A DNA stretch of 64,000 nucleotides from Mycoavidus sp. HKI (lineage in GTDB: Bacteria; Pseudomonadota; Gammaproteobacteria; Burkholderiales; Burkholderiaceae): assembly GCF_020023735.2 (NCBI RefSeq), contig NZ_CP076444.2, positions 697,501 through 761,500 on the forward strand. The letters are read 5' to 3'. The notes under the pieces were generated by a model. The model was not told where the DNA came from, searched no databases, and was given only the letters and a program-made list of their open reading frames with translations. Position 1 is the first letter of the stretch. Each line of letters opens with the position of its first letter. Below are positions 1 to 64,000 of the stretch, piece by piece. The position numbers and the translations under genes are program-made.

Positions 1-147
1 CATATATTGGTGGCACAGGCGATCAAGTTCGCCGGTCGTGATGCCGGCCGCGACAAACGGCTTAATGTAATCCAACACTTCGCTCGCTAGTCGGCAAGCA
101 ATACGCATCTGCGCGATATCTTTTTCATTTTTAATGGTAATACTCAT
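1..147 (-). CDS. map: Methionine aminopeptidase type I, N-terminal part (runs off the window)
   Basis: Only the first 49 codons are present; the gene continues past base 1. The start is the ATG read from 147 downward, giving MSITIKNEKDIAQMRIACRL and then a segment with ITTGELDRLCHQYM. This is the typical N-terminus of bacterial type I MAP, which removes the initiator methionine from nascent proteins with a dinuclear metal site. The metal ligands lie outside the window, so completeness cannot be judged. In Burkholderia and E. coli, map lies next to rpsB; here it is next to ssrA, and rpsB is about 55 kb away. That is a break in the usual order. Confidence 0.9.
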   Translation of the reverse strand, partial: MSITIKNEKDIAQMRIACRLASEVLDYIKPFVAAGITTGELDRLCHQYM

Positions 148-277
148 ATTTTTGTCCAATTGTCTTAGCTGCGCTCATTTGTATTATGACCGCATGAGAG
201 TATCGAGTGCAAGCGCCTAGCAGCGAAGGCTGGGCCTGCTGACGAATGGATTTGAATCGTTGAGAATTAAAAGACGT

Positions 278-307
278 TTCTTTAAGTGCCGATTTGTGGA
301 ATAATCT
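278..307 (+). promoter_or_regulatory. Possible ssrA promoter
   Basis: TAATCT at 302-307 lies 9 bases before the mature tmRNA 5' end. A weak -35-like TTTCTT at 278-283 is 18 bases upstream of it. Position supports the call; the match to consensus is poor. Confidence 0.3.
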
Positions 308-316
308 GGATACCAC

Positions 317-675
317 GGGGCCGACTTGGTTTCGACGTGGGTTGCAAAGCAATGTAGGGCATACCGAGGACCCGTTACCTCGTTAATCAATGGGAAAAAA
401 AGTAACTGCAAACGACAAAACGTTCGCTGTAGCCGCTTAATTGCGGCTCGCCTCGCACTCGCTCTCTGACGGGTTAGGGTCGCAAGACCGCGCGAGGTCA
501 TTTACGTCAGACCGTAGTAGGTGATGTCACGGCGTCTACTATTAAATCTAGTGAATCGCTGTAGTAGAGCGTGTTCGTCCGCGCTGCTGCAGTTAAATTA
601 AATGATTGAACTAAGTATGTAGAACTGCTTGTAGAGTGCTTGCGGACGCGGGTTCGATTCCCGCCGGCTCCACCA
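317..675 (+). ncRNA. ssrA: tmRNA (transfer-messenger RNA)
   Basis: The RNA rescues ribosomes stalled on broken mRNA, acting first as an alanine tRNA and then as an mRNA with SmpB. The acceptor stem pairs GGGGCCG at 317 with CGGCTCC ending before ACCA at 672-675, so CCA is encoded. The T arm reads GGTTCGATTCC. The resume codon GCA lies at 408-410, and the tag frame ends with TAA at 438-440, encoding ANDKTFAVAA. The D-like start and the segment around the tag match the one-piece betaproteobacterial form, and the length of 359 bases is normal. An integrase remnant begins 64 bases past the 3' end, as expected where ssrA is an integration site. Confidence 0.97.
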
Positions 676-739
676 TTGAATCCTTTAAAATCAATGGGTT
701 AGGTTTTTTGAGATATCGTTTTTTACCCCTGATTACCCC

Positions 740-1334
740 TCATTTCTGATCGGAATGACAGCATTCCGACAGCATTTTTTTAGCAAAAATCGCGACAGCT
801 TTTTTTCCTGCTTCTTTATCTGCTGAGGGCATCCATCGGCCGTAGCGACGCGCTATCATTGTCCAATCCGAATGCCCCATCTGCTGCGCGACCCACATTG
901 GATGCTCGCCAGCCGATAACATCATTGATGCATAGGTGTGCCGTGTCTGATATGGACGACGGTAGCGGGCCTCGGCGTGCTTCACCGCGGATTTCCATGT
1001 ACGTCGTATTTGTTCGTCACCGTCCCATCGTTTGTGCGTGCTTGGGTTATGAAATATGGCACTGCTTTCAAGTAAAAAAGTATACTTCTTTTGCGCGTTT
1101 AGCGCGGCAAGTGCTGGCGCAAGAATCTTTACTTCCCTTCGGCTGGCACGTGTTTTCGTGTCTTCTGCTTTACCGCGTGCTGCGCTGGTCATAGCCTTAT
1201 ATACCTTAACGCATTCACGCGAAAAATCAATGTCTGCCCAATCAAGCGCTATGAGTTCGCTTGTACGTAGGCCTGTCCAAAATGCGAATTGAATAAGATT
1301 ACGTGCCTGATCGGGTAGTTTTTTAAGGATCGCT
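740..1334 (-). pseudogene. Tyrosine recombinase (integrase), C-terminal remnant
   Basis: The C-terminal catalytic domain of a phage or island integrase is readable from about 1334 down to 740. Visible landmarks are WTGLRTSELIALDWADID (box I with its Arg), YQTRHTYASMML (the HxxR box, here RHTY), QQMGHSDWTMIARRYGRW (His and the nucleophile Tyr). The N-terminal half is missing: the frame meets the end of the IS21 element at 1335. An ATG at 1192 would give 150 residues without box I, so this is unlikely to be functional. The 3' end facing ssrA fits an element that entered at the tmRNA gene. Integrase identity is certain; loss of function is inferred from the truncation. Confidence 0.88.
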
Positions 1335-1385
1335 TGTCAAACAGCGTCCAAAATTTGCCAGTAAACAGCGCCGAAAAGTTTCCAG

Positions 1386-1590
1386 TTAAGGCACTAAATG
1401 AGAGGGGATATTTCGATGTTTGAAACGGTAAGATTGATTGCCAGTTTCAAGGATATGGCAATGATGTGTAATACGGTCCAACAAAGCGGTGGTCATTTTT
1501 GCGTCTCCGAAGACCTGTACCCATTCGCTAAATGAGAGATTGGTAGTGATAATTAAAGAGGTTTTCTCATAAAGCTGTCTTCTCAATTTG
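1386..1590 (-). pseudogene. istB: IstB helper ATPase, C-terminal remnant
   Basis: The readable part contains [17 protein letters not shown], then [18 protein letters not shown] and a final [10 protein letters not shown]. These are the usual last blocks of IstB, the AAA+ helper of IS21 transposase. The Walker motifs and the N-terminal two thirds are absent. The remnant joins directly to the istA remnant at about 1590, which marks an internal deletion. Confidence 0.85.
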
Positions 1591-2314
1591 CCCTTTCTCC
1601 CAGCCTGCTGCTGGCGTACAGGCGACCGGCTCGAATCAGTAATGATTGGCTAGAGTCAGAAAACGCCGATTAAATTGACGCTCCTTACCGACTAATATGG
1701 TGTCCACCACCGTCTTGAGATTATCGTAGATGATTCGGTTGGGCACACCACCTAGAAAAGCAAAAGCCCGCCTATGTGCATCGAATACCATCTCTTGGGT
1801 TTCGCGCAGATAGGCTACAACAAAGAGCTGAAGGCTATACGCCAGCCGAAAATGTGCTACCTTGACTGTTTGCCCAACGCCCCCTAATTCGACATGCTCA
1901 TGGCTCCAATCAAATTGGCAAGCGTCAGCAGGCTCAAATACGAGCGGCACAAAAACCTGTGTGACTCGCGGCCCTTGAGCCTTTAGTTTCCAATCCTTAA
2001 CAAAGCGTTGCACGCTGTCATAAGCACCCTGGTACCCCACTTCCTGTAACCCTTCAAACAATCTACGGGCGGTACGACGACGGCTACGGGGAAACTTTGC
2101 TTCTTGTTCTAACCATTGCTCTAGTTATTCTTCATAAGCGCCCAATTGGGGCCGCATCGGCTGTACTCGTTCGTACTTGGGCTTCCTCTACCGTCTCCAC
2201 ATGTTTGCGCACTGTCGGGCGCGATAGACCCATCTCTCGCGCTATCGCGCTGATGCTCTGCTTTTGTACTTTGTATCGACGTCTTATCTCGTAAATCATA
2301 TCCATGTAAAACAC
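1590..2314 (-). pseudogene. istA: IstA transposase remnant of IS21
   Basis: The N-terminal helix-turn-helix piece (IREMGLSRPT-like, here AREMGLSRPTVRKHVE) lies at about 2314-2135. A second piece follows after a stop and a frame change, with SRRRTARRLFEGLQ and the integrase core. The core shows D in QFDWSHEHVE, D in IIYDNLKT and E in [12 protein letters not shown] interrupts the core just after LANHY at 1636-1638, and the C-terminus is lost at about 1590. The gene is dead as written: at least two stops, one frameshift and a deletion. Confidence 0.88.
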
Positions 2315-2418
2315 TCCAGTTACCCCGGCAAATTCGCCGGATCATTGCATAAATAGGTAGGAAACTTTTGGACGCTGTTTCCTCTCCTAAACTGGAAAGT
2401 TTTGCACGCTGATTAACA

Positions 2419-3097
2419 CGAATCGGATTTGAATGAGATCCGCACGATGGTGAGTGCTACGGGCATGTCGGCACAGGACTTTGCGCAAACACTAGAATAT
2501 GGCCGTCTAGCAATGTCGAATAATCCTGATGATTGGCGTGTTGCGCTGCAAATGGCGAATGCGCAGCGGGATACGCTGTGCAAACGCTTAGGCATGGAAG
2601 CGCCTGGGGTAGATACGTTAAGTGATTTTCCTGATTTGGCGCAAGCGGTTACTGGCGGGGAAATCCAGCGCGAGCGGGCCGTAGAGATGGCGATGCTACG
2701 GCGTGAACGCCATGTTATGCAGCAACGCCAACAGGCTGAATTTGCTGCGCAGCAAGAACAGCAACAATTTACGTCATCCGTTGAGGAAGGAAAAGCTTCG
2801 ATGGCACAGTATTTGCAAAGCCGTAGCCATGAAATGGATCATTCTGCACGGATGAAAGTGGTTGAGTCGTATTTTGCTGATCCGAGCAAGCTTCAAGAAT
2901 TTGCTTCAACCTATCAGCCGCATTAGTGGGCTTCAGCGGTTCGCATGCTCTACGATTCAATACAAATTGCTGCGACGCAACCAAGGTCCCCCTCGCCGAT
3001 TAGCTCTCGTCCTTCCACCTTAGGTCGGCCTGCTGTCAACTCTGCGCAAGAACCTGAAAAGCGGATAGAGCAGATTATGAATAGTATGGGACTGTGA
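2419..3097 (+). pseudogene. Phage protein fragment with an in-frame amber stop
   Basis: Reading from the IS21 edge gives SDLNEIRTMVSATGMSAQDF and onward to TAG at 2924-2926. The same frame then continues without interruption as WASAVRMLYDSIQIAATQ to RIEQIMNSMGL and TGA at 3095-3097. The 5' end is missing at the IS boundary; the first usable start is TTG 2429. The middle is rich in Gln, Glu and Arg (around RRERHVMQQRQQAEFAAQQE) and probably forms a coiled coil. This resembles scaffold-like or internal structural proteins of tailed phages, but I do not recognise the family firmly. It is best read as a prophage remnant with a truncation and a nonsense mutation. Confidence 0.6.
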
Positions 3098-3127
3098 CAT
3101 TAAAAGAGCACAGCGGACAAATAGAAA

Positions 3128-3148
3128 GGGGGCGAAAACTTCGCCCCT
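3128..3148 (-). terminator. Hairpin, probable terminator of the HU gene
   Basis: GGGGCGAA at 3129-3136 pairs perfectly with TTCGCCCC at 3140-3147 around a 3-base loop. Read on the minus strand, downstream of HU, it is followed by CTTTCTATTTG, a weak T-rich tail. Confidence 0.5.
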
Positions 3149-3223
3149 CTCGTGCTTTGAGTTAACCAAAAATGTGAAATTAAAAGTTTAATTGGCTACT
3201 TAACTAGCAAAAAGTACGTTTAA

Positions 3224-3502
3224 CTATTTAGCATTGATTGCATCTTTAAATGCTTTACCAGCAGTGAACTTCACCGTTCTAGCAGCAGCAATTTCGAGAG
3301 GCTCGCCGGTTTTGGGGTTGCGGCCTGAACGTGCAGCTCTTTCACCGACACTAAAGGCACCAAAACCAATCAACTGTATCGAATCTCCCTCAGCGACAGC
3401 ATTTTTAATAGTTTGTAGCACTGCATCCAAGACCTTGTTAACACTACTCCTACTCGTTTCAACTTCTTCCGAAACAAGGTCAATCAGTTCCTGTTTATTC
3501 AT
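3224..3502 (-). CDS. HU-family nucleoid protein
   Basis: A 92-residue HU/IHF-type protein that bends and packages DNA as a dimer. It starts [13 protein letters not shown], has the core [22 protein letters not shown] (positions about 46-67, the beginning of the DNA-binding arm) and ends [14 protein letters not shown]. These are typical of HU beta-like proteins in Burkholderiales, and the length is standard. A good promoter lies about 130 bases upstream on the minus strand, and a hairpin lies downstream. It stands inside the ssrA island between phage debris and the acyl-carrier-like gene, so it could be an accessory paralogue rather than the main chromosomal HU. That is inference. Confidence 0.93.
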
Positions 3503-3903
3503 AAAGCTCTCCTTTGGGTAGAAATGAATGCTATAAATTTGCTGACTAAATCTTGTAGCCTGCGCTAGCTAAATACTTACAACCTTTAATTGCCACCGAA
3601 ACACATTAAAAAATTTTACCACAGTTATGATTTTTATCAGTACCTGGAAAATCTGTCAAGCTCCTGTATTATTTCTGTAAAGGGTTGAGGTAATCGGGAC
3701 ATAGCGATAAGCTCAGCCCAACCAACCTTTTACAAGTTTCCCTAACAGTATTGCACTTTGCAGTAAGTACGAGTTATAGTCGAAAAAAAAGCTCTCCTCG
3801 TCCCTGAATTGGGTAGATCTTCCATAGATGTTTTTTGGCTATTGGCTGGAACGAGAGTTGGATAAACCTGCTAATATGAACATATTAAATTTATTAAACT
3901 ACC
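3503..3903. other. Intergenic region between the HU gene and the ACP-like gene
   Basis: These 401 bases carry the HU promoter on the minus strand and presumably the promoter of the ACP-like gene on the plus strand. I see no further gene. The strand facing the ACP-like gene has an A/T-rich segment at about 3870-3895 but no convincing -35/-10 pair. Confidence 0.5.
3631..3659 (-). promoter_or_regulatory. Candidate sigma-70 promoter of the HU gene
   Basis: On the minus strand, TTGACA (3659-3654) is separated by 17 bases from TAAAAA (3636-3631). The -35 is a perfect match and the spacing is ideal. It implies a leader of roughly 120 bases before the ATG at 3502. Confidence 0.6.
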
Positions 3904-3915
3904 TTGGAGGGAATG

Positions 3916-4197
3916 ATGAATAGTGTTGAAAAGATGGTGAAATTGCTCGTGGCTGAAGGGTTTGAAATTCCTTTAGAAGAAATTAAAAGTGACGCTTCAT
4001 TCATGAATGACCTTGGTATTGACCCGGAAGATTTTTATGAATTGATAGGGGATTTCGAAGATACGTTCGGAATCGAAATTCCTGATGAAGATGTCGAAAA
4101 ACTCCAGACAGTGCAGCAGGCAGTGGATTATATTCAGGAAGCTGAAAAGAATAGCGAAATTGAGGACGATAGTGAAGATGAGGATAGCGCCGAATAA
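3916..4197 (+). CDS. Acyl-carrier-protein-like protein without the phosphopantetheine serine
   Basis: The protein aligns with ACP over its whole length: MNSVEKMVKLLVAEG, then SDASFMNDLG, then FEDTFGIEIPDEDVEKLQTV and AVDYIQ. Normal ACP carries DSLD at the start of helix II, where Ser37 (counting Met) takes the 4'-phosphopantetheine arm. Here that place reads DPED, and residue 37 is Pro (CCG at 4024-4026), so the known acyl attachment is impossible. The C-terminus has an extra acidic tail, EIEDDSEDEDSAE. ATG 3916 was chosen because GGAGG at 3906-3910 is 5 bases upstream; ATG 3913 would be too close. It lies in the ssrA island, away from any fatty-acid synthesis genes. Its role is unknown; a decoy or protein-binding role is only speculation. 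Confidence 0.85.
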   Translation: MNSVEKMVKLLVAEGFEIPLEEIKSDASFMNDLGIDPEDFYELIGDFEDTFGIEIPDEDVEKLQTVQQAVDYIQEAEKNSEIEDDSEDEDSAE

Positions 4198-4300
4198 TAG
4201 CGCTGGAACCTCTGCATAAATCAAAAGCGATGTTATATTTCTTTGCTATGAGGCTATGCGGAGGTTCTTTAAATCTCTATTCAAAGTTTGATGAAAACTT

Positions 4301-4534
4301 TTACTGAGAGGTCCAGTTAGCTAATAGCAAAGGAGTCTCAATTCGCTCGAAGTGGCGAATATTGTTTGTGACTAACAGCGCGCCAGCCGACAAAGAGTGG
4401 GCGGCAATCATCATATCCATTTCCCCAATAGGTTCGCCCGTTGTTACGAGTTGGTGCCGAATATCGGCGTAGTAATCGGCTGCGTCGGTATTTGGTAAAA
4501 CAGAAAGCAAGCTTATTTGGAGAGCTACGACCAC
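4301..4534 (-). pseudogene. VapC-type PIN-domain toxin, C-terminal remnant
   Basis: About 77 residues at the end of a longer open frame match the C-terminal half of VapC ribonucleases. Visible blocks are ADYYADIRHQLVTTGEPIG, then EMDMMIAAHSLSAGALLVTN and the final FERIETPLLLANW. These hold the later acidic residues of the PIN site (the D of EMDMMIAAH). The first conserved Asp of the N-terminal half is missing, and the sequence upstream of about 4534 does not look like VapC. No antitoxin gene is seen beside it. It is therefore a broken toxin gene. Confidence 0.75.
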
Positions 4535-4640
4535 AGGGTAAAGCGAACATCCTTGACTAATTTTTAAGTTAGTTCGCTTTCCCATTGTTCTCCATAGCCC
4601 ATGCGTAAAACAGGAATTTTGATAATAAGAAGTTCTTAAT

Positions 4641-5615
4641 CTATTCAACCCCTAGTACATTTTGTTGCTGCGTGCTCTTAATGCGAGTCCCGTCGGTGCT
4701 AATGAGCGTCACATCGCTACAACTGAAGAAAGTCTCGTGGGCTGGATCTTGGCGTTGCCAGTAGCTATAAAGAATAGCAGCACCTGAGCGACCGGAGGGG
4801 ATAGTAACATCAAGATCGTAAGATGCGTTCCCTGGACCCGGTGAGTTCAGTACAACTTTATTGATAATCAGTTCTTCCAGGTCTGACCAGTGTAACGAAC
4901 TGGTTGTTGGATCGTATGATTCTTTGGTGATAAACACACGCCACAGGCTAGGATCGTGATGAACTTGAGTGGCATCCCAGCGTAGCATGATACGGCCATC
5001 CTTTGACACAATGATACTGGTTTTGGACCACTCTGAGTTCGGAATATCTAATCCTCTTTTTTCCGAATGTCCTCCCGCACACAATAGCCCATCAGGTATG
5101 AGTTCTACGATTGCCTCAGGATTCGGTATGTTCTGGGAAACCGTGTTCCAGTTAGTAAATAGTGAAGGACGCTCCCAGTCTGGAAGATCGCCTGCTAGAA
5201 AGGCTGCTCGACACGCCGCGTTCGGAATACCTGAGCCGTCAGACGGATAATAAAAGCCTCCGTCTCGGTAGCATTTATACTGCCTGGCGATTGGAGAGCT
5301 TGCCGCGCCTTGCGCGCTTGCTGTCTGTAACATGCCGCCTATCCCGCTAGCTATTCCTGCTAAGGATAGCCAAGCTACACCCCGGCTCTTTTTAACATTT
5401 ACGTTAAGTTTGGAATAAAGGAAAGATTGAATCCGCTCGAATTTATCGTCGCTATTATTTTCCTTTGATAGATTAATACCTTCTTCAGGATTCGAATTAG
5501 ACGGGATATCATAAGCCGACTTTTGCTCGTTACCAAAAATAGGGGCTTCTTTAAATAAGTTATAGACTGATATTTTGACATTTGTTACGCTGCTGACTGC
5601 ATCCCAATTACCCAT
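4641..5615 (-). CDS. AA10-type (LPMO/chitin-binding) protein with Gln in place of the N-terminal His
   Basis: A 324-residue protein with the fold markers of AA10 lytic polysaccharide monooxygenases, which oxidise chitin or cellulose with a copper held by two histidines. The start at 5615 is chosen because AAGGAG precedes it by 6 bases; an ATG 18 bases upstream is possible. Residues 1-78 form an unusual extension before a signal-like segment (about 79-101, ending QTASA). The mature start would then be QGAASSPIARQYKC. In active enzymes this is HG...P..R...C, so the first copper His is Gln (CAA at 5312-5310, residue 102). The second His is kept in VHHDPSLWRVFITK (about 219-220), as are YWQRQDPAHE and TFFSCSDV near the end. 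It may still bind chitin; copper catalysis is doubtful. It sits beside a broken polysaccharide deacetylase gene. Confidence 0.85.
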   Translation of the reverse strand: MGNWDAVSSVTNVKISVYNLFKEAPIFGNEQKSAYDIPSNSNPEEGINLSKENNSDDKFERIQSFLYSKLNVNVKKSRGVAWLSLAGIASGIGGMLQTASAQGAASSPIARQYKCYRDGGFYYPSDGSGIPNAACRAAFLAGDLPDWERPSLFTNWNTVSQNIPNPEAIVELIPDGLLCAGGHSEKRGLDIPNSEWSKTSIIVSKDGRIMLRWDATQVHHDPSLWRVFITKESYDPTTSSLHWSDLEELIINKVVLNSPGPGNASYDLDVTIPSGRSGAAILYSYWQRQDPAHETFFSCSDVTLISTDGTRIKSTQQQNVLGVE

Positions 5616-5633
5616 TGTTTTCTCCTTGTTCAT

Positions 5634-5898
5634 AGGCTGTGATGAATTTATTCCAGTAGGTACATCGTTGATTATTGAGTTTCTATTCTATCCTCCTTTG
5701 AAATGGCTTGTTTGAAACCGCTGTTTTTACCGAGCAACTTCATAGAGTAAAGGTATTGCGCCTGACTCGAGTATCTGTCGGGTCCTGGGGAAATTTCAAC
5801 AGCTGGATTTTCTAATGACGTAAACAACGCTTTTCTCTTTTCCTTAGAATGTGAAAATTTTTTCAAGTTTGCAAGGAAATTTTTACTAGGGATTTTAT
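5634..5898. other. Region with no convincing gene upstream of the AA10 gene
   Basis: A 95-codon frame is open on the minus strand (5959-5672, ending GFKQAISKEDRIETQ). I recognise no family in it. Its 5' end overlaps the start of the deacetylase pseudogene on the other strand, so at best a shorter protein would be real. The promoter of the AA10 gene should also lie here. Confidence 0.3.
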
Positions 5899-6202
5899 AT
5901 GAAGCGCTTGATAGCAAAGGCAAGAATCGAATCGTGCATGTCCGAATCCGGCGCAGCAAGGCTAGCTAGTGTGCTGGCATACTATTTTACTGAGAAGCGC
6001 TATTTCCGTTGAACAATACTTGGATGATGTCAATGAATGCGAAAAACGGATACTTCCTTTTTCTACTTACCGACAGTGGTTCCGTTATCCATTTCTTGAT
6101 GTCGGACTTGATTCGATGGAGGGAAGAAGTATTGAAAAAGCGGTTGAGTGTGCTTTGGCGTTAAAAAGTCTTGGATTTCGCCATGCGTATGTCTCAATAG
6201 AT

Positions 6203-6211
6203 AGTTTAGAC
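6203..6211. repeat. Left copy of the 9-bp target duplication
   Basis: AGTTTAGAC here is repeated exactly at 7626-7634, flanking the insertion sequence. Nine bases is the usual duplication length of IS50-type elements. Confidence 0.92.
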
Positions 6212-6230
6212 CATATCCTTATACACAACT
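6212..6230. repeat. Left terminal inverted repeat of the IS50-like element
   Basis: CATATCCTTATACACAACT, matching 17 of 19 bases with the inverted right end at 7607-7625. Confidence 0.9.
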
Positions 6231-7555
6231 CAAAATATCTGGTTTTGGCGCGCCCAGCGTAGACCCTGAGCAAAGGCAGTAACCTGCTGTAATCCTTGCC
6301 AGATGGTTTTTACGCCGGGCTCGCCATCCCCTTTTCGGCCTAAGAATCCACCCAACATCGCAATAAGCCGCACTACTTCATTGAGTCGAGGCGTCTTTTT
6401 TGGCACAGGTTTTTTCATGAGAAGATACGCGGCTTGCCATTCCTCTGGCTCAAACAGCAGTTCTGCTTCCAGATCAGGGCAAGTACGGCCTAGTCTCATC
6501 AAGCGAGCGATTCGCCAAGCCACCACCATATAGACCGCCAGCGCCCTCTCTAACTTTTCGATAGCCCCTAGTTGCAGCGCCTCGACGCGACAGCCGTTTT
6601 TGAGAACGTGGAAGAACATCTCAATCTCCCAGCGAGCCCGATACCAGTCAATCAACTCCACTGCTGCGTCGAAATCAAGTACCACGCGATTAGTGAGCAA
6701 GCGCCACTCCACAGGCTTACAGCCAGACGGTACCTCCACTTCTTGGGCTATTACGCAGGTCACTTCTAACGGGGAGCCCTTTCTATCATCAAGGACAACG
6801 CGTTTCATTCTGACTTGCTGACGTACCGCTCGAGCCTTTTGGCCATGCCGTGAGGGCATCATAAAATGCAATTCGCCTACCGCTGCCTGCGCACCGACTG
6901 CCTCCCACAGGCGAGCACCATCTGGTAGCACCCGGTTGTGACACGAGCGAATTAACCAATCCACCGGATTCCCCAGTTCGGAGGCTTTGCATATCAGTTC
7001 TAGCATGTCGGATTCACGGTCTGCCATATACACCAAACGTGTCTCGGGTAACTCGGCTGAGAGTTCTGCCAGTCGGCTATACCCTTCGATCCAGCGTATA
7101 CTTTCCTTGATCCCAGACCGATTCTCTACGTCTTCTTTGGATGCACGTGCCCACATCCACGCATCTAATACGCCTAACGGTTCACGCTCCAACGATACCG
7201 CATACGTCGGGTGCAGGTACATACCTCGTTGCGCTTCGTAACACAGGGGACCCAAGCCTTCTATCGATTGTCCGTTGAAGTTCAGTTCCGTGGTGTCTTG
7301 GATGCACAAAACGGTACGCTGCTCTTGTAAGCGCGCACGCGAACAGGACCAGTGCGGCTCTAAAATAGACTCCCAACCTATATCCTCTTGAGATAAAAAT
7401 CGATACGCCCCCTGGGTTTCCGCCCACCCTTTACATGCCCCAGGCAGACTCGCCGTCGGCTTTTCCCCAAGACGCTCTGCAAGCAACATCAGCCTCTTGT
7501 TTAACCGCTTGTCACCTAAATCTACTGTCTTAAATTCTTTCGCTGCCCAGCTCAT
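6230..7555 (-). CDS. IS4-family (Tn5/IS50-like) transposase
   Basis: A 441-residue DDE transposase that cuts and pastes the surrounding element. The N-terminal domain begins MSWAAKEFKTVDLGDKRLNK, as in Tn5-type enzymes. The first catalytic Asp is in CIQDTTELNF and the second in VYMADRESDML. The third acidic residue lies in the YREK signature WYRARWEIEMFFHVLKNGC (Y-2-R-3-E-6-K). All catalytic residues are present and the length is normal for the IS50 group, so it is probably active. The gene nearly fills the element, and its stop codon TGA overlaps the inner edge of the left repeat. Confidence 0.95.
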   Translation of the reverse strand: MSWAAKEFKTVDLGDKRLNKRLMLLAERLGEKPTASLPGACKGWAETQGAYRFLSQEDIGWESILEPHWSCSRARLQEQRTVLCIQDTTELNFNGQSIEGLGPLCYEAQRGMYLHPTYAVSLEREPLGVLDAWMWARASKEDVENRSGIKESIRWIEGYSRLAELSAELPETRLVYMADRESDMLELICKASELGNPVDWLIRSCHNRVLPDGARLWEAVGAQAAVGELHFMMPSRHGQKARAVRQQVRMKRVVLDDRKGSPLEVTCVIAQEVEVPSGCKPVEWRLLTNRVVLDFDAAVELIDWYRARWEIEMFFHVLKNGCRVEALQLGAIEKLERALAVYMVVAWRIARLMRLGRTCPDLEAELLFEPEEWQAAYLLMKKPVPKKTPRLNEVVRLIAMLGGFLGRKGDGEPGVKTIWQGLQQVTAFAQGLRWARQNQIF

Positions 7556-7606
7556 CTCTGCCTGTCATCTCTTTCTTTTAAAGGTTTATTGTACTTGGCT
7601 GTTTAT

Positions 7607-7625
7607 AGTTGTGTGTAAGGACATG
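7607..7625. repeat. Right terminal inverted repeat of the IS50-like element
   Basis: AGTTGTGTGTAAGGACATG, the inverted partner of 6212-6230. Confidence 0.9.
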
Positions 7626-7634
7626 AGTTTAGAC
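7626..7634. repeat. Right copy of the 9-bp target duplication
   Basis: AGTTTAGAC, identical to 6203-6211. The deacetylase frame continues directly from its last base. Confidence 0.92.
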
Positions 7635-8318
7635 TGGTTTATTGATATGCTCTTTTTACAAGCTATAAAAGAAGGAAAAGAAATAGACATGGAAGGCTTG
7701 GAGAATTTTTATCTTGAGCATATTCGATTGACGATTAAAAAGTATCTCAGCAAGAAGACAGATGAAGAAAAAAATCTTTTTTCGACTCAAATCTTCCTTT
7801 TTCATGCCAATGACCTAAATGCTCTATTCCTGCCGAAAATTATCACTATGTTACGCGAAGATGGATGGCGCATCGGCACTCCAGATGAAATGGTTGACAA
7901 CCCAGATAACCAGCTTGTTGACTTTAAAACTTTTATTGATCTCAAAGTTTGGCTTGATTCAAAAAATATTAGCCGTTTTCATGATACCGATAAAATTACT
8001 CAGGACTTCAACAAACAAGTTCTCCGTCTCGGAAATTAATGGTTATTAAAGGTGCTAGCCGATGCTATGATGTCAATCAATGAGTTAACCCTCTCTCACG
8101 GGCAGAAAATGGTTGCCATTAAGCAATTGTATTGCGTAATTCGATTCTCGGTCTTCGCTAACAAGAGGCTTCATGCGGAAGCCCTGCTTCTCCAGCGATG
8201 GAGTGATCAAACAGGCCACTTTTATGCTATGGTGTCTATGGGATCGGGAATGCTCGATCGGCGGGCGCTACCTGGTGTAACCGGGGGTGCCCGTTTTCAT
8301 TGTGGGAACACCTTTAGG

Positions 8319-8471
8319 CTATTCACACTCGACATAGGCCACCATGAGATTGGCCGATAATGTGCTAAATGGTAGTGCGAGAAAGAGGCTATTGAGCTTG
8401 AGCCCAAGGCCTCATCGCAGGAGCCCAGCCAGCGTGGAGCCGAGGGCAATAGCCGCAACCGCTTGCCACAT
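8319..8471 (-). pseudogene. crcB: CrcB (Fluc) fluoride channel, N-terminal remnant
   Basis: Read from ATG 8471 downward: MWQAVAAIALGSTLAGLLR, a TGA at 8414-8412, then GLGLKLNSLFLALPFSTLSA and NLMVAYVECE with a stop at 8321-8319. CrcB proteins have LLRWGLG and GTLxxNxxG at these places, so a Trp codon has become TGA. The reading also departs from the family soon after ANLM, and the C-terminal half with the remaining helices is missing. CrcB exports fluoride as a dual-topology dimer; this copy cannot. It lies only 2 bases downstream of the MFS transporter stop on the same strand. Confidence 0.7.
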
Positions 8472-8473
8472 GG

Positions 8474-9790
8474 TTAGAGCGAGCTTGGGCTTGCCGTGTG
8501 TTGCCGGGTTGGCCCTAAGACGGCAATGGCAAGTCCACCCGCCAACACTAAGCCCGCTATAATAAATAATCCCATTTGCAGGCTACCTGTGACCTCTTTC
8601 AACCAGCCGATAATAACGGGACTTAAAAAGCAGCCTGCTAAACCAATGACATCCAAAATCGCAATGCTGCCTGCGGCGAGTTTGCCTTTTAAATAATCCG
8701 AAGCCATTGCCCAGAATACAACAGACACCGTAAATAGACCGGCAGTGGTAATCGTGATGCTAATCAATGCGATGATAAGGTTATTGCTGGTCATAGCACA
8801 GAGCCCGAGCGCGCTAATGAGCATTAAGAGCGTGGTATGCCAGCGCCGCTCAAGATAGCGGTCGGAAGTGCGCCCAAACACAATCATTGTAATGATCGAG
8901 ACCGCATATGGAATGGCTGACAATAGGCCAATTTGGGTCAAACTGACTGAGTTGGCTGAACTGGCTTCTCTTAAGATGGTTGGCATCCAGAAATTGACCG
9001 CGTAAATACCCGCCAGAAAGCTTAAGTAGCACAGCGCCATTGCATAGAAGTGTTTGTCTTTGAAGACATGGTGCATCCGCTGGTAAGAGGGACGCACGAC
9101 ATGACGTTGTGCAAGGTCGGCATTGAGTAGGCGCTTTTCTTCAGCGGACAGCCATTTTGCTTGTGCTGGCGTATCCTCTAAGTAGAAAAAGATGATCAGT
9201 CCAAGCGCGATGCACGGTAAGCTCTCAATCAGAAACATCCACTGCCACCCTTTTAAAATCCAGATGTTCGTCATATGCGTCATCAGCCAAGTGGAAAGCG
9301 GGCCAGCAGTAATGCCTGCGAGTGCGGCAGCGCACATGATGAAAGAAATGGCGCGGGCGGTACGGGCTTCTGAGTACCAATAAGTAAGGTAAAAAATTAC
9401 GCCAGGAAAGTACCCGGCCTCAAACGCGCCGAGCAAAAAGCGCAACACATAAAAGCTATAGGCGTCATGCACGAACAGCATGGCCGCCGAAGTGAACCCC
9501 CATAAAATCATGATCCGGCTAAAAGTCTTACGCGCGCCTATTTTTAAAAGCAATAGATTACTCGGTACCGCAAATAACATCAGGCCGAGAAATAGGATAC
9601 CCGCGGCTAAGCCATAGACGGCCTCGCTAATGCCAATATCTTGTTGCATTTGCAGTTTTGCAAATGCAATATTGACACGGTCCATATAAGCTAGGACATA
9701 ACCTAATGTCAGTAATGATAGGATGCGCCAGTTGATTTTGCGGTATATCGTTGCTAGCTCATGCGAGGGGGTAGCTAAGGTGGTGCTCAT
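8474..9790 (-). CDS. MFS transporter, anion:cation symporter type
   Basis: A 438-residue inner-membrane protein with about 12 hydrophobic segments. It belongs to the group that imports organic anions such as sugar acids or phthalate-like compounds with protons. The N-terminus has RILSLLTLGYVLAYMDRVNI and then FAKLQMQQDIG, with the family motif RxNI-like after helix 1. Helices 4-5 show the segment FLLGAFEAGYFPGVIFYLTY. A central loop carries DTPAQAKWLSAEEKRLLNAD, common to this subfamily. The substrate cannot be told from sequence alone. The amidase gene lies 119 bases upstream on the same strand, so the pair may import and hydrolyse one amide. That is inference. Confidence 0.85.
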   Translation of the reverse strand: MSTTLATPSHELATIYRKINWRILSLLTLGYVLAYMDRVNIAFAKLQMQQDIGISEAVYGLAAGILFLGLMLFAVPSNLLLLKIGARKTFSRIMILWGFTSAAMLFVHDAYSFYVLRFLLGAFEAGYFPGVIFYLTYWYSEARTARAISFIMCAAALAGITAGPLSTWLMTHMTNIWILKGWQWMFLIESLPCIALGLIIFFYLEDTPAQAKWLSAEEKRLLNADLAQRHVVRPSYQRMHHVFKDKHFYAMALCYLSFLAGIYAVNFWMPTILREASSANSVSLTQIGLLSAIPYAVSIITMIVFGRTSDRYLERRWHTTLLMLISALGLCAMTSNNLIIALISITITTAGLFTVSVVFWAMASDYLKGKLAAGSIAILDVIGLAGCFLSPVIIGWLKEVTGSLQMGLFIIAGLVLAGGLAIAVLGPTRQHTASPSSL

Positions 9791-9909
9791 CTCTTTTGCT
9801 CCTTCAAGTGTCGTGTTTTTAATGCACTCGTCGTTTCCCGTTTAAAAAAATTTCAATTTAACATTAGACTCTGTAGGGGTTCTTCAAAAGAGGATGATTG
9901 AAAGGTGGA

Positions 9910-11256
9910 TTAGCGGGCAGCAAGTACCGCTTCGATCGCGCGGGCTATGTGGATAATCCGCGCGTCGCTATGTGCGAAACCGCAAACGGACAGTCCGACC
10001 GGTAGCTCTCCGGCTTGCTGGCAGGGTAGAGTGAGCGCGCAGCCGTCCAAGATGTTGGTGATGCGTGCATTGCGCAAGGCCAGTGTATTGGTTGAAAAAA
10101 ATAAAGCGTCGTCATGGATGAGCGGCGCTAACGGTGGCGGCACGATAGCCGCTGTGGGCATCAGCCATGCATCCGCATCCTCTAAACGCTGCCGAGCTGC
10201 TGCTTGTAAACGCTGGTGTCCGGCGAGTACATCAAGGTAGTCGGCCGCTGTATGGGTTTCGCCTTTGCGGATGTTGGCGGCAACTCGCGGGTCATAGCTT
10301 GCGCCAGCACGCTTAAAGAGTGGCCGGTGCCAAGCCCAGGCTTCGGCTGCAACGAGACCCCCTTTGGCATTAATTTGGCTAAGCTCAAATAACTCGGGAA
10401 AAGAAAATTGTACGATATGCGCGCCTGCTTGGCCTAATGCCTCAAGCGCTGCTTGAAAAGCTGTGTTGACGGCATCGTCTAGATCGGCACTGACGTAATC
10501 GTCGGTGACGTAAAAGCGTAAGCCGTTAATATTGGCTGCGCTAGTCTCAATTGATGGGGGGGATTGGCCGGCTAATACAGCATCGAAAATTGCACAGCAG
10601 TCAACCGACTGGGCGAGCGGTCCAGCTGAATCAAGCGATGGAGAAAGCGGTATGGCGCCCGCCATAGGAATGCGCTTGGCGGTTGGCTTAAAGCCAGTCA
10701 GTCCGCAAAATGCTGCGGGCACTCGAATCGAGCCGCCGGTATCGGTGCCTAGGGCAGCAACCGCCATTTCGCCCGCCACAGAAACGGCAGCGCCGGCACT
10801 CGACCCTCCCGCTACGCGGTTTGGGTGATGAGGGGTGCAGGGGTTGCCATAATGTGGATTGAGGCCGAGTCCTGAATAAGCAAATTCGCTCATATTCGTA
10901 CGGCCAAGCAAAATGGCGCCCGCGGCTCGCAGGCGGGCGACTGCGGGAGCATCTGAGGTGGCCGGCGGCGCATCCATTAACGCGCGCGAACCGGCTGTCG
11001 TAATTTGCCCGGCGATATCAAACAGATCTTTAATCGAAACTGGTAAGCCGGCCAACAGCGATGGCGCATAACCGACAGTGCGCGCAGCATCGGCTGCGTG
11101 TGCCGCGGCTAATGCATTCTCTGCGTTGACGTTGATCCAAGCACAGCCTCCGCCACGACGGTGGGCATCGATGCGCGTGAGGGCGTCTTCAATCAGGCGT
11201 ACGCTCGTAGTACGTCCGCTTTGCAATTCAGTAGCCAGATTCCGAATCGTCTTCAT
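9910..11256 (-). CDS. Amidase of the amidase-signature family
   Basis: A 448-residue hydrolase with a Ser-cisSer-Lys triad. The Lys is in GLPVSIKDLFDIAG (about residue 76). The glycine-rich signature reads RVAGGSSAGAAVSVAGE with the cis-Ser, followed by ALGTDTGGSIRVPAAFCGLT holding the nucleophile Ser. Length and layout fit the GatA/amidase family, and there are no GatB or GatC genes beside it. The substrate is therefore an unknown small amide rather than Glu-tRNA. It is followed by the MFS transporter on the same strand. Upstream lies a remnant of a LysR-type regulator that may once have belonged to this locus. Confidence 0.9.
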   Translation of the reverse strand: MKTIRNLATELQSGRTTSVRLIEDALTRIDAHRRGGGCAWINVNAENALAAAHAADAARTVGYAPSLLAGLPVSIKDLFDIAGQITTAGSRALMDAPPATSDAPAVARLRAAGAILLGRTNMSEFAYSGLGLNPHYGNPCTPHHPNRVAGGSSAGAAVSVAGEMAVAALGTDTGGSIRVPAAFCGLTGFKPTAKRIPMAGAIPLSPSLDSAGPLAQSVDCCAIFDAVLAGQSPPSIETSAANINGLRFYVTDDYVSADLDDAVNTAFQAALEALGQAGAHIVQFSFPELFELSQINAKGGLVAAEAWAWHRPLFKRAGASYDPRVAANIRKGETHTAADYLDVLAGHQRLQAAARQRLEDADAWLMPTAAIVPPPLAPLIHDDALFFSTNTLALRNARITNILDGCALTLPCQQAGELPVGLSVCGFAHSDARIIHIARAIEAVLAAR

Positions 11257-11274
11257 TTGTGCTCTTTTACTGTA

Positions 11275-11550
11275 TTAAAGCCATTCAATCGCAGGTAGAT
11301 TCACGAGGCTCGTTTCGCGCATGATTGACGCAAATTCGCGCCTATATGGTTGTGCCGAAAGCGCTGGCAGTTGCTGTATAAAGCTCGCCAGCCAGTAATT
11401 TACCATTATGCGCGACGATTGGCCGTGCGCTAACGTGGCGTTTTTCTAGATAAGCTGCCACTGCTCACCAGGGTAACGCAGCAATCCCGCGTCGGCTAGC
11501 AATCAGTTGCAAGATAGCAACGGTCAATTCAGAAGTACGGCGTTTAGGTT
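11275..11550 (-). pseudogene. LysR-family (MetR-like) regulator, C-terminal remnant
   Basis: On the minus strand the effector-domain end of a LysR regulator can be read in two frames. First comes SELTVAILQLIASRRGIAAL, then PW, a TGA, and AVAAYLEKRHVSARPI. After a frame change comes PYRREFASIMRETSLVNLPA with IEWL and a TAA at 11277-11275. These match the last part of MetR-type proteins (ELT..ILQLVAS.RGVAALP, then PYM.DF...MRET). The DNA-binding half is absent. At least one nonsense codon and one frameshift are visible, so the gene is dead. The remaining bases to 11649 show no other gene. Confidence 0.7.
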
Positions 11551-11649
11551 CGATGCAGGGTTGAAGAAACTCGTGCTGATCTAAAAGAATAGTCAATTAA
11601 AAAGAAATAATAGTTGCTTTTTATAAAGAAAAGAGTAGCTATTATTTCT

Positions 11650-11976
11650 ATGTCTAGACAATCTACTGCCGCTTCTATGCTCCCTGCACCGGTTGCTCGT
11701 AGCTTGGGTGAATTGGGCCAAAATTTGCGCATTGCGCGTAAACGCCGCAAAGAGACGCTTGCTTCGTTTGCAGAGAGAATGCAAGTGTCAATACCGACTT
11801 TACGCAACATGGATCGAGGCGACCCGACTGTTTCTATCGCGATTTATGCAATGGCGTTGTGGTTCATTGGGCGGCTTGCATTTCTGAGCGAGATCGCTGA
11901 TCCATTCAATGATGAAACAGCTTTATTGCTCGAGTTACGTAGGTTAGAACCTAAAGTCAACGGAAGTGCGCGATGA
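11650..11976 (+). CDS. HipB-like helix-turn-helix protein (orphaned antitoxin)
   Basis: A 108-residue protein with an XRE-type helix-turn-helix: LGELGQNLRIARKRRKETLA, then FAERMQVSIPTLRNMDRGDP. This resembles the DNA-binding partner in some HipA kinase operons, where it represses the operon and binds the toxin. The start ATG 11650 is chosen because the protein homology begins soon after; an upstream frame from 11614 adds 12 unlikely residues. Its stop overlaps the ATG of a HipA remnant in ATGA fashion, the normal arrangement for the pair. With the toxin destroyed it may be only a repressor or a decaying gene. Confidence 0.75.
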   Translation: MSRQSTAASMLPAPVARSLGELGQNLRIARKRRKETLASFAERMQVSIPTLRNMDRGDPTVSIAIYAMALWFIGRLAFLSEIADPFNDETALLLELRRLEPKVNGSAR

Positions 11977-12143
11977 ATAATCGGCTTTTTGTTTGGGTAT
12001 ATGTTGAGGGCGCAAGTGCTCCTATACCTTGCCAATTAGAACGCTGGCCGCAAATTTTTGCCCAATCTCATGTATCAGCAAACGATATTGAGCTTTGCCG
12101 GCGGTTTATTTCGCTGGAGCAGATATCAGCGCTTTGTCAATGA
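11973..12143 (+). pseudogene. HipA kinase toxin, N-terminal remnant
   Basis: Starting at the ATG overlapping the hipB-like stop, the frame reads MNNRLFVWVYVEGASAPIP, a normal HipA N-terminus. After about 30 residues it loses similarity and runs into the 3' end of pepN on the opposite strand, ending at TGA 12141-12143. More than 350 residues including the kinase domain are missing. A deletion joining hipA to the pepN end is the simplest explanation. Confidence 0.75.
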
Positions 12144-14805
12144 TTTCGCGGACGTCTTTTGATTGTACTGAAGCCAATACTGTTGCAAGCGCCTCGTGCA
12201 TTTGCTCGCGTAGTGCTGGGGTAAATTTACGCCAGCGCTCAAGTAGGCGGGCAAGCCGCGCAGCAAGCTGAGGGTTGAGCGTATCAAGCGCCAGCACCTG
12301 TTCAGCCCAGAGTGCGTAGCCTGTGCCATTCGTCGCGTGAAATTGCGCAGGGTTGCCGCTGATAAAGCTAAAAATGAGCGCGCGTACGCGGTTCGGGTTT
12401 TTTAATGTGAAGGCAGGATGGTGCATCAAAGTGCGTACAACCTTGATCAGGTCCATCTCTGTGCGCTGTTGAGTGGCTTGTAATGCAAACCACTTATCAA
12501 TTGCCAGCGGTTCGTTTTCAAACCGTTGGTAAAAATCGGCAAGCGCTGCTTGCGCGGGCTGGCCACCTAGATGTATCAAAGCGGCAAGGGCTGCACTACG
12601 ATCGCTCATATTATCGGCGCGAGCATATTGTGTTTGCGCTAGATGTAGCGCGTGCGCGCTTTGCTTGCTGTTGGTTAAATAGCTAAGCGCTAGGTTCTTT
12701 AGAGCACGTTGTCCCATATCGGCAGGTGTTGGCTGGTATGGGCCGGGCGTTTGGTGACGTGCATAAATAGCGGACCAGTCGTGACTCAGAGCGTTAGCCA
12801 GCTGGGTGCGTAGATATTGCCGTGCAGTATAGATTGCCGCTGGGTCTGCCTGGTCCATTTGCTCCGCCAGGTAAATCTCGGTCGGTAAGGTCAGTACCTG
12901 TTCTCGAAAGGCAGGGGTCAGTGTTTCGTCACGCAAGATGCGGCCAAAAGCATCGATGATCGACTGGTTAAGTTCATTGCCAGTGAGTTGGGTACGCCCG
13001 GCTTGGCGGGCGAGGGCAAGCAAAGTGCGGGTTACAAGCCGTTGACCAGCCGCCCAGCGATTAAATGGATCACTGTCATGGGCCAGTAAAAAGATGAGCT
13101 CATCGTCAGTGTAATCGTATTCGACAATCACCGGCGCCGAGAAGTCGCGTAGCAGTGATGGCACGGGTTGAGTTTGCACGTTGATAAAGCGAAACGTTTG
13201 TTCAGCTTGGCTTAATTCAAGCACGCGTGTTGCAGTGCCTGGTGCGTCTTCGCCATCCAGTTGTAATGCAAAGTCCTGCCCATTTGCATCGACCAGCCCA
13301 ATGGCAAACGGAATCAGGAGTGGCGCGCGTACTGTATGAGGTGCATTCAGCACAGGTTTATAGTGCTGTGCTAGTGTCACCGTATAAGTTCGGGCCGCTT
13401 CGTCATATTGGCTGCGCACTAAAATATAAGGCGTACCTAGCTGGCTGTACCAATGTTCAAATTGCGCCAGGTCGCGCTGATTCGCCTCGGCCATTGCTTG
13501 CCGGAAATCATCACAACTCACCGCTTGCCCATCATGGCGCTGAAAGTACAAATCCATGCCTTGGCGAAAACCGTCGCGGCCTAGCAGCGTTTGATACATG
13601 CGGACGACTTCAGCGCCTTTCTCGTAGATCGTAGCGGTATAAAAATTATTAATTTCAACGTAACTTTCTGGGCGCACAGGGTGCGCCATTGGGCCCGCAT
13701 CCTCAGCAAATTGCACTTGCTGCAAAATACGCACATTCTCGATCCGTTGGCTTGCCCGTGCGGCCGCAGCATTGACCGCGCCTGCCGCCGCTATATCGGC
13801 TGAGAATTCTTGGTCGCGAAATACGGTAAGTCCCTCTTTTAAGCTGAGTTGGAACCAATCGCGGCAAGTTACGCGGTTGCCCGTCCAATTATGGAAATAT
13901 TCATGGCCGACGACGGCCTCAATATTGGCGTAATCACTATCGGTAGCGGTTTGAGGATTGGCTAACACGTATTTAGTATTGAAAATATTGAGCCCTTTAT
14001 TTTCCATGGCCCCCATATTGAAATCGCTGACCGCAACAATCATAAAACGTTCAAGATCAAGCTCAAGGCCAAAGCGTGCTTCATCCCAGTGGATGGCATG
14101 AATGAGTGCGTCCATGGCATGACGCGTTTTATCGAGATCATGCGCTTCAACCCAGACTTGTAACAGTTTCTGAGCGCCTGAGCGGGTTACGATGTGCTCT
14201 TCAAGGGCCACCAATTGGCCCGCAACCAGGGCAAACAAATAGCTCGGTTTGGCAAAGGGGTCGTGCCATTTGGCATAATGTTTGCCGTTAGGTAAATCAC
14301 CCGCCTCAATCAAATTGCCGTTGGATAACAAGATGGGATAAGCCGCTTTGTTGGCGCGCAGAGTCACCGTATAACGCGCCATCACGTCTGGGCGATCAAG
14401 GAAATAAGTGATTTTCCGAAAACCTTGCGCTTCGCATTGAGTAAAAAAATGGCCGTTTGATAAATATAAGCCCATGAGAGAAGTATTGCTGGCAGGCTCG
14501 CAAGAATTGACGATAGTGAGTTCAAAAGCATCGGGGACATCATAGAGGGTGAGTCTTGCCTCATCTATTTGCCGGTTGGTGCAGGGAACGCCATCAAGGT
14601 GGATGCTAATCAGCTGAAGGGCTTCGCCGTTTAGCTGTAATTCAGGACAGTAGGCGGCCTGCGGGTTGCGGCGCAGCTGCATCTTACTGGTGACGGTGGT
14701 GCACTCAGCTTCAAGCTCAAATTCCAGTTCGATTGTATCGATCAGAAAAGGGGGCGGAGTGTAGTCAGTACGATGAATGGTGCTCGGGGAGGCGGGATTT
14801 GGCAT
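12106..14805 (-). CDS. pepN: Aminopeptidase N (M1 zinc metallopeptidase)
   Basis: An 899-residue cytoplasmic enzyme that removes N-terminal residues from peptides. The substrate-anchoring GAMENKGLNIFN lies at about residue 260. The zinc site is HEYFHNWTGNRV (HExxH, about 300), with the third ligand Glu in LKEGLTVFRDQEF 18 residues later. A Tyr in NNFYTATIYEKGAE fits the transition-state tyrosine. Length is near the usual 870-900 of the PepN group. ATG 14805 is preferred over a TTG two codons upstream. The extreme 3' end overlaps the HipA remnant on the other strand. Confidence 0.96.
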   Translation of the reverse strand: MPNPASPSTIHRTDYTPPPFLIDTIELEFELEAECTTVTSKMQLRRNPQAAYCPELQLNGEALQLISIHLDGVPCTNRQIDEARLTLYDVPDAFELTIVNSCEPASNTSLMGLYLSNGHFFTQCEAQGFRKITYFLDRPDVMARYTVTLRANKAAYPILLSNGNLIEAGDLPNGKHYAKWHDPFAKPSYLFALVAGQLVALEEHIVTRSGAQKLLQVWVEAHDLDKTRHAMDALIHAIHWDEARFGLELDLERFMIVAVSDFNMGAMENKGLNIFNTKYVLANPQTATDSDYANIEAVVGHEYFHNWTGNRVTCRDWFQLSLKEGLTVFRDQEFSADIAAAGAVNAAAARASQRIENVRILQQVQFAEDAGPMAHPVRPESYVEINNFYTATIYEKGAEVVRMYQTLLGRDGFRQGMDLYFQRHDGQAVSCDDFRQAMAEANQRDLAQFEHWYSQLGTPYILVRSQYDEAARTYTVTLAQHYKPVLNAPHTVRAPLLIPFAIGLVDANGQDFALQLDGEDAPGTATRVLELSQAEQTFRFINVQTQPVPSLLRDFSAPVIVEYDYTDDELIFLLAHDSDPFNRWAAGQRLVTRTLLALARQAGRTQLTGNELNQSIIDAFGRILRDETLTPAFREQVLTLPTEIYLAEQMDQADPAAIYTARQYLRTQLANALSHDWSAIYARHQTPGPYQPTPADMGQRALKNLALSYLTNSKQSAHALHLAQTQYARADNMSDRSAALAALIHLGGQPAQAALADFYQRFENEPLAIDKWFALQATQQRTEMDLIKVVRTLMHHPAFTLKNPNRVRALIFSFISGNPAQFHATNGTGYALWAEQVLALDTLNPQLAARLARLLERWRKFTPALREQMHEALATVLASVQSKDVREIIDKALISAPAK

Positions 14806-14871
14806 TGTCAAGTGAGTGCGGAAAAAGGATTGTTTGCTCTATTGTACAAAAACGGGGTGGTCTGGTACAAA

Positions 14872-14885
14872 ATGAATCGATTCAT
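14872..14885. promoter_or_regulatory. Perfect 14-bp palindrome between pepN and rpn
   Basis: ATGAATCGATTCAT is a perfect inverted repeat in the 160-base divergent region, about 90 bases before the rpn start. It could be an operator; there is no direct evidence for a binding protein. Confidence 0.3.
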
Positions 14886-14971
14886 CAGCCACAAAATTAG
14901 CCATCCGGCTAGGTGTTCATCCGAGTCCGATCGAGTCAGAATAAGCCGACTCATTACACGGCGAGGGCAGA

Positions 14972-15907
14972 ATGAATACACTATCGATGCCACATGATGC
15001 ATTGTTCAAACTTTTTTTGATGGATGTGGATATCGCCCGAGAATTTTTGCAAATCCACTTGCCTTCTTCTTTGCAACAACAGTTTGATTTTAATACGCTG
15101 GCTCTTGCACCCGGCGCATTTGTTGAGGCTGATTTAAGCCAGCATTATTGCGATATCGTTTATTCAATCCGTGTGCTCAAAGGCCAAGGAGCGGCATATA
15201 TTTTGCTCGAGCATGAAAGTGCTGTGGGGAAGCTGACGCCTTTTAAGCTGTGGCGCTATCAAAGCGCGATCATGAAGCAGCATCTTAATCAAGGTGACAC
15301 GCTATTACCGGCTGTATTTCCGATTATCTTTTATCGAGGCACAACTGCTTATCGAGGCCCGCTTAGTCTTTTGGATTGCTTTCGAGATAAACCATTGGCA
15401 CAAGAAATGTTTGTATTAATCAAGCCCATCCAACTGATCGATTTGTCGGCAATAGCAGACAATATCTTGATGACACATAAGCGTTGCGCGGTATTGAAAT
15501 TAGCTCAAAAGTATATTCATAGTTTGGATTTACAGCAACTCGCGCCTAAAATTTTTGAGCTTTTTGAACGCTATCCATTATCCATTGAAAAGAGAAAAGG
15601 ATTGCTATATTATCTAGCAAAAGAAGGCCGGGGATTGGACGAACATTTTGTCCAATCTATGATCAGCATTGCACCAAATTATCAGGAGGACATTATGTCT
15701 GCTGCACAATATTTAATTGAGGAAGGACGGCAAAAGGGCTTGCAAGAAGGCTTGCAAAAGGGCTTGCAAAAAGGTGAGCGTCAAATGGCTCTCACCATTG
15801 CTGAAAATATGTTGAAATCAGGCGCTGCCCTAAATTTCATCAAACAAGTCACCCAACTTTCTGATGAGAAAATTGCAACATTAAAGCTAAAGCAGTTAAG
15901 CCACTAA
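14972..15907 (+). CDS. Rpn-family nuclease (PD-(D/E)XK, Transposase_31)
   Basis: A 311-residue protein of the recombination-promoting nuclease family, which cleaves DNA and in E. coli acts in phage defence. The start MNTLSMPHDALFKLFLMDVD and the next 300 bases match RpnA/YhgA proteins. Candidate catalytic residues are D61 (HYCDIVYSI) and E80/E82 (AAYILLEHES). A later block FKLWRYQSAIM carries the family Arg. The C-terminal tail has a short repeat, EGLQKGLQKGERQ, typical of this family. A strong ribosome site and in-frame ATG lie inside the gene at 15684-15697 and are listed separately. The gene is intact and stands alone between pepN and the FUSC gene. Confidence 0.9.
   Translation: MNTLSMPHDALFKLFLMDVDIAREFLQIHLPSSLQQQFDFNTLALAPGAFVEADLSQHYCDIVYSIRVLKGQGAAYILLEHESAVGKLTPFKLWRYQSAIMKQHLNQGDTLLPAVFPIIFYRGTTAYRGPLSLLDCFRDKPLAQEMFVLIKPIQLIDLSAIADNILMTHKRCAVLKLAQKYIHSLDLQQLAPKIFELFERYPLSIEKRKGLLYYLAKEGRGLDEHFVQSMISIAPNYQEDIMSAAQYLIEEGRQKGLQEGLQKGLQKGERQMALTIAENMLKSGAALNFIKQVTQLSDEKIATLKLKQLSH
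15695..15907 (+). CDS. Possible internal small protein of rpn (RpnS-like intragenic inhibitor)
   Basis: Within the Rpn reading frame, AGGAGG at 15684-15689 sits 5 bases before ATG 15695 and is a better ribosome site than that of the full gene. Starting there gives 70 residues, MSAAQYLIEEGRQKG to the shared end. In E. coli, several rpn genes make a short C-terminal protein from such an internal start, and it blocks the full-length toxin (established for that family). The same arrangement here is seen in the sequence; production and function are inferred. Confidence 0.55.
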   Translation: MSAAQYLIEEGRQKGLQEGLQKGLQKGERQMALTIAENMLKSGAALNFIKQVTQLSDEKIATLKLKQLSH

Positions 15908-15928
15908 GGCTTGCATTTGCTGTGATTT

Positions 15929-18166
15929 TTAATGTGTTGGGGCAGGCAGTTGAATCGCGCCTGCATCTTTACAGATTAATTGCGATACAGTAACCATCTG
16001 TTTGCACTGGAGTGCAAGCAGCTTTAATTCTTGTACGATTTCATTAGGCTCAGTATTCGCTTGTTCGGCCTCGATGACCATTGCATCCAATCTGTGCGTT
16101 AGCTCTTTTTTGATCTGCGCAAAATCACTTTCTACCTGCGCGCCTGCTTCTGCTTGCATCAGATTTTCGCGTATTGCACTCAGTGCATGGGCGAGCGCAG
16201 GGTTGTCAGCTGTGCCGTCTGCCGCTAATAAAGGTGCAGCTGCCGCCATTTGTGAGGCAAGTGTATGGCTTTGGATTAATAAGTCGTTTATTTCAGCTAC
16301 GAATTTTTGTTGTGCCTTAGGTTCTAACATCATGCGAGCAAATGCATTGCCTAGATTGGCAAAGGCGATCTGTGTATTTTTACGCGCCAACCGACAGCGG
16401 AAGTCGTTGCTGATGGCGGGTGAAGCCGGTAGAGCGTTAGTCGTGGCTGTTTTGCCGGCGCCCATGCAGATGGCGTCGAAATATTGCCGCATTGAAGCAA
16501 TCATTTCTTTGACCAGCGGTTTCATTACGCGATATTCCCAGTATGGAAATAGGTGGCTAATGCCAAGCGCAATGGCGCCGCCAATAGCGGTATCGAGTGC
16601 GCGCTCACCAATCAGTCTCATGCCTTCTGGTGCGAGTAGATGATATAAAAGTAAGACATAAGAAGACGTAAAAACCACGCTTGCAGTATAGTTAAAAAGC
16701 ACCAGGCTATAGCTCATGACCATGCACGTGAACATCACGAGTAGTAGAGTGACAGGGGATTTCACTAGCAAAATCAAAGCAACGCTCGCAGCACAGCCAA
16801 TGACTGTGCCAATCAACCGTTGCGTATTGCGTTGTTTAGTGAGAGAAAACCCCGGTTTCATAATGATCACGATGGTTAAGCAGATCCAATACGCATTAGT
16901 CAGAGGCAGTAGTGTGCCGATCCACAGTCCGAGTGCCACGGCGATGCTCACGCGTAGCGCATGCCTAAAGCTGGGTGAGGCGATTTTCAAATTTGAAAAA
17001 ATCTGCCGTAGTGGCACATGCTGGCGCTGTAAGAAATGCTGCAAGGCTTTATCAAGTTGTAATTCAGTGGTGGGCTGAGGATTATCGCTGCGCGTATTGC
17101 GATGCATTTTATTGAGCAGCCTTGAGACACTCCAGACGCGCCGGAAAGCGGCGACGAGCATTGCATAAGCTTCAGGTTCTTGTGCCGGGAAGGCTTTTTT
17201 GCGCTTAACGTCAATTTCAAATTCAAGGGCGCGCAGTTCAGTTTTGAGGGTGACAAGTTGTTGCGAAGCGCTGTTTTGCGATACGGCAAGCCCAATATTT
17301 TCAAGATCGCGGGCGCATTTTCGTAGAAAATCGTGGAAAAAAATAAGCACATCTGAATCTGCAAATACAGTGCGCATTAAAGTGTAATCTACGTGTGCGG
17401 CAACCACGGTTTCATGCAGATCTACAATATTGATAAACAGATTAAAAAGCATGGTGCGCCGTACATCGAGGTGTCCTGCGCGCAGCACAGGCAGATTGCG
17501 CAGTACAATGCCTCGCGCGACGTCGTGTTTGTCGATGGCGGCAATTTGTTTAAGCACGAGTTGCTGGTGGCACTCGTCAAGATCGTTATTCAGTTTGTAA
17601 AAATTGGCGCGGGCGCGCAGATATTCGGCTGTCGCAAACATGCTTTCGGCAATCGATTGCTGTTCAATACGCTCGGCTTGCCAGCGGTTAACTAAAGTAC
17701 TCCAATAGGTATACCAAAGTCCGCCAAGCAATAACCAAGCGGCATTCATTAGTGCCTCTAAGACAGTGAAATGGTTGCCCAGGGTGGCAATCATCATAAA
17801 GAGCGTGGCAAAGCTAATTTGCAGCCATTTATCGCCATACACCACTAACATTGACAGAGCAAAGCTCAGGGGCGCAATGGTCACCCATAGCGGCAGCGGG
17901 GCGCCGGTGGCAAGGCCGGTCGCAAATGCCGCAAAAAAACCAAGCAGCGAGCAGAGCAGCATATCGTTATGTTTATGCTTAAGCGGTCCTGGTTTATCCA
18001 CTGCGCAGACGCCAAGCGCGCCGGTGGCGATGGTAAAACCTAGCGCTCGGTCGTGAAATAGCGCAAGCATTAACACCGCCGGCAACGAAATGCCAAACGC
18101 GATGCGTAGCCCTCCATAAAAATATTGGCTATATAAGAACTTTTTAATTTGTGTTGAGTAGCGCAT
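15929..18166 (-). CDS. FUSC-family inner-membrane protein (aromatic acid/fusaric acid efflux type)
   Basis: A 745-residue membrane protein of the YccS/AaeB-like FUSC group. Two hydrophobic blocks of several helices are visible, one near residues 15-150 and one near 400-530. Each is followed by a long soluble helical region. The second block contains ALRVSIAVALGLWIGTLLPL and YWICLTIVIIMKPGF, a typical FUSC motif, followed by TQRLIGTVIGC. The substrate is unknown. No AaeA-type membrane fusion gene lies beside it, so a YccS-like role is as likely as drug efflux. The gene faces rpn with only 21 bases between the two stops. Confidence 0.85.
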   Translation of the reverse strand: MRYSTQIKKFLYSQYFYGGLRIAFGISLPAVLMLALFHDRALGFTIATGALGVCAVDKPGPLKHKHNDMLLCSLLGFFAAFATGLATGAPLPLWVTIAPLSFALSMLVVYGDKWLQISFATLFMMIATLGNHFTVLEALMNAAWLLLGGLWYTYWSTLVNRWQAERIEQQSIAESMFATAEYLRARANFYKLNNDLDECHQQLVLKQIAAIDKHDVARGIVLRNLPVLRAGHLDVRRTMLFNLFINIVDLHETVVAAHVDYTLMRTVFADSDVLIFFHDFLRKCARDLENIGLAVSQNSASQQLVTLKTELRALEFEIDVKRKKAFPAQEPEAYAMLVAAFRRVWSVSRLLNKMHRNTRSDNPQPTTELQLDKALQHFLQRQHVPLRQIFSNLKIASPSFRHALRVSIAVALGLWIGTLLPLTNAYWICLTIVIIMKPGFSLTKQRNTQRLIGTVIGCAASVALILLVKSPVTLLLVMFTCMVMSYSLVLFNYTASVVFTSSYVLLLYHLLAPEGMRLIGERALDTAIGGAIALGISHLFPYWEYRVMKPLVKEMIASMRQYFDAICMGAGKTATTNALPASPAISNDFRCRLARKNTQIAFANLGNAFARMMLEPKAQQKFVAEINDLLIQSHTLASQMAAAAPLLAADGTADNPALAHALSAIRENLMQAEAGAQVESDFAQIKKELTHRLDAMVIEAEQANTEPNEIVQELKLLALQCKQMVTVSQLICKDAGAIQLPAPTH

Positions 18167-18270
18167 GGAGATAAAAAAGCCGGTACGCCTCCACCAGGCG
18201 GAGGGTAAGAGTCTAGCGTATTTTTGTGAAAGTGGTATTCTGTTATTCGGGTTGTTTTTCGGAGAACGCT

Positions 18271-18516
18271 ATGCCTTATAGAGAGATCAATGATTTACCC
18301 GAAAGTGTACAAGCGCATCTCCCTCAGCATGCACAGGAAATTTACAAAGAAGCTTTCAATCATGCGTGGGACGAATACCGTGATGAGAAAGACCGTAGAG
18401 ATAACGCTTCACAAGAGGAAACTGCTCACAAAGTAGCGTGGGCAGCTGTCAAGCGCTTCTATCAAAAAGACGCTAACAGCGGTCAATGGGTGCCAAAGCA
18501 AAAATCGAATGCTTAA
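18271..18516 (+). CDS. chaB: ChaB-family protein
   Basis: An 81-residue protein starting MPYREINDLPESVQAHLP and then QHAQEIYKEAFNHAWDEY, which matches ChaB closely. ChaB is annotated as a regulator of the cation exchanger ChaA, but its molecular role is poorly known. There is no chaA in the window. GGAGA at 18261-18265 supports ATG 18271; an upstream in-frame start at 18226 is less likely. The 3' end overlaps the recC start by 8 bases, so it is probably co-transcribed with recCBD. Confidence 0.9.
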   Translation: MPYREINDLPESVQAHLPQHAQEIYKEAFNHAWDEYRDEKDRRDNASQEETAHKVAWAAVKRFYQKDANSGQWVPKQKSNA

Positions 18517-21500
18517 GCTGTTTTATTCAAATCGCTATGAAGCGCTGACGGATGCTTTGCTGGATAACCTGGCCGATGATAAGTCCGATCCTTGGTGTGC
18601 CACTTCTATTATTGTGCCTAGCGTTGCCCTGCGCCGCCGCCTCGAATTAGATATTGCTACGCGCTTTGGCATCTGCATGAATGTCGACTTTGCTTATTTA
18701 GCACAATGGCTATGGGCACAAATCGGCCGCATCTATGAGATTCCTAAGCATTCTCCCTTTGCGCCAGAGCGGTTGGTATGGCATTGCTACCATTGGTTGG
18801 ATGCGCGCACATGGCCGCATGAGGATAAGGAGAGACTTGGTGCTTATTTGCAGGCGGCCGACGATACCATGCGCTATGAGTTTGCCGAGCGTGTTGCAGT
18901 GCTCTTTGATCAATATCTAACCTACCGCCCAGACTGGCTTACCGCCTGGTACGAAGGTCGCTCGCTGATGGCTCGGCGCTCGATGGCGCCAGGCCAGACG
19001 CCAAATGATATTGGCATAGGTGCTACCTGGCAAAGCGATGAGCGCTGGCAAGCACAATTATGGCGTTTAATCTTTGCTGAGCTTGCAATGTCAGGCGAGA
19101 GCGCACCCGGCGCCTATCGCTTTCTCAATGAAGCCTCTACGCTGAGTTCAGAGAGCGTGGCGCGTGCCGGCTGGCCTAAATCTGTGAGTATCTTCGCTTT
19201 ACCCGCAATGCCGCCATTGCATATTGCTCTATTGCGTGAGCTGGCGCGCTGGATCGAGGTGCGCCTATATGTGATGAATCCTTGCCGTGAATATTGGTAT
19301 GACATCGTCGATGCGGCTCGGGTGACTGAACTGGCATTAGGCAACAAGGCTGATTATCACGAAACAGGCAATCTGCTACTGGCTGAATGGGGCCGGCAAA
19401 CACAGGCGCAGTTACATTTATTGCAAGAGCTAAGCGAAGGCACAGTCAGTAGCGAGACTGCGCACTATATTGAAAACGATGCCTCGACTTGGCTCGCAGC
19501 GTTACAAAATGCTGTACTCAATTTGCAACAGTGGCCAGTGCCGCCAGCGGTAGGCGAGGAGGCTGCGACCGGCATCGAAGTGCATGTTTGCCATAGCCTA
19601 GTGCGCCAGCTTGAAGTGTTGCATGACCGGCTACTCGCGCTATTGGATGAAAATCTTTCATGGACGTCGTCCGATGTGCTGGTGGTGTTGCCTAATTTGG
19701 CCGCCGCCGCCCCGCTGATTGATGCGGTGTTCGGCGCGACTGATGGCAAGCGCCGTATTCCTTATAGCATTACAGGGTTGCCGCTTTTGCACACCAACCC
19801 GATGGCGCGCGTTTTGTACGAAATGCTCGACCTACCGGCACGCAACATTGGCGTAGCAAATTTAATCGAATGGCTACGCACTGACGCACTGGCCGCGCGT
19901 TATGACATTTGCCAAGCGGACAAAACTCAGATCGATGCTGTCGCCTCTATGCACACCCAGGACGGGAGTGATGCAGCTGTCTTCGAAACGCTCCGGCTAT
20001 GGCTTGCCACAGCGCTTGCCCGGCGCGGTCTGGCGCCATCCAATGACACCCTGAGCAGTCATGACAGCCTCAGTGCGCCAGAACGCCACACTTTTGCCGA
20101 CGCCTTAATGCGGCTCTATCTTGGCTATGCTTTGCCCGCTGGGGCGCTGCCGATTGAAGGTTATTTGCCTATACTCTCTGTCAGTGGCGCTCAGGCTAGC
20201 CTGTTAGGTTCTTTGTCACGGTTCATTGATGATCTGGCTGCCTTGGCGGATGAATGCGCGTTGGCTCGCCCGGCAGCCGCCTGGCGCATTGTTTTGCTCA
20301 ATGCCATCGAGCGTTTTTTCGTAACAGATGCTGAATCAGCCCAACCAATCGCTGATCTACGCGCTACGATTATAGAGCTCACTGAGGCGATGGAAGCTGG
20401 GGGCGCAAAGCAGCCTTTATCAGCAGCCGTACTGCGCTTGGCGCTTGGCCGCGTGCTTAATCAGCCAGTGCGGGGTGGTGTGCCAACGGGGGGCGTGACC
20501 TTCTCTGCGCTGACGAGCTTGCGGGGTCTGCCCTATCGTGTCGTCTGTCTGCTTGATATGGGGGAGGGTGTGTTGCCGGGTAAGGTGCGGACAGATGAGT
20601 TTGACCTGATGGCTAGCTTCAGCCAGCCGGGAGATCGCCAACGGCGCGATGATGAACGTACTTTGTTTCTTGATTTGGTGCTTGCTGCGCGCGATTGTTT
20701 ATTGCTGGCTTATACTGGCCGTAGTATTCGTGATAACACCCCACTGCCCAGTGCTGCTGTGGTGAGTGAATTATTGGATTATCTAAGCCAGGCGTTGGCG
20801 GGGCCGGATGCTACGCAGACTGAAATGGCGGCGGCGCGCAGGCGCTTTGTGATTGAGCATCCGTTGCAATCTTTCTCCGCCGAATATCTAAGCAATGATG
20901 GCGCGCTTTTTACTTATGATTCAGATCGCGCGGAAATTGCCACAGCGCTTAACTCACTCAATGCGCCTTCCGCTGAGAGGAGTGCAGCGGCGTTTTTTAG
21001 TGCACCGCTGCCGCTAGAGGAAAGTCAGGAAATCATCTTTGATGATTTCGAGCGCTTCTGGCAACATCCAGTGCGGGCATTATTGCGCGATAGACTGGGT
21101 CTCGCCCTGGCTCGTGCTCAGCACGAGCTATCCGATTTTGAGCCGTTCACCCTTGAGTATGCTGGGCGTGATGCATTGGCAAAACGTCTGTTGCCTCTGT
21201 TGCTGGCCATAGGAGAGCAACCCGAAGACATCGGGGCCAATCAAACTCAGGGGGTGCCGCCTGTTTTATTCGAGCACGCGCGCTGTATTGCGCAAGCAAG
21301 CCCCGAGCTACCGAATGGCGCAACCGGCGCATTTGTGTGCACGCGCGAATTGGATGCACTGGCAGCACTTGCTGCGCGCATTCGTCTGGCCCGTACGGCT
21401 GGAGTGGCGAGCTATCCGTTCACGCTTGAACTGGAGCCAAAATGGCCTGATGTCCCATGCTTGTTAGGTGAGCACAGTGCCGCGGCTGGCGGAGGTAGCC

Positions 21501-21994
21501 GGCTTCAGTTGATGGGTGTATTGCATGATGTCAGTCAAGACGGGTTGATTCTGTATCGCCATGGGCGGCCTGGCGCACGTGATTATCTTGGCGCATGGCT
21601 GCGTCATCTAGTTTTATGTGTGATGGCTCCGGCGGGGGTGAAGCTGCGCACAGTATGGCTAGGCAACTCGATGAGTTTTACTTTAAACACGGTTAATGAC
21701 GCTCAGACCTATTTGGCTGAATTAATTGCGCTTTATCGTGCAGGCCGCTGTGCGCCGCTGCATTTTTTCCCCAAAAGCGCATGGGCTTTTATCAATGATG
21801 GAGAGGAAGCCGCTCGTAGAATGTGGGCTGGCAATCAAACAGCGCGGCAAACCGTGGCTGAAATGGATGATGCATGGCTGCAGCTTATGCTGCGCGGTGA
21901 ACCGCCGGAAGGGGCCTTGGATGCGCGCTTTAAGGCGCTTGCGCGAGCAGTATTGATGCCGCTGAACGAGCATCTTGAGCGAACTGGCAGCTAA
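18509..21994 (+). CDS. recC: RecBCD subunit RecC (exodeoxyribonuclease V gamma)
   Basis: An 1161-residue protein beginning MLKLFYSNRYEALTDALLDN, then IIVPSVALRRRLELDIATRF and ICMNVDFAYLAQWLW, the N-terminal hallmark of RecC. A conserved block GGVTFSALTSLRGLPYRVVC with LLDMGEGVLP appears at about 660-690, followed by DLMASFSQPGDRQRRDDERT. RecC holds the complex together and recognises Chi while RecB and RecD unwind the duplex. Length is normal. The start overlaps chaB; recB follows after 120 bases. Confidence 0.96.
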   Translation: MLKLFYSNRYEALTDALLDNLADDKSDPWCATSIIVPSVALRRRLELDIATRFGICMNVDFAYLAQWLWAQIGRIYEIPKHSPFAPERLVWHCYHWLDARTWPHEDKERLGAYLQAADDTMRYEFAERVAVLFDQYLTYRPDWLTAWYEGRSLMARRSMAPGQTPNDIGIGATWQSDERWQAQLWRLIFAELAMSGESAPGAYRFLNEASTLSSESVARAGWPKSVSIFALPAMPPLHIALLRELARWIEVRLYVMNPCREYWYDIVDAARVTELALGNKADYHETGNLLLAEWGRQTQAQLHLLQELSEGTVSSETAHYIENDASTWLAALQNAVLNLQQWPVPPAVGEEAATGIEVHVCHSLVRQLEVLHDRLLALLDENLSWTSSDVLVVLPNLAAAAPLIDAVFGATDGKRRIPYSITGLPLLHTNPMARVLYEMLDLPARNIGVANLIEWLRTDALAARYDICQADKTQIDAVASMHTQDGSDAAVFETLRLWLATALARRGLAPSNDTLSSHDSLSAPERHTFADALMRLYLGYALPAGALPIEGYLPILSVSGAQASLLGSLSRFIDDLAALADECALARPAAAWRIVLLNAIERFFVTDAESAQPIADLRATIIELTEAMEAGGAKQPLSAAVLRLALGRVLNQPVRGGVPTGGVTFSALTSLRGLPYRVVCLLDMGEGVLPGKVRTDEFDLMASFSQPGDRQRRDDERTLFLDLVLAARDCLLLAYTGRSIRDNTPLPSAAVVSELLDYLSQALAGPDATQTEMAAARRRFVIEHPLQSFSAEYLSNDGALFTYDSDRAEIATALNSLNAPSAERSAAAFFSAPLPLEESQEIIFDDFERFWQHPVRALLRDRLGLALARAQHELSDFEPFTLEYAGRDALAKRLLPLLLAIGEQPEDIGANQTQGVPPVLFEHARCIAQASPELPNGATGAFVCTRELDALAALAARIRLARTAGVASYPFTLELEPKWPDVPCLLGEHSAAAGGGSRLQLMGVLHDVSQDGLILYRHGRPGARDYLGAWLRHLVLCVMAPAGVKLRTVWLGNSMSFTLNTVNDAQTYLAELIALYRAGRCAPLHFFPKSAWAFINDGEEAARRMWAGNQTARQTVAEMDDAWLQLMLRGEPPEGALDARFKALARAVLMPLNEHLERTGS

Positions 21995-22114
21995 TCGCGA
22001 GTAAAGCTTTAAATTGTCCTATACAGATAGAAATAGGTCCCCCTTTTTTGAGGAAATGGGTGAGTACTTTAGAACCATTTTGGAAAAAGCATATGTACGC
22101 AAGACGGCGGATTT

Positions 22115-25100
22115 GTGGACAGTATTTCGTTTGAGCGTGCGCGCATCGGAGCAAATGCGGTGAGCGCTACGGAGCAGCACAACCATAGTGATGGCGGTGA
22201 ATTTGATGCGTTCAAGTGCCCGCTTGATGGAGTCAATCTGATTGAGGCATCCGCTGGCACGGGTAAGACCTGGAATATTTGCGCTCTATATGTGCGTCTT
22301 TTAGTTGAGAGAGCGCTCGATGTTGAGCAAATTCTTGTCGTTACGTTTACTAAAGCGGCGACCGCTGAACTTCATGAGCGGATTCGTAGCCGTTTGACTG
22401 AGCTCGTCCACGTACTGACAAAAGTGGCCGCGTGCGACGATCCTTTTATGACCGGCTTACTGGCTGTGATAGAGCAGAGCAAGATGACGCGCGCTCAAGC
22501 AAAGCTCAGGCTTGAATACGCACTACACCGTTTTGACCAAGCGGCAATTTATACGGTCCATGCGTTTTGCCAGCGCGCGCTGCAAGAAGCGCCGTTTGCG
22601 GCCGGCATGCCATTTGAATGCGAGCTGCAAACGGATGACGAAATAGTGCGTTTTGAGTTAGCCGTTGAATTTTGGCGTACGCGGATTGAGCCGGCCGCTG
22701 CTGCCCATACCGAGTTTGCAGCTTGGCTGGTTGAGCATGGGGCTGGACCTGCAACGCTGGCTGAAGAGTTTGCGCGGTGCGCACAAAAACCGTTAGCACG
22801 GCTGATGTTCGGCGCAAATCATCTTAACAATATAGATCAATCCTGCTGGCACAATGATACTGTGTCATCACCGCCGCTGATGACTTTGTTTGCCGCTGCC
22901 CGTAGCCTATGGCAAATGCAGCAGAGCGAGATTAAGCAGCAGTTAGATGAAGCATTGCCCGCTCTTAATGCAAATACTTATAAACCCACGACAGTCGCAC
23001 TGGCGCTAAGCTCCTGGGCACGGTATTTCGATGAGGGCAATCCGTCTATTGCGCTGGGTGAAAAAGCCGAACTCCTCACCGCATCAGTCCTCGAAAAGCG
23101 CACTAAAAAAGGGTGTGCCGTACCGAGCCATCCATTTTTCAAGCTAGCGGATGAACTCGTTAGTGCATTACACACGGCCGCTACGCTTAACCGCGCCCAC
23201 TGGTTATCACTCTTATCTGCCTGGTTAAGCTGGGCAGGAGGCGCTTTACGTGAGAAAAAACGCACCCAGCGTGTGATGTCCTTCAATGACTTGCTCACTC
23301 ATTTACACGGTGCGCTCAATCAGCATCCCGGACTCGTGCGCGCGCTTAGGCGGCGTTATGCCGCGGCCTTGATCGACGAATTCCAAGACACTGATCCAGT
23401 GCAGTTTGAGATCTTAAGCCAGATCTTTGCGCCGCATGGCCCGCTCTTTCTAGTTGGAGACCCTAAGCAAGCCATTTATAGTTTCCGAGCGGCCGATCTA
23501 TATACCTATTTACTGGCGCGTAAAGAAGCGTATGCATGCTATACGCTGACCGTGAATCAACGCTCAAGTGCAGCGTTAATTGCTGCCTGCAATCGGATTT
23601 TTAGCGCGAATCCGGCGGCTTTTGTGTTGCCTGGTCTTGATTATCGGTCGGTACGTGCGCATACGCGTGCACGCGACCTTTTTATCGAACCGCCGCGCTT
23701 AAGGTTAGCTTCCGCGGAGCAGCTTGAACCAGAGACCAAGGCGCAGACACCGGATTGCCGCGTTTGGTTATTGCCGCATGGCGACGCCATACTCACTAAG
23801 CCACAAGCGCTCAAAGCGGCGGCGAATGCCTGCGCAGCTGAGATTGCTCGCCTGCTTTCGATCGGTGCGCCCATGTCAGAAGGGGCAACGTATATCGGTG
23901 CTGTCCCGCTTAGCGCGGGTCAAATCGCCGTATTGGTGCAAACCCACCGGCAAGGAAGCCTGATGAAGCAGGCGCTGGCTGAGTGGGGAGTGGGTAGCGT
24001 TGAACTGGCGCAAGTCTCGGTGTTTGAGACTCAAGACGCGGCTCACCTTGAGCATATACTGCTGGCGATTGATGCGCCAGGCGACTTACGCCGCTTGCGT
24101 ACAGCGCTTGCCACTGACTGGATTGGCCTAGATGCGCTGGCGCTCAATGCAATGGATGCCAATGAGCAGGCGCTGCTAGAGCCTAATCTTCACCTATGGG
24201 CGCAAGGGCAAATCGAGGGCTGGGCAGAGTGGATTGATCGATTCGCGCATTACCGTATGCTATGGCATGAACGGGGCTTTGCCTTTATGTGGCGCACGCT
24301 CCTGCGCGCTTTGCGTATCGCCCAACGTATCGCAGTTGGCCCCAATGGCGAGCGGCGCTTAACGGATTTAAGCCACTTGGCGGAACTGGTGCAAGCTCAT
24401 GCGGCTCAGCAAGCGGGAATTGAGCCAGTGCTGCGCTGGCTTGCTACACAGCGTGCCGCGCGCAAGGGCGGCGATGAAGCGCAGTTGCGGCTTGAATCCG
24501 ATCGCGATCTGGTGCAGATTGTGACGGTGCATAAGGCCAAAGGCTTGGAATATGCGGTGGTATTTTGTCCATTTTTAAATGATGGTGCAATTCGTACAGC
24601 GCCCTCAAACAAATTACCTAGTGCGCGCGAATATCATGATGAGCAGGGTCATGCGGTGATTCACTATGGCGCTGACCAAGCTGACGAAGACCGGGCCAAG
24701 GAAGCCGCTAGTTTTGAGCACTCAGCTGAGCGTGTGCGCTTAATCTATGTTGCGCTGACGCGCGCAGTTTACCGCTGCTATATAGTGGCTGGCTTGTATA
24801 TAAGCGGGCCACAACGATCAACTAAGCAAGCGCGGCAAAGTATGCTGAACTGGCTGGTGGCAGGTGCCGGGTATGATTTTTCAAGCTGGTTAGTTAAACC
24901 GCCAACAGAGGACGAAATATCCGCCTGCTGGCATGCATTGGCTAATGAATATTCTGTTTTGGACACAACTGAACTGGATGCGCTCAATTCTAAAAAACGT
25001 ATTGAGGGGAAGTTCATTACGATTGAACCGTTGCCGATGCTGCACCAGCGTGCGCTAAAGCCCTTGCCCGTAGCGCCGCCGGCAGTGTTGCGCGCGCGCG

Positions 25101-25951
25101 TGCTGCGGCGGCCATCCTTTGTCAGCTGGCGGCTCGCCAGTTTTAGCTCGCTCTTAAGCCATGCACGCCCTGTTGAACCGGCAGAAATCTTATCCGCTGC
25201 CAGTCCGTCTGCTGGGGCAGACGATATTGTTCATTTTCCGCGTGGTGCAGCTGCCGGCGAGTATCTGCACCGGTTATTTGAGCTAACAGATTTCACTACG
25301 TCAGCGAGCTGGCCTGCAGCGATTGAGCGCGTGTTGCAAGAGCGCATGTTGCCAGCAGGGGCAGAGCCTACTGTGTCAGTCGCCATGATGACGCGTTTAT
25401 TAAGCGATCTAGCCGTGACAGAGCTGGTGCCTGGTCTGAGGCTTGCTACGGTGGCTGAAAACCGTATTTTCCGTGAATTGGAGTTTACTTTTACCGCTCA
25501 TGCTCTAGATTTATCCGCCCTGCGCGCACTCTTGAAAACGCACGGCTATCTAGACATTGACTTTGAGGCAAGCGAGCTAACAGGCTATATGAAAGGCATA
25601 ATCGATCTCGTGTTTGAGCACGACGGCCGTTTCTGGATTGCAGACTGGAAATCGAACCATCTTGGCAATACTGCCGTTCACTATAATCAAGTCGCATTGC
25701 ATACTGCTATGGCTGCCCATGGCTACCATTTACAGGCGCTTCTCTATACGCTTGCGCTACATCGTTATTTACGCATTAAACAGCCCGCTTATGACTACAC
25801 CACGCATTGCGGCGGGTACTTATATTTATTTGTGCGAGGCGTGCGTCCAGACTGGCAGGTAGAAGGGCAGGCGGCTGGTGTTTATCATCATAAACCTACA
25901 GCGGCGATGATCGATGCGCTGGATCGCCTCATGCATGGAGAGCGCTCATGA
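22115..25951 (+). CDS. recB: RecBCD subunit RecB (helicase-nuclease, exodeoxyribonuclease V beta)
   Basis: A 1278-residue 3'-5' helicase with a C-terminal nuclease domain. Walker A is IEASAGTGKTWNI (about 44-56). The helicase core includes LIDEFQDTDPVQFEIL (Walker B), VGDPKQAIYSFRAADLYTYL, and VHKAKGLEYAVVFCPF (motif V). The nuclease motif is intact: GYMKGIIDLVFEHDGRFWIA followed by DWKSNHLG, with Asp, Asp and Lys. Start is GTG 22115, the first in-frame start after the upstream stop region; the ribosome site is weak. RecD overlaps its end by 4 bases (ATGA). Confidence 0.96.
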   Translation: MDSISFERARIGANAVSATEQHNHSDGGEFDAFKCPLDGVNLIEASAGTGKTWNICALYVRLLVERALDVEQILVVTFTKAATAELHERIRSRLTELVHVLTKVAACDDPFMTGLLAVIEQSKMTRAQAKLRLEYALHRFDQAAIYTVHAFCQRALQEAPFAAGMPFECELQTDDEIVRFELAVEFWRTRIEPAAAAHTEFAAWLVEHGAGPATLAEEFARCAQKPLARLMFGANHLNNIDQSCWHNDTVSSPPLMTLFAAARSLWQMQQSEIKQQLDEALPALNANTYKPTTVALALSSWARYFDEGNPSIALGEKAELLTASVLEKRTKKGCAVPSHPFFKLADELVSALHTAATLNRAHWLSLLSAWLSWAGGALREKKRTQRVMSFNDLLTHLHGALNQHPGLVRALRRRYAAALIDEFQDTDPVQFEILSQIFAPHGPLFLVGDPKQAIYSFRAADLYTYLLARKEAYACYTLTVNQRSSAALIAACNRIFSANPAAFVLPGLDYRSVRAHTRARDLFIEPPRLRLASAEQLEPETKAQTPDCRVWLLPHGDAILTKPQALKAAANACAAEIARLLSIGAPMSEGATYIGAVPLSAGQIAVLVQTHRQGSLMKQALAEWGVGSVELAQVSVFETQDAAHLEHILLAIDAPGDLRRLRTALATDWIGLDALALNAMDANEQALLEPNLHLWAQGQIEGWAEWIDRFAHYRMLWHERGFAFMWRTLLRALRIAQRIAVGPNGERRLTDLSHLAELVQAHAAQQAGIEPVLRWLATQRAARKGGDEAQLRLESDRDLVQIVTVHKAKGLEYAVVFCPFLNDGAIRTAPSNKLPSAREYHDEQGHAVIHYGADQADEDRAKEAASFEHSAERVRLIYVALTRAVYRCYIVAGLYISGPQRSTKQARQSMLNWLVAGAGYDFSSWLVKPPTEDEISACWHALANEYSVLDTTELDALNSKKRIEGKFITIEPLPMLHQRALKPLPVAPPAVLRARVLRRPSFVSWRLASFSSLLSHARPVEPAEILSAASPSAGADDIVHFPRGAAAGEYLHRLFELTDFTTSASWPAAIERVLQERMLPAGAEPTVSVAMMTRLLSDLAVTELVPGLRLATVAENRIFRELEFTFTAHALDLSALRALLKTHGYLDIDFEASELTGYMKGIIDLVFEHDGRFWIADWKSNHLGNTAVHYNQVALHTAMAAHGYHLQALLYTLALHRYLRIKQPAYDYTTHCGGYLYLFVRGVRPDWQVEGQAAGVYHHKPTAAMIDALDRLMHGERS

Positions 25952-27702
25952 GGTCGGGGTGGTTAACGGATAGCTTTCCGCCGACATCAGTTCATGCAAA
26001 TAATGCAGCTATACTTACGCAGCAGCCACCAGCTGCATCTCTATTTTTAGCGGAGGGTTTTGCGCAGCGCATCAATGCCCTGGCCCTGCAGCTTGGCGCC
26101 AGCGCCCAGGCCGCACGTGTTACTGCCCTGGCGGCGGCCGAAGTAAGCCGTGCGGGTTCGTCTGGACATGTTTGCATCGCACTCGATGCCTTCGCTGAGC
26201 GCCTCGGTGAAACATCACAGGCGGTGCAGCGGTGGCTATTCTCAAGTGGTCTGGTCAGTGACGGCCAGGCCGCAGATATCGAATTGCTGCCGCTGGTACT
26301 GGATGAGGGTGGGCGGCTTTACCTGGCGCGTTATTATGCCTATGAGCGGCGGATTGCACAGGTGCTTGCCGCGTGCGCCTGCTCGGGTCGACTCACTGTA
26401 GTCAGCGGCGGGCCAGGCACAGGTAAGACCACGGCAATGGTCGGTCAGCTGGTTCGTCTACTTGAAGCTAACCCGGCACTTCGTATCGTGCTTGCGGCAC
26501 CTACCGGTAAAGCTGCTCAGCGCATGCTTAGCGCGCTCGCCGAACGTGCCAGCGCTCTACCTGCAGCTATTAAACAGCGCTTACCTAAACACTCTTTCAC
26601 CTTACACCGATTGCTTGGCACGGGTTTAAAGGCTAACGCTCAGCTTCCTGTGCCGCTGCCCTATGATGTTGTTGTGATTGACGAGGCGTCGATGATCGAC
26701 GTTGCACTGGCAGCACAACTGGTCGCGGCCCTCGCACCGCATAGTTGGCTTATTTTGTTAGGTGATAAAGATCAGCTGGCGGCGGTTGAGGCAGGGGCAG
26801 TATTTGCTGAGCTGAATGTCAGCAAAGGATTGGCCGAGTGTGTTAGCCGCCTCGAACATAATTACCGTTTTGGGCTTGAGTCAGCCATCGGACGGCTATC
26901 GCTAGCGATTCGTGCTGGCTCGCCAAAGGATGCATTAGCGGCATTAGTCCTACAGCCGCCAACGTTGCCAGCACAAGCAGACCTCCTATCTGATTCAACA
27001 GGGGCTGCAGTCTTGATCGACGATCACGGTGAGACACTTGCAGCGAGTTCGTTAAACCTGATGGCAGACGGTTTCGCACCGTATGCAAAGGCGTTAAAAG
27101 ACCTGCTATATGCGCTGACTGAACTGCAGGCGAGTCCTGATCTAGGCCCTCTATTTGAGGCCTTAAACCACTATCGGGTATTAAGTGCCGTACGCGCAGG
27201 CCCGCGCGGGGTTGAGAAGCTCAATGCGTTGTTAGCGACTCGTGTATGCGCTATGGCCGGCATTCAGGTGGCGAGCGGGGCAGCATGGTTTGCTGGCCGG
27301 CCGGTGATGATTACACGCAACGATTATGCGCTTGGCCTTTTTAACGGCGATATGGGCATTGCATTACCCGTTGCGGGAAATAAATTTCGCATTGTTTTTC
27401 CAACCACGGATGGCGGTTGGCGTGTGTTATCTTCTGCTGTATTGCCACCTCATGAAACTGCGTTTGCTTTAACTGTGCATAAATCGCAAGGCTCGGAATT
27501 TAACCAGTTGGCTTTTGTCTTGCCTGCAATAGCCCATGGCGGGCTCACGCGTGAACTGGTCTATACCGCCATTACGCGTGCTCGGCAAACTCTGACAATA
27601 TTGGGTAGTCCCAGTGTATTTGGGCAAGCAGTTGCAACCCCAACCATCCGTGCAGCAGGATTATCCGTTCGTCTAGAAGAGGCGATCATGGCGCTCTCAT
27701 GA
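25948..27702 (+). CDS. recD: RecBCD subunit RecD (5'-3' helicase, exodeoxyribonuclease V alpha)
   Basis: A 584-residue SF1 helicase. Walker A is VVSGGPGTGKTTAMVGQ (about 151-167), then LAAPTGKAAQRM (motif Ia). DEAD-like VVIDEASMIDVALAAQLV follows, and GDKDQLAAVEAGAVF (motif III). Near the end, ALTVHKSQGSEFNQLAFVLP and RELVYTAITRARQTL are motifs V and VI. It drives the fast strand of RecBCD. The ATG overlaps the recB stop, so translation is probably coupled. The end overlaps mltB convergently by 6 bases. Confidence 0.96.
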   Translation: MRSGWLTDSFPPTSVHANNAAILTQQPPAASLFLAEGFAQRINALALQLGASAQAARVTALAAAEVSRAGSSGHVCIALDAFAERLGETSQAVQRWLFSSGLVSDGQAADIELLPLVLDEGGRLYLARYYAYERRIAQVLAACACSGRLTVVSGGPGTGKTTAMVGQLVRLLEANPALRIVLAAPTGKAAQRMLSALAERASALPAAIKQRLPKHSFTLHRLLGTGLKANAQLPVPLPYDVVVIDEASMIDVALAAQLVAALAPHSWLILLGDKDQLAAVEAGAVFAELNVSKGLAECVSRLEHNYRFGLESAIGRLSLAIRAGSPKDALAALVLQPPTLPAQADLLSDSTGAAVLIDDHGETLAASSLNLMADGFAPYAKALKDLLYALTELQASPDLGPLFEALNHYRVLSAVRAGPRGVEKLNALLATRVCAMAGIQVASGAAWFAGRPVMITRNDYALGLFNGDMGIALPVAGNKFRIVFPTTDGGWRVLSSAVLPPHETAFALTVHKSQGSEFNQLAFVLPAIAHGGLTRELVYTAITRARQTLTILGSPSVFGQAVATPTIRAAGLSVRLEEAIMALS

Positions 27703-28830
27703 TCCTGCGCTCATTTGCAAGCGCTGCTTAACTTGCTGGCCAAGCTGGTAGACGCTTAGCGCATAAAAAAAACTGCGGTTATAGTGTGTGATCACAGCAA
27801 AATTGCGTAGGCCCAGTTTATATTCGGTTGGCTGCTTAGGAGTGGGTAAATCGATAATATTAACCAATGTGTTCGACTCAGCCTCTAGGTTGAGAGTTTC
27901 ATTGAGTAATAGGCCTGCTTTATGAAGTTCGCCTAGCGTTCGGCGAGGTTCAATTTTCCCATCTGCGCCGGCTTGCGCAAGGCCTAGGCTACCGCTATCA
28001 GAGGCAATTTCCCAAATCACCGGCCGGCCAGCTTCCCAGCCGTGTTGGCGCAGATAATTGGCAACACTGCCAATTGCATCAGCAACGCTCGTACTTAAAT
28101 CGACCTTCTGATCACCATCATAATCAATGGCGTACTGTATAACGCTGCTTGGCATAAATTGCGCAATACCCACGGCTCCGTTATAGGAGCCTAAAATGCG
28201 AGTTGGATCAAGACCCGCAGCACGGGTCCAGAGTAGAAAGGCTTCTAAATTTTTGCGAAATAGCGCTGCACGTTGCAACTGATTTGGCTTCGTTGGATAG
28301 TCAAAAGTTAAGGTCGTCAGGACATCCAATACAGGGTGACGGCCCATATTACGGCCATAAAAAGTCTCAACGCCAATGATCCCAACAATAATCTCAGGTG
28401 GCACACCAAATTCTTGCTGCGCGCGCTGTAAAATTGCTTGATGAGTGCGCCAGAACTGCACGCCAGCATTAATGCGCTCTGCATTAAGAAACCGTGACTG
28501 ATAAGTACGCCAATCGCGAGGCGATGCTGCAAGGGACGGCTGTTCAAGTTTAACAACCGCGGCTGAGTATTTAGCTTGCGTGAAAAGCGCGCGTAGCACG
28601 CTAGGCTCAAAGTGATGGCGTATCACTAGATCACTGATGAAAGTCTCGACAGCTGGATTGTTTTGATAGCGTTTTGAAACGTTTTCTTTTTCGGAATTTT
28701 GCTGTGCCGGTGTGCAACCCGCTACGAGCGTACTCCCTACAGCCAATATTCCGACCCCGCTCAGAAACAGGCAGGAGAGAAATATACGGCGGGCAGCAGA
28801 AATAGCTAAAATGTGCGTCGCAGTCATCAT
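27697..28830 (-). CDS. mltB: Membrane-bound lytic murein transglycosylase B
   Basis: A 377-residue lipoprotein that cleaves peptidoglycan between MurNAc and GlcNAc. The signal segment ends with the lipobox LVAGC, giving Cys39 as the lipidated residue. The catalytic Glu is in VGIIGVETFYGRNMG (E155). Later family blocks are SYNGAVGIAQFMPSSVIQYA, followed by IDYDGDQKVDL, and then VANYLRQHGWEAGRPV. The presence of all of them marks the SltB/MltB group. Gene length is normal. It is convergent with recD and overlaps it by 6 bases. Confidence 0.94.
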   Translation of the reverse strand: MMTATHILAISAARRIFLSCLFLSGVGILAVGSTLVAGCTPAQQNSEKENVSKRYQNNPAVETFISDLVIRHHFEPSVLRALFTQAKYSAAVVKLEQPSLAASPRDWRTYQSRFLNAERINAGVQFWRTHQAILQRAQQEFGVPPEIIVGIIGVETFYGRNMGRHPVLDVLTTLTFDYPTKPNQLQRAALFRKNLEAFLLWTRAAGLDPTRILGSYNGAVGIAQFMPSSVIQYAIDYDGDQKVDLSTSVADAIGSVANYLRQHGWEAGRPVIWEIASDSGSLGLAQAGADGKIEPRRTLGELHKAGLLLNETLNLEAESNTLVNIIDLPTPKQPTEYKLGLRNFAVITHYNRSFFYALSVYQLGQQVKQRLQMSAGS

Positions 28831-29138
28831 GAATAAATAAAATAATATGAATTTGGATCAATATATAGCACGAATGTCCTGTTTTCGCTATAACTCGCCT
28901 CTTGTTAGGCGTGCTGAGCAGGATGTTGACAAGCGACCTCTCTGAAGACTGCCGAGCAATACACCAATGCAATGCCACTGGCCGCCCATGTCGAGCAATA
29001 ATTATTTCACGCTCTTTGCAAAAATTACAGATGCAAAACTGTGACAACAGTCGTAACTACATGTGTTAATACGAAGACCGTTAATAAAGCCAGCCACGCC
29101 ATAAGCATTCTTCATTTGAAACTCTAGCGAGTAGGTGA
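28831..29138. other. Long intergenic region with a possible antitoxin remnant
   Basis: On the minus strand, about 29025-28960 reads CKEREIIIARHGRPVA. This strongly resembles the signature of Phd/YefM or VapB antitoxins (EEVIIARHGKPVA). The flanking frame is broken or unrelated, so it would be only a fragment. A second minus frame at 29211-29002 begins MMIREPLGLSFQHVQGVYLY; I recognise no family. The rest shows nothing clear. Confidence 0.35.
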
Positions 29139-29345
29139 CAGTCCCCGCAAAGTATAGATATACTCCTTGCACGTGCTGGAACGACAGACCAAGAGGCTCG
29201 CGTATCATCATCTAGTGCCAATCATGCTCCTAGCGCACTTGACCCTAGCGGAAGCCAGCGGACGAAACATCGAGGCAGGTTTGCCCAAGTGGGCGCTGCG
29301 TTGAAACACTTAATAGAAAATAACAGGGGGGACATGATGTGTTAG
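29139..29345 (+). other. Upstream open frame overlapping the NACHT gene start
   Basis: This frame is open for 68 codons after TGA 29136-29138 and ends with ATG ATG TGT TAG at 29334-29345, overlapping the NACHT GTG start by 7 bases. Its text looks protein-like: ARVSSSSANHAPSALDPSG, then RGRFAQVGAALKHLIENNRG. There is no ATG at its beginning, so it may be a remnant of a longer N-terminal part, now out of frame. Alternatively its end may act as a tiny leader (two ATG codons) coupling translation to the GTG. Confidence 0.4.
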
Positions 29346-32300
29346 GCAATATCTTTTCGTCATCACGGAGCGCGCTCTCACCACAGAAAACACTAGACCT
29401 TGCTAACTGTTATTTAGAGAATGCCCGCAAGGCCAAGGACCTCGAAATAGCTTTAGTGTTATGCGACGACGCGGAAGCCTCGTTATCTCAGATGAAAAGA
29501 GCTTTGAGAAAAGCGCATACTCCTGAGACCCTAGCAGATCAAACCCTGCGGACTAAAATCGGTACCGTTTATTTCGAGCACGGCAAAGTGTTAGAAAACT
29601 TAGGTCACTCCGATAAGGCGCAGGTCAGCTATAAAAAAGCAGAAAAGTGGGGATATGTCCAGGAGCAAGCCAGGCCGATTGTTTCCTCTCGTCCCAGCAG
29701 CACGTTTGAGTCGATTAAAGGCGGATTCCATTCTCACCCCGCTTCAGCCACGCCCCAACACGCCTCCACAGCAGATAATAAGGGCAGTCTGGGCCGCAAT
29801 ATCGCCCAGATTCCTGCCCATATTTTTGCGCAGAATGTGTCTGCACCGGTTGAGCGCTATGACTTACCGCAAGCAGATGACCACTTCACCAGCACCCCCC
29901 AACTTGTGTACTGCTTGAGCCTGTTACCCAGTGTCTCGTTAGAGCATAGATCCCTCAATGAAAAAGAAAGTGACTGGTCACAGGCCCTAGCAAAAGATGA
30001 AGTAGAACAAAAAAGGCTCCGTAGCCTGGCAACCAATTTGATCCGGGAATTCATCGAGGATCCACTCCAAGAGGCCACCACCGTAGCCGAAATGGTGTAC
30101 CTGGCCCCAGTTCTCGAGCAGGAGCACTTTAAAAAGCTCATAGCACAGTGTGTAGATGGCATAAATCAATCAGTCTTGTTGGATTCTCCTTTACTGGAAG
30201 GACTGGCTCAACTGATTCAACATACGACTCCTGGTTATTTAACGGAAGATGATTTAGCAAAAATATTAAAACTCTTAGATGCACGTTTAGAAGATACCCA
30301 TGGGCAGTCTACGGACCCTATTTATCAATTAACGCGCACGGTATCGCACGTATTGGATGCGATGGCCGATAGCCACGTCATGGGCGTAAAACGCGAAGCC
30401 CTCCATGCTCCGCTCTCTGCGTATCTAGAAGGGTTAAAGAGTAGCGATGACCCATATCTCGTCTACCAAGCCGCCTATGCCGCTCAAGCTTTGCTATACG
30501 TGCCCAATGATGAAATGCTATTGGACGCGGTGCAACGAATCGGAGGAAAAATATTGGGGGGTGCCGCAGAGATAGTGAGTGCCATCAAAGGCTTTGACCT
30601 GAATGGTTTCATAGACGGCTTAAAGAGTATTCAAGAGGGAGTAGGCGGGATCGTAATCGCCGCTAAAACCCTCAAGGAAGGCTATGACACGGTGATGTCA
30701 TTGAAGGAGAGCGGGCAAAGTTTTCTTGAAAGCCTGCAAGAAGGATACAGTTTTGACCGTAAAAGTGCATGGTATCCCGCCTTGCAAGTCGCCGATCAGT
30801 TGCTACAAAAAGGGCGGCTCGCAGACTTCAAAGAGTTGGTGTGCGCAGCACCCTGTCGGCGCGCTTCTGCTTTTCAGTGGGGGGTATGCGAACGCTTAGC
30901 GCAACTGGCTGCTAATCCGCTGTGGGATGCGGGCATACGGCAAAGCGCGTTGGACTTTTTAGGTGCGCTGTATAAAGACGATGCGACGTGGGGGCACCAC
31001 GCCAACGTCAAGCAATGGATTATTAAGATTCTAATGCACCTAGCCGATTCGTCTGAGCGTACGCTAAAGAGCAAAATTTCCCTTAAAGCCTCGGAAAAGT
31101 CGTTTGAGATAGCAGTAGCGGCCAAAACTCTGCTTAAAGCGTTGAAAAAGAGTGAGGATGCTAAGAAACAAAAGCTTTATGAAGACTGTATAAAAGAGGG
31201 CAAAGGCCGATGTCCCTATACCCTGAATGTAGGACCACCGCTGCTCGCTTCGCCATCCTTGTTAGACCGCATTCAGAATAAGCCTGACGTCGAGACTGAC
31301 TTGCGCAAGCTCAAACGTCAGCGCTTAAAAGAACGGAGTGGCGGCGTGTATGTCTCCCCACAAGCCAAGCATAGCCTAAAAGCGCGCGATACAGCACTGT
31401 TTGATCTAACCCAAAAGGTCAACGACTTTCTGGATAATAATCAAAAGGTGATGTTGCTCTTAGGCGATTCCGGTGCGGGTAAATCGACCTTTAATCGGGC
31501 GCTCGAAACCGCCCTCTGGGACGTCTATGAGACAGCGGAAGACCCGAGCATCCCCCTCTTTATTAACTTGCCTGCGATTGACAAGCCAGAACAGGATCTG
31601 ATCCCCAAACAATTACGCAAGGCAGGCTTTACCGAACCGCAGATTAGAGCGTTAAAGGAGCATCACAAATTTGTCTTGATTTGTGACGGCTATGATGAGA
31701 GCCAACAAACCCATAATCTGTATACCAATAACCTGCTAAATCAGCCAGGAGAATGGCAGGCGCAGATGGTGATCAGCTGCCGTAGCGAATATATTGGCCT
31801 CGATTATCGGGATCTCTTTCAGCCGACGGACGGCCATTACCAGGATGAATCGACGCTTTTTCAGGAAGCGGTCATCACCCCATTTTCCGAGGGGCAAATT
31901 AAAGATTACGTCAGGCAATATGTGTCCGTGATTAGACCGCTCTGGCAGGAGAGTGACTACCTACAGGCACTTAAGGGTATCCCCCATTTACAAGATTTGG
32001 TGAAAAATCCCTTTCTTTTAACCCTATCCCTAGAGGTGCTCCCTCGCTTGGTGGATCTAAGAAAAGAGTTTTCTACGGTCCGCTTAAGCCGCGTTGCGCT
32101 CTATGACCAGTTCGTGGAGCAATGGCTGGAGCGTGGTAAAAAACGATTAGGCAAAAAAGAATTAACCGGTCCAGAAAAAAAAGCCTTTGAAAGTTTAGCA
32201 GATGAAGGGTTTACGCAGAACGGCATCGTTTTTTTGAAAAACTTGTCGGCCGCTATTTATGAGCATCAAGCGGGGCATCCGGTGGTCGAGTATTCGCACT

Positions 32301-35074
32301 TTAGAGATCAAGAAACGTGGAAAGAGGCCTTTTTTAGCCGAGAAGATGAAAAACACCTGCTGCGTGAAGCCCTGCCGTTAAACCGCAGTGGCAATCAGTA
32401 TCGATTTATCCATCGGTCGTTACTGGAATACGGGGTGGCCCGCGCGGTGTTTGAACCGCAAAATAAGGAGCACGCAAAGAAAGTTGCCTTTAAGCCAGCT
32501 CTGGCCCGTCGAGGCAGCGTGAGTTCCATCTTAAGTTTTGAAAGCCAAACCGCTTCGAAAGAAGCCACTATAGCCGTTGAGCAGCCGGTGCTCGATTCGC
32601 CTTTGGCGAAGAAGAATTTCGTCGGTGAGCCGTCCGTTCTGCAATTTTTAGTGGAGCGCGTTCAACAAGAGCCTTTGTTCAAGCAACAGTTGCTCGCAGT
32701 GATTGAACGTTCAAAAATAGAAAGAACAGACAACCCGCTACGCAACGCAGTGCGTAAGGCCGCGGCCAATGCGATCACGATCTTGGTGAGAGCGGGTGTG
32801 CCATTTAATGGCGCGGATTTACGGGGCATCCAGATTCCCGGGGCGGATCTGAGTGAGGGCGAGTTCGATTCTGCGCAGTTGCAAGGGGCCGATTTAAGAA
32901 AGGTCAATCTTCGCGCTATCTGGCTGCGCCAAGCGAATTTGAGTGGCGCGCAGATGACCGGCGTGCAGTTTGGCGAATGGCCTTTTATCCAAGAAGAGGC
33001 CGGCGTGCTGGCCTATGCATATTCACCTGATGGCGATGCTTGTGCCATCGGTCTGAGTAACGGAAACATCAATCTTTATGATACAGCAAGTCAGGCAAAA
33101 ATCTATGCCTTACGCGGCCATGCCGACGCCGTTAGGAGTGTCGCGTATTCATCGCAAGGTGGGCAGTTCGCTTCTGGCAGTCGGGATACTACCGTGCGGC
33201 TGTGGGACGTAACAACAGGCACTGTGCGCCACACCTTACGCGGCCATACGGATGAGGTAAATAGCGTAGCCTATTCACCGTCAGGGGATCAACTCGCCTC
33301 TGGCAGTTGGGACAATACTGTCAGGCTGTGGGATGTGAAAACGGGTACCTGCCTGCGCACTTTAGACAAACATGGTGATAGAGTCTTGAGCGTAGCGTAT
33401 TCACCGCAAGGGGGGCAACTTGCCTCTGGGAGTTGGGACGATACCGTCAGGCTGTGGGATGTGAAAACCGGCACTTTGCTCCACACCTTACGCGGACATA
33501 CTCATGGGATCAATAGCGTAGCATATTCGCCGAAAGGGGATCAACTCGCCTCTGCGAGTGCTGACAGTACAGTGATGCTGTGGAATGTAGAAGGCGGCAC
33601 TTGGCTTCGCACCTTAAGCGTCGAGGGCCATGCCCTTGTCGTTAATAGCGTAGCGTATTCGCCGCGAGGAGATCAACTCGCCTCAGGGAGTTGGGACAAT
33701 ACCGTCAGGCTGTGGGACGTAGAAACGGGCACTTGCCTACGCATCTTAAGCGGGCATAGTCGTAACGTTACGATCGTAGCCTATACACCGAAAGGGGGAC
33801 TAATCGCTTCTGGTAGTGCAGATGAAACAGTCCGGTTGTGGGATATAGAAACGGCCGTTTGGCGCTCCATCTCAAACGGCCATACTGATTGGGTTAACAG
33901 TGTGGCGTATGCATCCCAAGGGGATCTGATCGCCTCTGGCAGTGATGACGAGACCGTGCGACTGTGGGATAGGGAAACGGGCGCTTTACGCCACACCTTA
34001 CGTGGACATGCTAAGTGGGTAAATAGCGTAGCGTTTGCACCGCAAGGCGGGCAGATCGCCTCTGGCAGCTGGGATAATACCGTGCGGCTGTGGGACGTAG
34101 AAACGGATTCTTTGCCTCGTATCTTAAGCGAACATACGGATAGAGTTAGGAGCGTAGCGTATTCACCGCAAGGGGATCAACTCGCCTCTGGAAGCCACGA
34201 CTGCACCGTGCGGCTGTGGGACGTAAAAACCGGTACTTTGCGCGCCACCTTAAGCGGCCATACGGATAGAGTTATGAGTCTAGCCTATTCACCGCAAGGG
34301 GATTTGATCGTCTCTGGCAGTGATGACCAGACCGTACGGCTGTGGAACGTAACCACGGGCACTGTGCGCCACGTCTTACACCAACATACGAGTTGGCTTA
34401 GGGGCGTGGCCTATTCACCGCAAGGCAATCAAATTGCTTCTGGCAGTAATGACCAGACCGTGCGGCTGTGGGACGTAGAAACCGGCGCTGTGCTCCACAT
34501 CTTAAAAGGACATACTAATTGTGTTAGAAGCGTAGCCTATTCACCGCAAGGAGATTTGATCGCCTCTGGCAGCGATGACCATACCGTGCGGCTGTGGGAC
34601 GTAAAAACGGGCCAGTGTCAGGGGGAGGTCAAATGTTTTACCGGGCCAGTCATGAGTGTCGCTTGGAATGCGAGTATCAATGGGACGTATTTAGTGACCG
34701 GCGGTGCCGATCACTCGGTCCGCCGGTGGGAGATAAAAAAAGAGGCGGAAAAAGATAAGGTGATTTTGTGCTGGAGTTCGACACATCACGTGCTTACCGT
34801 GACGGATACATCCATCGAAGGTGCACACGGCTTAAGTGGGATAAAAAAGCAACTCTTAAAGCAGCGCGGGGCAATGGGTGAGCCGGCTTTACGCTTCCAC
34901 CAGACAACTAGGCAACTAAGCGGCGTGCTATCCGCGGCAGCTAAATTCAAGCAGCTGGCAAAACCTAAAACGTTGGATGCCCTCCCTGCAGCACTATCCA
35001 GTCCATCGATCGGAGAGTCAGTCAGGTCAGGACAATCGGTAAACGCGCAGTCCGTACCTTCTAATCTTGCATGA
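29339..35074 (+). CDS. NACHT ATPase with pentapeptide and 14 WD40 repeats (NLR-like protein)
   Basis: A 1911-residue STAND protein. Residues 1-110 contain TPR-like helices (TVYFEHGKVLENLGHSDKAQ), followed by about 550 residues of helical, HEAT-like sequence with no known enzyme motif. NACHT follows: Walker A GDSGAGKST (709-717), Walker B LICDGYDES (about 781-789), a sensor-like VISCRSEY, and FIHRSLLEYGVARAVF near 1020. A pentapeptide block (GADLRGIQIPGADLS and on) lies at about 1156-1210. From 1225 to 1814 there are 14 WD40 blades of about 42 residues (SVAYSPQGDLIASGSDDHTV type), enough for two 7-blade propellers. Start is GTG 29339 with GGGGGG upstream; no ATG is possible because of a TAA in frame. 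The layout recalls fungal HET-E/NWD receptors and bacterial NACHT defence proteins. Phage defence or host interaction are both open. Confidence 0.93.
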   Translation: MLGNIFSSSRSALSPQKTLDLANCYLENARKAKDLEIALVLCDDAEASLSQMKRALRKAHTPETLADQTLRTKIGTVYFEHGKVLENLGHSDKAQVSYKKAEKWGYVQEQARPIVSSRPSSTFESIKGGFHSHPASATPQHASTADNKGSLGRNIAQIPAHIFAQNVSAPVERYDLPQADDHFTSTPQLVYCLSLLPSVSLEHRSLNEKESDWSQALAKDEVEQKRLRSLATNLIREFIEDPLQEATTVAEMVYLAPVLEQEHFKKLIAQCVDGINQSVLLDSPLLEGLAQLIQHTTPGYLTEDDLAKILKLLDARLEDTHGQSTDPIYQLTRTVSHVLDAMADSHVMGVKREALHAPLSAYLEGLKSSDDPYLVYQAAYAAQALLYVPNDEMLLDAVQRIGGKILGGAAEIVSAIKGFDLNGFIDGLKSIQEGVGGIVIAAKTLKEGYDTVMSLKESGQSFLESLQEGYSFDRKSAWYPALQVADQLLQKGRLADFKELVCAAPCRRASAFQWGVCERLAQLAANPLWDAGIRQSALDFLGALYKDDATWGHHANVKQWIIKILMHLADSSERTLKSKISLKASEKSFEIAVAAKTLLKALKKSEDAKKQKLYEDCIKEGKGRCPYTLNVGPPLLASPSLLDRIQNKPDVETDLRKLKRQRLKERSGGVYVSPQAKHSLKARDTALFDLTQKVNDFLDNNQKVMLLLGDSGAGKSTFNRALETALWDVYETAEDPSIPLFINLPAIDKPEQDLIPKQLRKAGFTEPQIRALKEHHKFVLICDGYDESQQTHNLYTNNLLNQPGEWQAQMVISCRSEYIGLDYRDLFQPTDGHYQDESTLFQEAVITPFSEGQIKDYVRQYVSVIRPLWQESDYLQALKGIPHLQDLVKNPFLLTLSLEVLPRLVDLRKEFSTVRLSRVALYDQFVEQWLERGKKRLGKKELTGPEKKAFESLADEGFTQNGIVFLKNLSAAIYEHQAGHPVVEYSHFRDQETWKEAFFSREDEKHLLREALPLNRSGNQYRFIHRSLLEYGVARAVFEPQNKEHAKKVAFKPALARRGSVSSILSFESQTASKEATIAVEQPVLDSPLAKKNFVGEPSVLQFLVERVQQEPLFKQQLLAVIERSKIERTDNPLRNAVRKAAANAITILVRAGVPFNGADLRGIQIPGADLSEGEFDSAQLQGADLRKVNLRAIWLRQANLSGAQMTGVQFGEWPFIQEEAGVLAYAYSPDGDACAIGLSNGNINLYDTASQAKIYALRGHADAVRSVAYSSQGGQFASGSRDTTVRLWDVTTGTVRHTLRGHTDEVNSVAYSPSGDQLASGSWDNTVRLWDVKTGTCLRTLDKHGDRVLSVAYSPQGGQLASGSWDDTVRLWDVKTGTLLHTLRGHTHGINSVAYSPKGDQLASASADSTVMLWNVEGGTWLRTLSVEGHALVVNSVAYSPRGDQLASGSWDNTVRLWDVETGTCLRILSGHSRNVTIVAYTPKGGLIASGSADETVRLWDIETAVWRSISNGHTDWVNSVAYASQGDLIASGSDDETVRLWDRETGALRHTLRGHAKWVNSVAFAPQGGQIASGSWDNTVRLWDVETDSLPRILSEHTDRVRSVAYSPQGDQLASGSHDCTVRLWDVKTGTLRATLSGHTDRVMSLAYSPQGDLIVSGSDDQTVRLWNVTTGTVRHVLHQHTSWLRGVAYSPQGNQIASGSNDQTVRLWDVETGAVLHILKGHTNCVRSVAYSPQGDLIASGSDDHTVRLWDVKTGQCQGEVKCFTGPVMSVAWNASINGTYLVTGGADHSVRRWEIKKEAEKDKVILCWSSTHHVLTVTDTSIEGAHGLSGIKKQLLKQRGAMGEPALRFHQTTRQLSGVLSAAAKFKQLAKPKTLDALPAALSSPSIGESVRSGQSVNAQSVPSNLA
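33011..34780 (+). repeat. Tandem WD40 repeat array (about 126 bp units)
   Basis: Fourteen units, the first and last degenerate, lie inside the NACHT gene. The inner ones repeat the phrase for VAYSPQG, ASGS and VRLWDV with very similar bases, for example AGCGTAGCGTATTCACCG. Such likeness at DNA level suggests recent duplication or gene conversion among units. Unit 5 is two codons longer. Confidence 0.9.
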
Positions 35075-35149
35075 GGCTATCATCGCTAGCGGATCAATAT
35101 TGACTATTTGGCTTTCTCTGTCGGCAACCTTGAAAAATCGACTGCGAAC

Positions 35150-35182
35150 GCGCAACCCTCCGAATTTAGCGGAAGGTTGCGC
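35150..35182. repeat. Strong hairpin downstream of the NACHT gene
   Basis: GCGCAACC (35150-35157) pairs with GGTTGCGC (35175-35182), and inner TCCG pairs with CGGA around a 7-base loop. No T tract follows on the plus strand, so it is not a standard intrinsic terminator, though it could protect the mRNA end. Confidence 0.55.
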
Positions 35183-35255
35183 GGAGCAAAAATAGCCAAA
35201 AAATTAAATAGGCATATGCCGCACATCCTTTATTTATGGTACTATGCGCCCCATT

Positions 35256-35340
35256 GCCCAGGTGGTGAAATAGGTAGACGCAGGGGACTCAAAATCCCCC
35301 GCCGCAAGGCGTGCCGGTTCGATTCCGGCCCTGGGCACCA
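35256..35340 (+). tRNA. tRNA-Leu (anticodon CAA)
   Basis: The acceptor stem pairs GCCCAGG at 35256 with CCTGGGC before the encoded ACCA at 35337-35340. The anticodon stem GGGGA and TCCCC frames the loop CTCAAAA, so the anticodon is CAA. A long variable arm (CGCCGCAAGGCG) and the T arm GGTTCGATTCC fit class II leucine tRNA. An integrase tail lies 55 bases downstream. Confidence 0.96.
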
Positions 35341-35395
35341 AGTAAACATAAGGGTTTCAGCCCGATAGAGCTTTTTTAGCTTATTCTACAAAATT

Positions 35396-35500
35396 TTATT
35401 TTGTAGGCGTCACCATCCTTCCTCTTTTGCGCACGTAGTGCTCTGTCATCACCACGCTACTATGTCCTAATAAAGCCTGCGCTTCCCGAATACGTGTTAT
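35396..35500 (-). pseudogene. Tyrosine recombinase, C-terminal tail beside tRNA-Leu
   Basis: The minus strand reads REAQALLGHSSVVMTEHYV and then RKRGRMVTPTK with a stop at 35398-35396. This is the end of a phage-type integrase with the nucleophile Tyr in TEHYV. Sequence above about 35500 is no longer integrase-like, so all upstream catalytic residues are lost. The tail points its 3' end at the tRNA, as in an element once integrated in tRNA-Leu. Confidence 0.75.
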
Positions 35501-35626
35501 TACCAGTTCCGCATGTCCGAGTAGGGAACAGCTGATGAAGCAACCGGTTTCATCGGGTTCGATTTCTCCCGTGGAACAGAGATTCAAGCAACTTCTGGTC
35601 GCCCCCACCAAATCGATACTAGCTCA

Positions 35627-36220
35627 TCAAATTTTAAGCATTGCCATCACACCAAGCACACCAAATATGCCTGCAGCAATCGCATGTACCCAACGCTGTG
35701 GCAGCCGGTGTGCAAAGCGGTCACCTAGTAAAATAGCCGGGACGTTCGCCAGCATCATGCCAACCGTTGTGCCTAGCACGACGCCCCAAAAATCATGGAA
35801 GCGGGCGGCCAGAGCGATCGTCGCCAGTTGTGTTTTATCCCCTATCTCAGCAATGAAAAAAGCGATTAACGTGATGCCAAAGATGCCGAGCTTGCCTGCC
35901 TTATATTCTTTTTGCGGGCCGAGTTTATCAGGCACAAGCATCCATACGCTCATGCCAATAAACGAGATGGCCAGCGCCCAGCGCATTAATTCAGGCGTAA
36001 GCCGAGCGCCTAGCCAAGCGCCTAGCGCGCCGGCTAGGGTATGATTGACCAGGGTCGCAGCCAGTACGCCGAGAATAATCGGCCACGGTTTACGGTAGCG
36101 GGCAGCAAGAACCAGGGAGAGTAATTGCGTCTTATCGCCTATTTCGGCTAGCGCCACGGTGCCAGTCGAAATTAAAAAAGCAGTTATCACAGTGGTTCCT
36201 AAGCCTTGTGTTGATTTCAA
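35627..36220 (-). CDS. TMEM165/GDT1-family cation exporter (MntX-like)
   Basis: A 197-residue membrane protein with six predicted helices in two repeats. Each repeat has the signature motif: ALAEIGDKTQLLSLVLAAR near residue 25 and FIAEIGDKTQLATIALAAR near 125. Members export Mn(II) or exchange Ca(II)/Mn(II) for protons; in bacteria the best known is MntX. Length and both E-x-G-D-K-T motifs are normal, so it should work. It is divergent from metNIQ. I found no manganese riboswitch (yybP-ykoY type) in the upstream region. Confidence 0.9.
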   Translation of the reverse strand: MKSTQGLGTTVITAFLISTGTVALAEIGDKTQLLSLVLAARYRKPWPIILGVLAATLVNHTLAGALGAWLGARLTPELMRWALAISFIGMSVWMLVPDKLGPQKEYKAGKLGIFGITLIAFFIAEIGDKTQLATIALAARFHDFWGVVLGTTVGMMLANVPAILLGDRFAHRLPQRWVHAIAAGIFGVLGVMAMLKI

Positions 36221-36284
36221 AAATGATGCGCGGCTTGCCAGCGCCTAGTTATAAAACTTAAACTAGTAGGGTTTTTCATCTTTA

Positions 36285-36306
36285 GCTTGCTTAAGCTTAA
36301 GCAGGC
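36285..36306. promoter_or_regulatory. 22-bp near-perfect palindrome between the divergent mntX-like gene and metN
   Basis: GCTTGCTTAAGCTTAAGCAGGC is an inverted repeat with one mismatched pair, centred about 60 bases before metN. It could be a regulator site for either gene. Confidence 0.4.
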
Positions 36307-36355
36307 TGCCATTATCGTGTAGATCAAATATGTTAACACTTTCGCCGTTCTGGTT

Positions 36356-37408
36356 ATGATTGAGCTTCACCACATTACACAGCGCTTTGCGGGTCCCAAG
36401 GGCCCAATTGAGGCCTTACATGACGTCAACCTAACGATTGCTGCCGGTGAGATATTCGGCATTATCGGGCGTAGCGGTGCGGGTAAGAGCACACTGATTC
36501 GGATTCTTAATCTACTCAGTCGCCCCGCAGAAGGGCGCGTTATCGTTGCCGGGCGCGATTTAACGGTGCTTACGCCAGATGCATTGCGCACGGCTCGCCG
36601 CGATATTGGGATGATCTTTCAGCATTTCAATTTATTATCCTCGCGCACCGTGTTTGACAATGTTGCGCTGCCGCTTGAACTTGCGGGTATGCGTCGTACC
36701 GCAATCGAGGCAACGGTACTGCCTTTGCTCGAATTAGTTGGCTTGAGTGCGCAAAAAGACCGTTACCCGACACAGATTAGCGGTGGACAAAAGCAAAGAG
36801 TAGGGATTGCACGCGCACTGGCAAACCGGCCGCGCGTGCTTTTATGCGACGAAGCAACTTCCGCCCTTGACCCTGAAACAACGCGTTCTATTTTAGATTT
36901 ACTTAAGCAGATTAACGACGAGCTGAAACTGACGATTGTGTTAATTACGCATCAGATGGATGTCATCAAGGCAGTCTGTGACCGCGTAGCGGTGTTGGAT
37001 GCTGGCCGCATCCTTGAGGTAGGGCCAGTGCGAGAGGTGTTTTTGCAACCACAACACGAAGTCACTCGCTTATTATTGGGTGAAACGATCGGGCATGAAT
37101 TGCCGCCGGCACTGAAAGCGCGTTTGCGCGCGCAAATGAATGAGCGTAACCAGGGCGAGCAGCGCCATCATCTATTTAGACTGGCCTTTGCGAGCAGCGG
37201 TGTCGATCAACCCGTGCTCTCAGAAACGATGCGGCATTATGCGATGGTCGATTTTAATATCTTGCATGGCCGGATTGACGAGGTCCAGGGGCAGCCCTTT
37301 GGATCTTTAGCTGTGCTTGCGAGTGGCGCTCCAGTCAAAGTCGCTGAGGCCGTTGCATTTTTACGGCAGCGCGGGGTGCTTGTCGAGGAACTATTGGATC
37401 TAGAATAA
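36356..37408 (+). CDS. metN: Methionine ABC transporter ATPase MetN
   Basis: A 350-residue ATPase that powers D/L-methionine import. Walker A is GRSGAGKST (38-46), the signature is [15 protein letters not shown] (about 141), and Walker B is [17 protein letters not shown]. The C-terminal part (from about 265) is the NIL domain that senses internal methionine and shuts transport (established for E. coli MetN). The gene overlaps nothing; metI follows after 1 base, and metQ 13 bases after metI, so this is one operon. Confidence 0.96.
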
Positions 37409-37409
37409 A

Positions 37410-38051
37410 ATGTTCAGCTTATTGGTTTTATCATTTGAAGAAACGCTACTGATGGTCGGTGTATCGGGTGTGCTGGGCGCGCTGTTGGGGGTCCCGCTCG
37501 GCGTTCTCCTTTACCTGAGCGCGCGTGATGGTGTGCTGCCAAACGTTCTGTTAAATCGTATAATTGGGCTGACGGTGAATGCCGTGCGTTCAACGCCGTT
37601 TATTATTTTGCTGGTGGCGGTCATCCCTGTCACCCGCTTGCTGGTCGGTTCTTCGATTGGCACCATGGCGGCCATCGTGCCATTAACAATTGCGGCCGCG
37701 CCATTTGTGGCGCGCTTGGTCGAAGTGGCGTTACGTGAAGTGGATGCCGGCTTGATTGAAGCTGCGCAGGCAATGGGCGCCAGTACCTGGCAGATTATCT
37801 GCAAAGTACTCCTACCCGAAGCATTGCCTGGGATTGTGGCGGGTTTGACGGTAACTTTTGTGAGTCTGGTTGGCTATTCAGCGATGGCTGGCGCAGTAGG
37901 CGGCGGCGGGCTGGGTGACGTTGGTATTCGCTACGGTTATCAGCGTTTTCTACCTGAAGTCATGTTGGCTGTCGTATTGATATTGGTGGTTTTTGTGCAG
38001 TTGGTGCAGTCGTTTGGAGATTGGCTTGTGCGCAGGTTGAGTCACAAATAA
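37410..38051 (+). CDS. metI: Methionine ABC transporter permease MetI
   Basis: A 213-residue inner-membrane permease with about five helices. The region after helix 3 has VALREVDAGLIEAAQAMGAS, followed by TWQIICKVLLPEALPGI. This is the EAA loop that contacts MetN. The length is typical of MetI, and it lies between metN and metQ. Confidence 0.95.
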   Translation: MFSLLVLSFEETLLMVGVSGVLGALLGVPLGVLLYLSARDGVLPNVLLNRIIGLTVNAVRSTPFIILLVAVIPVTRLLVGSSIGTMAAIVPLTIAAAPFVARLVEVALREVDAGLIEAAQAMGASTWQIICKVLLPEALPGIVAGLTVTFVSLVGYSAMAGAVGGGGLGDVGIRYGYQRFLPEVMLAVVLILVVFVQLVQSFGDWLVRRLSHK

Positions 38052-38064
38052 AAGGGAGCAATTA

Positions 38065-38865
38065 ATGATAAAATTTCGTGCTTTATTCCGGTTTTCCGTG
38101 GTTCTGGGGGGCCTGTTTCTTTCGCCGCTGTTGGCGTGTGCTGCAGACAAAATTAAAGTAGGCGTAACGACCGGCCCACATGCGCAAATGCTGGCGGTGG
38201 TGCAACAAGTTGCGGCCAAAGAACCTAATGGACTGGCCATCCAGATCATCGAATTCTCTGATTTTGTGCAGCCTAATGCCGCACTTGCTGCGGGTGACCT
38301 AAATGCAAATAGTTTTCAGCATCTGCCTTATCTGATTGCGCAGAACAAAGATCGCAACTACTCGTTGATCAGTGTGGCAAATACCGTAACGTTCCCGCTG
38401 GGGATTTACTCGGCGCGGCTTAAATCCTTATCTGAACTGAAGCCCGGCGCCAAAATTGCGTTGCCGAACGATCCGAGCAATGGCAGCCGCGCGTTATTGC
38501 TTTTGCAAAAACAGGGGTTGATTAAACTGCGTGCTGGCGTGGAGTTAGTCACACCGCTTGATATCACGGATAATCCTAAAAAACTGAAATTCATTGAATT
38601 GGATGCAGCGCAGATTCCACGGGTATTAAAAGATGTGGATGCAGCGGCGATCAATACAGATTTTGCAATGCAAGCGAAGTTGACTCCGACCCGTGATGCA
38701 ATTGCCATTGAAGACCCGAAAGGACCGTATGCAAACATCATTGCCGTGCGTGCGAGCGACCAAAACAAGCCTTGGGTCGCCAAGCTGATAAGTGCGTATC
38801 ACTCGCCCGAAGTGAAGCAATATATTGAAAGCCACTTTAAAGGGGAAGCGCTGGTTGCCTGGTGA
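38065..38865 (+). CDS. metQ: Methionine-binding protein MetQ (NlpA family)
   Basis: A 266-residue exported binding protein. The N-terminus is a signal ending SPLLACAADKIKVGVTTGP; LLAC makes a lipobox, so it is probably a lipoprotein. Family blocks are IIEFSDFVQPNAALAAGDLN, NSFQHLPYL and ALPNDPSNGSRALLLLQKQG. It delivers methionine to MetIN. AAGGGAGCA lies just before the ATG. Confidence 0.94.
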   Translation: MIKFRALFRFSVVLGGLFLSPLLACAADKIKVGVTTGPHAQMLAVVQQVAAKEPNGLAIQIIEFSDFVQPNAALAAGDLNANSFQHLPYLIAQNKDRNYSLISVANTVTFPLGIYSARLKSLSELKPGAKIALPNDPSNGSRALLLLQKQGLIKLRAGVELVTPLDITDNPKKLKFIELDAAQIPRVLKDVDAAAINTDFAMQAKLTPTRDAIAIEDPKGPYANIIAVRASDQNKPWVAKLISAYHSPEVKQYIESHFKGEALVAW

Positions 38866-38927
38866 CAGGTAGGCTCGTGACGCTCGCTATAATATCGCTC
38901 AATTAATAGTTAGAAGGGAGTAGGTGG

Positions 38928-39677
38928 ATGAAGGTCCTGGTAGCAGTCAAGCGGGTGGTCGACTACAACGTAAAGGTGCGTATCAAGCCTGATCATACCG
39001 GTGTTGATACTGCGCACGTGAAAATGTCGATGAACCCGTTCGATGAAATCGCCGTTGAGGAAGCCGTGCGGTTGAAAGAAGCGGGGCTAGTGACGGAAAT
39101 TATTGCCGTCTCATGCGGTGTGGCGCTGTGTCAAGAAACGTTGCGCAGCGCGTTAGCAATCGGCGCGGACCGTGCAATTTTGGTTGAAACGAATGCAGAG
39201 TTGCAACCGTTAGCAGTCGCTAAAATCTTACAAGCGCTGGTCACTAAAGAAGCGCCGCAATTAATTATCCTGGGTAAGCAAGCGATTGACGATGACGCGA
39301 ATCAAACGGGTCAGATGCTGGCTGCCTTAGCCGATTTACCACAAGCCACCTTTGTTTCAAAAGTGAATATTGTCGATGGCCGCGCGCAGATTACGCGTGA
39401 AATCGACGGTGGGATAGAAATGCTTTCCTTAACGCTGCCAGCAGTGATTACAACTGACTTGCGTTTAAACGAGCCGCGTTATGTGACGCTGCCAAGCATC
39501 ATGAAGGCGAAGAAAAAGCCGCTTGAGATTATTTCTCCAGATGCGCTTGGCGTGGATGTAACGCCACGGCTAAAAACACTCAAAGTGGCTGAACCAGCGC
39601 CGCGCTCGGCCGGCATTAAAGTACCGGATGTAAAAACTTTAGTCGACAAACTAAAAAACGAAGCAAAGGTTCTGTAG
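38928..39677 (+). CDS. etfB: Electron transfer flavoprotein, beta subunit
   Basis: A 249-residue subunit beginning [20 protein letters not shown] and containing [17 protein letters not shown]. The segment [20 protein letters not shown] binds AMP in this family. With EtfA it carries electrons from acyl-CoA dehydrogenases to the quinone pool. In Burkholderia an acyl-CoA dehydrogenase gene often follows etfA; here a hipBA module does. Start ATG is preceded by GAAGGGAG. Confidence 0.96.
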
Positions 39678-39722
39678 CCGTTTAGAGCCAGGCAGTTTTT
39701 TAGATCGCGAAAAAGAGGTGAC

Positions 39723-40670
39723 ATGACAATTTTATTCATTGCAGAACACGATAATCATAAATTGAAGGCAGGCATGCTCAATGCAGTGAGTGTGGCCTCC
39801 AAGCTAGCCAACCTCACAGGGCAAGAACTCCATCTGTTGGTCGCTGGCCACCAGGCGCAAAGTGTAGCAAACGAGGCGGCGCAGATTGCTGGCGTTGCAA
39901 AAGTGCTGCTAGCGGATGCTGTGCAACTTGCTGATGGCTTAGCTGAAAATGTAAGCACGACGGCACTTAAGATCGCCGCGTCTTATTCGCACATTGTGCT
40001 ATTAGCGAGCGCGTATGGTAAAAATATTGCGCCACGTATCGCCGCCAAGCTGGATGTTGCCCAGATTTCCGAGGTGATTGCCGTACTGGACGCAGATACT
40101 TTCGAGCGACCTATTTATGCCGGCAATGCCATTGCCACGGTGCACTCTAATGACTCGATAAAGGTTCTCACTGTGCGTGGCACAGCCTTTGACGCCGTGG
40201 CAGTGCAGAGCCAAAACGCCCCGATTGAAACGCTCGAGGCGGCCCCTGATCAAGGCCTCTCTCAATTTATTGGCCGCGAACTCACTGAGCTTGAGCGCCC
40301 GGAACTGACGGCTGCAAAAGTCGTGGTCGCGGGCGGGCGTGGGCTGGGTTCTGCAGAAAATTACACCAAACTGCTAGAGCCGCTGGCCAATAAATTGGGC
40401 GCTGCCTTGGGCGCCTCGCGTGCAGCCGTTGATGCGGGCTTTGTTCCTAATGACTATCAAGTTGGGCAGACCGGTAAAATTGTTGCTCCGCAGCTGTATT
40501 TGGCGGTAGGCATTTCGGGGGCGATCCAGCATTTGGCTGGGATGAAAGACGCTAAGGTGATTGTTGCGATTAATCAAGACCCTGACGCGCCAATCTTTGA
40601 TGTCGCAGATTATGGTCTAGTGGGCGATCTTTTTGAGCTTGTGCCGGAGTTGGTGGCTGAATTACCCTAA
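39723..40670 (+). CDS. etfA: Electron transfer flavoprotein, alpha subunit
   Basis: A 315-residue FAD-binding subunit. The N-terminal half has the ETF fold. The C-terminal FAD domain shows [55 protein letters not shown], and [20 protein letters not shown]. It lies 45 bases after etfB. A terminator follows at 40777-40812. Normal length; no damage seen. Confidence 0.96.
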
Positions 40671-40776
40671 TAGATGACTCGCGCTCTGCTCGTCGCACAA
40701 GAGTAGCATGCGCTAGTTGAATAAAAGTTGCGTTAAACTAATACCTAAATGGGTTGGGACTACCCCGGCCGGCGTT

Positions 40777-40812
40777 GGGCTCTTAGGACTTTCTAAGGGC
40801 CTTTCGCTTTTC
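40777..40812 (+). terminator. Intrinsic terminator after etfA
   Basis: GGCTCTTAG at 40778-40786 pairs with CTAAGGGCC at 40793-40801 (one G-T pair), followed by TTTCGCTTTT. Confidence 0.7.
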
Positions 40813-40944
40813 TACACTCTGGAAATATCTTCCTGCCCCTGTTTAAAATGCCTTTATAGTACTTTTCTTTAATTATTTCGTACGCTCTGTTTGCTAGATA
40901 AACTAGATAAAACCCGTTAGTGGTGGGTACACCATAAAGATTTG

Positions 40945-40974
40945 TTGATATAGATCATTAAATGTATTTATAAT
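40945..40974 (+). promoter_or_regulatory. Promoter of the hipBA module
   Basis: TTGATA at 40945-40950 and TATAAT at 40969-40974 with 18 bases between. The transcription start should fall near 40981. Confidence 0.6.
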
Positions 40975-40977
40975 TAA

Positions 40978-40999
40978 GTGTCAAATTATTAAATGACAC
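40978..40999. promoter_or_regulatory. Inverted repeat at the hipBA start, candidate HipB operator
   Basis: GTGTCA and TGACAC form a perfect 6-bp inverted repeat spaced by 10 bases. It covers the expected transcription start and the first ATG, an ideal place for self-repression by the HipB-like protein. Confidence 0.5.
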
Positions 41000-41310
41000 A
41001 ATATTATATGTCTTATAAAGAGCTTTTTCAGCATCTGCGAACCATGCGTAAGCAAGCGGGCATCAAGACAGCGCAGATCATCGCTAACACAGGATGGTCT
41101 CGCCAGCGCTTGTCACAGCTTGAGCGCGGTGAAGTGGACGCGCAATTGTCCACCTTGATTGCGTTAGCTAATGCAGTAGGGGCAGAAGTGATGCTGGTAC
41201 CTAAAGCTTTGGCGCCGTTGACTCGGGATTTCATCGCTAGCGAGGGAGCGTTATCACCGCGTACAACCAAAACGGGCATTGAGTTCTTGCTTGAGAAACC
41301 TCGCTCATGA
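40993..41310 (+). CDS. HipB-like antitoxin/repressor
   Basis: A 105-residue XRE-type protein: LFQHLRTMRKQAGIKTAQII and NTGWSRQRLSQLERGEVDAQ form the helix-turn-helix. Such proteins neutralise the HipA kinase and repress the operon. ATG 40993 lies only about 12 bases after the likely transcript start, so translation could be leaderless or nearly so; ATG 41008 is an alternative. Neither has a clear ribosome site. The end overlaps hipA by 4 bases (ATGA), which couples the two. Confidence 0.82.
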   Translation: MTQYYMSYKELFQHLRTMRKQAGIKTAQIIANTGWSRQRLSQLERGEVDAQLSTLIALANAVGAEVMLVPKALAPLTRDFIASEGALSPRTTKTGIEFLLEKPRS

Positions 41311-42611
41311 AATTCCTGGCCATCTACCTTAACGAAACTCGAGTTGGCTTTTTGTCGCAATTTGGGGATATTTATCAATTTTTGGCAGACGATAGCTATT
41401 TAGCGGAACCGAATCGGCCCACTTTATCGCTGGCTTACACGGTTCTTGGCAACGATCAACTTACGCGTCAATTACTCACCGAACCTGCAACGATTTTAAC
41501 CCGCGGTTTTGGCCGTTTGCCCCCTTTTTTTGATAATTTATTGCCGGAAGGGGTATTGCGAGAGTGGCTGGCCGCCGAGCGTCATATCGCCCTCAATGAC
41601 GGTCTAGAATTATTGGCTGCAGCTGGCAATAATTTACCTGGCGCGGTCATTGTACGCCCTGAATTGCCAGCGGAAAGTGTCAAACTAAAACACTATACAA
41701 ATAAAAAAAATGCCTTGCAATCTCAGGGCGTCGAAGCGCCGCTTGTAGATGCTTTTTCGCTCGCTGGCGTGCAATTCAAGCTCGCCTTATCCGCGCTTGA
41801 CGGGAATCAGCGTTATACGATGCATTTCGAAGAGGGGATTGACGGTGAGCCGATTATCGGTAAATTTCCCGCGGCACAACGTAGCGATATGGTCTATACT
41901 GAGTTTTCTGGAATGGAGCTGACTCGTGTGGCTGGGATCGAAACGGCGGATTGCTGGCTAGCTCCGATCACCGCGCTAGATAAAAGGTCGCAAGTTAAAA
42001 CACAGTCATCACTAGGAAAAGAGTTTTTGGCTGTCAGGCGCTTTGACCGAAAAGCGGGCGGAGGCCGTGTTCATATCGAAGATTTCTGTCAGGTGTTGAG
42101 TATGGCGCCTGAACGTAAATACGGTAAACCGGCTGATTATGAAACACTGGCCGCTATACTGCTACGTGCCGCCGCAGATGGAGAGCAACAAGTTGAAGCT
42201 TATATACGTCGGCAGGTCGTCAATACACTGCTAGGCAATACGGATGCACATTTAAAAAATTTTTCACTCATCTACCGTAATGGCTGCAGTCCGGAATTGG
42301 CGCCAGCCTATGATCAAGTTCCTGTGTTTCTGTATTTTGATGAGACTCCAACTCTCGCCATCAACAAAAAAATCGATGCAATACTCACCGCACAGACTCT
42401 GAAGACTTACCGTGAACTCTTCAAGCAACTGGGTTTAAGTCCGGCTTTAGCGGCGCAGATTGTCAAAGATACGGTTGAGCGGTGCCTAGCATTATGGCCA
42501 GAGGCAATGCGCCATTTGCCGCTGACTGTTAAGCAACGCCATAAAATTGAACATCGGATAAACCATTTGCCGTTAGTGCTAGAGATTCTCAGGCGTCGCT
42601 CATTTAAATAA
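41307..42611 (+). CDS. HipA-family serine/threonine kinase toxin
   Basis: A 434-residue toxin. The N-terminal subdomain (residues 1-100) has LPPFFDNLLPEGVLREWLA, typical of HipA. Kinase marks are GEPIIGKFPA (nucleotide site), RRQVVNTLLGNTDAHLKNFS (catalytic Asp in NTDAHLKN, about 311-320) and ELAPAYDQVP (metal Asp, where many have YDLVP). In E. coli, HipA phosphorylates GltX and triggers persistence; the target here is unknown. The gene is complete, unlike the remnant at 11973. Confidence 0.9.
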   Translation: MKFLAIYLNETRVGFLSQFGDIYQFLADDSYLAEPNRPTLSLAYTVLGNDQLTRQLLTEPATILTRGFGRLPPFFDNLLPEGVLREWLAAERHIALNDGLELLAAAGNNLPGAVIVRPELPAESVKLKHYTNKKNALQSQGVEAPLVDAFSLAGVQFKLALSALDGNQRYTMHFEEGIDGEPIIGKFPAAQRSDMVYTEFSGMELTRVAGIETADCWLAPITALDKRSQVKTQSSLGKEFLAVRRFDRKAGGGRVHIEDFCQVLSMAPERKYGKPADYETLAAILLRAAADGEQQVEAYIRRQVVNTLLGNTDAHLKNFSLIYRNGCSPELAPAYDQVPVFLYFDETPTLAINKKIDAILTAQTLKTYRELFKQLGLSPALAAQIVKDTVERCLALWPEAMRHLPLTVKQRHKIEHRINHLPLVLEILRRRSFK

Positions 42612-42704
42612 CGCAGAATTGAAAGATCTTCTGCCCAAATGCGGCACCCATCCTGCCACCTCCCAGAATGGCAATGTGCATAGATAGCCTTCTAGAAAAA
42701 TATA

Positions 42705-42720
42705 CTGTATATTTATACAG
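42705..42720. promoter_or_regulatory. LexA (SOS) box before the radical SAM gene
   Basis: CTGTATATTTATACAG, a perfect CTG-N10-CAG palindrome with TA on both sides, 28 bases before ATG 42748. Its geometry matches the box before lexA at 54958-54973. Confidence 0.85.
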
Positions 42721-42747
42721 TATGTAATGACTAGGAACAGAGCTGCC

Positions 42748-43869
42748 ATGAATTCTGTTAAACCGCTTATCTCGCCGCTTGCTTGGTATAAGGGGCGTGG
42801 CGCAATCACCCATCTGCCCGGGCGCTTTGAAGTAGATCAGCGCGAACCATTTGACGATGGTTGGCCATCTAATGATGCGCCAGCCCCGCTCTTACATACC
42901 AAAGTGTTCAGCGAGCAAGCAAAAAGTATCTTAACGCATAATACTTCGCCCGATCTCCCATTCAATGTCTCGCTCAATCCTTATCGCGGCTGTGAGCACG
43001 GTTGTATTTATTGTTTTGCTCGGCCTACGCATAGTTATCTAGGATTATCGCCTGGGCTTGACTTCGAGAGCCGCCTATACGCAAAAGTTAATGCACCGCA
43101 ATTGCTTGAGCGCGAGCTTGCCCGGCCAGCGTATCTACCGCAACCGATTGCCCTTGGGGTCAATACGGATGCCTATCAACCCATCGAGCGTGAGCTACGC
43201 ATTACGCGCCGCATACTTGAAGTGCTGCACGCTTGCGCCCACCCAGTTGGGCTGATTACTAAATCATCATTAATCGAGCGCGATATTGACTTGCTGGCGC
43301 CTATGGCGGAACGCCAGCAAGCCATGGTGGCGATCACCATTACCACACTTGATGCGGCGCTGGCGCGCATCTTAGAGCCGCGTGCCGCGGCGCCAGAGCG
43401 GCGGCTGCGCACGGTGCGTACGCTGGCGGCAGCCGGCATCCCGGTTGCGGTATCGATTGCGCCAGTGATTCCATTTGTGACCGAGCCGGAGCTTGAGCGT
43501 GTCTTAGAAGCGTGTGCAAGCGCAGGTGCTACAAGTGCGCACTATATTGCGCTGCGTTTGCCATGGGAGGTGGCTCCGTTGTTTCGGCAGTGGCTTGAAG
43601 CTCATTTTCCAGACCGTAGCCAGCGCGTCATGAACCGGGTGCAAGAGATGCATGGGGGTAAAGAATATAACGCGGAGTTTGGGCAGCGCATGAAAGGTCA
43701 GGGGCTGTGGGCAAATCTGCTGCGACAGCGTTTTGCAAAAGCAACCCGCCGGCTTGGACTGAATGGCCGCCAATATGAACAGTTAGACAGTTCGCGTTTC
43801 ATCCGGCCGGTCATCAAACCTATCGCGCACGGTGATAGTTCGCAGCTATCTTTATTCGATCATGAATAG
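42748..43869 (+). CDS. SPL-like radical SAM protein (PA0069 family)
   Basis: A 373-residue iron-sulphur protein. The cluster motif is CEHGCIYC (residues 82-89, CxxxCxxC), within NPYRGCEHGCIYCFARPTHS. Other blocks are NTDAYQPIERELRITR and SIAPVIPFVTEPELERVLEA. Family members resemble spore photoproduct lyase, and their true reaction is not known. The start ATG 42748 is chosen since AGGA at 42733-42736 lies upstream; ATG 42727 is only 7 bases from the LexA box. The box implies SOS control, in keeping with a repair role, but this is inference. Confidence 0.9.
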   Translation: MNSVKPLISPLAWYKGRGAITHLPGRFEVDQREPFDDGWPSNDAPAPLLHTKVFSEQAKSILTHNTSPDLPFNVSLNPYRGCEHGCIYCFARPTHSYLGLSPGLDFESRLYAKVNAPQLLERELARPAYLPQPIALGVNTDAYQPIERELRITRRILEVLHACAHPVGLITKSSLIERDIDLLAPMAERQQAMVAITITTLDAALARILEPRAAAPERRLRTVRTLAAAGIPVAVSIAPVIPFVTEPELERVLEACASAGATSAHYIALRLPWEVAPLFRQWLEAHFPDRSQRVMNRVQEMHGGKEYNAEFGQRMKGQGLWANLLRQRFAKATRRLGLNGRQYEQLDSSRFIRPVIKPIAHGDSSQLSLFDHE

Positions 43870-44005
43870 CAGATGATTTGCGATTATGGGATCCACATGG
43901 ACCTAGCTCATATAAAGCTGGGTGCAAATAACCAATCTTTTTGAAACTTCGGCTATAATTACGCCCTTTGCCATTCGCGCACATCTGGTTTTTAAGGATT
44001 CTAAT

Positions 44006-44257
44006 ATGGTTATTATTCGCTTGGCACGCGGTGGCGCAAAGAAGCGCCCATTTTATAACATCGTTGTTACCGATTCGCGTAACCGCCGCGATGGCCGTTT
44101 CATTGAGCGTATTGGTTTCTACAATCCGCTCCAAACTAAAGGCGAAAGCCTGCGCTTGTCGCAAGAGCGTCTAGCGTACTGGCAGGGGACTGGCGCCCAG
44201 TTGTCGGCAGCCGTGGCACGCCTTGCAGTGCAGGCCGCTAAGCAAGTTGTTGCTTAA
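44006..44257 (+). CDS. rpsP: Ribosomal protein S16
   Basis: An 83-residue protein starting [20 protein letters not shown] and followed by [19 protein letters not shown], the standard S16 sequence. It is an early assembly protein of the 30S body. AAGGA at 43994-43998 supports ATG 44006. It heads the rpsP-rimM-trmD-rplS operon. Confidence 0.98.
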
Positions 44258-44307
44258 AAATTGTTTAGCTTGAACTGCGGCTTATACGCTCGCTGTAAAG
44301 TTTCATA

Positions 44308-44922
44308 ATGGCGGATGCACCTGTACCGGTAAGCGCTATACCTGATGACTGTGTTGAAGTAGGCATAGTCGGAGGGGCTTATGGCGTGGGCGGCTGGATC
44401 AAAATTTATCCGCATGCACAGCGTAATCAAGGCGGCGAAGCACTTTGCAGCGCACAGCGCTGGTGGTTGGCTGAGCCTCCCGCCGGTGCCAATGGTAGCA
44501 AACCCAATCGTCAAGCAGATCGCCAGCAGGGTGTCACGGTGCTGGCGGCCAAGGTGCACAGCGGCGCAGTCGTTGCACAGCTTGCCGGCTGTAATGAGCG
44601 TGAGGCGGCGCAAGCCCTAAAAGGGCTGCGGGTATGGATTAGTCGCGCCGATTTTCCAGCGCTGACTAACGATGAATATTATTGGGTAGATTTAATTGGG
44701 CTTGAGGTTGTTAATCAGGCGGGGGTGATGCTGGGTACGGTTAGCGATCTGATCGATAACAGTGCTCATGCGATCCTGCGTATCGCTGACTTAACTTCGG
44801 ACCAAGCGGGTGAGCCGGTTAACCATGAACTACTTATCCCGTTCGTTGGAGCCTATATTCATCAGGTCGATCTGGCTGGTGGCAAGATTTTTGTCAATTG
44901 GGACTTGGATTACTTAAACTAG
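44308..44922 (+). CDS. rimM: Ribosome maturation factor RimM
   Basis: A 204-residue factor for 30S head assembly that binds S19. It has the RimM fold: VEVGIVGGAYGVGGWIKIYP near the start (N-terminal barrel), and the PRC-barrel part EYYWVDLIGLEVVNQAG with LLIPFVGAYIHQVDL and IFVNWDLDYL. A slightly long N-terminal tail is present. It lies between rpsP and trmD, which is its usual place. Confidence 0.95.
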   Translation: MADAPVPVSAIPDDCVEVGIVGGAYGVGGWIKIYPHAQRNQGGEALCSAQRWWLAEPPAGANGSKPNRQADRQQGVTVLAAKVHSGAVVAQLAGCNEREAAQALKGLRVWISRADFPALTNDEYYWVDLIGLEVVNQAGVMLGTVSDLIDNSAHAILRIADLTSDQAGEPVNHELLIPFVGAYIHQVDLAGGKIFVNWDLDYLN

Positions 44923-44977
44923 AAATTCTAGGTTGCAGTAGCTGGTGGCACAAAGGCTGTGTGGATTAGAGGGTGCA

Positions 44978-45754
44978 ATGCAATTTGATGCGATTACGCT
45001 TTTTCCTGAGATGTTTCGCGCCCTTACTGATTGGGGCATTACAGGGCGGGCGGCAAAGCAACAGCGTTATGTGTTGCGTACCTGGAATCCGCGTGATTTC
45101 ACCACCGATCGTCATCGGACCGTTGATGATCGTCCATACGGTGGCGGCCCTGGCATGGTGATGTTGGCGCGGCCACTGTCGGCGGCGATTGCCGCGGCAA
45201 AAGCGCAGCAGGCTAAAATAGGCGTGACCCCTCGCGTGATCCTGCTGTCGCCGCAAGGAACACCGTTAACGCATGTCGGCGTAATGCGGCTGGCGGCTGA
45301 AGCGGGTTTGGTGTTTTTATGCGGGCGCTACGAAGGCATTGACCAAAGATTAATCGACACTGAAGTCGATGAAGAAATTAGCGTCGGTGATTTTGTACTG
45401 TCTGGTGGCGAATTGCCTGCGATGGCGCTGATGGATGCTGTGATCCGTCAGTTGCCCGGTGTTTTGAGCGATGCGCAGTCTGCGATCCAAGATAGTTTTG
45501 TGGATGGTTTGCTCGATTGTCCGCATTACACGCGTCCAGAAGAATATAATGGCATGCATGTACCTGAGGTATTATTAGGGGGCGATCATGCGGCCATTGA
45601 AAAGTGGCGGCATAAGCAAGCCTTAGCGAGCACGCTCACAAAACGGCCTGATTTAATTGAGGCTGCGCGTTTGCAACAAACGCTCACTGAAACGGATCAA
45701 ACCTGGCTGGCCGATGCGCATTTTCATCTGCGTGTGCCTGAGTCTTTAGGGTAA
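44978..45754 (+). CDS. trmD: tRNA (guanine37-N1)-methyltransferase
   Basis: A 258-residue SPOUT enzyme that methylates G37 with SAM and prevents +1 frameshifts. Marks are [11 protein letters not shown] at the start, [13 protein letters not shown], and the trefoil-knot region [11 protein letters not shown] and [19 protein letters not shown] 44978 fits the family start ([12 protein letters not shown]); a GTG 33 bases upstream is less likely. It ends before two hairpins and rplS. Confidence 0.97.
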
Positions 45755-45765
45755 CAAATAACGTA

Positions 45766-45793
45766 TCTCTAATGCTTGATTCAGCATTAGAGA
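45766..45793 (+). promoter_or_regulatory. Perfect hairpin between trmD and rplS
   Basis: TCTCTAATGC (45766-45775) and GCATTAGAGA (45784-45793) form a perfect 10-bp stem with an 8-base loop. Confidence 0.6.
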
Positions 45794-45800
45794 AGCGATA

Positions 45801-45833
45801 GGCGGTGTCACATTTGATGTGGCGCCATTTTTT
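45801..45833 (+). terminator. Terminator-like hairpin between trmD and rplS (attenuator candidate)
   Basis: GGCG and CACAT (45801-45813) pair with ATGTG and CGCC (45817-45826), with a bulge, followed by ATTTTTTAG. Located inside the operon, it could lower or reset transcription before rplS. Confidence 0.45.
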
Positions 45834-45910
45834 AGCGTCATCCTCTGCCAAGGCCATACTTAATTTTAAGGTGTGCATACAACGTTGGTACGATGATTTT
45901 GGAGTGAGTA

Positions 45911-46300
45911 ATGCATTTAATTGAACAGCTCGAGAAAGAAGAAATCGAGCGTGTGATGGTCGGTAAGACGATCCCGGATTTTGCCCCGGGTGACACTATT
46001 ATTGTCAATGTCAATGTGGTTGAAGGTAGCCGCAAGCGTGTCCAAGCTTACGAGGGCGTGGTGATTGCCAAGCGTAATCGTGGCCTGAATTCATCGTTTA
46101 TTGTCCGCAAAGTTTCATCGGGCGAAGGCGTTGAGCGGACTTTTCAGACTTACTCGCCTTTGTTGGCAAGCATCGTTGTTAAGCGCCGTGGTGCGGTGCG
46201 TCGCGCGAAGCTATACTATCTGCGCGAGCGTTCTGGCAAATCTGCTCGGATTAAAGAAAAGCTCACCTTCAGAAATCGTTCGGCGGCACCTGCAGCCTAG
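45911..46300 (+). CDS. rplS: Ribosomal protein L19
   Basis: A 129-residue protein at the 30S-50S interface. It contains [39 protein letters not shown] and [20 protein letters not shown], as in all L19. GGAGTGAGT precedes the ATG. The operon ends with the terminator at 46322-46358. Confidence 0.98.
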
Positions 46301-46321
46301 AGCGAAGTTTCGGCTTATCGG

Positions 46322-46358
46322 AAAAAGCACCCATAGCTCAACACTCTGGGTGCTTTTT
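46322..46358 (+). terminator. Intrinsic terminator after rplS
   Basis: AAAAAGCACCCA and TGGGTGCTTTTT form a perfect 12-bp stem whose right arm supplies the T run. Confidence 0.85.
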
Positions 46359-46405
46359 CTATTTCATGGCATTTGTAGAATTTAACTCGAGGCGTGGTTT
46401 TTGGC

Positions 46406-47350
46406 ATGACTTTTTTCTCCATATTGCTCGCTCTTATGCTTGAACAGGCACGCGCATTGTCGCTGCAAAACCCTGTTTCTAGGTTGCTGCGTTACCATGC
46501 AACTACCATTAAACACAGCTTTGATGCAGAAGGTGCAACCAAGCGGAGTGCGCTCGCCTGGCTCGCGGTTGTGTTACCGTGGACGCTCGCTGTTGGCTTG
46601 GTGTATTACGTGTTGTATAACATCCACTTTGTGTTTGCCTTTGCCTGGAATATCGCGGTTGTCTATTTCACCCTCGGCTTTAGGCAATTTAGCCATTACT
46701 TTACAGACATCCAGCTGGCCTTAAATAACCATGACATCGTGCGGGCCCGTGAGATCCTCAATCAATGGACAGGTATTGACACGACCGCTATGCCGGCGAG
46801 TGAAATTGCTCGCCATACGTTGAGTCATGCAGTGATTGCGTCTCATCGACATGTATTTGGCGTTTTCTTTTGGTTTTTGATCCCGTTTGGACCTGCCGGC
46901 GCCGTTTTATATCGAGTGAGTGAATACCTAGCACGGCTATGGGCCGAATCCTCTACGGTAGATCAGCACCATGCGCCACTTGCCCGCTTTGCGCAGCAAG
47001 CTTTCTTTATTATTGATTGGATTCCAGCTAGGCTGACTGCACTTGGTTTTGCGATTGTCGGTAATTTTGAGGATGCGCTTTATGCCTGGCGCAACGAGGT
47101 GCGGCGGCCTGCTGAGACCAACGATGCTGTTTTGTTAGCGGCCGGTAGTGGTGCACTAGGCGCTTGCCTAAGAGGACCCAGTGCTGAACCGTCGAGCATA
47201 GATGTACTCTCTACCGATGAGCCGCCAATCTCCGTGGGTGAGGAGTGTACGCCGGCGATGTTGCAATCGGCGATTGGGCTTGGCTGGCGGGCAATGGTAC
47301 TGTGGATGTTACTGCTGCTGATGCTCACGATTGCGGTTTGGTTGGGGTGA
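46406..47350 (+). CDS. CobD/CbiB-family membrane protein
   Basis: A 314-residue protein with hydrophobic segments near residues 48-85, 150-170 and at the end (VLWMLLLLMLTIAVWLG). It begins MTFFSILLALMLEQARAL and contains GFRQFSHYFTDIQLALNNHD and HRHVFGVFFWFLIPFGPAGA, which are seen in the CobD/CbiB-like proteins of Betaproteobacteria. Despite the name, cobalamin synthesis is not shown; there are no other cob genes here. ATG 46406 is preferred to GTG 46394. Confidence 0.8.
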   Translation: MTFFSILLALMLEQARALSLQNPVSRLLRYHATTIKHSFDAEGATKRSALAWLAVVLPWTLAVGLVYYVLYNIHFVFAFAWNIAVVYFTLGFRQFSHYFTDIQLALNNHDIVRAREILNQWTGIDTTAMPASEIARHTLSHAVIASHRHVFGVFFWFLIPFGPAGAVLYRVSEYLARLWAESSTVDQHHAPLARFAQQAFFIIDWIPARLTALGFAIVGNFEDALYAWRNEVRRPAETNDAVLLAAGSGALGACLRGPSAEPSSIDVLSTDEPPISVGEECTPAMLQSAIGLGWRAMVLWMLLLLMLTIAVWLG

Positions 47351-47355
47351 TTTCC

Positions 47356-48249
47356 TCACCGCTCTTTTTCAGCCAGCAATTGCATATAAAGCGAATGCCG
47401 TGCAGGCGCAATTTCCCCTCTTTTTAGCGCAGCCAACACTGCACAACCCGGTTCATGCAAGTGGCGGCAGTTATAAAAACGGCAGCCCGCAAGAAACGGT
47501 TGGAACTCTCCAAATGCGCGCTCAAGCATCCCTTCGGATAAATGATGCAAGCCAAATTCTTGAAAACCTGGCGAATCAATCAAAGCGCCGCCGTCAGGCA
47601 ATCGATAGAGCCGGGTAAGCGTTGTCGTGTGCTTGCCAGTCTTTAACGCAGTCGAAATCTCACGCGTTGCGGCTTGGGCTTCAGGCACCAATAAATTCAC
47701 CAATGATGATTTACCCATGCCTGATTGGCCTAACAAGAGTGTTGCTCGGCCTGCAAGCCGGCCCGCAAGGTGTTCATGGGTGGCTTGTGGTTGCGCATGA
47801 ACGGAAACTTCAAGCACCTCGAACCCCAACTTTTGATACAAGTGTAGTCGCGCGCGTGCGCTGGCTAGCATAGTGGTTAAGTCGGTTTTATTTAATACAA
47901 TAAGCGTAGTCAGTTCGTGCGTTTGTGCGGCCAGCAATGCGCGACCGAGCATTTCTTCACTAAAGTACGGCTCGGTGGCTAGCACAATCAGCAACTGATC
48001 AAGATTAGCCGCTAAATATTTTGATTTAAATGCATCCGAGCGATACAGTAAATTACGACGCGGCAGGATTTCAAGAATCACGCCTTGATTATTTGAGCGG
48101 CGTTCGCAGATGACCTTATCGCCGACTGCCGCGTCATTTTTTTTGCCGCGCGGAAACCCTTGTAATAGGCCACCATTATTTTCTAACTCAATTAAATAAT
48201 GGCGGCCATAGGCCGCAGTAATTACGCCACTTTCGAGGGGAGCGCTCAT
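47356..48249 (-). CDS. rsgA: Ribosome small-subunit GTPase RsgA
   Basis: A 297-residue circularly permuted GTPase that checks 30S maturation. An OB fold comes first, then VLNKTDL (G4, about 119), [12 protein letters not shown] (G1, 174-185) and [10 protein letters not shown] (G3). The zinc finger is [16 protein letters not shown]. All key residues are there. The stop lies 5 bases from the cobD-like stop on the other strand, and the start overlaps the M48 peptidase stop. Confidence 0.95.
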
Positions 48250-49499
48250 GTCGTTGCCAAGAGCCGTTCGATACGCTGTGCTGCTGGCGGGTGTGAGTAA
48301 TAGAAAGTGCTATAGATCGGGTCTGGAGTTAACGTCGATGCATTATCCTCATAGAGCTTAACCAGTGCGCTCACCAGTTCATGAGGATTGGTTTGTTGGG
48401 CTGCAAACGCATCTGCCTCAAATTCATGCCGGCGAGAAAGCAGGCTGTTCAGTGGACCTAAGAAAAAAAGAAAAACTGGCATCATCAAAAAGAACAAAAT
48501 AAGCGCTGCGCCATGATTGTTGCCAGTAGTGAGCACGGGCGTCACGCCCAGGCTGCTATAAAACCAGCTGTGCTGCACCAGCCAGCCAAATAATGCCAGT
48601 AATCCAAAGCTGATGGCAAAGGTGATGACAAGTCGTTGTGTCACATGGCGCCGTTTAAAATGCCCTAATTCATGCGCTAGCACTGCCTCCACTTCATTGC
48701 CCGATAAGCGGGCCAGCAGAGTATCGAAAAAAACAATCCGTTTAGCTCTACCAAAGCCGGTGAAATACGCATTGCCGTGAGCTGAACGGCGGCTGCCATC
48801 CATCACAAATAAGCCTCGTGCGGCAAAGCCACAGCGTTTGAGCAGCGCCTCAATCCGGCGGCGCATGGTTTCGTCGCGCAAGGGCTCGAATTTATTAAAC
48901 AGGGGCGCGATCAGCGTCGGGTAAATAATCAGCGCTAGCAGGCTAAATGTAGCCCAAACTCCCCAGGCCCACAGCCACCAAAAACGACCTGCTTGCTCCA
49001 TCAGCCACAGCACAATAAAAAGCAGCGGCAAGCCAAAAACAGCGCTCAGTACGAAGCCTTTGAGCGAATCGACAACAAACAGTGTTTTTGTCATCCGATT
49101 AAAACCAAAGCGTTGCTCAATCGAAAAATGACGAATATAGTCAAAAGGCAAGTCAATTAAGCTAAGGAGTACGATCACGCTGGCTACCAGGGCAATTTGT
49201 CCGGCGTAACCATGGCCAAGCAAGCCGGCAAGGGTTGTGCTTAATGCTTGCAGCCCGCCGAGTAGGGTGAGCGCAATGAGAACGATTGCACCGGTCACGG
49301 CTTCAGCGCTGGCAAGATGGGTGCGTGCCACGGTATAGTCAGCCGCGCGCTGATGGGCAGTCAGTGAAATAGTCGGCTCGAACTGCCTAGGAACTGCGCT
49401 GCGATGGAATGCGACATAACGAATTTGGCGCGCAGCAAGCCATAATTTCGTACTGACCATCGCAATTAACGCTAGCATAAAAAATATAGTCAGCATATA
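48246..49499 (-). CDS. M48 zinc metallopeptidase (Ste24/HtpX-like)
   Basis: A 417-residue membrane protease. The active site is [13 protein letters not shown] (HExxH at about residue 274), with the distal Glu in [13 protein letters not shown]. Hydrophobic helices flank it ([30 protein letters not shown]). The N-terminal half has the CAAX-protease-like [20 protein letters not shown]. Start at 49499 ([14 protein letters not shown]) makes a clean first membrane helix; upstream frame to 49703 overlaps orn on the other strand and is unlikely. Role is probably membrane protein quality control. Confidence 0.9.
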
Positions 49500-49598
49500 G
49501 GGGCTATCCGTTAGATTGAGTGTGCGAAAATGGTAAGTTGAGATTTTCGCCGATTTGGCGCTGCTCTGCCTAAAAACTTTAAGAGAACGATACCGATC

Positions 49599-50204
49599 AT
49601 GCTTAACCCCAATGTCTCTAAGAATACTCAGGCTGATACGACAGGCCTTGCGCGTAGTGAGTTTAACCTTATCTGGCTTGATATGGAAATGACGGGTTTG
49701 CAACCTTCAACCGATCATATTCTTGAGATCGCGGTGGTGGTTACCGATTCAAATCTAACGACGGCGATAGATGGACCGGTGCTGGCGATTCATCAAACGG
49801 ATCTGATCTTAAGCGCGATGAATCAATGGAATCAAAAGACTCATGGCGGTTCAGGTCTAATCGAGCGTGTGCGTGCTTCCACCATCGACGAGTCTGAAGC
49901 GGCTAGACAGATCAGTGAGTTTATAAATAATTATGTGCCGCCAGGCAAATCGCCGATGTGTGGTAATTCGATCTGCCAAGATCGTCGCTTTATGGCGCAA
50001 TGGATGCCTGAGCTTGAGGCGCTTTTTCATTACCGTAATCTTGATGTGAGCACCGTGAAGGAACTCTGCCGCCGTTGGCAGCCGGCAATTTATAAGGGTT
50101 TTCATAAACGTGGGCTGCATACGGCACTGGCTGATATTCATGAATCAATTGATGAACTGAAATATTACCGGGAGCATTTTATCCGGTTGTCAGCCGCAAA
50201 TTAA
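49599..50204 (+). CDS. orn: Oligoribonuclease
   Basis: A 201-residue 3'-5' exonuclease of the DEDDh group that degrades 2-5-base RNAs and pGpG. The first acidic pair is in [13 protein letters not shown], the third in [17 protein letters not shown], and the HxxxD in [19 protein letters not shown]. About 20 extra residues precede the conserved core. It is divergent from the M48 gene and followed by pmbA. Confidence 0.96.
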
Positions 50205-50268
50205 AAAATGTAAAATCGCAGAATAGTATTCCATTTCATTCTTCACCCCGAGCTGAGTTGTATTCAAT

Positions 50269-51627
50269 ATGGTCGCCAAAACACATTTTTTCCCGCGTAC
50301 GCAAGAACAATTAAAAGAAATCGCTTCGGATATTTTGCACTACGCTAAACAGCTGGGGGCGTCTGATGCGGTTGCAAGCGTTTCCGAAGGCGACGGTTTA
50401 TCCGTGACGGTACGCTGTGGCGAAGTCGAAACAATTGAGCATAACCGTGACAAAGGTGTGGCTGTTTCTGTGTTTATCGGTAAAAAATCTGGCCAGGCGA
50501 GTACCTCGGATTTTATGCCGCAGGCGCTGCGTGACACCGTAGCTGCAGCCTATAATATTGCGCGCTTTACGGCTGAGGATGAATGCGCTGGGCTGGCAGA
50601 GCAGGAGCTACTTGAGCATTCACCGCTGGCGCTTGATCTATATCACCCATGGCAACTCGGCGCAGATGAAGCGGCGGCAATCGCGCGGCGGGCCGAGCAA
50701 GCAGCCTTTGCTACGGATGCTCGGATTAGCAACTCGGAAGGGGCCAGCGTATCTGCGCAACACGAGCATTCTGTGTTGGCGACCAGCCAGGGTTTTTTAG
50801 CGGGCTATCCGACTTCCCGCCATTTTATTTCATGTGCGCCGATTGCCGACCGCGCTCAGCATATGCAGCGGGATAGTTGGTATACCTCAAAGCGTAGCGC
50901 GAGCGATCTGGCGGCTCCTGAAGAGGTCGGCCAATATGCGGCTCAGCGTGCGCTGTCAAGGCTTAGAGCGCGCTCCCTTAGCACGCGTCAATGCCCGGTG
51001 TTGTTTGATGCGCCGCTGGCAGCAGGCCTGATCGGCGCCTTTGTGCAGGCGGTGAGTGGTGGTGCACTGTATCGTAAGATGACATTTCTAGTCGATAGTC
51101 TCGGCCGTCAGGTTTTTGCGCCACATATTCGCTTGCTGGAAGACCCCCATCTGCCGCGGGCAATCGGGAGCAGTCCATTTGATGCGGATGGAGTGCGTAC
51201 GCACCGGCGTGAAATAGTGCAAAACGGTATTGTGCAAGGCTATTTTTTATCGACGTATTCGGCGCGTAAATTAGGGATGCAGACTACGGGCAATGCGGGC
51301 GGCTCGCATAATCTTGCGCTCCAAAGTACGCTGACCCAGCCAGCAGATAATTTGCCGGCGATGTTAAAAAAACTGGATACAGGGCTTTTTCTCACCGAAT
51401 TGATGGGACAAGGCGTGAATTATGTGACGGGCGATTATTCGCGAGGTGCGGCTGGATTTTGGGTTGAAGGTGGGGAGATTCAATATCCGGTTGAGGAAAT
51501 TACCGTGGCGAGTACCTTGCAACAGATGTTTCAGCAGATCGTGGCGATTGGTGCGGATACCTTTATATATGGCGCTAAGGAGACAGGCTCAGTGTTGCTT
51601 GAGCAGATGACGGTTGCTGGGCATTGA
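50269..51627 (+). CDS. pmbA: PmbA/TldE metalloprotease subunit
   Basis: A 452-residue member of the TldD/PmbA family. Blocks include RCGEVETIEHNRDKGVAVSV, CPVLFDAPLAAGLIGAFVQA, GNAGGSHNLALQST, and MGQGVNYVTGDYSRGAAGFW with VEGGEIQYPVEEITVA. TldD and TldE together process small peptides such as microcins and antitoxins. No tldD lies in this window. The usual pmbA-darP (yjgA) neighbour is not beside it. Confidence 0.94.
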   Translation: MVAKTHFFPRTQEQLKEIASDILHYAKQLGASDAVASVSEGDGLSVTVRCGEVETIEHNRDKGVAVSVFIGKKSGQASTSDFMPQALRDTVAAAYNIARFTAEDECAGLAEQELLEHSPLALDLYHPWQLGADEAAAIARRAEQAAFATDARISNSEGASVSAQHEHSVLATSQGFLAGYPTSRHFISCAPIADRAQHMQRDSWYTSKRSASDLAAPEEVGQYAAQRALSRLRARSLSTRQCPVLFDAPLAAGLIGAFVQAVSGGALYRKMTFLVDSLGRQVFAPHIRLLEDPHLPRAIGSSPFDADGVRTHRREIVQNGIVQGYFLSTYSARKLGMQTTGNAGGSHNLALQSTLTQPADNLPAMLKKLDTGLFLTELMGQGVNYVTGDYSRGAAGFWVEGGEIQYPVEEITVASTLQQMFQQIVAIGADTFIYGAKETGSVLLEQMTVAGH

Positions 51628-51686
51628 GGGGTAGCAAAGGTTTTACAGGGTGCGCTGCGGCACTCTGAGTTGGCCTTTTATTGCAT

Positions 51687-52181
51687 CTATATGCGCTCAT
51701 AAATAACAAACGCATACGCAAAATCGTTCGGCGGTAAGCTGTGATGCTGACTCTGGGTGATTTGTTTCCAGACCAGAGGGTCGGGTTTAGGAAAGAAGGC
51801 ATCCCCGTCAAAATCCTTGTCGATTTCGGTAATGATCAGCTGATCGGCATAGTTTAGTCCTTCCGCATAAAGCTGCGCTCCGCCAATTAAAAATGCTTGC
51901 GGCACCGATGCGCTGGCGCAAAGCTCAAGGGCATGAGCTAAGTTGCTGACTGTTTCGCAGCCAGCGAAGACTCGCTTAGGATCACGTGTGACAACAAGAT
52001 TACGCCGCCCAGGCAGGGGGCGTCCGATTGATTCATGCGTTTTGCGGCCCATAATGATGGGCGCGCCCAAGGTGGTGCGCTTAAAAAAAGCCAGATCCTC
52101 GGGTAGATGCCAGGGCAGTTGATTATGACGGCCAATGACGCCATTGCGGGCGCGAGCGACAATAATTGAAAGCGAAGTCAT
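51687..52181 (-). CDS. folA: Dihydrofolate reductase
   Basis: A 164-residue enzyme making tetrahydrofolate with NADPH. It begins [20 protein letters not shown] with [17 protein letters not shown], where the Asp (LPEDLAFF) is the proton donor. NADPH-binding [20 protein letters not shown] and [13 protein letters not shown] follow. ATG 52181 is the normal family start; the frame is open 14 codons upstream. It follows thyA after 5 bases. Confidence 0.96.
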
Positions 52182-52186
52182 ATATT

Positions 52187-53020
52187 TTAGATAGCAATGG
52201 GCGCTTTGATGGCGGGGTGGCATTGATAATCGGCCAGAATAAAATCTTCAAAGCGGTAGCTGAATATATCGTTGGGCTTACTGGCAAGCTTTAATTGTGG
52301 CAATGGATAGGGGGCGCGAGCGAGGAGTTGCTTAACTTGCTCTAAATGATTGGTATAAAGATGACAATCGCCTCCGGTCCAAATCAACTCGCCCACGGTT
52401 AGCCCGCATTGCTGAGCAAGCATATGGGTCAGTAGCGCGTAACTAGCAAGGTTAAAGGGCGTTCCTAAAAAGACGTCTTGGCTGCGGCAGTAAAGTAAAC
52501 AGCTGAGTTTGTTATCGTTGACGTAAAATTGAGTTAAACAGTGGCATGGCGCGAGCGCCATGCGGCCCGCCTGGACATTTTCGATGGGGGTTTGCGATTC
52601 GTCTGGAAAATCCGCGATATTTAATGCCGTCAGCAATAAGCGACGTGAGTGAGGCCGTTCTTTGAGTTGCTTGACGAGCTGAGCAATCTGATCGACTGTG
52701 CTGCCATCCGGCTTAGGCCAGAAGCGCCATTGATGGCCGTAGACAGGACCCAAGTCGCCGTTTTCATCCGCCCATTCATCCCAGATGCTTACGCCATGAT
52801 CGTTTAAATATTTGATATTGGTGTCACCGTTTAAAAACCAAAGTAATTCGTGAATCACGCTTTTAAGATGAATTTTCTTGGTGGTGAGAAGCGGAAAGCC
52901 AGCGGCAAGATCAAAACGCAGTTGGCGGCCGAATACGCTGATGGTGCCTGTGCCTGTGCGGTCTGCTTTTGGCGTGCCGTGGCTAAGAATATCTTGTAGC
53001 AGTTCGTGATAGAGTTGCAT
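52187..53020 (-). CDS. thyA: Thymidylate synthase
   Basis: A 277-residue enzyme making dTMP from dUMP and methylene-tetrahydrofolate. The catalytic Cys159 is in [14 protein letters not shown]. Other blocks are [48 protein letters not shown] and [20 protein letters not shown]. The gene is complete. With folA next to it, oxidised folate is regenerated. Confidence 0.97.
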
Positions 53021-53026
53021 GCTGTG

Positions 53027-54085
53027 TCAAATGATTGGGGAAAGTCCATGATTGCGCGCTTCATCGAAGATGCGTAAATCACCTGTGGCAAGTTTGTGGT
53101 GATCGGATAGTACGCGTCGCCAGCTGCGAGCGCCAGGCACCTCATGATACAAACCCAGTATATGACGTGTCATTGCGCCTAAATATGTCCCGCGCTCAAG
53201 TTCTTGCGCAGCATAGGCGATAAATGCCGTTTCAATTTCCGCGCGCTGCAGTATCGGTGTTGCAGCTTGGTAAAAGTGCTGATCAACACTGGCTAACAGC
53301 CAAGGCTGATGATAGGCCTGGCGACCTAGCATCACGCCATCTACATGAGCGAGTTGCTCTTCCATTTGTTCAATGGTTTGAATCCCGCCGTTCAGGATGA
53401 TTTCAAGCTCAGGAAAATCGCACTTTAAACGATGAACATAATCGTATCGAAGGGGTGGAATAGTCCGGTTTTCTTTTGGGCTGAGCCCGCCAAGGATGGC
53501 ATTGCGCGCATGTACAATGAAAGTGCGACAGCCCGCATTGGCTACCGTGCCAATAAAATCGCGCACAAACGCATAGTCAGTCCGGTCGTTAATGCCAATG
53601 CGATGTTTAACCGTGACTGGGATCGAGACGGCATCGCACATCGCGCGCACGCAATCGGCGACCAATTCTGGCTCAGCCATTAAACATGCGCCAAATGCAC
53701 CGCGTTGCACACGCTCAGATGGACAGCCGCAGTTCAGATTGATCTCATCATAATTGGCTGCCGCAGCGAGCTTAGCGCAACGTGCAAGCTCAGCGGGGTC
53801 ACTGCCGCCAAGTTGTAGCGCAAGCGGGTGCTCCTCTTCATTAAATGCGAGGTGCTGAGCGGCGTTGCCATGTAATAGGGCGCCGGTGGTGACCATTTCG
53901 GTATAGAGCCAGGTATGGCGCGTCAAGAGCCGATGAAAATAGCGGCAGTGACGATCAGTCCAATCCATCATAGGCGCCACGCAAACGCGCCGGCTACCTT
54001 TTACCGCAAGCGGGTAGGGTTCACTTAAAACTTCGTCCGGATGGCCTGGAGGTATCGTATTTTGGGACATGCCACGGTTTTTCAT
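53027..54085 (-). CDS. dusA: tRNA-dihydrouridine synthase A
   Basis: A 352-residue flavoenzyme that reduces U20/U20a in the tRNA D loop. FMN and catalytic marks are VCVAPMMDWTDRHCRYFHRL, LQLGGSDPAELARCAKLA and EINLNCGCPSERVQRGAFGA, which holds the catalytic Cys. Near the end comes LNGGIQTIEQMEEQLAHVDG with VMLGRQAYHQP. The start is uncertain: ATG 54085, or ATG 54070 (MSQNTIPP). It lies 6 bases upstream of thyA on the same strand. Confidence 0.94.
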   Translation of the reverse strand: MKNRGMSQNTIPPGHPDEVLSEPYPLAVKGSRRVCVAPMMDWTDRHCRYFHRLLTRHTWLYTEMVTTGALLHGNAAQHLAFNEEEHPLALQLGGSDPAELARCAKLAAAANYDEINLNCGCPSERVQRGAFGACLMAEPELVADCVRAMCDAVSIPVTVKHRIGINDRTDYAFVRDFIGTVANAGCRTFIVHARNAILGGLSPKENRTIPPLRYDYVHRLKCDFPELEIILNGGIQTIEQMEEQLAHVDGVMLGRQAYHQPWLLASVDQHFYQAATPILQRAEIETAFIAYAAQELERGTYLGAMTRHILGLYHEVPGARSWRRVLSDHHKLATGDLRIFDEARNHGLSPII

Positions 54086-54274
54086 CACAACCACAATCTT
54101 TATTCAAATCCTGAAATCACAGTAAATAGAGCGCTCACTTAAAGCCAACTTTGTACTAAGTTGTGGCGAAAGCGCAGTGCCGCTCATTATAGCGCCAAGC
54201 GTCTAATCTAGAGATAGAGGTTAGGTCTAACTTGGCTGATATTAGGATAATGGATGAGGCGGGCTCATTTTTAA

Positions 54275-54928
54275 TTAAAATGCACCGGGTCGAATGAGAC
54301 CTACGACGATCCCTTCAAGGGCAAAATCCACCTGCTCGGGCTCAATGGTCAAATTAGGATAATCTGGGTTCTCAGCAATTAATTCTACTTTTTTGCCACG
54401 CTGTCTGAAGCGTTTAACGGTTACTTCATGATCGAGTCGTGCGATGATAATCTGACCGTTTTGGGCTTGGTCCTGACGCCGTACAGCGAGTAAATCGCCA
54501 TCTAGGATCCCTGCATCGCGCATCGATAGGCCGCGCACATGCAATAAATAGTCAGGCCGGCTGGCAAACAGGGATGGATCGCAATGATAATGTTGAACAA
54601 TATGTTCTTGCGCGAGGATTGGGCTGCCGGCTGCGACGCGGCCAACCAGCGGCAGCGATAATTGCATGAGGCGAGCGTCAGGCAGCGTGAGTTGGCGAGG
54701 CCTGCTCTGGGTTGCGGCCATTTTAAGTTTAATGCCACGCGAGGTCCCCGCCGTGAGCTCAATCGCGCCTTTGCGGGCTAGCGCCCGTAAATGTTCTTCA
54801 GCGGAATTTGCTGAGCTAAAACCAAGCTGGGCGGCAATTTCTGCCCGAGTTGGGGGAAAGCCGCTGTGTTCAATCGCGTGGCGGATCAAATTGAAAACTT
54901 GCTGTTGCCGTGTGGTCAGTTTGAGCAT
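54275..54928 (-). CDS. lexA: SOS repressor LexA
   Basis: A 217-residue repressor of the SOS response. The winged helix-turn-helix is [20 protein letters not shown] (about 27-46). The self-cleavage bond is Ala100-Gly101 in [10 protein letters not shown]. The dyad is Ser135 ([10 protein letters not shown]) and Lys172 (EVTVKRF). All parts for RecA-stimulated cleavage are kept. The gene has a perfect LexA box upstream, so it represses itself. Confidence 0.97.
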
Positions 54929-54957
54929 AGTGTCGTTGTGTGTTTGATCAAATACCC

Positions 54958-54973
54958 CTGTTTTTTTATACAG
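54958..54973. promoter_or_regulatory. LexA (SOS) box of lexA
   Basis: CTGTTTTTTTATACAG, CTG-N10-CAG, followed by TA, 30 bases upstream of the lexA start. This is the same form as the box at 42705-42720. Confidence 0.88.
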
Positions 54974-55160
54974 TATAAAGTGTTTTGCTAGTGAATGAAA
55001 GCAGGATTTTCTGCCATCTAATGCAAGCCAGCCATGCTTTTTTTTATCTGGCAGGACCTGGCGTTTGGCCCAATCGTAGAGTGCGCCCTGTTTGCTGATA
55101 TCAAGTGGGCATATTAGATAGTGCTAGCCTGCTGACAGCGTTGCCGGTGGGCTGGCTACA

Positions 55161-55177
55161 AAGTATCTCCGATACTT
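55161..55177. promoter_or_regulatory. Perfect 7-3-7 inverted repeat upstream of rpsB
   Basis: AAGTATC, TCC, GATACTT: an exact inverted repeat 14 bases before the -10-like TAAAAT at 55191, hence in the -35 region of the likely rpsB promoter. Confidence 0.4.
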
Positions 55178-55286
55178 ATTAAATCAGTGTTAAAATCCTA
55201 ATTGGTTCTGCTTTACTCTTGTCATTTGGCTCAAAAATTGGGCGCGATGCGCAAGGGGTCAGCGTAAACCAAATTATCAAACCAGC

Positions 55287-55310
55287 GCACCCAGGGTGCT
55301 TTTAGTTTTA
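55287..55310 (+). promoter_or_regulatory. Leader hairpin of rpsB with T-rich tail
   Basis: GCACC and GGTGC pair around CAG, followed by TTTTAGTTTTA. It lies 60 bases before the rpsB ATG. It may be an attenuator or part of the S2-binding leader that represses rpsB in other bacteria. Confidence 0.4.
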
Positions 55311-55369
55311 TTTAATACGCTAAATAGTATCGCGACTGGTTTTAGACCTAACCCTTACGGAGAATTCTC

Positions 55370-56128
55370 ATGTCTATTACGATGCGGCAAATGTTAGAAG
55401 CGGGTGTCCACTTTGGTCACCAAACGCGTTTTTGGCACCCTAAAATGGCCCCTTATATCTTTGGCCACCGCAACAAAATCCATATTATCAACCTCGAAAA
55501 AACCTTGCCTATGTTTCAAGACGCGCTGAAATATACGCGTCAAGTAGCGGCTAATCGGGGCACCATCCTATTTGTCGGAACTAAGCGCCAGTCGCGCGAT
55601 ATTATTGCTGAAGAAGCGACCCGCGCTGGCATGCCTTATGTCAATAGTCGTTGGCTGGGCGGCATGTTGACCAATTTCAAAACGTTGAAATCATCGATCA
55701 AAAAGCTTAAAGAAATGGAAGCGATGGTCGAGGCGGGTGAACTTGAGCGCATGAGCAAAAAAGAAGCGTTGATGTTTGAACGGAATATGGCGAAGCTGGA
55801 CAAATCGCTCGGCGGTGTCAAGGATATGAACGGCATGCCAGAGGCAATTTTCGTGGTCGATGTGGGATACCACAAAATTGCGCTGACTGAAGCGAAAAAA
55901 CTCGGCGTACCCGTCATCGCGGTAGTGGATACCAATCATTCGCCAGAAGGCATTGAGCACGTGATTCCAGGTAATGACGATTCTAGTAAAGCAGTCGCAC
56001 TTTATGTGCGCGGTATGGCTGACGCTATTCTTGAGGGCCGGGAAAAAGCCCTGCAGGGTTTGGTTGAGGCAGTCCGTAGCAGCGATACCCCTGAAGATGA
56101 ATTTGTTGAAGTTGACGAAGAAGCGTAA
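55370..56128 (+). CDS. rpsB: Ribosomal protein S2
   Basis: A 252-residue 30S protein beginning [20 protein letters not shown] and [20 protein letters not shown], a standard S2 start. [19 protein letters not shown] and [20 protein letters not shown] are also family blocks. GGAG precedes the ATG. It heads the run to bamA and has two hairpins between it and tsf. Confidence 0.98.
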
Positions 56129-56150
56129 GCCGTTTTTTGTCATTTGAAAA

Positions 56151-56187
56151 AGCTGGTTTGCACATTTTGTGTGTGCTAACCAGAGCT
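56151..56187 (+). promoter_or_regulatory. Hairpin 1 between rpsB and tsf
   Basis: AGCTGGTT and GCACA (56151-56164) pair with TGTGC and AACCAGAGCT (to 56187), with small bulges. E. coli has an attenuator in this gap. Confidence 0.5.
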
Positions 56188-56194
56188 ATTGTGT

Positions 56195-56247
56195 GGCCTG
56201 CCGCCTTACCCAACTGAATACTATGTGGGTGAGCCGTGGAGCAGGCC
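56195..56247 (+). promoter_or_regulatory. Hairpin 2 between rpsB and tsf
   Basis: GGCCTGC (56195-56201) pairs with GCAGGCC (56241-56247). Inside it, CTTACCCA (56205-56212) pairs with TGGGTGAG (56226-56233). It ends 28 bases before the tsf ATG. Confidence 0.55.
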
Positions 56248-56275
56248 CAATCAACCCGTTTGACAGGAGTGAAGA

Positions 56276-57163
56276 ATGGCGGAAATTACCGCAAGTATGG
56301 TAGCTAAATTGCGCGCCAAAACAGATGCGCCAATGATGGAATGTAAAAAAGCATTGACCGAAGCTAACGGCGATTTGACGCGCGCTGAAGAGTTGTTACG
56401 CATAAAATTGGGCACTAAAGCGGACAAGGTTGCTGCGCGTGTAACGGCGGAAGGCATCGTGGCTACATATATTGATGCCGCGACCCAGGTCGGAGCGCTG
56501 GTTGAGCTCAATTGCGAAACAGATTTTGTGGCAAAAAATGATGATTTTCTAGCCTTTGCAAAAACCGTGGCTGAGTTGGTGGCAGCTCAAAAACCTGCCG
56601 ATGTGGCGGCTCTATTAGCTTTGCCTTTGATGGACAAGACTGTAGATGAAGTGAGACGGACTTTGATTGGCAAGCTTGGCGAAAGTTTAACCATCCGCCG
56701 TTTTGTCTGCTACCCAAGCACACATAAGCTGGCTGCCTATTTGCACGGTACTCGGATTGGCGTGCTGGTTGAATACGAGGGCGCTAATGAGCAGGTGGGT
56801 AAAGACCTTGCGATGCATATTGCCGCAATGAAACCGATCACGCTTTCGGCCGATGCAGTCCCTGCTGAGTTGATTGAAACAGAACGTAAAATCGCCGCAC
56901 AAAAAGCGAGTGAATCTGGTAAACCAGCCGAGATTGTTGCCAGAATGGTTGAAGGCAGCGTGCAAAAATATCTGAAAGAAGTGTCGCTGCTCGATCAGCC
57001 ATTTGTCAAAGACGATAAGCAAACTATCGGGCAGATGCTGAAAGCGGCTCAGGCTTCGGTTAAGCGCTTTACAATTTACGTTGCAGGCGAGGGTATTGAG
57101 AAGCACCAAGGCGATTTTGCAGCTGAAGTGGCGGCGCAAGTTGCTGCTGCCCAGTCGGTATAA
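56276..57163 (+). CDS. tsf: Elongation factor Ts
   Basis: A 295-residue exchange factor that reloads EF-Tu with GTP. It starts [40 protein letters not shown], and has the core [20 protein letters not shown]. The C-terminal dimer part ends with QSV. GACAGGAGTGAAG precedes the ATG. Length is normal for Betaproteobacteria. Confidence 0.98.
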
Positions 57164-57175
57164 AAAGCCATTACA

Positions 57176-57975
<800 letters not shown>

Positions 57976-58045
57976 GCGTTCCGTGTGTGTAGATTCGTGG
58001 CCCTTGTGTCAGATATTGCCGCACAGCGGCGATTTGGAGTTTTAA

Positions 58046-58606
58046 ATGAGTGTAGCTGAGGTTAAAAAAAACGTTGAGCAAAGGATGCAACGCTCGATTG
58101 ACGCGTTTAAGAATGATCTTGCAAAAATCCGTACTGGCCGCGCGCATACGGGATTCCTTGAGCATATTCAGGTGGATTACTATGGTTCTCATGTGCCGCT
58201 TTCGCAGGTGGCCAATTTGACTCTTATCGATGCGCGCACAATCGGCGTTCAGCCATGGGAAAAAAAGATGGTGTCGGTGGTTGAAAAAGCCATTCGTGAA
58301 TCTGACCTAGGTTTGAATCCAGCTACGCATGGTGAATTATTGCGAGTGCCGATGCCGGCTTTGACCGAAGAGCGCCGCCGTGACCTTACGAAAGTGGTTA
58401 AAAGCGAAGGCGAAACTGCCAAAATCGCGGTCCGAGGATTGCGCCGGGATGCAAAAGAACAATTGGATAAATTGGTTAAAGACGAAGGTGTGCCAGAAGA
58501 CAGCGGACGTCGCGCGCAGGACGACGTGCAAAAATTAACCGATAAATTTGTTGCTGAAATCGACGAATTGGTGCAAACCAAATCGAGCGAAATTATGAAG
58601 GTTTAA
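58046..58606 (+). CDS. frr: Ribosome recycling factor
   Basis: A 186-residue tRNA-shaped factor that splits post-termination ribosomes with EF-G. It has [40 protein letters not shown], and [20 protein letters not shown] with [15 protein letters not shown]. Complete and of normal length. Confidence 0.98.
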
Positions 58607-58637
58607 AGCGTAGCACCTGCAGGTCTGCGAAACAGCT

Positions 58638-59411
58638 ATGGCCTATACGAGCTCTACTATGGGTGTGCCTGTTGCGGTTGAGATGCCGCGGCATATTGCC
58701 GTTATTATGGATGGCAATGGCCGTTGGGCGACACAACGGCGACTGCCACGCGTCGCGGGCCATACTAAAGGCGTTGAAGCCGTGCGCGCAATGGTTGAAG
58801 CCTGCGCGCGGCGGAATATTTCATATTTGACTCTGTTTGCTTTTAGCTCTGAAAACTGGCGCCGACCTACGGATGAAATTTCATTTTTGATGCGCCTTTT
58901 TGTGAGTGTGCTTGAGCGTGAAATTGGCAAGATGCATAGTAATGGCATTCGGCTGCGCGTGATTGGCGATTTGACTAAGTTTGAGCCGCGTATTCAAGAA
59001 CTGGTGCGCGGCGCTGAGGCAAAAACAGCCAATAATCAACGGATGACGCTGACCATTGCCGCTAATTACGGCGGCCGTTGGGATCTCACGCAAGCGGCTT
59101 ATAAGCTGGCTGAGCAAGCCGTCGCTGAAAAAGGCATGCAATCTATAGGCGAGGCGGATTTCTCAAAATATCTTGCCATGGCGTATGCACCAGAACCCGA
59201 TCTGTTTATTCGTACCGGCGGTGAGCAGCGTTTAAGCAATTTCCTGTTATGGCAATGTGCCTATACTGAACTCTATTTCACCGATATTTTTTGGCCTGAT
59301 TTTGATGCGTCGGCGCTTGATCTTGCGCTTGATTGGTATTGTCAGCGCGAGCGCCGGTTTGGTCGAATTAGCGCGCAACTTGAATCCGAAGAAAAGCAGA
59401 TCTCATGTTAA
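58638..59411 (+). CDS. uppS: Undecaprenyl diphosphate synthase
   Basis: A 257-residue cis-prenyltransferase supplying the lipid carrier of peptidoglycan. The diphosphate-binding motif is [15 protein letters not shown] (Asp about 29). [11 protein letters not shown] follows, and [20 protein letters not shown] is the C-terminal signature. The end overlaps cdsA by 7 bases. Confidence 0.97.
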
Positions 59412-60307
59412 AAACCCGCATTCTGACGGCTGTAATATTGTTGGCAGTGTTACTGCCGGTGATTTTTTGTACCGCCTGCACATTCAATCTATTCAATGCG
59501 CTGGTGGTTGGCATACTGACGCTCGCGGCCTGGGAGTGGGCGCGTTTATTGAAGCTCACGCCGAAGAAGTGTATCAGCTATGCAGTGCTAGTGGGTTTGA
59601 TGTTATGCCTGCTTGCGCTCTGGCAATGGCAGCTTAACGGTACGTTGCAGAGCGCGTCGCAGGTGCTTTTCGGGGATGGATTATTTTGGCCGATTCTATA
59701 TTGGATTGCCGCTTTTTTCTGGGTCGCGGTGGTGCCATTTATCTTAATGCGGCAACCTACTTTAGCGGTTGGCCTATGGCGTGTGCTTTTGCTGGTCGCG
59801 GGTTTAGTTATTTTTGCAGTGTGTTGGGATGCGTTGATTGCAGCGCATAGAGTAGGGCCGGCTTTTCTCTTATCTGTTTTGCTTGTTGTATGGCTAGCCG
59901 ATAGTGGTGCTTATTTTGCCGGAAAACGATTTGGTCGGCATAAATTGGCGCCCCTAATTAGCCCCGGCAAGACGTGGGAAGGTGTGTTGGGCGGCTGGTT
60001 GCTGGTGCTTGCAATAACCGCCGTTGTAGCAGGTACAATCCGGCTTTTCGGCGTCTCACCATTGGCGGTTGAGGTTGACTCAGTCAGTGGCTGGTTGGGT
60101 ATGTTAGCGGTACTGACCTTACTGGTTGGCGTCGGCGTTGTGGGTGATTTGTTTGAATCATTGATGAAGCGGCAAGCAGGATTTAAAGATTCGAGTATGC
60201 TCTTGCCCGGCCATGGTGGCGTATTAGATCGTTTAGATGCGTTGTTACCAATGCTTACGCTGGCGGTTGGCCTGTACGGGAGCCTTTTGCGTTTTATCCC
60301 TATCTAA
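59405..60307 (+). CDS. cdsA: Phosphatidate cytidylyltransferase
   Basis: A 300-residue membrane enzyme making CDP-diacylglycerol for phospholipids. About eight helices are seen. The signature is [15 protein letters not shown] and [20 protein letters not shown], then [15 protein letters not shown]. The ATG lies inside the uppS end, so translation is probably coupled. Confidence 0.97.
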
Positions 60308-60328
60308 GAGCGTGAAACCCGCAGCGAT

Positions 60329-61492
60329 ATGCAACAACGTCTAACTATACTTGGTTCAACCGGCTCAATCGGCGATAGTACGCTTGATATTGTTGCGCGC
60401 CACCCAGAGCGTTTTTCTGTGTTTGGGCTGAGCGCGCACCGCAATATCGATAAATTGCTTAAGCAGTGCTTACGCTTTACCCCTAGGTTTGCGGTTGTAA
60501 GAGATGCGACATTAGCCGCTCAGCTGCAAACTCGGTTAAAGGCTGCTGGCAGCCGTACCGAAGTGGCGTATGGCGAGGCGGCGCTGATTGCCTTGGCGAA
60601 TGCCGCGGAGTGCGACACGGTGGTGGCGGCGATTGTAGGCGCGGCAGGGCTTGCGCCAACGCTCGCTGCAGCCTGTGCTAGCAAGCGTATCTTATTAGCC
60701 AATAAAGAAGCGTTGGTAATGTCGGGCCGATTGTTTATGGAGGCAGTTTGCCAGCATAATGCACAGCTCTTTCCTGTGGACAGTGAGCACAATGCGATCT
60801 ATCAATGCTTATCTGCCCGTGCTGGCGTCGAGAAAATTATTCTGACTGCGTCGGGCGGTCCATTTCGTACGCGCGAGCTTGCTTCACTGGCGCATGTTAC
60901 CCCTGATGAAGCGTGTGCTCATCCAAACTGGCGGATGGGCCGAAAAATCTCGGTCGATTCCGCCACGATGATGAACAAGGGGCTTGAGGTGATTGAGGCA
61001 CACTGGTTATTCGATGTGCCGATTAACCAGATTGAAGTGCTGATTCATCCACAAAGCGTGATTCACTCGATGGTCAGTTATGTCGATGGCTCTGTGCTGG
61101 CACAACTTGGCAATCCAGATATGCGGACCCCAATTGCCCATGCACTGGCCTTTCCAGATCGTATTGCAGCTGGGGTCGCACCGTTAGATTTAGCTTTAAT
61201 TGCCACCTTGAGTTTTGAGCGACCTGAGCTTGAGCGTTTCCCCTGTTTAACGCTTGCCATCGAAGCTTTACGGCAGGGCGGCGTAGCGAGCGCTGTACTG
61301 AACGCTGCCAATGAAGTGGCGGTTGAGGCCTTTTTGCAGGGTGCTACATGTTTTACCTCGATTGCCGCTATTGTCGCGAATGTGCTTGAACGTATTGAGC
61401 CGAGCGCAGTCCATACGCTAGATGACGTGCTCGCAGCAGATGCACAGGCGCGCCGGCTGGCCTTTGAAGAAATTTCGGCGCTAGCTGTATAA
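60329..61492 (+). CDS. dxr: 1-Deoxy-D-xylulose 5-phosphate reductoisomerase
   Basis: A 387-residue enzyme of the MEP isoprenoid path (the target of fosmidomycin). The NADPH motif is [20 protein letters not shown]. The metal and substrate motifs are [25 protein letters not shown] and [10 protein letters not shown], and [20 protein letters not shown]. Normal length. In relatives rseP follows; here 166 non-coding bases and then bamA do. Confidence 0.97.
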
Positions 61493-61658
61493 ATTGGATG
61501 GCGCCTAAGTGCTCCGTTATAAATAATCTGGGCCGTGAGCAGAGTGATGCTGGGTGAGGTTGTGTTAATGGACAGATGCTTATGAGATCATCGCTGTAAG
61601 GAAGAAGCAGCATGTCTCTGTTATGATTATTAGCTAAATTCTTTATTAAGGATAGAAG

Positions 61659-63983
61659 TTGTTGCCATTTCGTTTTGCATTTAGGATGGGTATTGTCGCT
61701 CTTTTCTCAGCGTATGCTACGCTGACGCACGCGGTCGCACCCTTCGTGGTAAAAGACATTCGCATTGAAGGTCTGCGCCAGCTTGACGCGGGTACGGTGT
61801 TTGCGTATTTGCCTCTTAAGTCAGGCCAATCATTTACCGATGATAAAGGTTCGCAAGCGATTCGCGCGCTTTACGCAACTGGGTTTTTTAGTGATGTGCG
61901 CGTGTTATCACAAGGTAACGTGGTGGTGGTTCAGGTGCAAGAACGGCCGCTTGTCTCGTCGATTGATTTTGTCGGACTGCGTGAGTTTGATAAAGAAAAT
62001 CTATACAAATTGCTGCGTGGCGCAATTGCTTTGTCGCCGGGTCGCTATTACGATAAAAATTTGATTGACAAAGCTGAGCAAGAACTTAAGCGCCGTTATC
62101 TAACGCGTGGTTACTACGCGGCTGAAGTCACTACTACAGTCACTCCGTTTGAGCGCAACCGAGTCAATATTTTATTCTCCGTCACAGAGGGTCCAGTTGC
62201 GCGTATCCGGCAAGTCAATTTCATTGGCAATAAGGCGTTTAAGACCAGCACCTTGCAAGACGAAATGCAACTCTCAACGCCTAACTGGTTCTCCTGGTAC
62301 AGCAAAAATGATTTGTATGCGCGTGAAAAACTGGCCAATGATCTTGATAATGTCCGTTCCTACTATCTTGATCGGGGTTATCTGGAATTTAATTTTGAAT
62401 CGACGCAAGTCTCAATTTCACCTGACAAAAAAGACATCTATCTGACGTTTAGCTTGCATGAAGGTGAGCCGTACACCATCGCTAATTTTGAACTGAGCGG
62501 GGAGTTGCTCGATAAAAAAGAAGAGTTACTTAAGTTGGTCAAAATCCGCTCCGGCGAGCGTTTTTCAGCAGCTAAGCTACAAGCTGCGAGCAAAGCGATC
62601 ACTGACAAACTGGGTGAATACGGCTATGCTTTCGCGACGGTTGCCCCGCAGCAGGCGCTTGACCAGCAGCGGCATACGGCAGCGATTAGCTTGCAAGTCA
62701 CGCTGGGCCGGCGTGTATATGTGCGGCGCGTGAATGTGATCGGTAATAATCGTACGCGCGATGAAGTGATTCGCCGTGAAATGCGCCAATTTGAGAGCGC
62801 TTGGTTCGACGGACAACGGCTAAAGCTGTCGCAAGACCGGATTAACCGCCTGGGCTATTTTACGGATGTTAATGTCGCCATGGCGCCGGTCGAAGGAACC
62901 AACGACCAAGTTGATGTTGACGTGAAAGTAGCGGAAAAGCCGACTGGTGCCGTGACCGTGGGCGCAGGATTTTCATCGACAGATAAGGTGGTGCTGTCAG
63001 CAGGGGTGTCGCAAGACAATGTATTTGGTTCTGGCACTAGCCTTGCGGTCAATATAAATACGGCCAAAACGTATCGCACACTTTCTGTCACGCAGGTCGA
63101 TCCTTATTTTACGATCGATGGTATCAAACGGATTACTGAAGCCTATTATCGGACCTATCAGCCGCTTTTATATGGTGGCTCAAGCTTTATGCCGGGCTCA
63201 AATTCAAGTAATTTCACAATCGTCAGTATGGGCGGCAATTTGAAATTTGGTATCCCGTTTTCTGAGTTTGATACAGTTTATCTAGGCGCCGGTTTTGAGC
63301 AGGACCGGATGAAAGCGGATGAAACAGCGCCGAAAGCTTACCGGAACTACATTGATCAATTTGGCCGGGTGGTGAATAATGTGCCGCTGACCATTGGCTG
63401 GTCCCGTGATAGTCGTGATAGCGCCTTGGTGCCAAGTCGTGGTTATTACACGCAGGCAAATGGCGAGCTAGGTACGCCTGCCGGTGACACCCAATATTAC
63501 AAAATCGATTTACAGCAACAATATTATTATTCGTTTGCGCGTGGCTTTGTGCTTGGTTTGAATGGGCAGTTCGGTTATGGGCGGGGGCTTGCTGGCAAAC
63601 CGTATCCGATTTTTAAAAACTACTACGCGGGCGGAATTGGATCAGTACGCAGCTATGAACCTAGTTCGTTGGGTCCTAAAGATGCAGAGAGCGCTGATGC
63701 AATCGGGGGTTCTAAGCTTTTGATTGGCAATATTGAACTGACTTTTCCGTTGCCCAAAACGGGTTACGATCGTACGCTACGTTTATTTACTTTCATTGAC
63801 GGAGGTAATGTGTGGGGTCCGGATCAGAAGATCGCTCTGGGCAGCTTGCGTTATGGCTATGGGCTGGGGATCGCATGGATTTCGCCAGTCGGTCCGTTAA
63901 AATTTAGTTTGGGTTTCCCGCTGACCAAAAAGCTAGGCGATACTTACCAAAAATTTCAATTTCAGCTTGGCACAGCCTTCTGA
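61659..63983 (+). CDS. bamA: Outer-membrane assembly factor BamA
   Basis: A 774-residue protein that folds beta-barrels into the outer membrane. The signal peptide ends near YATLTHAVAPFVVKDIRIEG. Five POTRA domains follow to about residue 425 (examples VKDIRIEGLRQLDAGTVFAY and IRQVNFIGNKAFKTSTLQ). The barrel domain has YYAGGIGSVRSYEPSSLGP and the C-terminal signature ending KFQFQLGTAF with the terminal Phe. The start is TTG 61659 with AAGGA at 61648-61652; I see no ATG that gives a full signal. Confidence 0.96.
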   Translation: MLPFRFAFRMGIVALFSAYATLTHAVAPFVVKDIRIEGLRQLDAGTVFAYLPLKSGQSFTDDKGSQAIRALYATGFFSDVRVLSQGNVVVVQVQERPLVSSIDFVGLREFDKENLYKLLRGAIALSPGRYYDKNLIDKAEQELKRRYLTRGYYAAEVTTTVTPFERNRVNILFSVTEGPVARIRQVNFIGNKAFKTSTLQDEMQLSTPNWFSWYSKNDLYAREKLANDLDNVRSYYLDRGYLEFNFESTQVSISPDKKDIYLTFSLHEGEPYTIANFELSGELLDKKEELLKLVKIRSGERFSAAKLQAASKAITDKLGEYGYAFATVAPQQALDQQRHTAAISLQVTLGRRVYVRRVNVIGNNRTRDEVIRREMRQFESAWFDGQRLKLSQDRINRLGYFTDVNVAMAPVEGTNDQVDVDVKVAEKPTGAVTVGAGFSSTDKVVLSAGVSQDNVFGSGTSLAVNINTAKTYRTLSVTQVDPYFTIDGIKRITEAYYRTYQPLLYGGSSFMPGSNSSNFTIVSMGGNLKFGIPFSEFDTVYLGAGFEQDRMKADETAPKAYRNYIDQFGRVVNNVPLTIGWSRDSRDSALVPSRGYYTQANGELGTPAGDTQYYKIDLQQQYYYSFARGFVLGLNGQFGYGRGLAGKPYPIFKNYYAGGIGSVRSYEPSSLGPKDAESADAIGGSKLLIGNIELTFPLPKTGYDRTLRLFTFIDGGNVWGPDQKIALGSLRYGYGLGIAWISPVGPLKFSLGFPLTKKLGDTYQKFQFQLGTAF

Positions 63984-64000
63984 AGATTCATCTATCAAAA

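Follow-up and report, generated by a model that had tools for sequence, protein, structure and literature searches.

The window, a stretch of 64,000 nucleotides from Mycoavidus sp. HKI, carries an immune-receptor-like gene of the NLR type that belongs to a family expanded in Mycoavidus and common to Mortierellomycota fungi. The product of ORF 29339-35074 has a STAND/NLR layout in which a leader, ARM_5, NACHT, pentapeptide repeats and WD40 repeats follow one another in a single chain. Its nearest relatives outside bacteria form a big receptor family of the soil fungi (Mortierellomycota) that host Mycoavidus-type bacteria. The gene thus ties together three questions: where an early-diverging fungal phylum obtained its NLR repertoire, what role an orphan helical N-terminus plays, and why a reduced intracellular genome has many NLR genes.

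Results

The gene and its surroundings comprise the following features.

27697..28830, minus strand: transglycosylase SLT_2 (MltB-like) gene, left border
29227..29327, plus strand: conserved 5' region, putative promoter or leader
29339..35074, plus strand: ARM_5-NACHT-pentapeptide-WD40 NLR gene (ORF, 1911 aa, GTG start)
29381..29647, plus strand: TPR-like helical leader, residues 15-103 (TPR_8 below cut-off)
29993..31087, plus strand: ARM_5 domain (PF23948), residues 219-583, helical solenoid (238 bits, cut-off 27)
31448..31927, plus strand: NACHT domain, residues 704-863 (34.5 bits, cut-off 26.7)
31463..31486, plus strand: Walker A GDSGAGKS, residues 709-716 (read from the sequence)
31676..31699, plus strand: Walker B LICDGYDE, residues 780-787 (read from the sequence)
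32804..32914, plus strand: pentapeptide repeats, residues 1156-1192 (Pentapeptide, 36.7 bits, cut-off 20.2)
32987..34729, plus strand: WD40 array, about residues 1217-1797, 14 units with the first degenerate (Pfam and unit spacing)
34730..35071, plus strand: C-terminal tail (no family match)
35256..35340, plus strand: tRNA-Leu(caa) bordering the insertion

The first-pass annotation had begun the gene at 29139, 200 nt before the earliest start codon that the ORF contains; the GTG at 29339 lies 7 nt past a G6 run. The conserved 5' region shares 76% identity over 105 nt with the equivalent place before the paralogue G000_870229. The domain layout proposed in that annotation (a helical N-terminus, a NACHT domain whose Walker A and B are intact, pentapeptides and 14 WD40 units) is borne out and is far beyond chance. 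NACHT scores over its curated cut-off and has both Walker motifs, as in NACHT STAND NTPases and NLRs, and 13 Pfam WD40 stretches supply the C-terminal repeat sensor of an NLR. Since 13 W-anchored units at 42-44 aa spacing are preceded by a degenerate unit recognized by eye near residues 1217-1250, 14 is a fair count, and the array probably folds as two seven-bladed propellers. In the nucleotide sequence, the array forms a tandem repeat with a period of 126 nt, 11.7 copies and 71% matches. A profile scan of residues 1788-1911 matched 0 families. Comparison of ARM+NACHT with G000_870229 (dN 0.152, dS 0.767) indicates constraint.

Across residues 1-660, ARM_5, a helical solenoid fold, and a weak, sub-threshold TPR_8 were the sole matches at E up to 1; a HET domain was not matched at this threshold. 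The leader also occurs in paralogues whose next slot holds a different domain. For example, G000_1861035 matches the window protein in the leader (149 bits), NACHT (409 bits) and pentapeptide-WD40 (906 bits) regions and has another domain in the ARM_5 slot. The earlier view that residues 1-640 carry no known effector enzyme motif holds in profile scans, and neither an enzyme nor a membrane part was seen in ARM_5. The accompanying claim that the N-terminal output would be new does not stand as written, as these residues are Pfam ARM_5 and the helical N-terminus has already been published (PMC9815663). Nor is the N-terminus a common housekeeping TPR/HEAT protein: ARM_5 is rare, being present in 4 of 398 same-family genomes. 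In a phylum-wide draw it was found in 1 of 398 genomes, the window's own, and in 0 of 14 controls. Searching the PDB by sequence with residues 1-660 returned one match, a designed protein (E 0.035), and Foldseek against the PDB gave 3 matches at E <= 0.001, all to one engineered repeat protein with TM below 0.3.

We considered whether the slot domain of 11 G000 paralogues is TIR-like and rejected this: Pfam matched neither TIR nor SEFIR (E up to 0.05) in 10 N-termini, 9 of them from the TIR-like-slot class. The putative TIR-like label comes from a remark in PMC9815663 on TIR-like domains in Mycoavidus and from our reading of the sequence; an AlphaFold model of the slot domain was unusable (mean pLDDT 49).

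ARM_5 also occurs in long proteins without NACHT. Six of the seven such proteins in the stretches fetched from G001 and G002 have an amyloid-signalling-like motif near the C-terminus, and the same motif is found at the N-termini of related NLRs, a sharing that is new. None of 2000 shuffles scored as high as the real sequence for any of the six, although two score weakly against the motif model (i-E 0.052 and 0.37), whose 24 training segments include 5 that are out of register and were retained. Four of the six genes have, on the same strand and at a distance of 119-1246 bp, an NLR gene whose product bears the motif N-terminally; this paired arrangement, with motifs at the NLR N-terminus and the partner C-terminus, is seen in four G002 neighbourhoods. 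The other two of the six do not adjoin a motif-bearing NLR. In G002_461969, ARM_5, motif and NACHT follow one another in a single chain. No Pfam RHIM or other amyloid model was listed on the seven motif-bearing pieces. The window gene lacks the motif, both by eye in residues 584-703 and among the motif matches. Because NACHT-less ARM_5 proteins share the motif with the N-termini of related NLRs, ARM_5 is probably the output module.

A second new observation concerns WD40 codons 7, 9, 25 and 27, the ones at which fungal HNWD receptors show positive selection (PMC1805685). Family-wide, pN/pS at these codons is 2.67 (2.34-3.03; 147 independent pairs) versus 0.40 elsewhere, and within the gene's own genome it is 2.03 (1.60-2.56; 35 pairs), though it is only 1.09 (0.67-1.54; 6 pairs) for the window gene alone and 1.20 (0.97-1.45; 18 pairs) for the five ARM_5 NLRs of the window genome. 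Repeats without H4 or D26 were excluded, leaving 584, so these two residues are fixed by construction.

Also new is that a sister genome has no insert at this site. In G001, the SLT_2 gene lies about 35 bp from tRNA-Leu and the NLR gene between them is absent. The NLR genes are on one side of tRNA-Leu(caa) in the window genome and on the opposite side in G002, where a 98-bp duplicate adjoins the insert.

In its 2.25 Mb the window genome has 20 places where NACHT exceeds the cut-off, and the M. cysteinexigens genome (2.80 Mb) has, by home-made NACHT profiles, 76 NACHT ORFs that span 321 kb, or about 11.5%. Since G002, a genome assigned to the window genome's genus, has protein sequences in exact agreement with named M. 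cysteinexigens proteins, the host is likely endofungal, as the first-pass annotation had supposed, and of Mycoavidus type. ARM_5 is also present in Mortierellomycota fungi: 99 among the 120 database matches listed carry fungal names, and the closest fungal identity among the matches listed reaches 61% over 99% of ARM+NACHT (P0019). The likeness to fungal HET-E/NWD proteins noted earlier is, for ARM_5+NACHT, true homology with Mortierellomycota proteins. A pattern search of genome contigs, a collection that may omit the gene's own and near genomes, gave 17 matches, none a relative.

Transfer from bacterium to fungus has been proposed before, at about 45-50% identity (PMC11291939), and our mixture-model tree favours this direction, with which neither the FastTree runs nor the NACHT half agrees. 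At a minimum coverage of 85% of the ARM+NACHT query, 199 proteins were kept, and 60 of these rows entered the mixture-model tree and AU tests. In that tree, 39 fungal rows (100/100) are nested within the window gene's bacterial clade (99/98), and further bacterial rows, with no fungal row among them, branch off basally in this region. In the FastTree runs, the window clade falls among the fungi, with supports of 0.965 and 0.968. That grouping, or a round trip from bacterium to fungus and back, was rejected by the mixture-model AU test (p-AU 0.00135) and on the ARM half (p 0.00287), with the groups named only after the FastTree trees had been seen. Reciprocal monophyly of bacteria and fungi is only moderately rejected (p-AU 0.0199). 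For the half trees, 8 of the 60 rows (long branches or outgroup) were removed. The ARM half draws the 12 window rows as a single clade (support 46); the NACHT half has Mycoavidus rows among fungi (85/91) and neither rejects (p 0.16) nor resolves fungal monophyly. Row P0010 shifts place between the halves, and thus ARM/NACHT recombination occurs. Linnemannia gamsii P0137 and Mycoavidus SF9855 P0132 are separated by 0.16-0.17 changes per column; P0137 is a probable endosymbiont contamination of the fungal assembly and was excluded from the 39 fungal rows.

Discussion

Bacterial anti-phage STAND proteins of the NACHT/Avs type combine a STAND ATPase with a repeat sensor, and so does the window protein. 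PADLOC gave no strong match for it, only a weak PDC-S60 match confined to the ATPase (19.3 bits, E 6e-5) and a HEAT-ARM_XIII match on WD40. Mortierellomycota and Mycoavidus NACHT-(PPR)-WD40 NLRs have the same architecture in the same organisms (PMC11291939), and the long helical NLR N-terminus common to Mortierellomycetes and Mycoavidus (NLR_Helical; PMC9815663) is likewise present. Beyond these two papers, in the sections compared, our work adds a window subfamily up to 61% identical to a fungal protein, a tree whose topology was tested, motif-bearing ARM_5 partners that stand alone, and the WD40 codon pattern. Podospora HET-D/HET-E/HET-R (HNWD) also join NACHT to tandem 42-aa WD40 repeats that are near-identical within genes, and an excess of amino-acid change falls on codons 7, 9, 25 and 27 (PMC1805685, PMC2873952), as it does family-wide here though less clearly in the window gene alone; unlike these allorecognition NLRs, the window gene is bacterial and has ARM_5 in the output slot. 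Bacterial amyloid signalosomes (BASS with BELL, TIR or CHAT; PMC7889193, PMC8086366) are likewise pairs of neighbouring genes with an NLR N-terminal and a partner C-terminal motif. However, the partner here is ARM_5, the window gene is fused and motif-free, and the likeness drawn is one of gene and motif arrangement.

We propose an NLR-type receptor with variable WD40 sensing and ARM_5 clustering as its output, likely acting in the cytosol against mobile elements, a reading to which we give an even chance. The WD40 face would bind a variable ligand, NACHT would oligomerize upon ATP exchange, and the clustered ARM_5 solenoid would be the output, since elsewhere in the genus ARM_5 is separate and joined to an NLR only by the motif. 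Direct fusion may replace that link in the window gene. The likeliest site of action would be the bacterial cytosol, with prophage-type or other mobile elements as targets and killing or arrest of the cell as the effect. With ARM_5 partners that exist as separate proteins, the question of output can be tested directly. More tentatively, and as a view we hold slightly less probable than its negation, Mycoavidus may maintain a diversifying NLR repertoire with a swappable ARM_5 output (by fusion or by prion-like templating between neighbours), the window lineage may have founded the Mortierellomycota ARM_5 NLR family, and bacterium and host may have two branches of one receptor system.

The main alternative to a cytosolic role is delivery into the fungus, whereby the bacterium exports NLR-like proteins that imitate or jam the related fungal system. 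Export is possible because the window genome has a type III export gene (FHIPEP); a putative T3SS in B1-EB (PMC5877345) and the close fungal relatives of the window protein also fit. We nevertheless consider it unlikely, as 1911 aa is in our judgement large for an exported NLR, and prophages, which make up 11.5% of one M. cysteinexigens genome and 7.2% of another (PMC5877345), are a sufficient target within the bacterium. Movement of the gene from fungus to bacterium, or to the fungus and back again, would agree with the FastTree runs and the NACHT-half tree, but the mixture-model nesting, the AU rejections in the full alignment and ARM half, and basal rows that are bacterial and never fungal make it improbable. 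A mobile selfish or decaying repeat gene, maintained by duplication instead of function, is more doubtful still. The polymorphic tRNA-Leu site, with the 98-bp duplicate by the G002 insert, and a G000 paralogue interrupted by TAG are what such a gene might leave; against this, the Walker motifs are intact, dN/dS is about 0.2 versus the paralogue, and the excess of change in WD40 is codon-specific.

Architecture of the window gene

By architecture, the window gene is an ordinary member of a published bacterial-fungal NLR family; its setting is extraordinary. The new parts are the ARM_5 partner proteins and the WD40 codon pattern. Bit scores below come from Pfam searches on protein pieces.

Features of the window gene and its protein
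29339-35074, + strand: NLR ORF, 1911 aa, GTG start, G-rich stretch just 5'
Residues 219-583: ARM_5 (PF23948), 238 bits, above cut-off
Residues 704-863: NACHT, 34.5 bits, above cut-off
Residues 709-716: Walker A
Residues 780-787: Walker B
Residues 1156-1192: pentapeptide repeats, 36.7 bits, above cut-off
Residues about 1217-1797: WD40 region

Residues 1-660 are predicted to be all helical (27 rows, mean pLDDT 69, pTM 0.60), and the top structural matches of this model are ARM/HEAT/TPR repeat proteins, with modest scores. No enzyme was indicated in these residues by Pfam, the predicted model, or the structural matches.

ARM_5 proteins as probable partners of NLRs

Paralogues in the window's own genome (G000) have the leader, NACHT, pentapeptides, and WD40 in common, and the slot between leader and NACHT holds another domain in 11 ORFs and ARM_5 in five. 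Fetched stretches of two related genomes, G001 and G002, encode seven long ARM_5 proteins without NACHT. We searched 619 ORFs with a profile of an amyloid-signalling-like motif trained on NLR N-termini only (25 genes, 24 distinct segments, five out of register). The profile matches the C-terminal part of six of these seven proteins (i-E 1.1e-6, 8.7e-6, 1e-5, 1.5e-5, 0.052, and 0.37), with 0 of 2000 shuffles reaching the real score for each. The rest of its hits were other NLR N-termini or chance matches. Among the six proteins, G002_158357 combines ARM_5 with pentapeptides and WD40, and the other five are ARM_5-only. Four of the six adjoin a same-strand NLR that bears the motif (gaps of 119, 179, 304/277, and 1246 bp), one adjoins an ARM_5-NACHT gene, and the one in G001 adjoins an opposite-strand NLR without the motif. 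Another ORF, G002_461969, runs from ARM_5 through an entire motif-bearing NLR N-terminus to NACHT, and is a fusion of both partners.

PMC7889193 describes such a neighbouring-gene motif layout for bacterial amyloid signalosomes; here the layout is the same, with ARM_5 in the effector's place. We found no published account of ARM_5 in a signalosome-type layout in the accessible parts of the Mycoavidus NACHT/NLR, WD40, and amyloid literature. The motif is absent from the window gene, which would act by direct fusion of ARM_5 to the NLR.

Elsewhere in G000, an in-frame TAG interrupts a paralogue whose slot holds the other domain (G000:C1:1832521-1837410, stretch L055), which is a probable pseudogene. 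The N-terminus of a NACHT protein at G000:C1:1128169-1131672 (stretch L058) appeared CHAT-like by eye, which Pfam did not confirm.

WD40 codon pattern and module exchange

From 584 family repeats in 65 genes, all with H4 and D26, we calculated pN/pS over 147 independent repeat pairs of ≥85% identity, 107 of them within a single gene. Family-wide, codons 7, 9, 25, and 27 have a pN/pS of 2.67 (2.34-3.03), compared with 0.40 at other codons, a result equalled by 2 of 111,930 four-codon sets, counting that set itself. Codon 6 is also high. The same four codons are under positive selection in the Podospora HNWD NLRs, according to PMC1805685. The value is 2.03 (1.60-2.56) in the window's genome, 1.20 (0.97-1.45) in its five ARM_5 NLRs, and 1.09 (0.67-1.54; six pairs) in the window gene. 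In the latter two sets these codons are relaxed relative to 0.38-0.44 elsewhere, and 1.20 and 1.09 do not demonstrate positive selection.

Among the ORFs then compared, the WD40 part closest to that of the window gene belongs to G002_977934 (58% identity), yet the two genes are only 26% identical in ARM and 39% in NACHT, a pattern that fits module exchange.

Fungal relatives and direction of transfer

PF23948 is present in 4/61 relatives, in 4/398 family-drawn and 1/398 phylum-drawn genomes (own genome included in both), and in 0/14 control genomes. Residues 200-1140 matched at least 1174 database proteins at E ≤ 1e-5 (7979 candidates scored). The 120 matches listed comprise 99 with fungal names, 19 nameless, and two bacterial, Mycoavidus and Glomeribacter. 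The fungal genera, Benniella among them, are Mortierellaceae-type. Among the matches listed, fungal-named proteins are 42 to 63% identical to the query, and P0019 is 61% identical over 99%. The fungal copy P0035 sits on a contig of 6,574,654 bases, and other fungal copies also lie on megabase contigs; these exceed the genome size of this endosymbiont (2,254,889 bases, one contig).

FastTree (LG) placed the window's bacterial clade within fungi. In a mixture-model tree (LG+C20 PMSF, 60 rows, 919 columns; 7 of its 12 bacterial-clade rows nameless in the database), 39 fungal rows are monophyletic (100/100) and have as their sister group seven Mycoavidus-type rows, the window gene among them (99/98); five Glomeribacter-type rows branch outside this pairing (100/98). 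The AU test rejected the FastTree grouping (p-AU 0.00135) and, less strongly, the union of all 12 window-clade rows in one clade (p 0.0199). Removal of long branches left the mixture-model result unchanged. On the ARM half the FastTree grouping was again rejected (p 0.00287) and fungi were not nested; on the NACHT half fungal monophyly was neither supported nor rejected (p 0.16). A bacterium-to-fungus direction is therefore favoured, not settled. Of two earlier papers, one argues for this direction (PMC11291939) and the other leaves it open (PMC9815663). The position of the database protein P0010 depends on the alignment: the full one places it in the window subclade's group, the NACHT half with Glomeribacter-type rows. 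This shift reflects ARM/NACHT recombination.

ARM_5-NACHT relatives also occur in Glomeromycotina (P0150, Glomus cerebriforme; P0197, Cetraspora pellucida). Both branch apart from the Mortierellomycota clade in the trees, and therefore a further transfer is possible.

Host, NLR load, and insertion site

The window's genome belongs to a Mycoavidus-type endosymbiont of Mortierellomycota, because G002, listed under one genus with G000, carries a gene identical over the aligned part to the Mycoavidus cysteinexigens protein P0013. NACHT matches number 22 in G000 (20 above cut-off), 11 in G001 (8 above cut-off among the matches listed), and at least 66 in G002 (66 of 164 candidates scored); among the matches listed, the other 38 genomes of this survey have at most three each above cut-off. 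Home-made NACHT profiles on fetched stretches gave 76 ORFs in G002, some fragmentary, totalling 321 kb, and 18 in G000 (88 kb).

The tRNA-Leu locus is polymorphic within the genus, since in G001 about 35 bp separate an MltB-like gene from tRNA-Leu, with no NLR gene between them, the window gene sits between the two, and G002 carries another ARM_5 NLR, G002_977934, on the far side of tRNA-Leu. A 98-bp partial duplicate of a GDT1-family gene end adjoins this G002 insertion and looks like a remnant of the insertion event.

GDT1-family sequences in G002 (stretch L105)
12232-12329 (G002 977231..): 98-bp duplicate
18667-19901 (G002 983666..): GDT1-family gene

No mobilising agent was found at this locus in the window, G001, or G002. 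G001 has a second MltB-like gene (G001:C1:837716-838864), 76% identical to the window's.

Other genes in the window

Directly upstream of the NLR locus, 18509-27702 (+) holds a RecC gene followed by two long ORFs resembling RecB and RecD by eye. An HTH gene and the HipA-like kinase gene after it, at 40993-42611 (+), are probably a HipBA-type pair, and a tmRNA gene with the tag ANDKTFAVAA lies at 317-675 (+).
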